Of a stretch of DNA of 64,000 bases, positions 1 to 64,000 are shown in pieces. The position numbers were made by a program, and so were the translations under genes. This DNA comes from Dermatophagoides farinae (lineage: Eukaryota; Arthropoda; Arachnida; Sarcoptiformes; Pyroglyphidae): NCBI RefSeq assembly GCF_024713945.1, contig NC_134682.1, positions 4,565,001 to 4,629,000 of the forward strand. The letters are read 5' to 3'. The notes beneath the pieces were generated by a model. It was not told the origin of the DNA, made no database searches, and saw only the letters and a list, made by a program, of their open reading frames with translations. Within the stretch, counting starts at the first letter, position 1. Each line of letters starts with the position of its first letter.

Positions 1-1345
1 AAAAGCAAGAAAAATCTACTAAGCTATAGTTTCAATTAAAAAGTTATACTGTTGTTACTGACCGTTGTTCTAGTCGATTTTTTATCGATCAATTCAGACA
101 AACACTACACCACACCACATACATAAAAATCGACAAAAAAAAAATGAATTAGACCCCGAAGCGAATCGTGTCAAATCTTTTTTCCTTGTTGTTGTTGCTG
201 CTGCTGCTATTGGAATTGATCTAGATCGATCGATCGATCGATTGAACAAAAATTGACTTGACTTCATCATCATCATCACATGTTTGAATTCTCAATCCTT
301 TCCCATCATCGTGTTCTGGTTCTTTGTTCATCGATAATTGAAAACATTCTTGTGTGAATGACCATGACCATCATCATCGATATTTTTCAGTCAATCAGTC
401 AACTATAACAGTGATCCAGATCAAATCAAGAAAAAAAAACTAAAATAAATAGAAAGAAATGAAAAAAAAAATTCATTCTATGTGATGACTATTGGCTAGA
501 CGTGAAACAAAAACAACACAACGTTTACATACCTGGAATTTTTTCTTGAAAACAAAAAATTAAGATCAAAAAATAAAAATAAAAATAAACGAAAAGATTG
601 CCGAAAATTATTATTCAGTTGTTTTTAGATTGAAAAAAAATGATGATGAAAGTTCATCATCATGGAAATCGTGACCAAATTTTCTACCTTGTTGTTGTTG
701 TTGTTGTTGTTGTTGTATTGATAATGTTGATGATGATCAGTTCAGATCAAGATCATTATCAGATCACAAAATAACAACAACAACAACAACAACAACAACA
801 GTAGCTATCTATGGACAAATAACAGCTACCATACCTGAATGATCCAATGATCTGGTACATCCAGTACACCCAGTAGTAGATAGTGAATAAATGAGAGAAA
901 GAGAAAGAGAGAATGATAGGGAGGTAGCAAGTGCCAAATAAGTAAAGGTTTCAGCCCATTTTCTGAATTTTTTTTTTTGAACTTGTCGCGCGCGCTTACA
1001 TTTACTTACTGTGTTTCGTGTATTTTCAACGTAGCTACCGTGTGTTCACAATGTTGTTGTTGTTGTATTTTTTTTTTGTCTACCGAAATTCATTCGTTCG
1101 GTCAGTCATAATCAAACTGGCGTACGATCAACATCACATCATGATTATTGGTAGTTTATCCATTGTTGTTGTTGTTCTGAATATCATCAAATGAATCTTG
1201 TTCGATTTTGAATGATAAGTTCTGTGTGTGTGTAACGAAGAAAAAAAATTTAAATTTTTTTTTATTTTGAATCAACAAACCTCAATTTTTGTGTGTGTGT
1301 GTGTGTGTTAACCAGGTGTTGTTGTTGTTTTTTTTTTGTTAAAAT
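1..1345. other. upstream region of the Notch-ligand gene
   Basis: No coding exon supported. It contains TTG/CAA runs (about 692-716 and 772-800), GATC clusters near 220-240 and GT runs near 1290-1308. It probably holds promoter and 5' untranslated sequence, but no single site can be fixed. Confidence 0.5.
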
Positions 1346-3432
1346 ATGGCGCCCAATAATCATCGTATGATGATGATCAATAATGATCGATCAAGAACGT
1401 TCAATAGTGATCGACAACATTGGACAATTATCAAATTATTTATGGCCATCATCATCATCATATCAATGTCAACAAAAACTGTTGATGCATCCGGCTATTT
1501 TGAATTACAATTTATTGAAGGCATTAGAAATTCAACAACAATACATGTTTGTTTGAAAGAATTTTGGAATTCACAAATCAATCTAAATCGTTGTACATTT
1601 GGCCAAAAAACAATCATTTATTATGAACAACAACAATCACAACAACATTCGAAACAATCAATGATTCGAATACCATTCAGTTTTCGTTGGATTGTAAGTA
1701 TTCGAATTTTTTTTTTGTTTGCCAAATTCTGTTCATAAACTTTGTTACATGACAATTTATTGTCAAGATAATTGATTTCCGAATAAGAAAATGAAAGAAT
1801 GATGATGATGGTGAAGAATAAGAAAAAGAATTCACACCGAATTCACTAAACCGTTGAAATTTTTCTCATCATCATCATCAAAAAATGAAGAATTTCTTTT
1901 TCTCCAAATCAATTAATTACGACCTTTTATTTTGTTGTTGTCTTGAAGAAAAAAAAAATATATTCCTCTTTCGAATGTCATATTCTCACACACTGGACAA
2001 ACATGACATGACTTATACACACACACACGTGCTCGTTCGACCATCATTGGTCCAATGATGATGATGATGATGACATTTTCTCCGGGAAAAAAAAAATAAA
2101 AATCGGTTTCGGTCGGTTAAACACTCGCACACACACAGAGAGAGATAAATATTATTGTCGTTGATTTTTTCATTGCCAGAACAAAAAAAAAACAAAAGTC
2201 AGAAAGATGATGATCATCATCATCATTGATTTTCTCGGTTCCCAAATCATCACCATCATTATTATTAGATTATAAGGTAAACCAAATCAGAGAAATTGAA
2301 AAAAAAGTGACCATGTGGAACACATACAATACACACACACACACAATTTGTATTTATCTCGTGTGATAGTTTTTTTTATCACTATTGGCCATCTTTGTTG
2401 TTGTTGTTGTTGTCGAAACATTTCTTTTATATTCCGGAAAATTTGCTCATCTTTTTTTTCGTTTTAATTATGACATATGGAAAACAAACAAACAAAAAAA
2501 AATTCTCTGGTAATAAAATTTTAAACACCATAATGCACTTGATGATTATCACAATCAGTAAGCATATATGCAAAAAAAAGACATTCGTATTCGTTCTTGT
2601 TAGTGGTGTGTGTGTGCAACAGCTTCTGTTGATTATCCAGGATTTCAATGATTCACCTGTCCGTGACCGAACCATGTCTGGCTGTGATTTTTTTTTCTTC
2701 TTTTGTTTTTTTTCTTACATCTGTCATCTGTCATTTTTTCTTATCTGTTGTGTATGTCCGATAATTAGTTTTTTGTTTTGTTTTGTATTTTGAAATGACG
2801 ATGATGATGATGATGATGAATATTAGATATGTAGAAACCGCGAAAGAGCAGATGTAATGTGTGTGTGTGTGTGTGTTTGTTGGTTTGGCCAATCCATTTG
2901 TATATTATTCAAATTTAAACCGTTTTGTTTGCCTATGAATCAGCATACGTGATGTGAATATTTCATACGTCATGTAATCGAATGATTTTTTGAATCGATA
3001 AATATTGAGAAAGTTGAAACAAAACAGAAAAAAATTGGATGGACAACAGTCAAAACCGAAAAAAAGTTTTAATTATTGATCACACAGACAGAAATCTAAT
3101 TCATTTTTTGTTGTTGTTGTTGTTGTTGTTGATCATTTGACATTTAGCTCAGTCATGTGTTTGTTTCATGTCACCATCAATTCATTGGTGTCAAATAAAT
3201 TACCCTTTTTTATGTCAGTGTTTCGATTCAAACAATAACAACAACAAAAATCATCCGGATCAATCACGTGTGGTCACTCCTATTGATTTTCAACTTGTTT
3301 GACGTAATTGTCATTTGCTTTTTTGGAAATTTGAACCTTTGTTGTTGTTGTTGTTGTTGAGGAACTCTGGACCTTAGAACTATCCCTATATGTGTATGTG
3401 TGTGTTTTGACATTTGTGGCAATGAATGAATG

Positions 3433-3481
<49 letters not shown>

Positions 3482-6400
3482 AAGGACCCTAGCTGGATGT
3501 TGCTTATTTGGCCATATTATGTGTAACAGTAACTGTATATATAGGTGCCATGTGTAAATACTCTCATGAGATGGATAGATAGATAGAACTTGATTCCTGA
3601 TCTCTCTCTTTCTCTATCTCTGAATTCAAATTCATCGGGTGATGGCAAACAATATAAAAGAGAAAAAAAATCCGAATTTTATATCCGAATGGGACCCATA
3701 AATTTTTCACTCTAGGCTTTCTGGGTCCTATTCATTTCAATGTATGTGTTTGTGTTTGTGTTTGTTTTGTCACTTGCCAACTGTCAAAATTTTCAAGTGT
3801 TTGTGTGTGTGTTTCAAGTTCCAAAACAACAAATTTTTTTTGGAACATTTGGATTGAAAGAAATTTTGTTTAAAGAGAGAGCGAGAAACAAAAAAAATTT
3901 TTTTTGTCAATGAATAATAATCATTAATTGAATTATTCGATGATGATGATGGTTCCAATTGGATTGAAAAAAAAAAGATTTTCTCCGATTTTTTTTATAG
4001 CACCTTCGGGCATCCCATAATGATCGTTTTTAAAACTTTTTTTGAGTATTTTCTTTTCTCTCTTTCTCTCATTCGAATTTATTTTTTTAGGGATCATTTT
4101 CATTTACAATTCATTTGGCTGATGATAGTGAATGGTCATTGTCGTCATCATCATCGTCATCGTCAGTGGCAATGGCAATGGATAGATTTATTGTTGAAGA
4201 TGAATTCGCAGTACCCGGTATACATTGGAAATATCGTACATTTCATGCACGTGATGGACGTATTATATCGATTCGTTTCCGTATCGATTGTGATCATTAT
4301 TATCATTCCGATGATTGTGCTACATTCTGTCGTGAACGTAATGATACATTTGGTCATTATTCTTGTGAAAAGAAATCCGGACATAAACATTGTTTGAATG
4401 GTTGGAAAGGTGAAAACTGTGATAAACGTATGTGTGTAATGATTTTTCAATTTGAAATCTTACTATAGTAAAAAAATTTTTTCTTTAGCAAAATGTCGAA
4501 ATGGCTGTAATGAAGCACATGGATATTGTGAAATGCCCAATGAATGTCAATGTCGTAGTGGGTGGCGTGGTCAAAATTGTGATGAATGTGTACCATATCC
4601 AGGTAGGCGAATGAAATGAAAATTCTGTAAAAAAAAGAGAAACAAAGAAAAAAAGTTTTTAGCTTAAAAAAAATTCTGAAATTTGAGACATACACATGTG
4701 AGAAACATACCCGATGTTTCAAGATCCAAAACTACATTATCCATACACATATCCAAAATCATTAGGCTATATAATATTCAGGACAGCAAAAAAGAAACAT
4801 GAATTTTCCAATAATGATGATGATGATGATGATTATGACAAATGAGCTTTTGAAAATATTCGAAAAAAATGTGTATATTCTCTCATTAACAGTATCTTTA
4901 CCCGCATCATTGTGGTTTTCTTTTTTTTTCAACGTTCAACATTCGATTCAATTTCCACCCAAATTACTTTTCAAGTTTTAGCCTCTACCAATTTGTGTGT
5001 GTGTGTATGTGTGTGTTGGTATATGGGTTCCCAAATGGATCACCATCACTATTGCTACCATATACATTGATTTTATAATACGAATAACAATGAAAAAAAA
5101 ATGAGAAAAAAAAACAAACAAACGTTAACGAACCACAAAATGAATAGGAGGAGAAAAAATTTTAGCCGATTTTCATTTTCATTTTTTTCATAATCAAATC
5201 AAATGATCAATGAAAACACACAAACACACACACACAATAATCATCGTAAAAACTAAATCCCGATTTGAGAAGAAAAAAAAATTCAAAACACAAAAAAAAA
5301 TATATATGAATAGAGCACTTGAGAATTCACTGTTTGTAATAATAATGATGATGATGATGATGATGATGAAATTATCGAGAGAATTCACAAAAAAAAATTT
5401 TGAATTTTTAGATTTTTTTTTTTTTTTTTTTGATTAATGACCAAAGGCTAGGGAGTATCAATTTTGTTGTTGTTGTTGTTGTTGTTGCTGTAATGAACGA
5501 GATGGGTGTGGAAATTCAATTTGACAATCACAATTCCCTTATACTCCAGAATATATGCAGATTTTCGATGATGATCGATTAGGATTTTTTTTTTGTTGTT
5601 GACTGGGCGAGAGTAACAATAAAATAGAGCAAAAAACAAAAACAATGGTAATTTTTTGTCTGTTTGTTTGGTTTGTTTGAAACACATTGGTGGTCGTCTG
5701 AAAATGAATAAAGAAACATTTTTTTTAGGAAAAAAAAAGAATTCAAACAAATTGATACATACCAGAAAAGAAAAACATATACAAATAATCATTGAATGGT
5801 TTGTTGTCGATAATAGTGAAAATCCGGATTTAAATTTTCTTGAGAACGAACGAATAAGAAAAAAAAAACATTTGTAAATCTCTCTGCATGAATGTCATAC
5901 AATGACATGATGATAATGATGGTGGTGGTGGTCATAGACGTACACATCAATCACCACAAAAATACATAAGGTGCGATTATAAGGGCTGTGGTTTTTTTTT
6001 GTAGATGAACATTGAAAAATTTTCTTTTAGAATTCCAAAGAAATTTGAATCTGGTTTCTAAAATCGTGATTTTTCCATTCTTGTGACCTGAATAATATGT
6101 ATTCGATTGATTCGGTTATTTGATCCAAGGAATTTTTTTTTGTTTCGGTTCCACATTGCCACACCTTCTGCTGTCGCCAATACCGACCGCCCATATCCTA
6201 GTAATAATAAACATCATTATTATATTATTATTATTATTGACTACCATGATACACGAATCTTTATAATGAAAAAAAACTCAACTTTTAATGTGCCGATTCA
6301 TATGATGATCGGTAGCAACTACCAGCACCACCAAAACAAAAAGATCGTGATCACCTAATGATGGTACTGTGTCTGTGTGTATGGTGATGGTGAACAACCT

Positions 6401-8740
6401 AATGTAACAACAACAGTAGTAGTGATGTGTGATTTGTAATTTGTCATTATCATTTGTGTGCTGTATTCACCAAAAAAAAAAGTTTCACATTCTTTGCTGT
6501 GTAATTTTTTTTTTGGTGGCTTGATGCTTGGCATGTTTCTAATGATCGTGATCATTTTAATCTTCATATATATTGAATCCGTTTTCATTCGGAAAGATGT
6601 TCTTCACCTGGTATTTGTTAATGATGATGATGATGATCGGATCAATGTCATTGAATTTGGTTTTTCTTCAGGGAATTATTTTTTTTATTGAAATTTTGAT
6701 CATCTATAATCTATAGAAATGTAGACAAAATTGAATCAATTGAAATAACTTAAAACAAAACAAATAACTTACGTTTTCTGCATGTGCGTTGTGCATGGTG
6801 GTGTAGTGTTAATTATTATAAATCATAAACTTTGAACAAAACAAACGAATGAATCATCTTCATCATCATCATTATTGTTATTATGGCCACAATAGGGAGT
6901 CTATCCAATTAGAATGAATGAATGAATCAATTGTATTTGGACAGCAGCAGATTCATCTGTTGTGATTCGATATAAAAACATACATTTGACAAGTTGTTTT
7001 GTTTTGAATTGAATGATGTGTTTTATCTGTGTAGGCGTCCTCTTCATTTGAAAGTAAAGCTGTTTTTTTTCTCGTTGAAAATCCCGATATGTAATAATTG
7101 ATTGATTGATTGTTTCTTTTTCTTGTTTTCATTTTTCAAATTGATAACAACAACAACAGGGTGTCTACACGGATATTGTGTTTCACCATTTCAATGTATT
7201 TGTCAAAGAAATTGGGGTGGAATATTATGCGATCAAGATTTAAACTATTGTGGTACACATGAACCATGTTTGAATGATGGACGTTGTGAAAATATTGCCC
7301 CCGATAATTATAGGTAAAAAAAAATGAAATCACCATTTTCGTTTTCGTTGCATTTCATTATTTTCTTATTAATGTTATAGATGTGTATGCAAAAAAGGCT
7401 TTTCCGGCGTTAATTGTCAGATCGTAGAAGATGCATGTGCCACTTCTCCTTGTTTACATGATGGAACATGTATAACGTTGGCAAATGGAACGGATTTTCG
7501 TTGTATGTGTCGGCCAGGATTTTCCGGTAAACGATGTGAAAATGACCTAAATGAATGTGCATCACAACCTTGTATGAATGGTGCTACTTGTCATGATTTG
7601 GAAAATAATTACCGTTGTACATGTCCAAGTGGTTGGACCGGTGATCGTTGTCAACAGGATGTGGATGAATGTTCAGCACTTGTAACACCTTGTATCCGTG
7701 CCAGTGCTTGCATCAATATCAATGGAAGTTATATCTGTGTATGTGAAAAAGGATTCGAAGGTCTATTCTGCGAAAATGAAGTTGATGATTGTAAACATAA
7801 TCAAATTAATTGCCAAAATGGTGGCTTCTGTATTGATTTAGTCAATGATTTTCGTTGTGTTTGTTCAACCGGTTTCACTGGGCCACGATGTGATCGTATC
7901 GATGAATCGGTTTGTGATCTTCTACCGAATCATGTATGGCGATTGAATGAAACTGGATGTGAAAAAATCTGTGTTTGCCGTAATAATTCACGTGTCGCAT
8001 GTAAATGTCAAGAAGAATCCAAATGTAATCTTAAATTAGATGATGATGATCGAACAAATCTTTCAGAAATTCATGTCGTTTTCGATTCGAATGCAAGTAG
8101 ACATGCATGTAATGCGATACAATCGATACATTCATTACTAACAATCGATACTAATGATGATGATGATGCTGGTGGTGGTGGTGGTGGTGGTGATGAATTC
8201 TGTTGTGAAATTCGAATGTCAACCGATGGTGGTACAATCGTCACCGGTAATGAAGTTATAATACAAGTTAATAAACAATCATCACTGGCTCAATATATAA
8301 CACGAACGATATTTCCACACATATTACATGTGATTGTAAATACCGAAAATATTCGACAATCCGATTGGTCCGTTGTTAATTTATTCATAATACTCGTATT
8401 CACTGCCATCACTGTAACCGGAATATTGATGGCAAAATCTTATTATCGTCGTAAAAAACATGAAGCAGATGCTGAAAATGTTGTCATACATTGTATACAG
8501 AATAATTTAAAACAATCACAACAATCGCCTTCGATGATGATGATGATGATTGGTGGTGGTAATAATCGTCCATTAACACCGCCGAATCAAAAACTTTGCA
8601 ACACTGTTTATTGTGGTGGTAATAATCATAATCAAACAAATATGGATAGTTTTCATCGAACCAAACCAGTATTATCTTATTGTTCCAAATTGATGGTTTC
8701 ATCACCAACGATTTCGAATAAAACTAAAATGATTGATTAG
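1346..8740 (+). CDS. Ser: Notch ligand of the Jagged/Serrate type
   Basis: Transmembrane DSL ligand that activates Notch on neighbouring cells. Coding exons 1346-1693, 4091-4427, 4489-4602, 7160-7313 and 7381-8740 join in phase to 770 aa. The ATG is fixed by an in-frame TAA just before it. Order: signal peptide (hydrophobic stretch ending near residue 48), MNNL domain across exons 1-2, DSL domain at residues 183-226 with six cysteines in the family spacing (C183, C192, C196, C208, C217, C226), seven EGF repeats, a VWC-like cysteine-rich stretch near 494-527, a juxtamembrane cysteine region, a transmembrane helix near 649-670 and a short cytoplasmic tail. The VWC-like and juxtamembrane parts resemble Jagged/Serrate rather than Delta. 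Vertebrate Jagged has about 16 EGF repeats, so this ectodomain is short. An AATAAA lies at 8885-8890. Class is firm; the Serrate-versus-Delta choice is less so. Confidence 0.88.
1694..4090 (+). other. intron 1 of the Notch-ligand gene
   Basis: A 2.4-kb intron from GTAAGT to TTTTTTTAG. It holds a 44-bp GA repeat (3435-3478) and several TTG and GT runs. No coding exon recognised. Confidence 0.8.
3435..3478. repeat. GA dinucleotide microsatellite
   Basis: An almost uninterrupted (GA)n tract of about 44 bp inside intron 1 of the Notch-ligand gene. Confidence 0.97.
4603..7159 (+). other. intron 3 of the Notch-ligand gene
   Basis: A 2.56-kb intron from GTAGGC to AACAACAG, dividing EGF-encoding exons. 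Contents are ATG/CAT, TTG and poly-T runs; no coding exon recognised. Confidence 0.8.
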
Positions 8741-9093
8741 TTTTTTTTTGATACACACACACACTCACAAACACGAACAACTTATTGTAAATTTCTTTTG
8801 GTTTCCTCAAACATTTCACTTTTTTTGTATATTTAAATATTCTCTTCTCATCTCCATATTGTACATAAATTCATCATTGATTTGAATAAAGAAAAATTTC
8901 AATTTTAAATGAATTTTTTTTTTAATTTTGAAAAATTCGAAAAAAAAACAAAACTTTAATGATAAACTTGCAACGTATGAACCGGTCATACCGACAAATG
9001 ACATCTTTTGGCCTTCTACTGTTTGCCGAATTGTAAATTGGCTTGTTTTTTGTTTTCTGTTTCTCATGATTATTTCCAATCACATGTGATAAA

Positions 9094-9650
9094 ATGGCCC
9101 GATTAATAACATCAAAATTTTGGAATCGATTCATTGTTGCCAATGTTCGATTGTTGCAGCAAATTCAACCACATAGAAATATGAATTTATTCATTCAACA
9201 GCGACAAAAATTACCACCACCAATGATGGTTCGTATACGTTCATTTGCTTCATATGGTGTTGATCTTCCACCAGTGGATCCAAAAGAAGTGGAATTACGT
9301 GTATTCAAATCACTATCTACTCATGATAAGATTGATCCGAAAAACGTAAGTTTTAATCTAGTCCATTATGTTTTTCTAATCTCTCTGTGTGTGTGTATGT
9401 GTGTACATTCTAGGTTAAAATCACCAGCCATTTAACCAATGATCTTGGCCTGGATTCATTGGATCAAGTTGAAATAATGGTGGCACTTGAAGATGAATTT
9501 GAAATATCAATCGATGATGTTGATGCGGAAAAAATTTATACCGTTCAAGATATTGTTGATTTCATTGTAAACAAATTAAAATCAAAACCAGATCCACGAC
9601 AAAATCCTGGTGCAAGATATGATCCAAATATGGATTTTGGTCCCGTGTAG
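9094..9650 (+). CDS. NDUFAB1: mitochondrial acyl carrier protein
   Basis: Mitochondrial ACP carries acyl chains on phosphopantetheine for mitochondrial fatty-acid and lipoate synthesis, and is also a subunit of respiratory complex I. Exons 9094-9345 and 9414-9650 join in phase 0 to 162 aa; the 68-bp intron begins GTAAGT and ends TAG. The N-terminus is basic and hydroxylated without acidic residues, as in a mitochondrial presequence. The second exon holds the attachment motif [11 protein letters not shown], whose serine is the phosphopantetheine site, followed by the acidic helix typical of ACPs. Length fits animal NDUFAB1. It starts about 200 bp after the polyadenylation signal of the upstream Notch-ligand gene, in the same direction. 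An AATAAA lies at 9715-9720. Confidence 0.93.
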
Positions 9651-9970
9651 TTTGTGGCTTGAATTGATTGATTGATAATTGATTTCTTATTGTTATTAGC
9701 GATTTGAATTTATAAATAAAAATAAAAATTTTTGGTGATCATCTACTAAAATGGATATTTTTTTTCTCTTTTTCATAACGTCCTTTACGAACAATCGAGT
9801 CGAATATTTTCATCAGTGTTTTTTTTTCGATGATTTTTGATGATGATGATAAAGTTTTAAGTTTAAAAAATTGACAATTTTTATCTGATTTTGATTTATT
9901 ATATAAAGAGTTTTTTTTGCGGAGGAGGGAAAAACACTGAAGAACAAAACCACAACAAACATCATCGATT
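9651..9970 (+). other. intergenic space between ACP and ZC3H3-like genes
   Basis: About 320 bp holding the ACP 3' untranslated region with AATAAA at 9715-9720 and presumably the promoter of the next gene. No gene seen. Confidence 0.6.
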
Positions 9971-11166
9971 ATGATGGCACCGAGACGTGGAAAGAAGAAA
10001 AAAATTCCAATTAAAAATCGATCATTGTGTAGACAATTCTGTCGTCAAGGAAAATGTGATCGAGGTGTACATTGTTCATTTATACATGATCCAAATAAAC
10101 GTGGTATCTGTCCAGGGTAAGTTGATGATTTGTTTTCCGTTCTTTTGTTGTAAAGTTTCAAAATTGTTAACCATTTTCTTTTTCTTTTTTGATAAGAATC
10201 CTGTCAAAATATGGATGTAATAAACAGGAATGTTTTCTATCACACGATCAAACACCGGATAAAATGCCTGATTGTCGTTTTTTTCTTCGTGGCCGATGTA
10301 CAGCCAATAATTGTTCATATCGTCATGTTAAAGTGAATAAAGATGCAAAATTATGTGAAAATTTTGCCCTCGGTTTTTGTATGAAAGGACTGACGGTAAG
10401 CAACATGTAGAATGTATAATGAAAACAATTCAATTGATTAAAATTTAATTTTATAATTTAGTGCAATAAACTACATAATTACAAATGTCCAATGATTCGA
10501 TTGAAAAAAAAATGTCCATATGGTGATCAATGTAATCATTATCATCCACCACCACCACAAAACCAATCGAATTCGATGAAACCATCAACATCGAAAAAGA
10601 TGAAAAAATCAAAATTTAAAAAAATCAATAATAAAACCGAAACGAACACCACCAACAACAACAATGGTAATCAACAATCATCACAAGTAACCACTACAAA
10701 TGAATGTCGAATGAATCTATCATCACCAAATACAAAAAACATTTTGAATCAAATGCTAACGAAACAATTGAAACAAACGAATGTTGATCATATCGATGAA
10801 TCAAAATCAAATCAATCCAATGATAATGATGAAGATAAATCAATGATAAAGAAAATTATTGAACAATTATCATTCATTCCATTGTCGAAAGATGGCGATA
10901 TTGACGCCATGGATTCATTAAAAACTGATTGGATTCAAATGATTCGTCGATTGAGACATAACAATAGTGATGATAATGATTGTCGACCATCATCAACGAA
11001 TATGGAAGAAAAACCAAAATATTTCATCATCGATGATAGTGATGATGATGATGATGATTATAAATTGTCAGCGAAAAAACCGTCATCATCATCATCGAAT
11101 GAAACAAATATTTATCGTCCAAAGTTGAAAATTATACCAGATTTTCTACAAGATGAATCATTATGA
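9971..11166 (+). CDS. ZC3H3: five-CCCH zinc-finger protein, ZC3H3-like
   Basis: Exons 9971-10116, 10197-10395 and 10462-11166 join in phase to 349 aa. Five consecutive CCCH fingers are seen: C20-C29-C35-H39, C47-C56-C61-H65, C75-C83-C88-H92, C102-C110-C116-H120 and C124-C133-C139-H143. The five-finger block and its linkers resemble vertebrate ZC3H3 and Drosophila Smicl, nuclear proteins tied to mRNA 3'-end processing and export. The rest is low-complexity: Lys/Asn/Ser-rich, with an acidic Asp run near residue 310. A start one codon later (MAPRR) is equally possible. The protein is much shorter than vertebrate ZC3H3, lacking a long N-terminal extension. Family assignment rests on the finger array; the role is inferred from the family. 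Confidence 0.85.
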
Positions 11167-11423
11167 TTCCTTTTTCTTTTTCGATTGTTTGATAATCGAA
11201 AAACTTTTTATCTAAACTAAAATTGTCTTTCTTTCAATTGAAGGGGGCAATGGTTGAAGTTGAACCACCCTCGGTACCATCGATGAAAACGAAAAACTTT
11301 AATTGAGCTAAACATGCACATACATGCACACACACACACAACTAATTTGTTCCATTATTGTTGTCGTCGTCGTCTTCGTCGTTGTTGTTGTTGTCGTTGC
11401 TGGAAAGATTAAGTGTGATCAAT

Positions 11424-14307
11424 TTATTTCGTTCGTTCATTGCCTTTGTGATGTTTTAAATGCTGATTAAAATTAATGGCTAGATATTTTTTTTCCCGTC
11501 TTCGTATTCGTATTGAATTATGGTGTCTCTCTGTGTGTGTATATGTGATCGTCATCCAATGATGGCTATGATTATGACCAATGATGAAATTTTCACTGTT
11601 GCAAAAAAAAAAAAAATTTAAAATCACCAAATTAATAATTAGAAATCGTTATTTCTACACTCACCAAACAAACATGATGATGCAGATCATCATCATTGTC
11701 GCCAGGATGTTAAATTGAAGATTTTTTTGATTTGATCGAGATCTGAATTTAACAACAAAAAGTTATGGCAAAGCAAAGACGAAGAAAAAAGGAAATTATA
11801 TTTAAACCAAATGAGAAAATAGGCCGTCATCAATATCGTTGTAATCATTATGTCACTTATTGAATTGAATGAACGAATGAATGGAGACGAAGTGATGATG
11901 AATTTTAATAAGTTACATCCGTTGTAGAGGAGTTTTTTCTTCATTCAAGGCGGTGGCTGATGATGATGGTGGTGAAATTTACGATTTATGGTATTATATG
12001 ACACAAAGAATCAATGAATGAAACATCCGAAAAGGATTTCCACTGAATGAATTTTTCGCTGGAATTTAATTTTAATTTTCATATATCAAAAAAAAAAAAA
12101 AAAAAAATTCATCATTCAGTTGCAATTTCGCAAATGTGGCAATTCTGTATTTTTTTTAATAAAATAAAGATTTAGATTTTAATAAAAAAAAACAACAACA
12201 AAAAATGACTCACGTTTTCAATTTATGTATTGGTTAACAAAATTTTGTTTTTCATTTTTCAAAAATACAAAATCACCTGGTAAAGTAACACAGCACATCG
12301 ATCAAACCAATAACTGCTGCTGCTGGTGCTGGTAGTTTATAATCCGGCACTATGAAAAAAAAATGGAAACTTTATTACCAAACCAATGGATAGGGATGGT
12401 CGATCACGGACTATCAATCAATACCATTTTTTTGTGGATGAGGACAAATTCCATATTTTGTCACATTTTGCATGATTGTTTGAAAATTAATTTTCTTTAC
12501 TTGTTTTTTTTTTTTGCTGTTGTCGTCACATCTTGTATGTTTGTCTTGTTTTGTCGAAAAGTTTTCATCATAGTCACAGATGTTGTTGTTGATGTGATGG
12601 ATTGCACGAAAAAAAAGGATTTAATCTTTATGCAAACAAATTTGTTGTGGCAGTCAACAATAACAACAATTATTCGTCAATATTGTTGATGACAAGTTGA
12701 ATTTGATGCATGTTTTCGAACAAATCCAAACGACAAGTTTTTTTCCAACTCCATAAATCCACTACAGAGATTTCTTTATCATTCAAGAACCATACGAATT
12801 TTTTATCTTTTTTTTTGGCCATTCAGCAAAAAATAAAAATGATCGAAAGGAATTTTCGGTGAATGAAATTAATTCCAGAACCAAAAAAAAAATTTGAATT
12901 TATCCACATGATGTGTGTGTGTGTGTCGTGAATGATATTCAATATTCTCATCATCATAGATGTTTTAGCGAAAAAAAGTGTCTATAATGAATGAATAAAT
13001 AAATGAATGAAATAGAAAAAATGGATACCATAATTAATTTCTATTTACCATTAAAACATTTGGTCTTTTTCATCCCGATGATGATGATGGTTAAATGAAA
13101 ATAGAACGCTTAATGGTTGATGTACTTTTGATGAGAATTTTTTCACCATTAATATGTTTCAATGATGATGATGACAAGATGTTGTTGTAGTCGTCGTTGT
13201 TGGTGTGATTCAAATACAACTTTTGATGATGATGATCAAAAGTCATTTGTTTTATGAAATTTTCTTTCATTTTTTTTTCTCTTGATTGGAACAATCAAAA
13301 AACTTTTAAAATATGCTACATTACCAATGTTGTTGTTGTTGAACAAGTGTATGCATAAATTAATTTTTCATTCTTATAATGAGAAAAATTTTTCAAGAAT
13401 TTTTTGTTGTTGTTGTTGTTGCTGTTGAAAAGAATGAATTGTTCAGTTGCTGCTGACGCTGCTGCTTCAATTGATTGTCATGGATGAGGAATAAAGAAAA
13501 AATTTCATATTTTTTCATTGTTCCAGGCGAAAAAACACTTGGAATGTTGATGATGAGAAAGAAAAAACGGGCCCAACAAAGATGTTAAAAAAATGAACGC
13601 GAATTTTCCCAGGATTCTTGCTTGTTTGTTTGTTTTTTTTTCGGAATTGTTGAAATCATAATAATCATAATACAGAAATAGACAATTTTTCTTTTCTCCA
13701 TTTCCAACATTTGCCGGGAGGAACAGGATAATGTGGTACATACATTTCCAATCTTGTACCACATTTTAAATATTGTATAATAATATGATGATCATGATGA
13801 TCATGATGATGATGATCTACGAAATTATTCATGTTTGAATCGAATATGGAATGGAAAATGAAATGAAATGAAATGAAACACACAAAAAAAAAACAAAAAG
13901 TCAAGATGTTATAACACAGAAACAAATACACAAACAGAGATGGATGATCAACAACAACAGTGGAAGAAGAATTTCATCTTGAAGATTGTCATTTCTTCTT
14001 GTTAGCCATTGGATGTTGTTTCTTTTCTTTCGAACATTTATTATTTATTTAATGAAATGAATTTTATGTTCACAAAATCATATTCCAGGATATTCTGTGA
14101 ATCCTAGAAGACGAAGAAAAAAAAATAATAATGATGATGATGATGATGATGATGAAAAAAGTTATTTATTTATTTGCGAAATAGAAAATGGGAAAAAAAA
14201 ATCTTACCATTGTTATATAATGATGATGATGATGATATTGTATTCAGGATTCGCCGAAAAAAAAAGGTCATCCAATGATTCAATTGAACAACATATTTCT
14301 TGTACAT
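11424..14307 (-). CDS. candidate four-exon gene for a small unknown protein
   Basis: Not recognised. On the minus strand four segments fit together: 14307-14208, 12349-12277, 11742-11665 and 11595-11424. Donors read GTAAGA, GTGATT and GTGAGT; acceptors read CATAG, TTCAG and AACAG. All junctions keep one frame, giving 140 aa from an ATG that follows an in-frame TAA. The product has a basic, hydrophobic N-terminus, an Ala/Pro-rich stretch followed by IGLIDVLCYF, a hydrophobic Met/Ile segment that could span a membrane, and a His/Arg/Lys-rich C-terminus. Against it: the segments include ATG/CAT repeats, the first intron is about 1.9 kb, and a competing acceptor lies at 14104 (CTTCTAG before 14103). 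It could be a spliced non-coding transcript. Confidence 0.33.
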
Positions 14308-17300
14308 CTCGATTTATTGAATGGTTTCGTCATCGTTTCGGCTGATGATGAGGAATTTCGAAACAACGTTTTTTTTTGGTTTTGTCAAGAAAAAAATTCT
14401 AAATTATAAAAAAAAATGAAAAAAAAAAATTTTTTTCATTTTATCATCATCGATATATTTATGTGGTGAATTTAATGACCATAAATAAAAACCATGATCA
14501 TCAATTGTTGCCAAAAGATTATCATCATCATCATTATTATTGTGGTGAGCTCAATAATTTTATTCGTTGGCCCATAAAAGAAACGTTCCATTCGATTTAT
14601 GTGTCTGTGTGTGTGTGTGTCGGCATTATTCTCTCTTTGTCATAATTATCACGATGATAACAGCAGCAGCAGCAACAAAAAAAAAATAAATGAACGGATT
14701 ATCATTGATCGACATAAAGAAAAAAATTAATTAAACAACGATAAATTCTTCGCCATCGCCGATTATGATGATGATGATAATAAATTTTTTTTTGCTCACA
14801 GGAAATTATCATGTCAACTATTTGGATGCAATGAAAACACAGCAAAACAATCGAGGTCAAAATAGAATCGAATGTGAGCTGAAAAAAAAAATTGTGTTCG
14901 ATTATTATTGTTTTTGGTCATATTTTATTTTTTTGATTCCAATTAATATTTCTAATCCTAAATATCTATTCTTTTTTTTCTGCGATAATTTGCCACAAAT
15001 TTTGGATCAAAACAAACCAATAGCTGAGAAAAATAAAACCCAGTTGAGATGGTGATGGTGAAAATTTTTCTCTTGGTCCGGCCTGAATCCAAATGTTCAA
15101 CACAATGTTTTTCGATAATGATGATGATGATGATCATGATCATACTGATAATGTTCATTTCACTTTAATTTAGTTCATAACAAATTCGGGATAATGAACA
15201 TACACATGTTGTGAACACATGAAATTTCACAGATCCAATTTGTTGGCACTACTAATGAACTTGTGTGCGTGTGCTAAGTGTTTTTTTTTCTACTTTTCAT
15301 CATCGTCCATATTGATCATTGATGATGATGACGATTGGCTCCAAGAATTGCCTCACACAACACTCTCTGTGTCATTCGTCTTTTTCTGAGGTAAGAAAAG
15401 TGTTTTTCATTCTTATTCTCATTGTTTTCTTTTTGTTCCAGCAAAAAAATTTTTTTTTTTTTTTTGGCACCCTAATTGGTACTTCAAGGCCTGTGTGTGT
15501 TTTTCATTTATAAATATAATAAATGTCCATATATAATGTGGCTGTATTTGACATCAACGTAATTTCTTTAAGAACATCAAATGGATATTATTAAAGTTGA
15601 AAATCCAGAAAAGAAAATTGTCATTCACACACACACACACTTATTATTATTGTTTGACATTCGAACAACAACAACAACAACAAATGGTGTAAATTATTAT
15701 TATTATGATTACCCGCTATTACTAACACTACTACTACTTAAACAGGCCAATAATCACCATCATCGTCAATGAACCAAATTCTCGGATCGAATGAACGAAA
15801 AATTTTTGTTCTCCCATGAGAATTTATCAATTCAAATAATAATTTATTATATATTGATCAATGATCATCATCATCATCATCATTATTTACGTCAATAAGA
15901 TGACTTTCAACATAATAATAATAGCCAATCGAAGAAAGAATGAAGAGAAAAAAAACGTGTTTATCCATCATTGAATAATAATGATGATGATGTTGTAGCC
16001 AAATATACCATACCAATCCATTCATGTATCGATAATTGGGTATATGTGAATCTATATCACCCACATATTTATATAAAACATACGTAAATAGTTCCATTCG
16101 AGTTTCCGTGATGACCTTACCAATTTTAATGGAATTTTTGTTTGTAATGACGATTGTGAATTCCAATCAAGCTAAATTCCAATAACAACAACAACAACGA
16201 TAACATGAACCAAAAAAAAGTTTGAATAAAAATTCCATGAAACATTGATTGATTACGATTGGAGAAAATTACGAGAATTTCGTGCACAAGGTGAGTAGTA
16301 TCATTTTTTTTTCTATTTTCTATTTTTTTGGGAGGTTCCATTTATTTATTTTGGTATGTATGATTCAAATGACACAAAATTGTAGTGTGAAAAAGAAAAA
16401 TGACGAGAACAAATCATAAAGTGGTGTTAAGAGTGTATGGACGATTGCTAAATGAAGATAAAAATTAATTGCAATTTCAAAAATTTTGTCCATTTTAATC
16501 ATTTATTCGTTGAATAATGATGGTGGTAATTTTTTTACTTTGATTCAAAAATTTTCAGTAAATTACGTGAAAAAAAAACACCAACCGATTAGGTGTATAT
16601 AGAGAATGTATTATGATGATGATTTTGATGATCGAGACTACCTGAACCTGTCTGAATGAATCACAATGATACAATATACAACTGATTGGTATTAGAATAG
16701 ATTTTCATTGGCCAAAAAAAAAATCCTTGTACAGGGTGTACCACATTCTATACAACATTATTATTATTATCATCATCATCATCATCAAGAATAAAAATTT
16801 CGAGTATAATAAGGATTATTCTAAAATTGAGATCAAAATGATGATGATGATTAGGGTAATGATAATGGGCCATAGTGAACAAAAAAAAATTGCATATTAT
16901 GTAGTTTAGGCGATGAAAGAAATGAGCCAAAAATTTCCGCCATAAACAAAAACTATTTGGCTACTTTCTTTTTTTGTTTGGTTACTTTCACATGTGTGTT
17001 TATGAATTTGAATTCTAGAATTGATTCTATTATTATTCTGTAAAGGCTGTAATTTTTTTTCTCTAGTTATGGTCCTTTTAGTCCATGATGAGCTTTAATG
17101 GATTTGACCTCTAAACACAAAAGCTCTGTCTTCATCTGTGAATATGTTTCAGTGTTAGTATTGTGTGTGTTGGTTATTGTTTTTATTCATTCATTCATTT
17201 TATGTTTAAAATCAATGGATACATGATGTTGTATGATTATGTTTGCCTTATTCTACATTCTTAACTACAAATGATTATTTGCTCCAAGAAAATGTGTGTG

Positions 17301-20300
17301 TGTGTGTCTCTCATGAGATTGCTATTGAAATTACCAGCGGTGGTGGTATGTCCATAGTTTTTATTTTTTTCTTCTTCTTTGAAGTCTGAACAAATTGAAT
17401 TTAAATATCATAATATATTCCCAAAAGAGAGTTTGACGAAAGTGAAAAAGAAAAACAAATTCAATTTTGTTTTCATGTTTTTTTCCAAAAAAAAAAAACA
17501 AAAATTCAATTCTATTTTCCATTATCAATTTTTCTGGATTCTTGTTGTTGTTTGCGGTGATGGTCAGTCAGTCATTCAGTCATATTGACTTTCTTGTTTT
17601 TCATTTTTCATTCCATTATTATTATCATCATTATGATTCTGATGGAACATGAACATGTGACAAAAAAAAATTTTGAATTTAAAAATGGCCACTAATGGCC
17701 TTCTTGTTGTGTGTGTGTGTTTGTTTTTGTGCATTGGAATGAATTGACCAACATGGAGAGAAAAGATTCCATGTGTGAAGATGATTTTTACATCCAAAAA
17801 GTTTGTCGTATGGTAAATTTTTTTTTCTTGATTGATTTAATTGAATAAAGATTTATTACATTTGTATCCTTTGTGGCAATGTTCAATGTCTATCGAATCA
17901 ACGATATATACATTTAGATTTTAATTTAATATATAGAAAATGCAAAAAAACAGAAAATGATGTCAATTTTATCTCCGAGTTTTATTGATAATGGCCTGTT
18001 TTTTTTTTGATGAATTGTAATCTGATATTCCATCAATCAATAATCTAATTAATAATAATATTTTGAATCGGTTCTTTAAATCTGTTTGTTTTTAATCAAT
18101 TTATCACTATAATTTGATGATTATTCCAATAATCATCATCATCATCATCATCACACACCGACCACATGGTGTTTTCATTTGCAAATTTGATTTGATTTGA
18201 TAGAAAAAAAATTTTGAATACAAACAAAGATTGTATTTGATTTCAAATAGAGAAAGTAGAAAGAAAAATTGGTCATTATATTAATGATGATAATTATTGC
18301 AGGAGAAACGTAATGAATTTTTTTTTCAAAAAAAACCACCATATATTTATACATTGAAAATTATAATTTAGTTTAGTTTAACTTGGTTTCTTTTTCTCTG
18401 TTCTGTTCTTGTCAAGGCCACCGAAAAAATGGCCATAAATCTTTTACATTTTTTTCGATGATTTATAGAAGTTGATTTTTTTCTTTGGTATTGGCTGCTA
18501 ATTAGCATCAATTATGATTGTCTGTCTATTTGTCTGTCTGTGTGTGGCAAATGAATATCTTTATGAAGAAGCAGCAGCTGCTTATTGGTTGAAATTTTTT
18601 TTCTTTCATGTATCAAAAAATTGTCCAATTGTTGTCAAGGCAAAATTTCTTACTGTAGTAAAAAAAAAACTAGAAAATTTCCAAGTTTATAAAGGAATTA
18701 TAGATGGTGGTGGAAAAACTTTTTTCATTCAGAATTATCGTTTCCATCCAAAAAAAAAAACAGAACCAATCATTTTCAATGATTGTCGATTGGATCAAAC
18801 ACAAAAACATGCGTTTTTTTTCTTCTGTTGTGATGGAAAAGTTTTCTTGCTTTTTTCTTGGTCATTCTGTTTTGTTTGATTTTTTCATTCCATCAAATGG
18901 TAGGTTTTTCCATCTTTCTTCCTTTATATTTTTAACCTTTATCTAAATGTGTTTGTGTGTGTGTGTGTGTGTACATCTCGATTATCATCATCGAATGATT
19001 TTGGATTGTTTATTTATTTCGAAAAACAAAAATTCATTTTCAATCAATATTCATTGAACTTTGTTCATACGTTTCAGATTTTATGTGATTGTGGTGTATA
19101 TGGTGTACAAATAGAAATTGAAAAAAAAACTGATAATTATATCATTATGAAGCCATATTTATAGAGAGAGAGAGAGAAGAAAATAAATAAATCTTTATGA
19201 AATCAATTTATTAAAATCGACTTTTTTGTTGTTGTTGTTGTTGTTGAAAACTGTCACCATCACAAATCACCGTGTATTAGTAAAATGTTGGCCAAGGACA
19301 TTGTTTAAAAAAATGACAAATTCATTGATAACAAACATTGTTACTTGATAGGATGATGATGATGAGTTTTTTTTCTTCCATTGAAATTACTGTGAAACGC
19401 CATGGAAATGGAAATTTTCCTTTCTTTTATTTTATTTTTTGTTTTGTAATAAATTTCAATTTAACATTTTGGTTTTTATTTGTTGAAAAATACAAATGTT
19501 CTTTTCTTTTTTTCTTTGAGAATCAAGAACACAATAAACCAACATACCGAAAAGTAATCATATCCAGATGACAAATGTTTTGTTGCGTTTTTTTTTCTTT
19601 TTTTTATTTTTTGGTTTGTCATAATTACTATCTAATTATACTTTTGTGTTTGTGTGTTTGCATCAGTTGCTAAAAAAAAAAGAAAAATTCCTATCCATTA
19701 TGTTGACATCCAAAAAAAATTCATTATATTAATAAATCATTTGTATTTTGTATGTTTCAAAAGAATATGATAACACACACATACACATATTCAAAATCTG
19801 CCTTCAGGTATTTAGAAATCAAAAGCGAATTATATATTTCAGTTTATTTTTTCAATGTTGATGATATTAGATTAACGATAACAGAGAATAACAACAACGA
19901 AAGACAGAGACAAAATTAAATCATATATGAATGAATTTGGCTTCAGGAGATATACCATGTGTGTGTGTCGTAGTCGTCATCACATTCTCTATATTCATTA
20001 TCTTTCTATTATGTAATAGGTACGTGTGTTTGTGTTTGACTGAAGATTTTTTTTTTTTTTGAATCTTTGTCATCATCATCTTCATGATTCTTGTGTTCCA
20101 GATTTTTCATTTTTTCTCTCGTTCACCATTCTAGGTTAACGTTATCGGTTCATTCATTCATTTATTTTAGATTCTGGTATACACACGCACACATAGTGGA
20201 CTAATGGAAGCCCTTATATTTTTATTCATTTGTATTTGATGGTTAGCCCTTGTACATTGTTGTTATATTTGGAACTAAAAAAAAAACTATCGTTCACTAA

Positions 20301-23300
20301 TGGTTCACTATTGTAGATGGTCGTCGTCGTCTACAATTTATAAGAATATAATTCTTGTGTTTTGTGTGTGTTTGGTTTATCTATAGTCATAATGATAATA
20401 GTGAAAAAGAGAGAGAAAGAGGAAAAAAGAAGTCAACAAACATTAAAGCCAATCCAGAAAATAGAGTGAGAGAGTGTGTCAACCCTAAAAGTTTTTTTCC
20501 GTTTTCTTTCTTTTTCTTTTTCCGTTTTTTTTCTCTCGCTTGGGTCCTGTATATACATTTTCATTTCGTATTTTTTTTATTTTTATTTTGACAATTGTTT
20601 GTGGTGTATATCATCACCATAATCATTGTCTTCTTTTTTTTGTCGTTGTCATCGTGTCCACCTAGCCAGAAGAGTTAACCAAAGAAAAAAAAATCTGTTG
20701 TTACCCACGCATAAACCTAAATCATATTTGATATCAAGATATGATATCCATGTGTGTTTTTTTTCTCGATCTTTTATGGATCATTCTCCTGATTCTAATG
20801 GCACCCAAAAAAGGCGTTTGTCTAGCGGTGAGGTGGTTGGTTGGTTGGTTGTTTGGTGGGTCAATCGAAACGATTTAAAATAGAAGAAAAAAATTTATTC
20901 ATTCGAATCGGTTAGAATTTTTTTCACTTTGGTTCCAGTCCTTGGTTGATGATGATGATGATGATGGTGGTGCTCCATAGGAATCTACCAATTCTCTACT
21001 ATTTTGAGTGATCTCCAACCTTTTTTCTCTGTCGAATTTCTCCTGTTCTCCTGATCTATGTTACTAAGTGAATGTGTATGTGTGTGTGTGTGCTATGTAC
21101 CAGAATTTGAGTTTTTTTTCTGTCGGGTAAAGCTCTTTACCAAACATACATACATTATATATGGCGTATGATGATGATGATGATGATGGTTAGATAGGAA
21201 TGAGGGGGGGAGTTTCATGGTTTGATGGCCCTTTGTAAATGAAAATTAAAGTAAAGGAGAGAGAGAAAAAAAAACCTATCATTTTGGGCGTCATGCGCGT
21301 GTATGTAATATTGTACGACCTACACATACATCTCATCTCATTGACTTGACTTCTATTTTTTTATATATTTCTTCCAATTTATTCTATTCTATTCTATTCT
21401 TTTATTTTTTTTGCCACTTTTGGTTTTGGCCTTTTTTTTATTCATTCGATGATAACCGATTTTCTTTGGTTCATCTTTATTCTTTTCATGTGTTTGTGTT
21501 TTTGGGTGTTAGTGTTTACTGGACACACACACACACACCACACACACTTATTTTTTTGATTATTGTGGCCAATGTTTTGTATTTTATACAAGACTTTTTT
21601 TTCAAAGAAAAACCATCTTTTTTCACTTTACTTGTGTGTGTGTATGTTGTTTTCACGATAGTCGTAGAGGCGACAAAATAGCAAAAAAAAAATTATCCCA
21701 AAAAACTAACCATCATTGTTGTTGTATATGTGGATTGGTTAACGATTGATGGATGGATGGCTGACTGGTTGGTTTTGGCTTGTTATTTTTTTTCCTTCGG
21801 ACTATTATTGGGTATTATATCATGAAATGAATGAATGAAAAAAAAGTGGAAGTGGTGTTGTCCATGAATGAATGAAATGAAATGAAATGAATTGAATTGA
21901 ATGGAATGGAAAAAAAGGAAGAAAACCCGAATAATAGAGAGAGAGACAGTAGTGAAAATGATGGAAGAAGTGAAAAGAGATGAATGTGAATATAAAGTGA
22001 AAATCAAACGAATCAAAGCCCAAATACGCCAGCGCGCATTATCAAACCTATCTCTTTCTGGTGTATTTTTTTTTTTTTTTTTTGGTTCAAAATGGCTTTT
22101 CCACATAACACTAAATGTATGCATGTGTGTGTGTATGATAGCATGATTGTCATATAACAGAATACTGTGACTACTATTGATATCTATGTTTTTTTTCTGG
22201 GTTGACGATTTTGGTGGTTGATTTTTTTTCTCTTTTCTCTTGTCTATGGTTTTGAAGATATAATACATTTTTTTTCTCTGGGAGTCATACTAACCGACCA
22301 AACAACCAGCCAGTCTATGTCTATTTGTGTGTGTACAAACGAACCGACGAAACTACTAGACAACAAAACCGAAACTATTCATATTTTTTTTTTTTGAAAG
22401 CCATTCGCATTTAGGCCATCATCTTGGATAGACAACAACGACAACAACAATATCAAACACATGACACATACACACACATTTACACCAATACAGAATATAA
22501 TATACAAGACATAATAAAATATTTTTTAATGAAGAATTCATAACGCACACAAGAAATACTACAAGAATGTTTTTTTTTTTTTGGTGACATACACATGTTA
22601 TGATTCTGTGGTGTTTTGAGAAGAAGCAGCAAAAAAAATAGTCAAAGAATTTGTTTGTTTTTTTTTGTTTGCATGTGTGTGTGTGTGCGTGTATGTGGTT
22701 GTTTTGGGTGTACACGAGACGTGGTGGGTGTGTGTCGGCATGATTGTTAATGTCATTGTAATTTGATCGTTTTTTTATGTGTAAACATCATCATCATCAT
22801 CAATGATCATTTATTCATTGTCATCAATGTCATCATCATCATCATCATCATCATTGTTGTTATTATTAACAAACGGAACGGATTAATCGTCATTATCATT
22901 GATTCTTCTTGATCATCATCATCATCAAACAAACATATCCCGGCAAAGAAATTTTTACAGCCTGAGAATTATTTTCTGTTTGTTTAATTAGATAGAAAAA
23001 AAAATTCTAAACCTAAAAATCCAATATATCATCAAATAGAGTGTAATATATCGTAACACACACACACACACACTGCGACCTTGGTTAGTTTTTTTTTCAT
23101 TATTTTGTTTTTCGGTTTTTTTTCTCTCTTGGTTGGTTGGTTGTTTGTTTGATGTTTGTCATTCATTTATTCATCAGTATACCGGTCGGTCGATGGTGAG
23201 AAAACAAGATCGTATTTTTCACAACCTGGTATTTGATTGATCAACGGTTTTTTTTCTCATTTTCATTCATTTTCGAATCTGTTGTGTGTGTGTGTGTGTT

Positions 23301-25036
23301 TATGTTAATCAATTATAATTGAAATTCATTAGTTATACACACACACACACACACACACACTTGTTTGTGGTGTTTAGTGTGGGTCTTTTTTCGACATTTC
23401 TATCTGTCGTTTTATTTGCTTCATTAATTTTGCGTTCCATTGTGTGTGTCTATGTGTTGTCATAACATCATTGATTTTGGACACATCATGCAACGTCAAA
23501 CATCATCATCAAAACTTTTTTTTTTTTGCTGCAACAAACAAACAAACAAACAAAAAAATATTTTGAAAATGTACAAAATAAAATCAGCGATAATAACATC
23601 ATGATAATAATCATCGATTGAATTGAATCAAAGCAAATCCGATTAGATCAGAGTTAGAAAAAAAAATCCAAGTCAAATCGAATGATATTCGATTTAGAAA
23701 TTTTTTGATCTGAAAGAAAATCCCAAAGAAAATTGAGTTTGCCTCGATCCTGATGATCTTTGCTTCTTTTTTTTGGATCAAAAAAAAAAAGAATGAAAAT
23801 GTTCCAGAAATGAAAATCCAACCAATTTATAATGCAAATCTTGTGAAAGAAAAAAAAATGTTTTTTTTTGCTTGCTATGCAAACAACAAACATGAAAATC
23901 CACATTGTGAATTCGACCACAAAAACGACATCGACAACTACAAAGGTCAAAAAGAAAAAAATTTAAAATTCAGATTTTACACCACAGGGCTTTCCTCAAT
24001 TTGATTTGATTAAATAAATGTTGTCGAAAGAAACCCGTTAAGTTTAAGGTTAATAATTGTTGATGAAAGAAAAAAAAACGAAAATTCATGAATATAAAAG
24101 AAACCCAGACATTTTATTTATTGTTATTGATTTGATTGTGGGGGTGTTTTTTTTTGTGTAAATTCTTATTCCGAATTCTTTTATTGTCATCGTTGTTGTT
24201 GTTGTTGTTGTTGCTGGTTGTAGTTGTTTGATATGGTTGGTATTCATTCAAAGTTGATTTAGTGTTTCATTGTGACTGTCATAATAATAGAGAATTTTTG
24301 TGTGTATGTTTATATGGTTGTAGTGTAGTATAAGTTTCAATATTATTTTCAATCAATATATTCTCTATTTCTCTCTATAATCGATAGCATGGGAATTAAA
24401 TGAATAGAATTTGCTACACACACACACACACACACACAAGCATCAATCGAATCCATGAAAATCGATTTTTTCCAGTTTTCACTCGTTCACACAGAGACAC
24501 ACCAAGAGCGATAGACATCAATCATTCTTACAGGTTCACTACAATTTCTTCTGGACTTTTCTTTGATTATTTTGTTTTGTTAAAAAAATGTACATTCTAT
24601 TTCTTTTTTATAAGGATTCTAATCAATTTTCATTTTTTTTTCTATTTTCTTTCGTTTTGAACATAGGAAAAACTTTTCTGCAAACTAACTGACTAAAGAA
24701 CTAACTTGAGAAACAATCATCCTTTTTTTCAATTTTCTTCTCTATAAAGCCTTGGATTTGATTTTGAAAAATTCTTTTTTTTTTACGACGACGAAGACGA
24801 CGACTATATTCATCATTAGTGTATGTGTGTGTGTGTGTGTGTTCAATTTATCATCAATGATTTGTGCTTAATTGTTTGTTTTTTTTGGTGTTTGTGTTTA
24901 AAAAAAAAATCTCAAAATCATCATCCAAATATAAGTTGTCAACAGTTTGTGATTTTTCTCCGTTTGTTATCATCCTTTTGTGTTTATTGGATGTATGTAT
25001 GAAAGAGCGAGTGGATGTGAACGGTGGATATAGGAA
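14308..25036. other. long repeat-rich region without a supported gene
   Basis: More than 10 kb of AT-rich sequence with many microsatellites. Open frames are short and mostly made of repeat-encoded residues (Asp, His, Met, Phe, Asn). Isolated splice-like pieces occur, such as an exon-like stretch at about 16188-16138 on the minus strand between TTTAG and GTAAGG, but none links to others in phase. It probably contains the promoter and 5' non-coding exon(s) of the glutamate transporter. Confidence 0.5.
23336..23360. repeat. CA dinucleotide microsatellite
   Basis: A (CA)n tract of about 25 bp in the gene-poor region upstream of the transporter. Confidence 0.9.
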
Positions 25037-28000
25037 ATGGAAAACAGTCAGATGGATGCCAAGACGCCTATGTTACGTAGTAATCAAACAAAACCTCATC
25101 AAACAAATCCAACAACCATGCCAACTACCGTACGAATGACACATCCGGAAAGGACTTTGGTGGAAAAGATTTGGGGCTGGTTTGCCGAAAATCTATTGCT
25201 TGTATTGACAATATTATCAGTGATCTGTGGCATTGTGCTAGGATGTTTTATGCGTTACGCAAGCTACGATGATGATTTTGTCATGTTGATCGGTTTCCCT
25301 GGTGAATTATTAATGCGAATGCTCAAAATGTTAATTATACCATTGATAACATCATCAATGATTGCCGGCTTAGCTCAATTGGATGCCAAATCGAGCGGCC
25401 GTATGGGTTCAAGGGCTATTGCCTATTATTTTGGAACAACCCTATTAGCTGCCATTCTCGGTATTGTATTGGTATTATTGATACATCCAGGTAATCCACG
25501 TATCAAACAGGAAGCAATGAAAGCTGTAAAAGATGCCGATACAAAAGTATCAACATTGGATGCAATGTTAGATTTGGTTCGTAATATGTTTCCAGAAAAT
25601 TTGCTACAGGCAGCATTTGCCAATGTAAAAACTGAATTTGTACCCAGTGATCGTATCAATATGACACGTGTACGTGAAAAAGGTCAACAATTAAATTGGG
25701 ATCGTATTTATAATAAAACTGATCCAGCAACAAATGTAACTGATTATTATAAATTAGTTCGTTCATACCCTTATAAAGATGGTTCTAACATCCTTGGTCT
25801 TATTGTTTTTTGCACCGCCTTCGGTATCATTTGTGGTCAATTAGGATCCGAAGCTGAAACAATGATTAGATTTTTTGTTATACTAAACGAAATTGTTATG
25901 CGTTTAGTTGTCATTTGTATGTGGTATTCACCAATCGGCATTGCATCATTAATTATAGCCAAAATATTAGCTATACAAGACATGTATACGATGGCTCAAC
26001 AGCTAGGCCTCTATATGTTGACCGTAATCACTGGTCTATTAATACATGCAATCATTACATTGCCAGGAATCTATTTTATTGTTACAAGGAAAAACCCTTT
26101 AACATTTTTCAAAGGCATGTTACAAGCCTGGGTTACAGCCTTGGGTACAGCATCGTCTGCCGCAACCCTTCCAATCACTTTCCGTTGTCTTGAAGAAAAC
26201 AATCATATCGATAAACGAGTAAGTAGATTTTTTTTTCTTAATTATCATAATAATTTTCATCACAATATTCATAATTCATTTTTCAATATCAAGTGTCCAT
26301 TTAACTTTGACATCATCATTATTCAAATTGATATGGCCTTTTTTTTCTTTCTCAGTTCATATTACTCGATTTTAGCCACAAACACATGTTTAGCATGAGT
26401 CAGTATGTTTGTATGTGTGTGTGTGTCAAGTCAATTGATCAACGTCAAATAAATATGTTATGACGACGACGACGACGACAACGATGATGATGCTAAATGT
26501 ACACATTATATTAGCTTTATACAGGCAATTACATTGTAAAGAAATATTACCACATTTTTTTCCGGATAAACCTTAGTACATTAATTTTCAAAAAAATGAA
26601 AAAAAGTTTTAGCCCTATAGGCAAATCATTTCATTTCATCATCATTTTTTTTCAATTTAGTTCTAATCATCATTGAATTTTTTTTATCTATCCAGAAAAA
26701 AAATGAAAATTTGTCTATTCTTTTCATTTTTTTTTTGCTGCTGTTGTTATTATTTTCTTCTTGATTGATCAAACTAGATATATTTGATCATCATTTATAA
26801 TAAAAATTTATAAATTTGATATTTTCTCGATTGATTTTGTTTTCTTTTCGCTTTTGTCCTTTTGATAATATCAATAATAATAATAATAATAATGATGATG
26901 AGATTTTTTTTCCTCTTTTTCTTTGTTATTGTTGTTGTTGTTGTTTTGGTTGTTCCATACCATCAACAACAACAACAACAACAAAAAATGAAACGATAAG
27001 AAAAAAAAATAAATTTTCAATTGAATAGCTTGTGTGTGTGTGTGTGTGTGTGGGAGTATTATTGTGCGATCTTTGATTCTCATTTTCATTCAATGCCATT
27101 CAATTTATCGTTTAGTTTGAGCTTCATCGAAGATCGATCACGAATCGAATTTTTGTTTCTTTTTTTTTCTTTCTCACTAGCTTGCTGATAATGATGATCA
27201 TAAAAATCGATTCAATCGATCGATCGATTTTATTTTTATTTTTTATTCTTTTTTCTGTGTGTAAATGCTATTTCATTGGGGTTATATGATTCTCTGATGT
27301 CATTCAATTATAGTCAATTGACCGTTTTATTTTTGTTTACGTTATATAGTTACTGCTGTTGTCCATCTCATAAAACCAATACAATAAAACGTCAACCCAA
27401 GTGACCATATAAAAAAAGGATCAAATTACAAAATTCATGAAACAACAACAACAACAACAATGCATAAACATCGGGTCACTACCAAATTATGAACATTATT
27501 CATTTGAGGATATGAAGAGAGAGAAATTTTTTTTCTTTTCTTTTTTTAGCCAAACAAGGTCAAAATAGTCTGTTGTTTTTTTTATTCTGACTTTTAGTTT
27601 ATCCAATGATAATGATCATGGTGATGATGATGATATATCCAACCATCAAACCAGATTTTGATTAGCTTGGATGGTCGGTTTGGTTTCATTCATTCATTCA
27701 TTCATTTTATTTATTTATTTATTCATTTCACCGTTACAGTTGACTGGCTAGTTGTTTTTTTTCGTTATCCAGGTTTTTGTTTATATTAATTCAATTAGTA
27801 GAATTTGAAAATAACAGCTGGCAAAAAATAACAAAAAAAAATCCATTCCATTGTTTTTTTTGTGTGTGACCTGTATGTGTATACATCAAGCACACACATA
27901 GTCTGGTCTATAGATTTTTGTTGTTGTTGTTGTTTATTTTAGATTCATAGAATATTTGCACGCATTTCCTGTCCATTTTCATTTGTTCATTGGTTCCTGT

Positions 28001-28628
28001 CACACACACACACACACACATACACATCCATACAATTCGTAAGTTTATTTGTTTGTTCTTCTTTTTGGGTTAGATTTTTTTTCTGGTTCTCTCACCATTC
28101 ACATAGAGCACACACACACAGAGAGAGACACAAACATCTCGATGGAAAAACTTGTCCATTGTTTTTTTATCATGATGATTGTTTGATTTTTTTTTAATAT
28201 CCAACATTCTTTTGTTTCATTTTTTTTTTATTTGCTTCTCTTCTCTGTTCACAATGTGGATGTCAATTATATAGGTATATTATTGTTATTATGGAAAAAA
28301 GTTTTAAACAGAATTTAGCTTTTGCTTTTGATGCCATTATTTTCGACAATGACACAATAGTGTTAACAACAAAGACAACGACAACAATGACAATATTATA
28401 TTGTCATCCTTGTTGTTGTTGTTGTTGTTGTTGTTTGGCCTCTTTTTATTGAAAACGAAACAAAACAAAAAAAAAATTCATCGATATAGTATGGTACGAT
28501 TTTTTGTTTTTGTTTTGTTTTATTTTTCATTTAATCTTGAAATGAAAAATCATCATATATTGGATATAGAAGTGGTGGATACATCACATCACATTTAATA
28601 ATGACCGAATAAAATGAACATTTTGTGT

Positions 28629-28688
<60 letters not shown>

Positions 28689-31600
28689 TTAGTCAGTTTA
28701 TTTGATTCAGTTCAGTTCATTTTGACTTTGAATGAATGAACCAAATGATGACGACGACGACAAACATTCATTCATTCAATAAAATTCTTTGATTGGCTTT
28801 TTTTTCTTGTTTTATTTCTTCTTCATTTGTATGTGTGTGTGTATGTGTTATTATTTGCCCGTCGGTCCAAATGTCCAAGAATCAAACCAGAGAGGAAAAT
28901 TACACTATACTATTGTTTAGTTATTAACCCAAACCAGCAAACTTGTCCATCAATAATGAATAACCAACAATAACAACAACAACAATATTGTATCAGAAAA
29001 AAAGAATATGAGATAAAGACAAAAAACAATGTCCGGTTTTTGTTGTTGTTGTTGTTGTTGTTATTATTATTATTATGTACAATATTCACGAAAATAGCCA
29101 TAGTTTGTGTATGTATACGGCTATTCCAATAACCATAAGGCCACAAAATGAATTGTATAGAAAGATAGATATATATAGAGATGGATAGATAGATGATTTA
29201 ACCGATTCGATTTTTGTTTTCGTTTTTTTTTGCTTTTGGTTTTGCTTTTGATGTTTGGTATATAATAAAAATAATAATAATTCATTCTAGATAGATTCAG
29301 TAAATCGATTGTTTTTTTTTCTCTTGGTTGTGGTGTTTTGGTGGTGTTTCAATTTTCATTCGTGAACATCACACACATTGATGGAATGAATGAATGCAAA
29401 AAAATGTTTGTTACAAAAAAAAAAAAAAACACACACACACACAATAACCACCCAAGCAGTCAGCCAATCATTTAGAACCATCATCATCAAACATTTATTT
29501 TTTTTTTGTTCCTGTTTATTGTTTATATTCCTAACTACTCTTTGGGCGTCATTCTCTATGGGTTTTGAAAGAAACAAGTGAAAAAAATATATATAAAGTT
29601 ATTATTGGATCAATTAAGAATTTTTTTTTGTTTTGTTTTGTTTCATTGAAGAATGAAAAGAGCAGCCTAAGCCTTCTATAAGTAGTTCACTACTACTATA
29701 AGGCAACCATAATCCATAGAATCATATAAAAGAATCCTTGTTTATGGTTGTGAAAATTCTCTGGGATTATTTTAGCGTGTGTGTGTGTGTGTGTATGTCC
29801 ATCTTGAGAATATAGTTTTTTTATGGACCTGTTTGTGCCTGTTTGTGTTTGAATAAGTTTGTGGCCTAAGAATTTGTGTTTTTTTTTTCTTGTTTATTCT
29901 TTTCTGTTTTTTCATGTTCATGAATGTTTCATCATCATCATGATCATCATCAAGATGATGATGATGATGATGGCCATAATAAACCATTGGCATTAGTCTC
30001 TATTTTTGTTCCATCAAAGAAAAATTCTTTCCATCATCATGATCGATAATCACTCAAAAAAAGTGTTGCTTGATGTCAAGTTTTTTTTTGTTCTTCTTCG
30101 CCTCCTTGACCATCTAGCATCATTTCGATAAGTATTTCCGGTTTTTATTTTCACCACATTTTTCTCTTCATTCATTTTTTTTCGTTTGTTTATTCTGTTT
30201 TTTTTTCTGTTGTGGTTGACAAATTCCATTTTTTTTCTTGGTTTTCATTTTCAACCACAAATATACATCACACACACACACACATTTTATCCATCGCCAT
30301 TATAAGATCTTATGGACAATAAATGAATGAATGAATAAATGAACCAAGATTGAAAATGAAAGTCTAGATGATCATTTGAAAAAATGTGAACAGAATAACA
30401 ACAACGAAAACAAAACAATAGATGACAGAGACGGAAACGGAAACGTTATGGTATAGAAAAAACGAATGAAAAATGCCGGAAATGATGATAAATCTTTTTT
30501 CTTACATACAATTTTTCTTTTTCTTTGATAAGACCAGAAAAAAAATTCAGAATTTTTCTTCTCTTTCACAATATAATAATTTACTGGTGATTAGTTTCCT
30601 TGTTTTTTTTTTTTTTTTTTTTTTTTTTTGATTTTTGGACATTTTGTTGTTGTTGTTGAAAAAAAAATTGAAGAAATTTTATGAAAATCAATATGATGTT
30701 GATGCCAACATTAAATTCGTGTAATTTTTTTATCTTTTAAAAGTTTTTGTTTGAAATTGAAATGAATAAATACAAACAAACACATACTGAGAGATACTTT
30801 TTTTTCATGCCTACTTTGTGCGTTGTTGGATTGTTCGATTATGTAAATAACTTAAAGTTTTTTTTCTGAATTTTTTTCCTCTTTAGCATCTGGTCGAATT
30901 TTGAAACGTTTCGGATGTTTCGTTTTGTTGTTTTCTTTCTCTCTCAATGTGTTTGTTTGTGATGATCGATGTTATTGAAATGTATCGATTTTGTTTTTTT
31001 TATCTATAGATCTGTAGTTTATTTCTATATGACAATACATTAGTAGTAGTGGTCTTAGTTTATGAATGATGATGATGATGATTATGATTGTGAACTTTGT
31101 TTAACCGTGTTTTTTGTCAATTTTTTTTTGCTTGTCTGTATTGAAAAATTTATTCTCATTTTCCATTATAAATGAAAAAAAAAACTAGGATCAAATTCGT
31201 ATATATCGGTTTTTCGTTTTTAGTTATTGTTTCGATTCTCGATTCTTTTCATTTTTATTCAATTTACATTGTTTTTTTCATATTCCTTTTAGTGGTCGAC
31301 GGTTGTTTTGATCAAAATTCATTTTTACTGATCAAATAACAACCGTCATGACATACACACACACACACACACGCACACCGTTTTTGTTGTTATGGTTTAT
31401 ATATGTAATATATCATCATTCAAAATTTACTGTAGAATATAGAATATGGAACAATAAAATAGAATCCCTAACCGAAAAAAAAAATTAGGAAAATAATTCA
31501 ACTATCGGTTTGGATCCGAATGATCGTAACTATTATCCAGAAAACCTTTTTTTTTTTGCTTGCGTGTATTTTCCGCACAACCTTTGAGTGCAGTGCATTT

Positions 31601-34600
31601 TTCTCTTCTTTATCTGTTATTTCGTATTCGTCCGGAATATAGAACACACACGCATTCACCATTAATGGGCTTTGAAACAAAAAAAAAAAATAAAAAAATA
31701 AAAAACAGGTAAAATTCTATGGCTTTTAGTATTTTGATCTCTTGTTTGATGGTTTTTTTTTTGGTGCCCTTTTTCAAAATGTTTTTTTTTTCATTTTCTT
31801 CTGTGGTGATCATTGTATAGTTTTAGTTTTATTTTCTCACTCATGGCAACCGGAATAAATTTTTTTCTCTTTTTTTTGTTTCATTTCATTCATTCATTCA
31901 TTCATTGTTAAACTGCGTGCATTCCAATCTAACCATAGAAAGAATATTATTATGTTCTTGTCACATGGAATTATTAGTGGACAAAAAAAATTGAATTGAA
32001 TTGAATTGAATGACTAGAACCGGTCCGAATATTTTGGTGTTTTTGAATTTCCATTCGGTTTTTTTTTGCAAGGTAATCGTTGTTTTTTTTTCTTCGATTG
32101 TTGATGATTTCATCGTCATCGTCATCATCATCTTCATCACCAAATCAAATTATCTTGATGATGAAAATTCTATTCTTAATTTAGCCAAAAAAAAACGGAG
32201 AGAGAAAATATCAAACTCTAAAAAAAAAAAAAAAAATTTCCCGAATCAGCAAAATATAAATGCAAAAATTCAACACTTACACACACACAATATATTTCAT
32301 TCACACACACTGTAATGTAATGTTTCCTTGATGATAATGATGTGAACTAAAATTAAAATAATCATCATCCTTTGATTGAACAATTTCTCTCCATCTCTCT
32401 CTCTCTCTCTCTTTTTTCGTTTTGTTCACAAAAATGATGATAATGATGATGATGTAGATTCCCGTTGTGTTTTTGTGTCACATGATGGTGATGATGATGA
32501 TGGTGGTATATATAAATTCTCAATTAGATGGTAGGATTTTTTTGTTGTTGTTGTTTTTTTTCAATTAATTGAAAAACTGTTTTGTTGTTGTTGTTGATGA
32601 TGATGATGATAGAGATAATCATACAAAAAAAAGTTGGAATCGACTTTAAATTCTATTTTGTATTTCTATCTGAAGGTCATGATGATGATGATAATCAAGG
32701 TTTTTTTCTCTTGAATCATTCCATTTCAGATTTTTTTTTTTAGAATATTCACCACTACTACTAACATATGATGATTGAAATTAAGAATTTTTTTTTCGTT
32801 ATTGTTTCATGAAACTACTGGTTTTGTGAAACGACCAATTTTTTTTCCTTTTCGGTTATTTTTTCTTTAATTTTCCATCCACACACACACACACACACAC
32901 ATCCTTATTATCATTACCCTTTTTTCTGACACTTTTATACCCATTTTTCTACATTTATTTGGGCGGAGAAAAAAAAACGGCTATAATATACATATCACTC
33001 TCTTGGGTTCACTATCATCACTATCGCCTGCTGTGTGATTGTATAGTGAATTTGATTCTTTTATTTTTTTTTTGTTTTTGTTTTTTGCAAAGTTCCTGAA
33101 GTAGGAGAAATAAAAAATAAAATTCAGATCAACCATGAATCAGAGAGCACAAAAAAAACGACAAGTTTAATGAAAATGAATCACTGACTTTATTTTTCAT
33201 ACAAAACATAAAGAGAGCAAGAGAGAGAGAATAATTTTTTTTCCATGTTTTTGTTTTTATTTTCTATATTCCACTTTTATATATTTTGTCATTCATTTTT
33301 TTACATGTTCGTGTGTGTGTGTGTGTATGTGTGTGATATTCAAATTTAGTTTCATTTATATATTCCGTATCCCGGACATTTGATGATTTTTTTTTCGGCT
33401 ATAATTTTCATTCATTCTATATTGAGATTTTACGGGGTCCTTGGAATTTTCGTTTTTTTTATATGAGTCTGGATAATAATTCTGTCATGCATATATATAT
33501 AGTGGATCAATATATATACACATGTCGTATGTTTGCATGTTTTGGACGCTAATTTTGTTGTTGTTGTTGTTGTTGTTGGACCAAGATTTTTGTTTGTCAC
33601 AAGTCAAGCACAATTACAATTATATGACAATTTATAATGCATTTACATAACGATTTTTTTCCTGAGTTTCATAATTGTGAATATCATGTTGAGAGAGAAA
33701 AAAGTGGTCCATTTTTTTTATTCTGTACAAATAATTTACTGTCCATGTTGTTATTGTTGTCGTTGTTGCTGGTGTTGTTGTTGTTGTTGTTGTTGTTATT
33801 AGTGTAAATTCTGTACCATTGACCGTGGAAAGAGAGAATAAAAAAAATCGATTTTTTTCATGTTGCAAAAAAATTAATTATAATGAACCTAAATATGAAC
33901 AAGAGTGAAAAAAAATCGATAATAATTAAAATGATATTAACATACTGTGTGGGTGGGTGCTGCTTGACACATGATCTAACCAAGAAAAAAAGGAAAAAAT
34001 AAAAAAAAAACATAATTTATGATTAATCAAAAATGTTTGAATGAAAGTCTCAAAACGAGACTTGAATTTTTATCAAATGTTTAAAAATTGAAATTTTTTT
34101 CTCTTCTAAATGTCACTGTATTTCATCCATTTCTTAGATTCTGAGACTTTTAGACATTTTGATAATTAATGTGTTTTTTTTTACTTTCAATATATAGAAT
34201 ATTCTTTTCGTGCGTGTATCATTTCACATGTGAAATGGTTATAAGAATAATAATGGAAAACAAAATAAAACATAGTCAACCATCAGACGATATTGTCACA
34301 TTGTAAATAAATAAAATGGAAAAAATACGACCATGTCTGTGTGTATGTTTATATTTATAGCCACCAAACATTACATCATTGCATGTCGATATACTTGATA
34401 AAAGTGGTAATAAATAAGAAAAATAATTGAAAAAAAAATAAATTTTAGAATTTGGAACAAAAAAGAAACATTGAATTTTTTTTCCTATCCATTTTTCTCA
34501 GCCAAACGAAAATTGCTTTTTGCTTTTTGATATTTTTTTTCCATTCTAGCATGTAGAATATTTTTATTGCAAAAAAAAAAAAAAATCAGAGAGTTGACTG

Positions 34601-37600
34601 CAATGAAAATCCATTCGCAAATAATAATAATATGACCATTGAAGAAGAGAAAAAAAGTTGTCATCACACCATTGAATGTGTTTTTTCATCATCATCATCA
34701 TCATCAAGATGCTAAAATGATATATGTTAATTCAAAAAGATTCGTGATGCAAATCATACATACACATACACATAGCATATTGCTTCACATAGTGATGATG
34801 TGAGGATACATGCAAATGTACAACATTATCATTGCATAGATAAGACGAAAATTGGCTGAAAAAAATAGAAATGAAAAGAAGAAAAAGAAAAAGAAAAAAA
34901 TTCATTTAAGCCATGATCATGTTGTATGTCTGATATTCATGTTTTCAATTTCTTTCTTGTCTTATATAATCTCTGTGTTTGTATTTGTGTGTATGTGTTA
35001 TTTAATGGCAAATCTTAGATTCCTGCAAATACAGAAAATTTTCATGTCATTTTTTTTCTGTGGCCCGCATTTTTTTCCGAGATTTTTTTTTCAAATTAAC
35101 TAAAAAGCATTTTCCATTTTCATATTTTCGAAGCAGAATTCATTCTCTCTTTCTATATATATCTTTGTCTTGCAGGCACAAATTCTAGATTATATTTTGT
35201 GATATTAATATATTAATACAACAACAACAACAAAAAAAAACATGAACAATTTAGATTTACCTGAATATATGAAAAGAGAGAAAGAAAAAATTCCATTTTC
35301 TTGTGAAAATTATTTTTTTTTTCTTTCTTTCTCTCTGCACATTTATATTTGTATTTTTTTTGTTGTTATTCGCGTTGTGCTAATTAAAAAAAAGCCAAAA
35401 ATGATTGAATGAATCTAGAATCCAGAATTCAGAATTTTCAGAAATTGAAAATTAATTTTTTTTCTTCTTGTCATTTTGTTGTTATGAATGACAGCTGTTT
35501 ATTTATTCATTTGATCGATTTGATTCTATCTATTTTTGTTTCGGTTTTGATTCTCTCTGTTTGTGTGTGTGTGACATTTTTTAATGGTATAGAAATTGAT
35601 GTGTTGTTTTATAACGACGACAACGACAACGACGATGATGATGACAATTATCGTATAAATCCTCATAGCTCCTGAAAAATGGGCTTTACCTTTATGCATT
35701 TTTTTTCACTTGTTATTATTATGCATTGCTATTTTCTCAATATTTATTATCATCCACTAGCTTTTTTTTCATCAATAATAACAATCGATTATTGATTGAT
35801 TATTAATATTTTACTGTGAATAATACAATATAATAGAGGCCACCAATAATGATGGATTCCAGATAATTTTTTATTATTTGATTATTCAACATTATTGTGG
35901 GCGTTTGTGTGTATTTAGAGAGATAATGATAATAAATTATGATGATTGTCAATATACGATTATTTCAGATTTTTTTTTGATCATTTTATTGCCTCAATGT
36001 TGTTTTTGACATTTTTGTCATCATCATCATTATGTAATGAGATTCTTTATCATTCTATTTTGTTTGTTTGTTTCATTGTTTTTTTTATGAATTAACCAAT
36101 TTTATCTCATCTCATTTTTTTTTCTTATTTTTGATTTTCTTTCTATTTTTGCTATAATTTAAAAAGGTAACAAGATTTGTACTGCCCGTCGGTGCCACCG
36201 TCAATATGGACGGGACGGCTCTTTACGAGGCAGTTGCTGCTATATTTATCGCACAAATGAATGCCGTTGAATTTAATATTGGCCAGATAATAATCGTATC
36301 GCTAACCTCGACAGCGGCATCAATTGGTGCTGCGTCGGTGCCGTCAGCCGGTCTGGTCACCATGTTACTTGTATTGACCGCATTAGGATTGCCAACCAAA
36401 GATATTTCAATGATTATCGCTGTCGATTGGTTTCTGTAAGTATATACTTTCCATTATAATTATACATACATAAAATCTAAATTATTAAGGGACACAAATG
36501 TAGACAAAATTTATTATTCAATATAACCAAAAGCCATTGGCTTTACTCATTCATATAATTAATTATCAAAAAACAAAACAAAAAAAAACTAACCAACCAG
36601 CAATTGTACAATAGAAATTATTCAACATAATTAAACACAACAACAACAACAACAATTGCCTTTTCTGGCAATAAATTCATTTAGGTTAGACTTTTAGAGT
36701 CTTCACTTTACATTTCACTCATCACACCATCAACCACCATCATTGTAAATTATGAAAAAACAAAAATTCTACACGCCTATTTAGAACTATAGTGCTAATG
36801 AAAAAGAAAAAGACAAAAAAAAACAAATAAATTTTGATTTCGTTTGAATTCATTCTCATAGTTTGTTGGTTGGTTGACAACAAAAATGACACACGATCAT
36901 CATCATCATCATTATCATTATTGAGTTGACATTATTATTAGTGTTTCTTTTTTTTTACAACAACAACAAAATAAAAAAAAAATTCAAAGATGTTTCATCT
37001 TCATCGTTGTTGTTGTTGTCTGTTGTAACATGATGATTCATTCATTCATTCATTTTATTTTCATTTCATTTCCCTTGACTGTGTTGTTTTTTTTTCTTGA
37101 AAAAAAAGATGAATGTTACATGTAATAAGACGTATTATATGAACAAACTCAAATTTACACACACACACACACATAGATCTAGAAGATTAATGTCTCTCTA
37201 TATTATCTATATATGTTTTGTAAATACACGAAAATATTGTATTTGAGTGTGTGTGTGTGTGTGTTTGGAAAATAAACTTTAATTGATGATGATGATGAAT
37301 TATACATTACATTTTTCGTTTGTTTCTTGTTTCTTATTTCATATATAATTATCATCATCATCATTTATAGAGAGTAAGGTTTTTGTTTTTGTTTTATCGA
37401 ACAAACAAACAAACAAAAAAAATTTCAATAAATCTTGTGACAATTGTAATATTTTTTGTCTGTTAATGTTTTGTTGTTCACCATGACAAAAGAAAAAATT
37501 GAACTTTTACAATTGAGAAATTTTGATGATCAATCGCATGAATCAAACAACAAAACAAACGAATTCAATGAATTGAACGATTTTTTTTGCCATTTCATGG

Positions 37601-40600
37601 TATATTTTTTTTTATTTCAATTTTTCTAAAAAAAAAAATTTCCATTTTCTCTTTTTAAAAATCCTAGAGACCGAATACGAACATCGATCAATGTGCTTGG
37701 CGATGCATATGGAGCAGGTATGTTCATTTTTTTTTGTTTTATTATTATTCTAGAATTCAAAATTCAATTTTTATTCGTAATGTTTTATTTTTGGTAACAA
37801 AAAAAAATGTCATCATTAAGAAAAAAGAACTGCAACAAATTCTGGTTCTTTTTTTGTGGTTTCTTTTTCTTTTATTCGTTCGTGTGTGCGTGCTTGCTGG
37901 CTTGTTCATAGTACAGATGTTTATGCATATACAAATTAATTTGCATCATAAATCGATAGAAAAAAAAGAATTTCTTCGTTTGTGTCTCTGAGTGTGATTG
38001 AGAAAGGATTAGCAATAAAGATTTATATATATATGCAAATTTTAACCAAACATCCACTCTTTGTCCTCATTTCCATTTTCCCAGAATAATAATATTAATA
38101 ATAATATAATAATCTTGCCTGTTCCATCATTTGAATCATCATTTAATAAATGTCTAATTTTCCATAAAACTCTGTCTATCTCTCTCTTTCTTTCTTTCTT
38201 TCTCTGTTTCTTTTCTTTTCCATTTTCTTTTTTTTCCAAATTCCAAGCAAACATTCCAAAAAAAAAAATTTTTTCCTCTAAAATCCACATTCATTCGATC
38301 AATCTTAATTGAATGCGTTGCCTAACAATGTTATGGGTAAACGAAAAAAAAAACGAACATTTCATGAATCAATTTTTTTTTATTTCTCAATCACTATTTT
38401 TTAGGATTTTTTTTCTATTGAAATTTTAAATTGCAATTTTTTTCGATTTAATAAGTCAATTTTTTTTTGGAATCAAAAACAAAATTCCATTTGTTCAGAT
38501 GCAGCAGGTAAAGAGACAATAACGACGATAGAGTAAAAAAAAATTTCCGGTTAGATTTTTCAATGATTTTTTGTCTAATTTCACATTGCATTTTAGTTTG
38601 ATGATCAAAATTTGTTTGTTTTGTATTGTATTTTTTTTTTTTCATCATCATCATCATCATTATGCCTGATGGAAATAGTTCCAGGGAATTTCTTTCTTTT
38701 TTTTATCTGATCAAATTTTCTCTTAATGAATGGATAAAATGAATTTGATGATCCACTTCTCATTTTCTCTCATTCATTCATTCATTATAATAATCATTTT
38801 GTTCCGTTTAATTGATTTTCATCATCATCATCATTATTGAAATTAATCTTGTTTTTTTTTCTCTTCTGAAATGAATATTTATGAGAAATGCAAAAAAAAA
38901 CCATTCGATACAATTTTGTAATTCACAAAAATAAATCGATTCAAATCGAATCGAATCGAAATCGAATTGAAAATGAAAATGATTTTTTTTTTGACGCAAA
39001 CAACACACTAGAAACCAATCAAATTTTATTATTATGATGATGATGATTGTTTTATGGAAACAATATTTGAATCATTGAATGAATGAATGAAGAAAAAAAA
39101 AATCAAAATTGCCTACGTTTGCAGAATCCTATTATATACTATTTGATGATGATGATGATGAAGAGATTCTCATCTGGTATTTTTTTTTGTTTTGTTTTGT
39201 TTTGAAAATTGTTTTTTCCATCCACACACAATTGATGATTATGATTATGATTGCCATTTTTCTCTCTCTGTGTGTTTGTATGCGGACGGTCAATTCTGTG
39301 CATTTATATTTATATAAATACTGAATACATACATTTAAACAATAGGAATTTCAATCCGAATGTTTCTACCATCTCCCTTTATTTGTGTGTGTGTGTAGAA
39401 AAATAATAACAACAACAACATTGAATGAAATTATTATTACATAACCATACAATATTTTATTTATGAAATATGCATGAATCAACCTTGCAATGAATTTATT
39501 TTCTCTTTCTCTCTGTGTGTGTGTATGTGTTTGTGTCCATTTTCATCCATCGTCATCCCGTGAATATATCAGAAAGAATTTAAGCCACTACAGAATATTT
39601 ATTCTATACACACAAATGGTTTTTTTTGTTTTCTTTTTGTTTTCTTTTTGTTTCCTTTATTGTAAGACAAAAAAAAATGGCCAACCAACACACACACACA
39701 ACGATAGGTAGATAGGTAGATTAAAGTTATTTCATAATACACATACACACACATAATATAGACATTTACCGAAATTCAACATATAATAAAACAGTAACTG
39801 ACAGAACTAATAATTGTGTTATACATTCTCATTCATTCATTTATTTTCGTTGATTTTTTCATTCTCCTTATTCTTGATCTTTGGTCTTTTTTGTGTGTAT
39901 AACAGATTTTTTTTGTTTTCATCTGCTTGTCTACCATTTTCTTTTTCGACAAGTGATTTGCCTGAATTTTATTCTTTACTTTTCGTTATTATTATTATTA
40001 TTATCATGTTCATCAGTAGTAGTAGTGGTAGTAGTGTTTTGTTGTCGATCTAATCATTTTTGTTTTGTGTGTTGTTGGATTCATAAAATTGGGAAGAGAG
40101 AAAAAAAAATTCAAGTTATCGAACCTAGAATAAGTTTTTTTCTTTCTTCATCATCTTCTACACACACATTTTTTCTTGTTCGATCCTCTCTACTTTCTCT
40201 CGATTTTTTTTTTACTTTTCTTTTTCTTATTTATTTGACGTTTTTTTCGCTGTTTTTTCGTGGATCATATAATATCTAATTAAATTAGTTTTTGGGTGTG
40301 TGTGTTTCGTCGTCATCATCATCATCATCATCATCATTGGGTTTGCATTGCCAGGTCGATCTGTCCCATAACAACTCCATTCTTCACCACACAGCCAACA
40401 AAAAAACCTGGATGGGTAGTCTCAGTTGTCAGTTTTCTTTTTTTTTTTTTGTTTCCTTCTGGTTGTTGTTGTTGTTTCTTGTCTAAAAAGGAAATATTAC
40501 TAAGCATAGTAGACTTATAGTGGAAGAAAACTGATTGTAAATGGTAAAAGCTTATATTCCAGAATATTATCATTCTATGATCACGATGATGATGATGATG

Positions 40601-41485
40601 ATGATGATGATCAATATCGATTTGGTTGAATGATTTTATGTGTTATAAATGTTGCAAATATTTTAAATGTACAACAACAACAGCAACAACAGCATTATTA
40701 AACAAGAATCCTGCTGGTTTTTTTTATTCTGTTCGTTGATTTGAAAATCAAGCTAATTCATTTATAAAAAAAAAGAATCTTATCTTATCATACACACATA
40801 TATTTATGCACCATCTAGTGTTTATTCATCGAATGATGAATCCTTAATTATTCTTTTTTTTTTAGTTAATTTTCAAAATGGATTCCTAGTAGAGAATGAA
40901 AAACTTGTGTACTTTATTTATTATTAGTATTTTTTAGTTTAGTTTATGTTTGTGTGTGTGTTTGCCGAATCGTCTATCGGGGTAATCCGAAAATTGAATG
41001 CCCGTTATAATGTGTTCCAAACATACACACACACACAGAGCGCAATTAACGATTAATGGGTTTTTTTTCGGTGAAATGTGGCCAATTTTCATTTGTAATG
41101 ACACACACACATACACTTGATAATCTAATCTAATCCATTTCAATTTTCAATTCAATTCAAAGCATCATCATCATTATTGTAATTTACTAAGAATTTTCGT
41201 TTTTTTTCTTGTTATAAATTATTTTAAATTTTTTTTTTGTTGTTGTTGTTTCCATTATTCTGAATTTATTTATTTTCGTTTTTTTTGTTTTTTTTTTACT
41301 TATCAGGTGTTGTATATCATTTAAGCCGTGAAGAGCTAGAAAAATGGGATAATGAACATGCATTGGAATTATCAGAATCATCACATACATTATCTGGACG
41401 TAAATTATCAATAATGACACCATCAAGAAATCCGAATGCATTATCAACGAAAAATTCAACAACAAATCCAGAAACGGAAATCTAA
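25037..41485 (+). CDS. Eaat: excitatory amino acid (glutamate) transporter, SLC1 family, EAAT2-like
   Basis: Sodium-coupled glutamate/aspartate transporter that clears transmitter at the plasma membrane. Coding exons 25037-26218, 36167-36435, 37668-37717 and 41307-41485 join in phase to 559 aa. The ATG follows an in-frame TAG. Hairpin 1 carries ASSAATLP, helix 7 has NMDGT (residues 407-411), hairpin 2 has [13 protein letters not shown], and helix 8 has [16 protein letters not shown] (481-496), keeping the Asp and Arg that bind acidic substrates. The hairpin and helix-8 wording is closest to vertebrate EAAT2. Several NxS/T sequons lie in the extracellular loop near residues 205-245. The first coding intron is almost 10 kb and the last about 3.6 kb, both repeat-rich. 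A possible acceptor (GATATAG) lies just before the ATG, so an upstream non-coding exon is likely. Confidence 0.93.
28632..28686. repeat. GT dinucleotide microsatellite
   Basis: An uninterrupted (GT)n tract of about 55 bp inside the large transporter intron, the longest GT run in the window. Confidence 0.97.
30603..30629. repeat. poly-T tract
   Basis: Twenty-seven consecutive T inside the large transporter intron. It could be the A-tail of a minus-strand insertion, but no element body is recognised next to it. Confidence 0.9.
36436..37667 (+). other. second coding intron of the glutamate transporter
   Basis: A 1.2-kb intron from GTAAGT to ATCCTAG, AT-rich with TTG, CAA and CA runs. No exon recognised. 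Confidence 0.85.
37718..41306 (+). other. third coding intron of the glutamate transporter
   Basis: A 3.6-kb intron from GTATGT to CTTATCAG, before the exon encoding the C-terminus. It is repeat-rich and no nested gene was recognised. Confidence 0.85.
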
Positions 41486-43683
41486 TTCCTGCGGATTTTT
41501 TGGCGTTTTTTTTTAAATCAATCGATTGATTGATATGGTCAAACGACGACGACGATGATGATGTTATCTTTTCCTTCTTCTTTTATATAATGTATGTAAT
41601 GAGAAAAGAGCTAAACCACAACAACAAAAACAACAACAACAGAAACAAGTGACAAACGGACAATAATATAAATAGGAAACCTAATTCATCATTTGTTTTT
41701 TATTTTCGTTAGCTTTTCTTCTTCTTCTTCTTCTTGTTCTTCTCAAAAACCAGAAAAAACTCAAAACTCACTCTTTCTTTCTTTCTTTCTATCTTCCTAT
41801 GAAAAAATTTGCATTACTTTATATTATATAATATAATGATTATTGTGTATCAGATATATTGATGATTCTGAATTTATTTTCTTTTTCTTTTCTTTCTTTT
41901 TTTTGTTTTGTTACATACATGCAATACATTACAATATTACCTGTTCAAAAAAATTTGTTTATTCACTATATATCTTTCTATAAATATATATAGGATACAA
42001 AAAATATAAACAAACACATAAACTGGCAAAAACAATCAATCGATATTCGATCACCAGACACCGTATATACTAGCCCAAACAATTTCACTTTATCCAAACA
42101 TTTTCATCCTTGGTTATTATCCCGATTATTATTATTATTATTATTATGATTTTTATTTCTGCCTTTTTATCATCATGTTTTTTTTCTTCATTCTATTTGA
42201 TTTTATTTTATTTGCCCTTTAAAAGTTGAAAATAATTTTTGGAAAAAAAATGAAAATCTTTTAATTTCTATTTCATTGAAATGAATTATACCAAAAAAAG
42301 GTGCCCAAAACGGGAAAATGATGCTAATGATGATGATGATGATTTCTGTTTAATCGCCATAAAAGAGCTTGACATTTAGATGTTCACTTCAAACCCTTTT
42401 TTGTTTGTTTGTTTGTTCGTTTTTCCTAGATGTATGTATTCAGCATTTGTAATTATATATAAATATAATCACATCATCTGGATTCATCTGATTATTCAGC
42501 AGCTTTTTGGTTTTTATCATCATCAATTTTCTGCTTTTCATCTGTAAATTATTCAAAGTGTCTTGTCTCTATTGGTTTCATTAACTTTTCGTTTTTTTCT
42601 GTTTTTATTTCCCACCAACCAATGCACAATTTCACGTTTATTCATCACACACAGTACAACAGATGATCATCAAATCAGACCAAAGAAACAAAATTAACCC
42701 TTTCAAGCAAAAAAAAAGTGCCCGTTAAATTTTTTCTTTAATAATACAATTTCTACATGATTAATTAAAAAACATTTATCAATTCAATTCGTAATTTGCA
42801 TATTTTTTTTTCTCACTCTCTCGATCGATCGATTTTTTTCGTATTTGTACAACAAATTTTTAGTCATCATCATGATTGAAGCACACACACACAGACACTG
42901 ATTCCGAATCAAAAATCAATTTTTCTCCAATCGGCCAAATTAAACTATAGTGTGACACAATTTCACCACCACCAAATCACTATGATTATTATTATTAGTG
43001 GCGAAGAAAAAAAATTCGAAATTCAAATCATCATCATCATCATCTATAATAATCCTCGAAAGATGTCTTCCGCGATTTGAAAAACACACACACATACACA
43101 TAAAAAAAAATCACCGGAAATGATTTATTAGCAATCACACACACACACACGCATTAAGATATTTTAATTCAATTTATAATCAATAGAACATCATCATCAA
43201 TATCAATCAAATATTGCCCAAGTTTTTTTTTCTTCAGTGATCACATAATTGAATATATCAGACACACACACACACACACATCAGCATATCACCATTTTAA
43301 GCGGAGCATTTGAATTGTCATTTTGAGATTATAATTTGATTGTAATTTTTTTAGCACACTTGTTGTTTTGTTGTTGTTGTTGTTGTTGTTGTTGTTGCTG
43401 CTGCTGCTGTTGTTCCACATTCGTTTTCTGTACATATTCTTATTCTTATTCTTATATAAATTAATCGTTTTTTTTCCTATTTTACATCTTTTATCACTAT
43501 TGATGATATTTGTTGTGCGCGCGCTGCTATATTATACCCTTTTCATCATTATTGAAAGTGAAACAAAAAAAAAATTTTTTTTTTCTCTTCACATTAGAAA
43601 TTCTGTCGTTTTTTTTTTGTTTTACATTTGATGTGTATAAAAAAAATAGCGTTTCTATTTACACACCAGACAGACAGAGAGAG

Positions 43684-43771
<88 letters not shown>

Positions 43772-44213
43772 ATCCACGTATCATGAATTTAAAAAATCAA
43801 TTATCATTACACATTAACAGAATATCTACACACACACACACACAAATTACCTGTTGTAATTCATCATTTGTGAACAAAAATCAACACAGCAACCAAACAA
43901 AATGGAATTAATTATAGTACACACAAAAATGCAAAATGCACAGTATTTTTTTCTTTGAATTCATTCAATTTATTTTATTTTGTAGAAGACAAAATTGTTA
44001 TTGAAAACAAAACAAAACCAAAAAAAAAAAATAATAAATAATAAATAACAGTAAACATGCCCACACACCCATATACACACACACAATATTTAATTTCACA
44101 TTGATTATCATCATCATCAATCATCATCATTCATTATTATTATTATAATTATAATTTCGATTATCGATTAAAAAAGAATTAAAATTTGAAACAAAAAAAA
44201 ATAGAATGATGCA
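41486..44213. other. convergent space between transporter and Cas-like gene
   Basis: About 2.7 kb separating two genes that point toward each other. It should contain both 3' untranslated regions. It includes TTC runs near 41718-41733 and the long GA tract at 43676-43770. No coding sequence supported. Confidence 0.6.
43676..43770. repeat. long GA microsatellite
   Basis: A (GA)n tract of about 95 bp with one phase shift near 43700, the longest dinucleotide run seen in the window. It generates an artefactual Glu-Arg open frame. Confidence 0.97.
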
Positions 44214-45874
44214 TTAGATTGTAAACATTTTTCTCACTGAATCAGACATTTCTGATGCCAATTGTAAATGTTCAACAAGATCATCCATAGCTTTATTACC
44301 GAATGCAGCAGCAAATGTTAAACGTTTGGTTTTCATAACAATTTGTTTCAATTGATCAAGAAATTTGATGGAAAATTTATCCAATTCTTTTGCCGATGCC
44401 GATGATGATGATGATGATTTATGATCAAATTGTTGTTGCTGTTGTTGCCATTTTCGTATGAATAATTTAAATGTATTCAATAGATTTTGTCCAGCCAATA
44501 AGATATGTTTAACAAAATTGAAATAAACTTCCGGTTTATATTGACGATGATTAATGATTTCAATAGCTAAACGTGTCCATTGATAGAAATTACGTTGTGC
44601 TTGAAAAATGTGTCGCCTAAATTCCATTGAAAAACATCCAATCCAATCAATATATGAGTCATCATACATTTTTTTTCCTACTTACCGATAAAATTGTTTC
44701 ATTGATTGAATATTTGTTGTTATCGATGATGATTGAAAATGATTACTGGAAGAAGAAGAAGAAGATGGTAAAACAAATGAATTGGATTGAAAAACAAGAT
44801 TTTCATAACGAAATTGGTATTGATTCGATAATAACATTTTGATACGTTCATCATCATCATCTAATTTCTTTTTCGATTCCAAACAAACATAATCATATTC
44901 ATAATCACAGCCATCATCATCATCATCTTCGTAGTCAATATTTTGGCTATAATTGATAATTTTTTTGGATGAATTTTCGGTTAAATCAAGTTTATTGTTG
45001 TTGCTGCTGCTGCCCTTGTTGTTGTTAATGGCAGTTGATGTTACAATACTTTTTGGTGGCCGTGGTAATGTCGATGCTTTTGTATCCATTATTAATGGCG
45101 GTAATGATCGTGATGTATGATGACGATTCAATGTATTTGTTGTTGATTCAATTCTGTTTTGATTCATTTCTGGTAAATTTTCATAATTATCATCATTATT
45201 ATAATTGGTTTGAATTTTCCTACGAACAAATGATGATTTTTTTGGCAATTGTGGCCGATTATTATGTAAAGAATTAAATAATAAACATGATGATGATGAT
45301 GATGCAGTCATCAGATTTGTTGTTGTCGTCGTCGTCGTTGAACGTGATTTAACCGGTATATTTTTCGGTATATCATAATAGAAACTTTTTGCTTTCTGTA
45401 AATCATCTTTGCTGCTGGTACTACTGTTCGTGATACTTTTAGCCGGTAATTTTGGGATGACCATGTCCAGAATATTGGTCTGAAATTTTGAAAAATTTTA
45501 TATTTTATAAAACGACAATAGGAAAAACTTACAATGGTTTCCGGTGGTTGCATTAGATTTTTTGTTTGAATCATTCCGTTTCTAGAATAATCATCAAATG
45601 ATGATGAACTATGTAATGGTGGTGATAAATGATTCGAATTCGAATTCAAATGACCAATCGAAGTTGGTTTCATATTCCATATGCTTTTTTTCGTATTGAT
45701 TGGATAATCATAATCGGAATCTGACGAAAAAAAAATTAATGAAAAAAATAACTAATTAAAATTTGAATCAGAAAAAAAGTACTCACTTGGTTCACAAAAT
45801 GATTTTCGATTATTCGAACTGACCAATTGATCATAATCACAGCCATCATTATTATTCGAATTTTTAGTATTCAT
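44214..45874 (-). CDS. p130CAS: Cas-family (p130Cas/BCAR1-like) adaptor without visible SH3 domain
   Basis: Cas proteins are scaffolds that link integrin/FAK/Src signalling to the cytoskeleton. Minus-strand exons 45874-45787, 45720-45533, 45479-44686 and 44616-44214 join in phase to 490 aa. The first half is disordered and Ser/Asn-rich, with tyrosine sites resembling Cas substrate motifs: YDYP near residue 33, YDIP at 127-130 and YENLP at 191. YDYVCL at 287-292 matches the Src-SH2 site YDYVHL of BCAR1. From about 350 to the end is a helical domain resembling the Cas C-terminal FAT-like bundle. A Pro-rich LPRPP site lies near 230. The usual N-terminal SH3 is absent: the first exon starts at an ATG with no AG acceptor between it and the upstream in-frame stop. 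The gene is divergent from array copy 1. Confidence 0.7.
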
Positions 45875-46798
45875 TATGATTATTGGAGGGAAAAAATTTT
45901 CGTTGATTTTAGTAACAATTTCAGTGGACCAATTTCAACAACAACAACAAAAACTTTTCATATTTTTTACTTATTAATCTATATCTGAATCTGAATGAAT
46001 GATCACATTTCACATACATCACAGTTTTTCAATATATTGAATCACAATTTACAAACAAACACCCAGACAACAACAACAACAACAAAAAACGATGACTATA
46101 AAAGCATCAAGTGCCACTACTCTATCATCATCATCATAACAAAAACAACAAGGATACAATAATCATCGTCGATTGCGTTATCATCATCATCATCATCGTC
46201 GAAAATGGACTAGAAATGGTAGCAACCACCATGGCTACAACTATATAATCAATTGATTGATTTAATCAAGTGAAAAAATAAAATGCATCAATTCCGTTTT
46301 TTTGTTGTTGTTGGTGTTGCCATAATCATCACCAGAAGACAAACAATTAAAGTATAGTTTTTCGCTTTACGATTATCAAATCTACTGATGATTGATTTGT
46401 CAATATATCGTGAGTGAAATTTTTTTTTCTTACCATTGTTGATCACATTTCCTGATTGATAAGATTTGATTTGCTAAAAAAAATTGATTCAAAGCAAATT
46501 TTTTTTTATGATTTTTCCAGATGAAATTCGAAAATTTCTTATCCACTATCGATAGATGGCGCAATATTTTTTATTTTTTTTTTTTTTGTTATGAAAATTT
46601 AAACATTCGAAGGAGAATAGAAAATAATGAAATTTTTGAAAATAATTATTACACAATTATGGATAAATTAATTTGAAAAAAATGAAAATGCTTTAAAAAA
46701 ATGTGGCATATGATCAAAATTATTATTAATCTATTTTTGGGAATTTGTTTTTTATTTTTATTTTTTTTTTTTTTGACAAATTCCGTTTCGTTATCGAA
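45875..46798. other. divergent intergenic region between Cas-like gene and copy 1
   Basis: About 0.9 kb expected to hold promoters for both genes. It contains CAT/CAA repeats and the GATAGATGGCG motif near 46556. No SH3-encoding exon for the Cas-like gene was found here on the minus strand. Confidence 0.55.
46545..46565 (+). promoter_or_regulatory. GATAGATGGCG motif upstream of copy 1
   Basis: CGATAGATGGCGC at 46550-46562 lies about 240 bp before the copy 1 ATG, in the 0.9-kb region between this gene and the divergent Cas-like gene. The core ATGGC is the reverse complement of GCCAT, the known core of Pho/YY1 sites; that reading is inference. Confidence 0.45.
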
Positions 46799-47813
46799 AT
46801 GATACTAGTTCTATTTATTATTATTAAAATTGTGTTGGCTGATGATAAATCAATTATCGTGCATGGTAATAGTACGACCGAATTGGATCGTGTACAATTT
46901 GCATACAAATCTGTCTATGGTATACCGAAAAAATTACTTTGTGATGAATCAATTACTAAACAATTTTATGAATGTGAACGAACGGCACATCATACATGGG
47001 AAATCACCGTTAATGATTATGTAAGTATGATGTTTTTATGGTGTAATAATTCTAAATTATTAACAATTTCTAAATTTATCATAGTTTTATGAAAAATCAA
47101 AGTTTTGCTGTTTCATTTGGCTAACACTTTCTTGTGAAATGGATGTGATTAAAAAATGTAGTGTAGATTATTTGAAGAAACTTGAAATGAGTACCAAACA
47201 ATCATACAAATCAATGTGTGAACGAATCGGTTCTGGACCTAATAGCTACACATGTTTTATGACAAAAGATACAAAAGCAACGATTAATTGGATAATCGCA
47301 ATTTTAATTCTCATATTAACTTTGGCATGTGCATCCTATGGAATTCGAACTTATTGTAACAAAAATGAAGATGTTAAGTAAGTTTTTTTGTGTTTTTGTT
47401 TGTTTGTTTGTTTGACAATTTGAATTAATTCATTAAGCCAATACACTTATTATTACGTAACTGATCCTGATACTGGCTTGCCACTATATTTGGGACCGAT
47501 TCCTAGACTGAAGATCCAAAATGCACCACATAATCCTAAATACCCAATAAACTATGATGAACTTTTATTGAAAACACCACAACGACCACGATTGACATTT
47601 CCAAATTTTGAAACAGACCAAAACGCTATACCATTACCAAATGTTGCAAAAAACGCTACACCATTACCAAATGTTACAAATAACGCTATACCATTACCAA
47701 ATGTTGCAAATAAAAATAATCTTGGCCCTCAAAAACCAAATTTATTGGTAACATCTTTAAAACTGCTTGGCCACGATCTAGTTGAATGGTCTCCCGAATG
47801 GATGTGGAGATAA
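46799..47813 (+). CDS. array copy 1: single-pass membrane protein, family not recognised
   Basis: Exons 46799-47020, 47085-47377 and 47438-47813 join in phase to 296 aa. A signal peptide (about residues 1-14) precedes a small ectodomain with sequon NST, the YKSVYG motif and the family cysteines (LLC, YEC, FCC, SCE, KKC, SMC, TC). A transmembrane helix lies near 141-161. The cytoplasmic tail differs from all other copies: it has three tandem decapeptides of the type NAIPLPNVAN (DNA 47622-47711) and ends WSPEWMWR. An upstream ATG in the same frame is not seen, so 46799 is the likely start. Motif CGATAGATGGCGC lies 240 bp upstream, between this gene and the divergent Cas-like gene. With copy 7 it is the most diverged member. 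No function can be assigned. Confidence 0.78.
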
Positions 47814-48052
47814 TGAAAAATAATAGCACACAAGGAGAGATACATCAACTTTTTTGTAAACATTTCATTTGCAATAAAAATTCAACAACAACAACATGTG
47901 TGTGTGTGTGTTATGATCATGAAATTTTTAAAACGAATAAAGCAAATGGAATAATTTATTACTTTTGTTTAAAATTTTCAATTATTGGAACCTAAAAAAT
48001 CAATAAGTTTAAAAAAATCGTAATCCTAAAAAAAATAAATTTGTTCACTTCC

Positions 48053-48251
48053 CACGATAGATGTCGATATATATAATACAGCAAATGATGAAAACAATAG
48101 AATTTCAATTTGGGCTATAATTTACGAATCGAATATACAAGAATGGCTTGAATAGTAGTGTAAATAAATTCCATGACCAATTTTACGATTCTAATGGTTT
48201 ATTTTTTTTTTAATTTTTTTTTTGGATTCGAAGGATTATTCTGCTCTTCAA
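48053..48251 (+). promoter_or_regulatory. shared upstream block, copy 2
   Basis: Contains a degenerate motif (GATAGATGTCG near 48057-48067), then the shared text GGGCTATAATTTACGAATCG and ATATACAAGAATGGCTT. The last part (CCATGACCAATTTTACGATT) is shared with copies 5 and 6. Probable promoter and 5' untranslated region. Confidence 0.5.
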
Positions 48252-49887
48252 ATGATCGGATTATTGTTTATGAATAATGATGGCAAACAAATCTATTTGA
48301 ATTTTTTGATAGTGGTGATTCTCTTCATGACGATCGTTGTATTGGCTGATGATAAATCAATTATTGTGCGTGGTAATAATGCAACCGAATGGCATTCTAT
48401 ACGATATCCATACAAATCTGTCTATGGTCTATCCAAAAGATTAAAATGTGATGGATCGATTCATGAACGATTTCATGAATGTGAACGATCAGCACACCAT
48501 GCATGGATAATCACCATTAATGATTATGTAAGTTGATTATTCTATAATTTCAAGTTGTTAATGATTGATTTTCAAAGTTTTATGAATCAAAAAAGTTTTG
48601 CTGCTTCATCTGGCAAACACTTGATTGTGAAATTGATGTTGTTGGAGAATGTGATAAAGAATATTCTAAGAAACTCGAAACCATCACCGAAGAATCATAC
48701 AAATCAATGTGTGATCGAGTTGGTTCAGCTCGTGGATCAACATCATGTTGGTTGACACAAGATAGACAAGAAACAATTGCTTGGATAGTCGGAATCATAA
48801 TTTTTATCTTAACGTTGGTCTGTGCATGTTTGGGAATTCGAACTTATCTTAATAAGATTAATGCTGCAAAGTAGGTGCTATTGAATTTTTTTTTTTTTTT
48901 GATCTGAAAATTTCAATTAATTCAACGATACGATTTTATAGGCCTAAATTAGAAATTAGCGAGCCATTTGATTATAGAAAGGAAACGCATTTATTTGTTG
49001 AAAAAAATTATATGGCAGTTGTTGCAGATAAGAAAGCAAGAACACAGAAACATGTCCCGTCGTCTCCAAAACCACCACGAATAAACAAATCATTTTTACA
49101 TCCCGATGGGGTTGGCCCAGTAACTGATTCAGCAACTGTTCCAAAGAATATCTCTTCATCTACATCAAGAACACCGATGGCGATAATGGCCCCACAAGCA
49201 ACAACAACAACAACAACTAGAAAAACTCCCATTCCAGCGCCTAGATTATCAAAAATGAAATTCGGAGGAACACCTGATTTATTTAACCGATCAATTTTAC
49301 ATCCCGATGGGGTTGGCCCAGTAACTGATTCAGCAATTGTTCCAAAGAATATCTCTTCATCTACATCAAGAACACCGATGGCGATAATGGCCCCACAAGC
49401 AACAACAACAACAACAACTAGAAAAACTCCCATTCCAGCGCCTAGATTATCAAAAATGAAATTCGGAGGAACACCTAATTTGCTTAACCAATCAATTTTA
49501 CATTCCGATGGTGCTGGCCCAATAACTGATTCAGCAAGTGTTCCACAGAATATCTCTTCATCTACATCAAGAACACCAATGGCAATAATGGCCCCACAAG
49601 CAACAACAACGACAACTAGAAAAACTCCCATTCCAGCGCCTAGATTATCAAAAATGAAATTCGGAGGAACACCTAATTTGTTTAACCAATCAATTTTACA
49701 TTCCGATTCGGGCCTAATGGATTCACCATTATCAAAAAATATCATTCCTCCCAGAAAATTGACTATAGGGTTGCCAGACGGTGGTTCTATGACGGTACCA
49801 ATACCATCAGAACCACCATCACCAACTAGTCCGTTAAAAGATTTGTGGCCAGACTGGTTGTTTTCCCAGATAGTGCGAAAAATCTGA
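48252..49887 (+). CDS. array copy 2: single-pass membrane protein with repeat-bearing tail
   Basis: Exons 48252-48527, 48578-48870 and 48942-49887 join in phase to 504 aa. An N-terminal hydrophobic segment ending VVLA precedes ADDKS, sequon NAT and RYPYKSVYGL. Exon 2, starting FYESKKFCCFIW, carries the cysteines and a transmembrane helix near residues 159-180, then GIRTYLNK. The tail begins with the family sequence KLEISEPF and contains an SPKPPR site. It then holds three full copies and a partial fourth of a 66-67-residue unit that starts S-F/I-L-H and contains VPKNISSSTSRTP, APQATTTTT and SKMKFGGTP. The units start at residues 240, 307, 374 and 440. It ends in a short proline/serine-rich sequence without the family's C-terminal motif. 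Family not recognised. Confidence 0.82.
49090..49760 (+). repeat. coding tandem repeat, about 200 bp, 3.3 units, in copy 2 tail
   Basis: Units begin at 49090, 49291, 49492 and 49690 (periods 201, 201 and 198 bp), all multiples of three, so the frame is preserved. The third unit is 3 bp shorter, in the run of ACA codons. The units are almost identical in sequence, implying recent expansion or homogenisation. Single related units occur in the tails of copies 3 to 6. Confidence 0.95.
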
Positions 49888-50029
49888 AAAAGTTTCATTT
49901 AGACGTCTGAATTCAAAGTTGTTATTGATACTAATACATTTTAAAATTAAAAATTATCATAAAAAAATGAATCCATGATATTAAAAAAACATTTCTTCAT
50001 TTGACAAATTAAAAAAAAATTTTAAGTTA

Positions 50030-50263
50030 AAGTGAAAACTATTAAAAAGCCACTTTACTCAATAGATGGCATGGTTACATACAGCAAATGTGGAAACAAA
50101 TATATGGATAACAATAGAATTTTTAAATTTTGGGCTTTAATTACGATTGGAATCGAATATACAAGAATGGTTTAAAATGGTGTAAATAAATTTGACCACC
50201 ATTCATTTTTATACGATTATACTGGTCTATTATTCTATTCTTCAAATAACCGGATTATTGCTT
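50030..50263 (+). promoter_or_regulatory. shared upstream block, copy 3
   Basis: Begins AAGTGAAAACTATTAAAAAG, then AATAGATGGCATGG at 50061-50074 (one base changed from the GATAGATGGCG form), GGGCTTTAATTACGATTGG and ATATACAAGAATGG. It ends with CATTCATTTTTATACGATTA, shared only with copy 4. Probable promoter and 5' untranslated region. Confidence 0.5.
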
Positions 50264-51227
50264 ATGGATTGTGATTGCAAGCAAATCTATTTGAATTTTT
50301 TAATAGTGGTGATCTTCATGACAATCGTTACAAAAATTGTATTGGCTGATGATAAATCAATTATTGTGCGTGGTAATTATGCCACCGAATGGCATTCTAT
50401 ACGATATCCATACAAATCTGGCTATGGTCTATCCAATAGATTAAAATGTGATGGATCGATTCATGGACGATTTCAGGAATGTGAACGTTTGGCACATCAT
50501 ACATGGCAAGTGACCATTGATGATTATGTGAGTTGATTATTCTATAATTTCAAGTTATTAACGATTTACTATTTTCTTATTTTCAAAGTTTTATGAATCA
50601 AAAAAGTTTTGCTGCTTCATCTGGCAAACACTTGATTGTGAAATTGGTGTTGCTGGACAATGCGATAAAGAATATTCTAAGAAACTCGAAACCAGCACCG
50701 AAGAATCATACAAATCTATGTGTGATAAAGTCGGTTCAGGTCGTGGATCAACATCATGTTGGTTGACACAAGATAGACAAGAAACAATTGCTTGGATAGT
50801 CGGAATCATAATTTTCATCTTAACATTGGTCTGTGCATGTTTGGGAATTCGAATTTATCTTAATAGTACTGCTAAGTATGTTTTATTAGTTTTTTTCGAT
50901 CTGACAATTTCAATTAATTCATTTATACGATTCTCTAGACCTAAATTAGAAATTAGCGAACCATTCGAAACATTGAATTACAGGAAGGAAGCGCAAGCAT
51001 TTGTTGAGAAAAACTATTGCCGAGTTGTTGGCCACTTAAGATCACAGAAACATGTCTCGCCTCCAAAACCACCACGAAAAACTCGAGGAAACATATCATT
51101 TTTACATCCTGATGGGGGTAGTCCAATAACGGATTCATCAAGTGTTCCAAAGAATATTTCTTTATTGACTGAGACAGAACGATTACAGAGAATTACCCAA
51201 CACTTTGATCCTCTACTAAAAATGTAA
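50264..51227 (+). CDS. array copy 3: single-pass membrane protein with short tail
   Basis: Exons 50264-50527, 50589-50875 and 50939-51227 join in phase to 279 aa. The first ATG used by copies 2, 5 and 6 is ATA here, so translation probably starts at the next ATG (MDCDCKQIYLNF). A hydrophobic signal segment ends at IVLA. The conserved sequon is lost: the site reads NYAT rather than NNAT. The ectodomain cysteines, FCCFIW block and transmembrane helix are intact. The tail is the shortest of the family: KLEISEPF, a PPKPPRK SH3-ligand-like site, one SFLHPDGG unit, then the C-terminal motif TETERLQRITQHFDPLLKM. The donor of intron 2 is GTATGT. Family not recognised. Confidence 0.8.
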
Positions 51228-51430
51228 AGAAGATAATCATTGCTGGTGGGTAGTGTTGATTTGTTCAATGAAAATAAGCATGAAAGAAATGAAAACAAAG
51301 CTATTGAAATTTCCTTATACCTTAGCTTTAGTTTAAAAATAGAAATAAAAAAAATAAAATAAAAAAATGAATTGATGACATTAAAAAAGCAATTTCTTTA
51401 TTTGACAAATTGAAAAAAAAATTTCAGTTT

Positions 51431-51628
51431 AAAGTGAAAACTGTTAGAAAGCCATCTTACTCGATAGATGGCGTCACAAATAGCAAGAAATAGCTAACAA
51501 AATAGAATTTTTCAATTTTTGGGCTTTAATTACGATTGGAATCGAATATACAAGAATGGTTTAAATCGTATATAAATAAATTTGATGGCCATTCATTTTT
51601 ATACGATTATACTGGTCTGGTCTATTCT
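51431..51628 (+). promoter_or_regulatory. shared upstream block, copy 4
   Basis: AAAGTGAAAACTGTTAGAAA, then TCGATAGATGGCGTCAC at 51461-51477, GGGCTTTAATTACGATTGG, ATATACAAGAATGG and a TATAAATAAA near 51572. The last part matches copy 3. Confidence 0.55.
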
Positions 51629-52915
51629 ATGTTTCAAATGACCGGATTATTGTTTGTGAATAATGATGGCAAGCAAATAATTTTAAATTTTTTGATGATG
51701 ATCATATTCATGACGATTGTTGCAAAAATTGTATTGGCTGATGATAAATATAAATCAATTATTGTGCGTGGTAATAATGAAACCGAATGGCATTCTATAC
51801 GATATCCATACAAATCTGTCTATGGTCTATACGAAAGATTAAAATGTGATGGATCAATTCATGAACGATTTCATGAATGTGAACGATCGGCACATCATTC
51901 ATGGGTAATCACCATTGATGATTATGTAAGTTGTATTCGATAATTCCAAGTTAATACTAATTTTTTTTTATGAAACTCGTAGTTTTATAAAACGAAAAAG
52001 TTTTGCTGTTTTATCTGGCAAACACTTGATTGTGAAATTGATGTTGCTGGAGAATGTAATAAAGAATACTCGAAGAAACTTGAAACGAACACTGAACAAT
52101 CATTCAAATCAATGTGTGATGAAGTCGGTTCCGCTCGTGGTTCAACATCATGTTGGTTGACACAAGATAGACAAGAAACAATTGCTTGGATTATCGGAAT
52201 CATAATTTTCATCTTAACTTTGGTCTGTGCATGCCTGGGAATTCGAAGTTATAATAGCAGAACTAAAACAACAAATACTGGAATAGCAAAGTAGGTTCTT
52301 TTGTGTATATTTTTTTTTTTAGTTTTTTTGTTTGAATCAATTCATTGATCCGATTTCTATAGGACTAAATTGGAAATTAGCGAACCATTTAATTACAGAA
52401 AGGAAACGCATTTATTTGTTGGAAAAAACTATTCGCAAGTTGTTGGCGAATTGAAAACAAGAGAACTGAAATATGGTACTCCCCCAATACCACCAGTAAT
52501 AATTCAAGAAAACAAATCATTTTTACATTATGGAGGTGGTCCAATAACGTATTCATCAAAAGTTCTAAAAAATACCCCGTCATCTACATCAAAAACAATA
52601 ATGACAAAACAAGCGGCAACAACAACAACAACAACCACGTCACCACCTAGAACATTGACTTCAGCATTGAAATCTAAAAGAAAACCGAATTTATTAAACA
52701 AATCAATTTTACGTACCAATTCAACATCACCAAGGGTTTTAAAAAATAAAACTACTCCAAGAAAAGTGACGTTTGCAACTGAAAGTGTAATAATACCATC
52801 ATCATCGTCACCAATTCCAACCATAAACCAGCCAAGAACAGCGACAATATTAACATCGTCATTATCGTCATTAAGTTCTTTGGATTATGCTGGATTGCCT
52901 GAGACTAGGATTTAA
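51629..52915 (+). CDS. array copy 4: single-pass membrane protein, C-terminal motif lost
   Basis: Exons 51629-51925, 51983-52290 and 52363-52915 join in phase to 385 aa. The start may instead be 51638, which aligns with the MIGLL start of other copies. The extracellular part carries YKS duplicated near DDKYKS, sequon NET, YPYKSVYGL and the family cysteines, and exon 2 begins FYKTKKFCCFIW. After the transmembrane helix, exon 2 has an extra Arg/Thr/Asn stretch before the splice. The tail has KLEISEPF, a Thr-rich run, PPRTLTSALKSK and a Ser-rich end SLDYAGLPETRI. At the point where copy 5 reads TEAERLQRI, this copy diverges and stops, so the C-terminal motif is missing. Family not recognised. 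Confidence 0.8.
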
Positions 52916-53057
52916 TTATGAATCGAATCGAATAAAAGAATGACTTGGAGTAAATAAATTTAAAATGAAAAAATAAATCTATGATGACAATAAAAAAAAC
53001 ATTTTTTATTTGACGATTGAATTGATTAATTGAAATTGAAAAGAATTTTATTCTTTA

Positions 53058-53292
53058 AAATGAAAACTGTTGGAAAGCCAGCTCACACGATAGATGGCGT
53101 CACATATAGCAAATGTTGAAACAAATAGAGAAATAACTAACAAAATAGAATTTTTCAATTTCGGCTTTAATTACGAAGAGATTGGAATCGAATATACAAG
53201 AATGGCTTAAATAGTGTGAATAAATTCCATGACCAATTTTGCGATTCTAATGGTTTATTTTTTTTGATTCAAGGGATTATTCTGCTCTTCAA
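53058..53292 (+). promoter_or_regulatory. shared upstream block, copy 5
   Basis: AAATGAAAACTGTTGGAAAG, then CGATAGATGGCGTCAC at 53088-53103, GGCTTTAATTACGAAGAG and ATATACAAGAATGGCTT. The last part matches copies 2 and 6. Confidence 0.55.
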
Positions 53293-54600
53293 ATGATCGG
53301 ATTATTGTTTATGAATAATTATGGCAAACAAATCTATTTGAATTTTTTGATGGTGATCATATTCACGACGATCGTTGCAAAAATTGTATTGGCTAATGAT
53401 AAATCATTTATTGTGCATGGTAATAATGCAACCGAATGGTATTCTATACGATATCCATACAAATCCCACTATGGTCTATCCAAAAGATTAAAATGTGATG
53501 GATCGATTCATGAACGATTTCATGAATGTGAACGATCAGCACACCATGCATGGGTAATCACCATTGATCATTATGTAAGTTGATTATGCAATAATTTCAA
53601 GTTATTAACGATTGACTATTTTTATATTTTCAAAGTTTTATGAATCAAAAAAGTTTTGCTGCTTCATCTGGCAAACACTTGATTGTGAAATTGGCGTTTC
53701 TGGAGAATGTGATAAAGAATATTCTAAGAAACTCGAAACCAGCACCGAACAATCATACAAATCAATGTGTGATCGAGTTGGTTCAGCTCGTGGATCAACA
53801 TCATGTTGGTTGACACAAGATAGACAAGAAACAATTTCTTGGATAGTCGGAATCATAATTTTTATCTTAACGTTGGTCTGTGCATGTTTGGGAATTCGAA
53901 CTTATCTTAATAAGATTAATGCTGCAAAGTATGTGCTATTGAATTTTTTTTTTTTTTTGATCAGAAAATTTCAATTAATTCATCGATACGATTTTATAGG
54001 CCTAAATTAGAAATTAGCGAACCATTTTTTTTCAGAAAGGAAACGCATTTATTTGTCGAGAAACACTTTCCGCTAGTTGTTGCCGAATTAAGAGAAAGAG
54101 CACGGAAAGGTATTCCACTTCCAAAACGAAGAACTCGAGGAAACAAAACATTTTTACATCCCAATATGGGTGGCCCAAAAATGGATGCAGCAAGTGTTCC
54201 AAGGAATATCCCTTCATCTACATCAAGAACACCAACTACAGTAATGCCAAAACAAGCAACAACAACAACCACGTTACCACCTAGAACATTGACTTCAGTA
54301 ATGAAATCTAAAGGAAAAACAAATATGTTAAGCCAATCAATTTTACATGCCGATACGGGCCTAACGGGTTCACCATCACCAAGTGTTTCAAGAAATATCA
54401 CTACTCCAAAAATAGTGATTATAGCGGCACCTGAAAGTGTGACAATACCATCACCACCGTCACCAACTCCAACGATTACACCGCCAGGAACACCTACAAT
54501 ATCAACATCATCAATGGGTTCTTTGGATTTTACTGGATTGACTGAGGCAGAACGATTACAGAGAATTGCACAACACATTGATCCTCTACTAAAAATGTAG
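53293..54600 (+). CDS. array copy 5: single-pass membrane protein with conserved C-terminal motif
   Basis: Exons 53293-53574, 53636-53928 and 54000-54600 join in phase to 391 aa. It starts MIGLLFMNNYGK and has a hydrophobic segment ending IVLA, sequon NAT, YPYKSHYGL and all eight ectodomain cysteines. Exon 2 is nearly identical to that of copies 2 and 6. The tail has KLEISEPF with FF in place of the usual tyrosine-containing sequence, one FLHPNMGG unit, Thr/Pro-rich runs and PPRTLTSVMKSKGK. The proline SH3-ligand site is degraded (LPKRRTR). The end is SLDFTGLTEAERLQRIAQHIDPLLKM in outline, matching copy 3. Family not recognised. Confidence 0.82.
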
Positions 54601-54816
54601 ATGATTGCTGGTGGTGGTGTTGATGTGTTCAAAGAAAATAAGAATGTAAGCGGTGAAAACAAAGCTATTGAAATTACCTTATACCTTAGCTTTATTTTAA
54701 AAATAGAAATAAAAAAAAATTAAAATAAAAAAATGAATTGATCACATTAAAAAAGCACAAGCGACATAGACTAGTAGATTTCTTCATTTGACAAATTGAA
54801 AAAAATTTCGTTTAAA

Positions 54817-55022
54817 GTGAAAACTGTTAGAAAGCCATTTTACTCGATAGATGGCGTAACAAATAGCAAGAAATAACTAACAATAGAATTTTTCAATTTT
54901 GACTTTAATTACGATTGGAATCGAATAAAAAAATGGCTTAAATATTGTAAATAAAATCCATGACCAATTTTACGATTCTAATGGTTTATTTTTTTGATTC
55001 AAGGGATTATTCTGCTCTTCAA
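54817..55022 (+). promoter_or_regulatory. shared upstream block, copy 6
   Basis: AAAGTGAAAACTGTTAGAAA, then TCGATAGATGGCGTAAC at 54844-54860, GACTTTAATTACGATTGG and a shortened AATCGAATAAAAAAATGGC. The last part matches copies 2 and 5. Confidence 0.55.
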
Positions 55023-56733
55023 ATGATCGGATTATTGTTTATGAATAATTATGGCAAGCAAATCTATTTGAATTTTTTGATAGTGGTGATCTTCATGACA
55101 ATCGTTACAAAAATTGTATTGGCTGATGATAAATCAATTATTGTGCGTGGTAATAATGCAACAGAATGGCATTCTATACGATATCCATACAAATCTTTCT
55201 ATGGTTTATTCAGATCATCAAAGTGTGATGGATCGATTCATGAACGATTTCATGAATGTGAACGATCGGCACATCATTCATGGGTAATCACCATTGATGA
55301 TTATGTAAGTTGATTATTCTATAATTTCAAGTTGTTAATGATTGATTTTCAAAGTTTTATGAATCAAAAAAGTTTTGCTGTTTCATCTGGCAAACACTTG
55401 ATTGTGAAATTGACGTTTCTGGTGAATGTGATAAAGAATATTCTAAGAAACTCGAAACCAGCACCGAACAATCATACAAATCAATGTGTGATCTAATTGG
55501 TTCAGCTCGGGGGTCAACATCATGTTGGTTGACACAAGATAGACAAGAAACAATTGCTTGGATAGTCGGAATCATAATTTTCATCTTAACGTTGGTCTGT
55601 GCATGCCTGGGAATTCGAAGTTATCTTAATAAGATTAATGTTGCAAAGTATGTGCTATTGAATTTTTTTTTGATCAGAAAATTTCAATTAATTCATTTAA
55701 ACGATTCTATAGACCTAAATTAGAAATTAGCGAACCATTTAGTTTCAGAAAGGAAACGCATTTGTTTGTTGAGAAACACTTTCCGCAAGTTGTTGGCGAA
55801 TTAAGAGCAAGAGCACAGAAACATGTTCCGCCTCCAAAACCACCACGAAAAACTCGAGGAAACATATCATTTTTACATCCCGATGGGGGTGGCCCGATAA
55901 CTGATTCAGAAAGTGTTCCAAAGAATATCCTTTCATCATCTACATCAAGAACACCGATTACAGTAATGCCAAAACAAGCAACAACAACAACCACATCACC
56001 ACCTAGAACATTGACTTCAATAATGAAATCTAAAGGAAAAACAAATATGTTAAACAAATCAATTTTACATTCCGATCCGGGCCTATCGGGTTCACCATCA
56101 CCAAGCGTTATCACTACTCCAAGAAAGGTGGCGTTTGCAGCTGAAAGTGTGACAATACCAACGTCACCAACGTCACTAACTCCAACGATAACCCCGCCAG
56201 AAACACCAACAATATTAACAGGAAATACAAGCCGCACCATAACACCATTTCCATCAACGAATAGTTTAGCTAGCCATGATTCTGAAACCCTGAAGTTGCC
56301 AATATTCGTTGATTATCACTATCCCCATCTCTGGAAAGAATCAGGCCCACCTCTAAGGCCCAAACCGATAAGATTAGCATCTTCGAACTTATTTAGACCA
56401 CCATCACCGTCAACAACAGATACCTCTGCCGAACATACAATTAAAAATTTATCTTCCAATTTCCATATTAGTGATGGTTCATGTTTCAAACCAGTACAAA
56501 AATCAATTATAAAAAAAATTTCATATGAACAACAACATTCAGTTGTCCCCATTGATTTGATCAGCTACAAACCAGAAATGGAATCATCAAAAATTATTGG
56601 AGATATTCAAAAACCATTACCATCACCGACACTGCCAACCTTATCATCAACAGATGTTACAACACCGAATATTACACAAGTCATACAAGAATTAGAAACA
56701 TTGAATAAATTGCAAAATTTTCATGCAACATAG
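55023..56733 (+). CDS. array copy 6: single-pass membrane protein with the longest tail
   Basis: Exons 55023-55304, 55355-55647 and 55713-56733 join in phase to 531 aa. An in-frame ATG at 54960 could add 21 residues, but 55023 matches the start used by copies 2 and 5. It has a signal segment, sequon NAT, YPYKSFYGL, the FCCFIW exon and the transmembrane helix. The tail contains KLEISEPF, PPKPPRKTR, one SFLHPDGGG unit and PPRTLTSIMKSKGK. It then extends about 170 residues into sequence absent from other copies (for example LPIFVDYHYPHLWKES and PPLRPKP), ending LNKLQNFHAT. The C-terminal LLKM motif is missing, so the end may have been replaced or read past. Family not recognised. Confidence 0.8.
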
Positions 56734-56928
56734 TAATAATAATAATAATAGAATTTATTTATTATAAAAATTCGAATCACAACAACAAATTATTTACAGA
56801 ATAAAACAAGCTAAATAAATTGATTATATTAAATTCCAATCAAATCAATCAATAATGGTATTGATTATTGTTTATTAAAAAAACAATCCGTTTATGAAAT
56901 GAAATTTGTTTCCAAATATTTTTGTTTC

Positions 56929-56952
56929 AAAAAAAAAAAAAAAAAAAAAAAA
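56929..56952. repeat. poly-A tract before copy 7
   Basis: Twenty-four consecutive A, ending 6 bp before the copy 7 ATG. No GATAGATGGCG block is present upstream of this copy. Confidence 0.9.
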
Positions 56953-56958
56953 TAAAAA

Positions 56959-58188
56959 ATGGGCATCACAATACATATTTCATCGAATGATGATTATCTT
57001 CAATCAATATGGCCATTGATAATGTTTTATAAAAAAAATGCTAAAAATGTGGATAAATTATTTATATTGAATAAACACCGTAATCAATTGAATGATACGG
57101 AATTATTATATACATTACGTTATCCATATAAATCTGTTTATGGTCTATCCAATACATTGAATTGTAGCCAATCAATATGGAAACGATTTTATGATTGTGA
57201 ACGATCATCACATCAGCTATGGCGGATACATATTGAACGTTATGTAAGTTTTTTTTTTTGTTTGTTTACTTTTATATTTTGTTTTGAATTTATTGACTTT
57301 TGATAATTTTCCACAAACACACACACACGGACAATAATAATATAGTTTTATGCGACAAAAGAATTTTGCTGTTTCATATGGAATACATTGGAATGTGAAA
57401 TGAATGTTGCCGCTGAATGTAATGTTGAATATTCACGTAAATTGAAAAATAATACATTTGAATCATTTGAAAAGATTTGTAATAAAATTTATTGTGGTTA
57501 TAATAGTTTTGCTTGTTGGTTTTCACCAGATAAACAAGAAACATATAGAATTGTTGCCATTATCGGTGTTTTTATATTGGGCATCTGTTGTACAATTTGT
57601 GGAATGATTCAATGCCGTAATTCTCCGCATACAGGATTGAAAATTACATTTAAAAAACCTCCACCTGATATTAAAAATTTAGAGAATAAGAATAATAATA
57701 CAACAACAATAAAACAACTTACAGTTAAACCGAAAATTAAAAATGTAAAACCAAAAGAGATAATAACAACAACGATAATTTCAACGAAAACAACAACAAC
57801 ATCAAAGATACCCACCATAAGAAAGTCAAAACAATCACCAATACTAAATGGCGATGATAGTATTGGTGGTGCAACAAAAAATATTCCATTCTCTAATCAA
57901 TCGTTACCGAATCAAGAATCCAAAACATTTAAAACACTAAAAAATCTTCCAAAACTTGTTGATTTTATAACACCGCCTACACAAACGACAAAAGTAGTAC
58001 ATGATGATCTTTTATCAATGTATTCATCGGGATCACCATCACCAGAAAACTCAATGTTACCACCACCACCACCACTGGAAACACCATTGAATTTATTATC
58101 ACCATTAAGTGATACATCAGATATGACAGCATTGATTGAAACAGATCAAATGCAACAAATGATACTACAATTTGATCCAATAAATTGA
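56959..58188 (+). CDS. array copy 7: diverged member with two coding exons
   Basis: Exons 56959-57243 and 57346-58188 join in phase to 375 aa. Exon 2 runs straight from the FCCFIW block through the membrane helix into the tail, so the second intron of the other copies is absent. The N-terminus lacks a clear signal peptide; before RYPYKSVYGL it is charged, with only WPLIMF hydrophobic. Sequon NDT keeps the family position. The ectodomain cysteines are conserved with one extra (YCGY). The helix contains CCTICG. The tail is Lys/Thr-rich, then proline-rich, ending LIETDQMQQMILQFDPIN, a diverged form of the C-terminal motif of copies 3 and 5. An upstream exon could supply a signal peptide. Family not recognised. 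Confidence 0.75.
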
Positions 58189-58800
58189 TGAAAAATCTGA
58201 ATTGTTTGTTGTCACACAATTCAATGATTGAAGAAAACAGAGAAATTGAGAATTTTTCAAAATAAAAATGTAAATGACGAAGAAAAATCAATGAATAAAT
58301 GAATAATAATTTTACAATACAAAAAAAAACATAAAAATGAAAATAAAGAGATATGATGTGTGGTTAGAACAAAAAAAAAGGACTGATGAATGTATGTATG
58401 TGCGTTGTTTTTTGTATAACGTTTGATTATTAATATTTTAAACCGAAACAAAAAAAAATTCGAAATCAATTAATTAGTTGCTCTTCTGTGTGTGTGTTTG
58501 TGTGTAGGAGGAGGAATGTATTGGTTGATTGATCTGTTGATCGATTGATTTGACATGGATGGAAAACAACGACAATGACGATGACGAATGAAGTAATTGA
58601 ATGGTATATGAATCATGATGAAAGCAATATAAATGTGTGTGTGTGTGTGTGCGTGTGTATACGTCCCGGTTATTTGAAATGGTTATATAAATATTCGGTA
58701 AATCGTGTTTGACAAAATATAATCACATTTTTTTTTCTTCTATTGTTGTTGTTGTTGCTGCCCAATAAAATTCTAAAACCGGTGGTATTCTCATTGATCA
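58189..58800. other. convergent space between copy 7 and the integrin gene
   Basis: About 0.6 kb holding the 3' untranslated regions of two genes that face each other, with GT runs near 58486-58505 and 58634-58656. No coding sequence supported. Confidence 0.6.
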
Positions 58801-61800
58801 TCAATTTGATTCATTTCGATCATTTTGATCAACATGCTGATAGCCTTTATCTCGTTTAAAGAAACCAGTCTAATAATAAATAGAAAATCAACAAATTGAA
58901 AATGTTTCACATAAAAGTTAGTACATATCTTACCTTGCATAGTACACAAATAATTATTGATAGAATAATTAATCCAATAATAATGGCCAATAAATACCAC
59001 CACCAACTTGCTTGTGGTATTTTATGTATCACATCTGGATAGGCATGGGTTTCAATCTAAATCAAACGGGGAAAAAAATATTAATAAGATATTTTCAATT
59101 TTTTTTTCATAACACTAACCATAAAACTATCATCACGTTCATCCTGTATTATATTATATAATGGATTCAATTGAATACGTCCTTTTGATTGTATGGTAAC
59201 ATGATGATAATGAGAAAAATCTTCAATAAATGTTGCATTCCATAATCGTGAACGGACACTGATAATCTTTGAATGAACAAAAAAGAAATTTAAAAAGATT
59301 AAAATTATAATATAAATTGAAAATTTTTTTTTTTTTTGAAAGAAAAACTTACAGCTGTACGATTAGCATCAATATGTGAGATCCAGCATCGAATCTTTAC
59401 ACAACGTGCACCAGAACCACACGTTAAATGTGCAATATTATGTGTATGGCCATCTTTATCACGAATTTGTTGTGTATCAACATTACGACGACGTCTTCGT
59501 CTTCGTTTGTCCGTATCATCTTTGACACTTTCAAAGTTTTTCGGATTTACATATCGAGAATCCAGATCACAATAACCAACCTGGTTGCTAACACTTGGTT
59601 TGGACAAAATATACAGAATCCATTTACCAAATTCACGACCACTATCAATTTGATATGGCCAATCAATGAGAACGGCTACATCTCTGGCACGTAATGGTCC
59701 CTTATTGGTAACAATATATCGATGAATAACTTTTTCACCAATTTCATCTTCAAATCTCATGGCTGCTTCACCACGAATTTCACCACCAAAATGAACTTCT
59801 TTTTCCACCGAAACACCGGTCAATTCTAATTCAGCACGTCGTTGTATTTCGGTATAGAATTCAGCCTTATTATCCAAACCAGATATATCATTCGAAGATC
59901 TAAAAAAATGAAATTAATATAACTAGTTTATAAATCAAGAAAAAAAATTATCAACATACGTTGAAACAGCAACACGAATGAAAAATTCATGTTCACGATC
60001 TTCAATATTATAGCTATTGAAACGAAGCTGAAAATCGGTTCGTCCCTTATTGAATGGATTACCTATCTCGCAGCGGACATGATTTTTGTATGGAACACAA
60101 TCCACTTGATCATCGGTAATTTTACGGCCAACATAACTTATATTTGGTGAATGATCAATAATAATCGCTGTATCATAGGCTGGTTCACCACGATTCGATA
60201 AGCTAATATTCATGACAATATTATCATCATCCAATATCATTGTATAATTATTTCGTTCTTTTTTCATTGCACGTAATAATTCAGCTTTCAATAATAAATT
60301 ACTATCACAAACATCATCAAGTCCACATTCTTTATTGAATTTTGCATAGAATATACGTTGTGCTTCTTGTTGATCCAATATTGGATATTCATTTATATCT
60401 GGTAATGGATCACCTTCATGTGGTAATTCTGGTTTTGTTTGTTTCAATGAATATGATAATTTAAATGCAATTTTATTTTGTATATCTTGTTTTTCTTTCA
60501 GATAAATCAATTCTTTTGTACAATATTCACGTGTATAACCATAATCTATGAATGAATGAATGAAAAAAAATGGTTTAATCGAGACAAAACATGAAAACAA
60601 AACAAAACAAACCTAATGAAATGGTCTTTTCAACAATGTTTGGTGCATTTTCCAATGAATTTCGAAATATTACACGATAATATTTCTGTGTTCCTGTGTT
60701 TGTTTGTTGTTTGAAATCAATTAGATTCAATGCAAATGAATTAAAATTTTCAAAATCATACCTGTGAATGTTTCAGCTTCAATACGATAACGTAATGCAA
60801 ATTTTGACAATGAATTCATAGCACTACTTAAATCAGTGAATTGAAAACATGGTTTCACGGTAAAACATGGTAGTTTACTAGATGGATCTTCTGGACATCC
60901 ATTTGAATTCGGATCGATTTGTGTCATATTATTTTGTACAAATGTTTTAATATGTATAATTGGTCGTGATCTCAGCAATACGATAGCATCACTTTCATAT
61001 GCACCGATAAGTAAATCTGGATATGAATTACGATCTAAATCAAGATTACCAGATAATGAATAACCAAATGTTCGTATCTGATTCAATGGTGATGGTAATT
61101 CAGCTGCATTAATCACTTGTGATGGTTCCGTTTTCAAACCATTTTGACTGCCAGAATAAATATAAACAATACCATTACCATCATATGGTGCACCAATAGC
61201 TAAATCTTCAAAATTATCACGATTAAGATCACCAGCATTAGCTAGAGCAAAACCAAAACGTGATTCAAGTTTTCCAGTCAATCGAATGCGTTTATGGAAT
61301 GCACCAATACGAAGATCTTTTTCAAGATAAACATAAACAGCACCACCATCATTTCCATCATAATAGAATGGTGCACCAATAGCCAGATCTGAATGTCTAC
61401 GAATAAATAGAATGAATCAATTAATTAATCGATTAATTAATGAAAAAAAAAATCAAAAACTTACTTATCACCATCACAATCAAGACTAGCCATTGAATAA
61501 CCGAATGATGAACCAAATTGTTCACCATGCAATCGTCCACGTATATCAAATTCAATACGGCCAGAATCTTTACTATAGAATATTACTTCACCAGTACCAT
61601 TGGAACGTGGTGCACCAGTTGCAATAATAATTTTATCACCCAAAAAATCACCACTTGCTACGCTCATACCAAGATAACTATATTTATCTACAGGTGATTT
61701 ACCTTCAATCACTGGTCCCATATACCAGGTTTTATCATCTTTTATACTATAACTGTTTACATCATAATGATTTAATCATCAAATTCGATAAACAGAAAAA

Positions 61801-63101
61801 AAAACAAAAAAAAAGTGATGAATGAATTAATAAGAAAAAAAAGTAAAAATCAAAATTTGGAAAAAAAACGACAAAGCTTGGTAGCAAATAGTAGCAAAAC
61901 GAAATGTGAAACAAATAAATCCGTTTCCAGAATAAAAAACAAAGTAGAGCGGAATTTTCTCATTGTTTTTTTTTCGCATAGAATTTCATCATTTTTTTTT
62001 TTTTTTTTTGGATAGGAGAAAAAATTTCAATAAGGCAGTAAGAAGTAGAAGTAGAAGAAGGCAGAATTATAGAAAAAAAACGACAACGACAACAACAACA
62101 ACAACAACAACAGAGAAGAACTGAAACAGCAGCGACAGCAGAATTTGAAAATAAAAGAATTAGTTAAATACCCACGCCTATAAGAGAAAAAAAAAGAAAG
62201 AGAGAAAGAAAAAAAAGTTGGGAAAAAAACAAGAAAAACAAAATTTGAATTGATAAATAAATAAATAAATAAATAAAAAAAAGTAAAATGAATTTTCAAA
62301 AAAAAAAACCAAAAATACAAGGAAAGCCAAAATGGATGTGTGTGTTCTACACGCTAAAATTGGAAATAAGGTCATGGTAATGGTGGTGGATAGTAGATAT
62401 GTTTGGAAAAGTGAACAAATCGATGGATTTACCGGATGTTATTGGAAAACACTGTTCCTCTCCATGTATATGGACCAGGTGAACCAATAAGAATTTCGAA
62501 ATTTTTCGATATCTCACCACTGGTACCAGCTTGACAGAAACCTGAATTTTGAAATAAAAAAAACAAAGAAAACATTAAGATAAGTCCAAAAACTAACAAA
62601 AAAAAAACAAACAAACCAAATTGTTCATGAGCCAAATTGACAACACGACCACGACATGGTTCATATGTACGGCTATAATCCAAAAATTGTGTCAATGAAT
62701 AACAGATACCATTGCCCCAACGAAAATCGGAACCTTTCAATACGTAGCGATGTGCACAAACCATAACATAACCTGAAATATACGTTGTATAATGAGAGAA
62801 AAATGGAGAAAAAAAATTCGAATCTCTATCACTTACCACCTTCACCTTGACTTTTAACCGTAACACCAAGCCATTGATCTTCTTTATCAACATTTTCTAA
62901 ATCTAAGTTTATAAATCAATTAATAATTAATCACATAATGATAATAATGATTACTAATTATCTTTAATTTACTCACAGGTAGAATTATCCGGATCAACAT
63001 AAAGATTGACACAATCATGTGTTCGTGTATTGAGGTCACATTTGAACAGGGCACCAGTACGTATACGTCCTGATTGTGCTCTAGGTGCACCGACAAGTAA
63101 A
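58801..63101 (-). CDS. integrin alpha subunit without I domain (5' end outside window)
   Basis: Heterodimeric matrix receptor subunit. Minus-strand exons 63101-62977, 62902-62837, 62772-62617, 62541-62433, 61752-61465, 61396-60762, 60693-60613, 60545-59960, 59899-59353, 59266-59120, 59056-58934 and 58869-58801 join in phase to 976 residues plus stop. The visible part starts inside the first beta-propeller repeat (LLVGAP). FG-GAP repeats carry calcium motifs such as DCDGDKHSDL, DLNRDNFEDL and DLDRNSYPDL. No I domain is inserted. A polybasic site KRRRRRRRN (DNA 59482-59508) fits furin cleavage into heavy and light chains. The second-last exon encodes the transmembrane helix and the last the tail, starting TGFFKRDK, the conserved membrane-proximal motif. 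CQAGTSG and GSPGPYTWRGT suggest the laminin-binding PS1/alpha3-6-7 group; that subclass is tentative. Confidence 0.94.
61753..62432 (-). other. 680-bp intron of the integrin gene
   Basis: From donor GTAAAT to acceptor GTAAACAG on the minus strand. A/T-rich with CAA and AAAT runs; no exon recognised. Confidence 0.85.
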
Positions 63102-64000
63102 CTAGTAGTAGTAGAATAACAAAAAAAAACATGGCAAAAAAAATTATATACAAATTAAAAAATAGAAATAGAATAAAATTCCAATGAAACATAATCAGAA
63201 TATAAATATTATGGAAATTTTCATTTACACACACACACACACACACACATCTGTTATTACAATTATCATCAAGAATTTAAATTGCAAACATTCCATTAAT
63301 GTTTATATTATTGGAAAAGAATGAAAAAAAAAATTTATTTTTAAAATTCTGCAATATTAAAAACCAAATGTCGTGTTTGCGGTGGTTGTAGTTTTTCGTA
63401 TACGAAAAAAATAGATATATTCCCAATTCAAATCATCAGTTTGAATCGATGCCAATTGATTAGAGAAAAAATTGAAACAAAAACAAAAAAAAGGAGAATT
63501 TCTTCGATGATGATGATGATAATCAGATTTAGATCCATGGCCATTGGATATGAAAAATCAATCGTTTGAATTTCAATTGACTTTGAAATTCAAATCAAAA
63601 AAAAAACATTCGAAAATAGTTTGTACGTTATTTTTGTATGCCGCCAAAAAATATGATTCGATTTCAAGTTTTTTTTTGTATTTCTTGCCGTTTTCGGAAT
63701 CATTTTCATCAATTTGTTTGATTTTGTTTTTTTTTCCAATTTTGTTTGTTTAGTCTGCTTTTGTTTACACTCAATCAATATTTCAAGTGTGTGTGTGTGT
63801 AATGGTTATAGGTATAGTTGTGGTAAACACACACACACACACACACACCGATATATCGTGCCAAAAATTTCGATTTTTCCAATAAAAAAAAAATCCTCGA
63901 AATGTACAATAAAATGGTGTAGAACAACCATTACCATAAATAAATTCTGCAAAAAAAAAAATAAAAATGTTTGATGTGATCCATCATTCCATTTTGTCGA
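63102..64000 (-). other. intron of the integrin gene running past the window edge
   Basis: The first visible integrin exon begins at 63101 after acceptor CTACTAG. No exon for the signal peptide and first propeller blade is seen upstream within the window. Contains CA runs near 63228-63249 and 63828-63848. Confidence 0.65.

Follow-up and report, generated by a model that had tools for sequence, protein, structure and literature searches.

Expanded surface-protein families of dust mites

House dust mites are a leading source of inhaled allergens, and much of their cell surface still consists of proteins without a name. The closest described systems include two expanded families from Dermatophagoides pteronyssinus, the sister species of D. 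farinae (PMC12105342). At least 119 genes of the '4BetaP' family and 16 of 23 tetraspanin-like genes are described there as male-biased, and sex- and stage-specific reads exist for that species. 4BetaP proteins have an extracellular four-bladed beta-propeller, one or more membrane helices and a variable disordered cytoplasmic tail. TspL proteins have four membrane helices without a large loop, and their orthologs are reported only from sarcoptiform mites (PMC12105342).

The window analysed here is a stretch of 64,000 nucleotides of D. farinae DNA, from a genome whose Der f 21 gene agrees at 112 of 113 residues. It contains an array of seven genes (Table 1) which resembles both families in part. 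Like 4BetaP, the array belongs to a greatly expanded orphan mite family with an extracellular domain, a membrane helix and a variable, probably disordered tail, but its exon 2 is predicted to be helical and carries conserved cysteines. It shares with TspL the expansion of a membrane-protein family; in contrast to the four-helix layout of Tetraspanin or TspL, the array copies have one membrane helix, a cysteine-rich ectodomain and a single signal segment.

We propose that the products of the seven genes are probably type I proteins of the cell surface, whose ectodomain is helical and likely to hold four disulfides, and that the array has grown by tandem duplication and probably by gene conversion. 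The predicted order is a signal segment (evident in all copies but one), an ectodomain of about 115 residues with eight cysteines, a membrane helix and a cytoplasmic tail that is probably disordered. The module, its cysteines, a common intron position and a wider family in this genome are read from the sequence, while the helicity of the exon-2 half of the ectodomain comes from prediction.

The seven-gene array and its tails

Upon rebuilding the gene models from the sequence, the seven head-to-tail genes of the initial annotation were recovered over the same span (46799-58188), and the positions of the predicted start codons agree with the proposed spacing of 1.4-2.0 kb. The three exons and common splice phases that had been assigned to copies 1-6 were found again: intron 1 is a GT-AG intron of phase 0 in all seven copies, and intron 2, where present (copies 1-6), is of phase 2. 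The most divergent gene of the seven, copy 7, lacks the second intron and has two exons. With exon 2 of copy 6 as query, the other six copies are matched at E-values from 8.5e-22 to 9.1e-60, which excludes chance. As copies 2-6 differ in their ectodomains (dS 0.03-0.29) and in their tails, and as relatives occur elsewhere in the genome, an assembly artefact is unlikely on this sequence evidence.

Table 1. Predicted features of the array. All are on the forward strand; the first coordinate of each gene is that of its predicted start codon.
Feature	Position	Strand	Details
Copy 1, 296 aa	46799..47813	+	exons 46799-47020, 47085-47377, 47438-47813
Copy 2, 504 aa	48252..49887	+	exons 48252-48527, 48578-48870, 48942-49887; 201-bp tandem repeat in tail
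Copy 3, 279 aa	50264..51227	+	exons 50264-50527, 50589-50875, 50939-51227; short tail, C-terminal motif kept
Copy 4, 382 aa	51638..52915	+	exons 51638-51925, 51983-52290, 52363-52915
Copy 5, 391 aa	53293..54600	+	exons 53293-53574, 53636-53928, 54000-54600
Copy 6, 531 aa	55023..56733	+	exons 55023-55304, 55355-55647, 55713-56733; longest tail
Copy 7, 375 aa	56959..58188	+	exons 56959-57243, 57346-58188; no intron 2, no clear signal segment
Exon 2 of copy 6 (module reference)	55355..55647	+	FCCF..W and six conserved cysteines, followed by the membrane helix; helical in the model
Exon 2, copies 1-5	47085-47377, 48578-48870, 50589-50875, 51983-52290, 53636-53928	+	copy 7: from 57346
30-bp tandem repeat	47622..47713	+	3.1 copies; in tail of copy 1
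201-bp tandem repeat	49084..49707	+	3.1 copies, 95% match; in predicted cytoplasmic tail of copy 2
C-terminal motif, copy 3	51165..51224	+	LTETERLQRITQHFDPLLKM
C-terminal motif, copy 5	54538..54597	+	LTEAERLQRIAQHIDPLLKM
C-terminal motif, copy 7	58120..58185	+	DMTALIETDQMQQMILQFDPIN
Upstream word ATAGATGGCG	46552..46561	+	247 bp 5' of copy 1 start
Word ATAGATGGCG, 0-1 mismatch	48057, 50062, 51464, 53090, 54847	+	174-203 bp 5' of predicted starts, copies 2-6

The tails had been described as rich in Ser, Thr and Pro, which is true for copies 2 and 4-7 (35-39%) and less so for copy 3 (26%) and copy 1 (23%). Nine tail ends, giving 36 pairs, were compared against shuffled sequences, and in ten pairs no more than 50 of 1000 shuffles score as high. 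A C-terminal motif is common to copies 3, 5 and 7 and to one of two related genes located 180 kb away; for all six pairs among these, the score is reached by 0-2 of 1000 shuffles. The motif is weak in copy 6, whose best pairing with the related gene (pair L009a-6) is equalled by 16 of 1000 shuffles, and it is absent from copies 1, 2 and 4. The tail of copy 4 stops at the point where the motif would start. Other pairs with low shuffle counts are 5-4 (0, in the stretch before the motif), 6-L011 (0) and 4-L011 (8). The tail may act mainly via this short motif in copies 3, 5 and 7 and the one related gene, while the stretch ahead of it would vary freely.

Eight known linear motifs showed no enrichment over shuffles in the nine tails, two isolated counts aside (SH3 class II in copy 3, 2 versus 0.1; EVH1 in copy 7, 1 versus 0.0, p 0.04). 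As there are just these two in 72 uncorrected tests, the idea of a signalling tail based on known linear motifs was dropped.

The cysteine module, its relatives and its topology

An eight-cysteine ectodomain in a family of seven had been annotated initially. The cysteines are found in each copy, two in exon 1 and six invariant ones in exon 2, and the local expansion is confirmed, but the family is wider. At least 27 genes of this PYKxxYG type, spread over three contigs, carry the exon-1/exon-2 module, and their in-frame intron falls at one common place. In all 27 genes a phase-0 GT-AG intron can be placed at the corresponding position, between the second cysteine and FCCF; as the script used for the relatives sought in-frame donors and acceptors, this shows only that every gene has a fitting pair where one is expected. 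None of the 27 genes lacks the second cysteine, the CC pair or the next two cysteines, and 26 of them have the last two (those of L014 are in an inferred further exon). The first cysteine occupies one alignment column in 16 genes, and by eye the other 11 have a cysteine a few residues off. A single clade (98/94) unites the array with a gene pair of its contig.

A largely similar arrangement of cysteines is seen in about a dozen more distant genes, which are located on eight contigs. When the family was compared with divergent genes by hhalign (15 versus 5 sequences), a probability of 97.4 and an E-value of 1.3e-11 were obtained, with the cysteines aligned. The C-C, CC..W, C, C, C, C pattern is common to the array and most of the divergent genes (L031, L033-L043), and most have a hydrophobic C-terminal stretch, but none has the PYKxxYG motif, L031 having YPYK without YG. 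The cysteine alignment took in 9 of these 12 genes; L043, which lacks the fifth of the eight cysteines, is among the three left out. L034 has no membrane helix in the frame read, and L035 was read only through the sixth cysteine. A genome match at C14:439482 (E 2.3e-4), fetched as L032, was rejected because no open frame of 60 residues was seen in which F, Y, L, I, V or M comes after CC. Further weak matches are at C6:4709933, C9:1503260, C6:1934635 and C6:1928759 (E 0.003-0.47), C1:4080518 (E 0.15) and C2:3440543 (E 0.70).

CC..W proteins of this sort may also exist in other arthropods. Scans of viral contigs and prokaryote genomes gave 75 and 119 pattern matches, none confirmed as relatives; this negative is weak because each scan used one short back-translated pattern. 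No description of this eight-cysteine family was found among the literature matches listed, the scope of which mostly excluded subscription papers.

The absence of a recognised domain, as claimed initially, was borne out by Pfam, PDB and Foldseek. Nothing over the Pfam cut-off was found in three array proteins, 15 family members, two long-tailed proteins and six divergent relatives. This is informative because the same library recognises five of the six further open frames in the window, from EGF, glutamate-transporter and integrin genes. Two hits below cut-off were discarded: DUF4730 (E 0.0069, 17.1 bits versus a cut-off of 27), where the match spans only the membrane helix, and tetraspanin in the first L031 gene (E 0.00015, 21.9 bits versus 32.1), where it starts at the membrane helix. 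Profile and sequence searches of the PDB gave no significant match, the one profile match having an E-value of 0.5, and Foldseek, run with half of the ectodomain plus the membrane helix, returned nothing below E 4.4.

For structure prediction of the ectodomain, which had been suggested as a check, the exon-2 half was modelled by AlphaFold2. Only helices and no strands resulted, with a mean pLDDT of 79.6 for the best model and a pTM of 0.48; two of the five models scored just 54-55. Four disulfides may join the eight cysteines and hold a small bundle of helices together; we infer this pairing and the bundle rather than observe them, because the model covers only the exon-2 half. RAMP2 is a single-pass protein with a small, helical, disulfide-containing ectodomain. 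Its ectodomain structures (PDB 2xvt, 3aqe) are like the predicted array ectodomain in being small and helical, and they are a lead only, as the Foldseek E-values of 6.9 and 9.5, for half of the ectodomain plus membrane helix, are not significant.

The single transmembrane helix per copy was confirmed: in all seven, one 19-residue hydrophobic segment with a mean hydropathy of 2.43-2.97 follows the ectodomain. The usual threshold for a membrane window of this length is 1.6, and the best window reaches it in 23 of the 27 family genes; those below are L015_1712030 (1.49), L010_548292 and L020 (both 1.37) and L010_547467 (0.17). Likewise, the signal segment annotated for all but copy 7 agrees with the best 12-residue hydropathy, a crude measure, which is 0.99 in copy 7 and at least 1.82 in the remaining 26 genes; outside the array (20 genes) the scan took in the entire open exon-1 frame, with any residues that precede the start codon. 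Net charge is more positive on the tail side of the helix in 22 of 27 genes, but Lys and Arg are richer inside in only 16, the reverse being true for five. At least one N-glycosylation sequon occurs in the ectodomain of 20 of 27 genes. Based on the signal segment, the membrane helix and the flanking charge (22 of 27), the variable tail is predicted to be cytoplasmic. The ectodomain may bind a conserved partner, either on its own or an adjacent cell or within a lumen.

The family, of at least 27 and perhaps about 40 members, keeps its cysteine scaffold but has no domain model, and so represents a sizeable blind spot; a profile made from the present alignments could be applied directly to other mites and arthropods. 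Tentatively, and with rather less confidence than in the architecture itself, the eight-cysteine helical ectodomain may be seen as an undescribed ancient extracellular domain. It would define one of the mite's larger families at the cell surface, of about 40 receptor-like proteins encoded on eight or more contigs, their tails ranging from hardly any residues to more than 700. The window would then show a young, still-duplicating branch, its outside probably homogenised by conversion and its inside free to change.

Divergence of the copies and possible roles

Between copy 1 and copies 2-6, DNA identity is 72-78% in exons 1-2 and 67-84% in the introns, but just 45-55% upstream and in exon 3. Between copies 2 and 5, exon 2 is 98% and intron 2 is 96% identical, but exon 3 only 71-72%. 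Among copies 2-6, dN/dS of the ectodomain is below 0.6 in nine of ten pairs, the exception being pair 2-5 (1.82 on a dS of 0.028), and that of the membrane helix is 0-0.15 in the nine of ten pairs for which it is defined. The corresponding tail values are 0.61-1.38, near 1 in several pairs. By these ratios, conservation in copies 2-6 lies in the predicted ectodomain and membrane helix, and the tail is more variable. For copy 1 against copies 2-6, ectodomain dN/dS is 0.84-1.25, so that no constraint is seen there; for copy 7 against the other six it is 0.40-0.51.

It seems that the family predates the array, which would have arisen from it by tandem duplication, and that exon 2 and the introns close to it are probably kept similar among copies 2-6 by gene conversion as the tails drift. 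The array is a good case of duplication with probable gene conversion, in which part of a protein stays uniform and another part diverges.

The genes might encode membrane proteins of male reproduction (sperm or seminal), comparable to other orphan membrane families expanded in dust mites. This concerns the site of action and is compatible with the proposed architecture. Tandem growth and fast tails suit such families, and so does the male bias of the tetraspanin-like and 4BetaP genes in D. pteronyssinus (PMC12105342). As the array differs from both families in layout or fold, and as the ectodomain is constrained in copies 2-6, we regard a reproductive role as possible by analogy but somewhat doubtful.

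The variable tails had initially been taken to suggest recognition or host interaction. This is not borne out for copies 2-6, as the variable tail is predicted to be inside and the more constrained part outside. As D. farinae, a house dust mite, is free-living, 'host interaction' has no obvious meaning. The tandem layout and the ectodomain dN/dS near 1 of copy 1 against copies 2-6 would fit an immune or recognition family that diversifies against microbes or other partners, but variation is mostly in the predicted cytoplasmic tail, the exposed part is more conserved in copies 2-6 and no immune domain was found in the Pfam scans, which makes such a function unlikely.

Decaying pseudogenes or assembly duplicates among the copies might be suspected from the motif missing in copies 1, 2 and 4, the unclear signal segment of copy 7 and the tail dN/dS near 1 in several pairs. 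We consider this quite improbable, given open frames and GT-AG introns in all seven copies, a membrane-helix dN/dS far below 1 in copies 2-6 and the low ectodomain ratio of copy 7 against the other six. Membership of the 4BetaP family, suggested by the common layout of N-terminal hydrophobic segment, extracellular domain, membrane helix and variable disordered tail, is very hard to reconcile with a model of the exon-2 half that has helices only, without strands, and with about 115 residues, which are few for four blades.

Minor features outside the coding regions include the word ATAGATGGCG preceding copies 1-6, which is over-represented across the whole genome.

Gene structure of the array and its relatives

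The window covers bases 4,565,001-4,629,000 of contig C6. The species is very probably the American house dust mite, Dermatophagoides farinae: a group-5/21 allergen gene of this genome matches solved D. farinae Der f 21 in 112 of 113 aligned residues, all except the first. Rebuilding the gene models from sequence recovered seven head-to-tail genes at the position given in the initial annotation, and its description of the array is correct. Copies 1-6 have a common three-exon structure with a phase-0 and then a phase-2 intron, each array protein has eight cysteines, of which exon 1 encodes two and the ectodomain portion of exon 2 six that are invariant, and copy 7, judged by crude hydropathy, has no clear signal segment. 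Copy 7 consists of two exons, and intron 1 of the array copies measures 50-102 bp. After the ectodomain come a membrane helix and then a tail, which is 104-350 residues long.

The stronger finding is the unnamed family of eight-cysteine proteins to which the array belongs. Protein queries against the own genome (62,435,336 bases in 22 contigs) identified 20 genes beyond the array. An in-frame GT donor and AG acceptor occur at the place of array intron 1 in all 20 relatives (27 of 27 with the array copies); the script sought in-frame sites only, which proves presence where expected and is no blind splice prediction. The second cysteine, the CC pair and the next two cysteines occupy aligned columns in all 27 genes and the last two in 26, the exception being the relative L014 with two cysteines in an apparent further exon. 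The first cysteine falls into one alignment column in 16 of 27 genes, and a nearby cysteine was seen by eye in the remaining 11.

Tails do not exceed 54 residues in the five-gene cluster on contig C4; five of the six genes on contig C8 have tails of roughly 340-780 residues, and the tails at C6:4.80 Mb and C4:560 kb have proline-rich repeats. In the gene L016 (C8:1715065) the tail resumes in another frame past two stops, which indicates either an intron or a broken gene. Two family members that closely resemble each other (97% and 96% to one query), L017 (C4:4952055) and L018 (C4:1142389), are located 3.8 Mb apart.

Location of the array, its neighbours in the window, and related genes on the contigs (C1 to C10) of the genome
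Feature	Position	Strand	Remark
EGF-repeat protein	window 7373-8737		upstream of array; Pfam
Glutamate-transporter-like gene	window 25034-26395		upstream of array; Pfam
ATAGATGGCG (0-1 mismatch)	window 46552, 48057, 50062, 51464, 53090, 54847		upstream of copies 1-6
Integrin alpha gene	window 59308-61416	minus	directly downstream of array; Pfam
Family, two genes	C6:4.80 Mb		array contig
Family, one gene	C6:3.23 Mb		array contig
Family, cluster of five genes	C4:547-551 kb		
Family, other C4 members	C4:560 kb, 1.14, 1.48, 1.51, 3.66, 4.95 Mb		
Family, six genes	C8		
Twelve divergent genes	C1, C3, C4, C5, C6, C7, C8, C10		

The wider eight-cysteine superfamily

Searches from divergent members added twelve genes with a C..C, CC..W, C, C, C, C-like pattern. 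As they were recognised by this pattern and some E-values are weak (up to 0.28), their choice carries a selection risk. A profile-profile comparison of 15 family members with five divergent genes gave a match with a probability of 97.4 and an E-value of 1.3e-11, the cysteines being aligned. Nine of the twelve entered the alignment (L035, L039 and L043 were left out as incomplete or split readings), and a cysteine is present in all nine at seven of the eight columns and in eight at the other. Three genes count against the pattern: L043 has no fifth cysteine, the reading of L035 stops after the sixth, and L034 has no membrane helix within the frame read. An additional gene (C1:6176388, E 1.5e-11) adjoins the divergent gene L038, and there are weaker matches on C6 and C9. 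Family and superfamily together comprise about 40 genes, the counts being lower bounds. At the locus L031 (C4:76-82 kb), two divergent genes that carry CC..W lie side by side; one cysteine is missing from the first (frame 142-900), and the second has a serine run and is a single open frame across the phase-0 intron region of the other genes.

That no known domain is recognised in the array was borne out by Pfam: no scanned array copy, family member or divergent gene scored over the cut-off, and the same library names five of the six remaining open frames in the window, as EGF, glutamate-transporter or integrin-alpha genes. One PDB search gave a single match at E 0.5 and another gave none; scans of viral and prokaryote collections, each with one short back-translated pattern, confirmed no relative. 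From exon 2 alone and an alignment of the seven window copies, AlphaFold2 predicted three helices (residues 5-25, 27-48 and 61-96), with the membrane helix inside the third, and a short turn (residues 55-58). The mean pLDDT is 79.6 and the pTM 0.48; two of five models reached only 54-55. Foldseek against PDB with this model returned four matches at E 4.4-9.5, two of them to RAMP2; none is significant, and we take all four as probable noise.

Topology, tails and evolution of the array

A signal segment followed by a membrane helix, positive charge on the tail side and sequons in the ectodomain argue for a type I topology, and the variable tail of the array copies is most likely cytoplasmic. In 22 of the 27 family genes the tail side carries the more positive net charge, and in 20 the ectodomain contains one or more N-glycosylation sequons. 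When only Lys and Arg are counted, the inside-positive rule holds in 16 genes and is reversed in five; the membrane window is weak or missing (<1.6) in four relatives, all outside the array. The initial annotation had inferred a recognition, host-interaction or reproductive role from a local expansion with variable tails, and this argument is weakened, as such tails would face inward.

In the array proteins the outer module is conserved and the tail, predicted to be on the inner side, changes fast. For the ten pairs among copies 2-6, simple Nei-Gojobori estimates (custom script, no significance test) put the ectodomain dN/dS at 0.22-0.56 in nine pairs and at 1.82 in the tenth, whose dS is very small. 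The membrane-helix dN/dS is 0-0.15 in the nine pairs for which it is defined, and the tail dN/dS is 0.61-1.38. Ectodomain values are 0.84-1.25 for copy 1 versus copies 2-6 and 0.40-0.51 for copy 7 versus the other six.

Ser, Thr and Pro make up 35-39% of the tails of copies 2 and 4-7, and tandem repeats occur in copy 2 (201 bp) and copy 1 (30 bp). Eight signalling motifs showed no consistent enrichment across nine tails, with two isolated counts standing out. The last approximately 20 residues are alike in copies 3, 5 and 7 and in one gene at C6:4.80 Mb; for the six pairs among these four, the score was reached by 0-2 of 1000 shuffles. This motif is not found in copies 1 and 2 and is doubtful in copy 6, and copy 4 ends where it would start. 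As a genome query, the copy 5 motif matched only itself and copy 3; the query is insensitive, since copy 7 was missed.

In a tree of 36 rows, in which 15 of 33 inner branches are open, the array copies join the two genes at C6:4.80 Mb in a single clade (98/94); copy 7 is its first branch, and copy 1 is placed next to these two genes (92/92, unstarred). As the pair shares this clade, the array is more than seven local copies and belongs to an expansion that extends 180 kb away. In this pair (L009; C6:4798408 and 4800657), the closest relatives outside the array, the tails consist of tandemly repeated units about 49 and 23 residues long.

Identity between copies 2 and 5 reaches 98% in exon 2 and 96% in intron 2, against 91% for exon 1 and 71-72% for exon 3. 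This unevenness along the gene points to gene conversion between them; unequal exchange is another possible source of their likeness. Copy 1 is 72-78% identical to the other copies in exons 1-2 and 67-84% in the introns, with little likeness (44-58%) in the sequence before and after the shared part.

Possible function and an upstream word

As the most likely mechanism, we propose a surface protein whose ectodomain would bind a conserved partner, while the C-terminal motif of the tail would act as a hook inside the cell. Among tissues, a male reproductive role is our best guess, a tentative one, because two orphan membrane families are male-biased in the sister species (PMC12105342).

The word upstream of copies 1-6 is perhaps regulatory. 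Exact ATAGATGGCG occurs 397 times genome-wide versus 20 times for the reversed word, and is thus a general over-represented motif.
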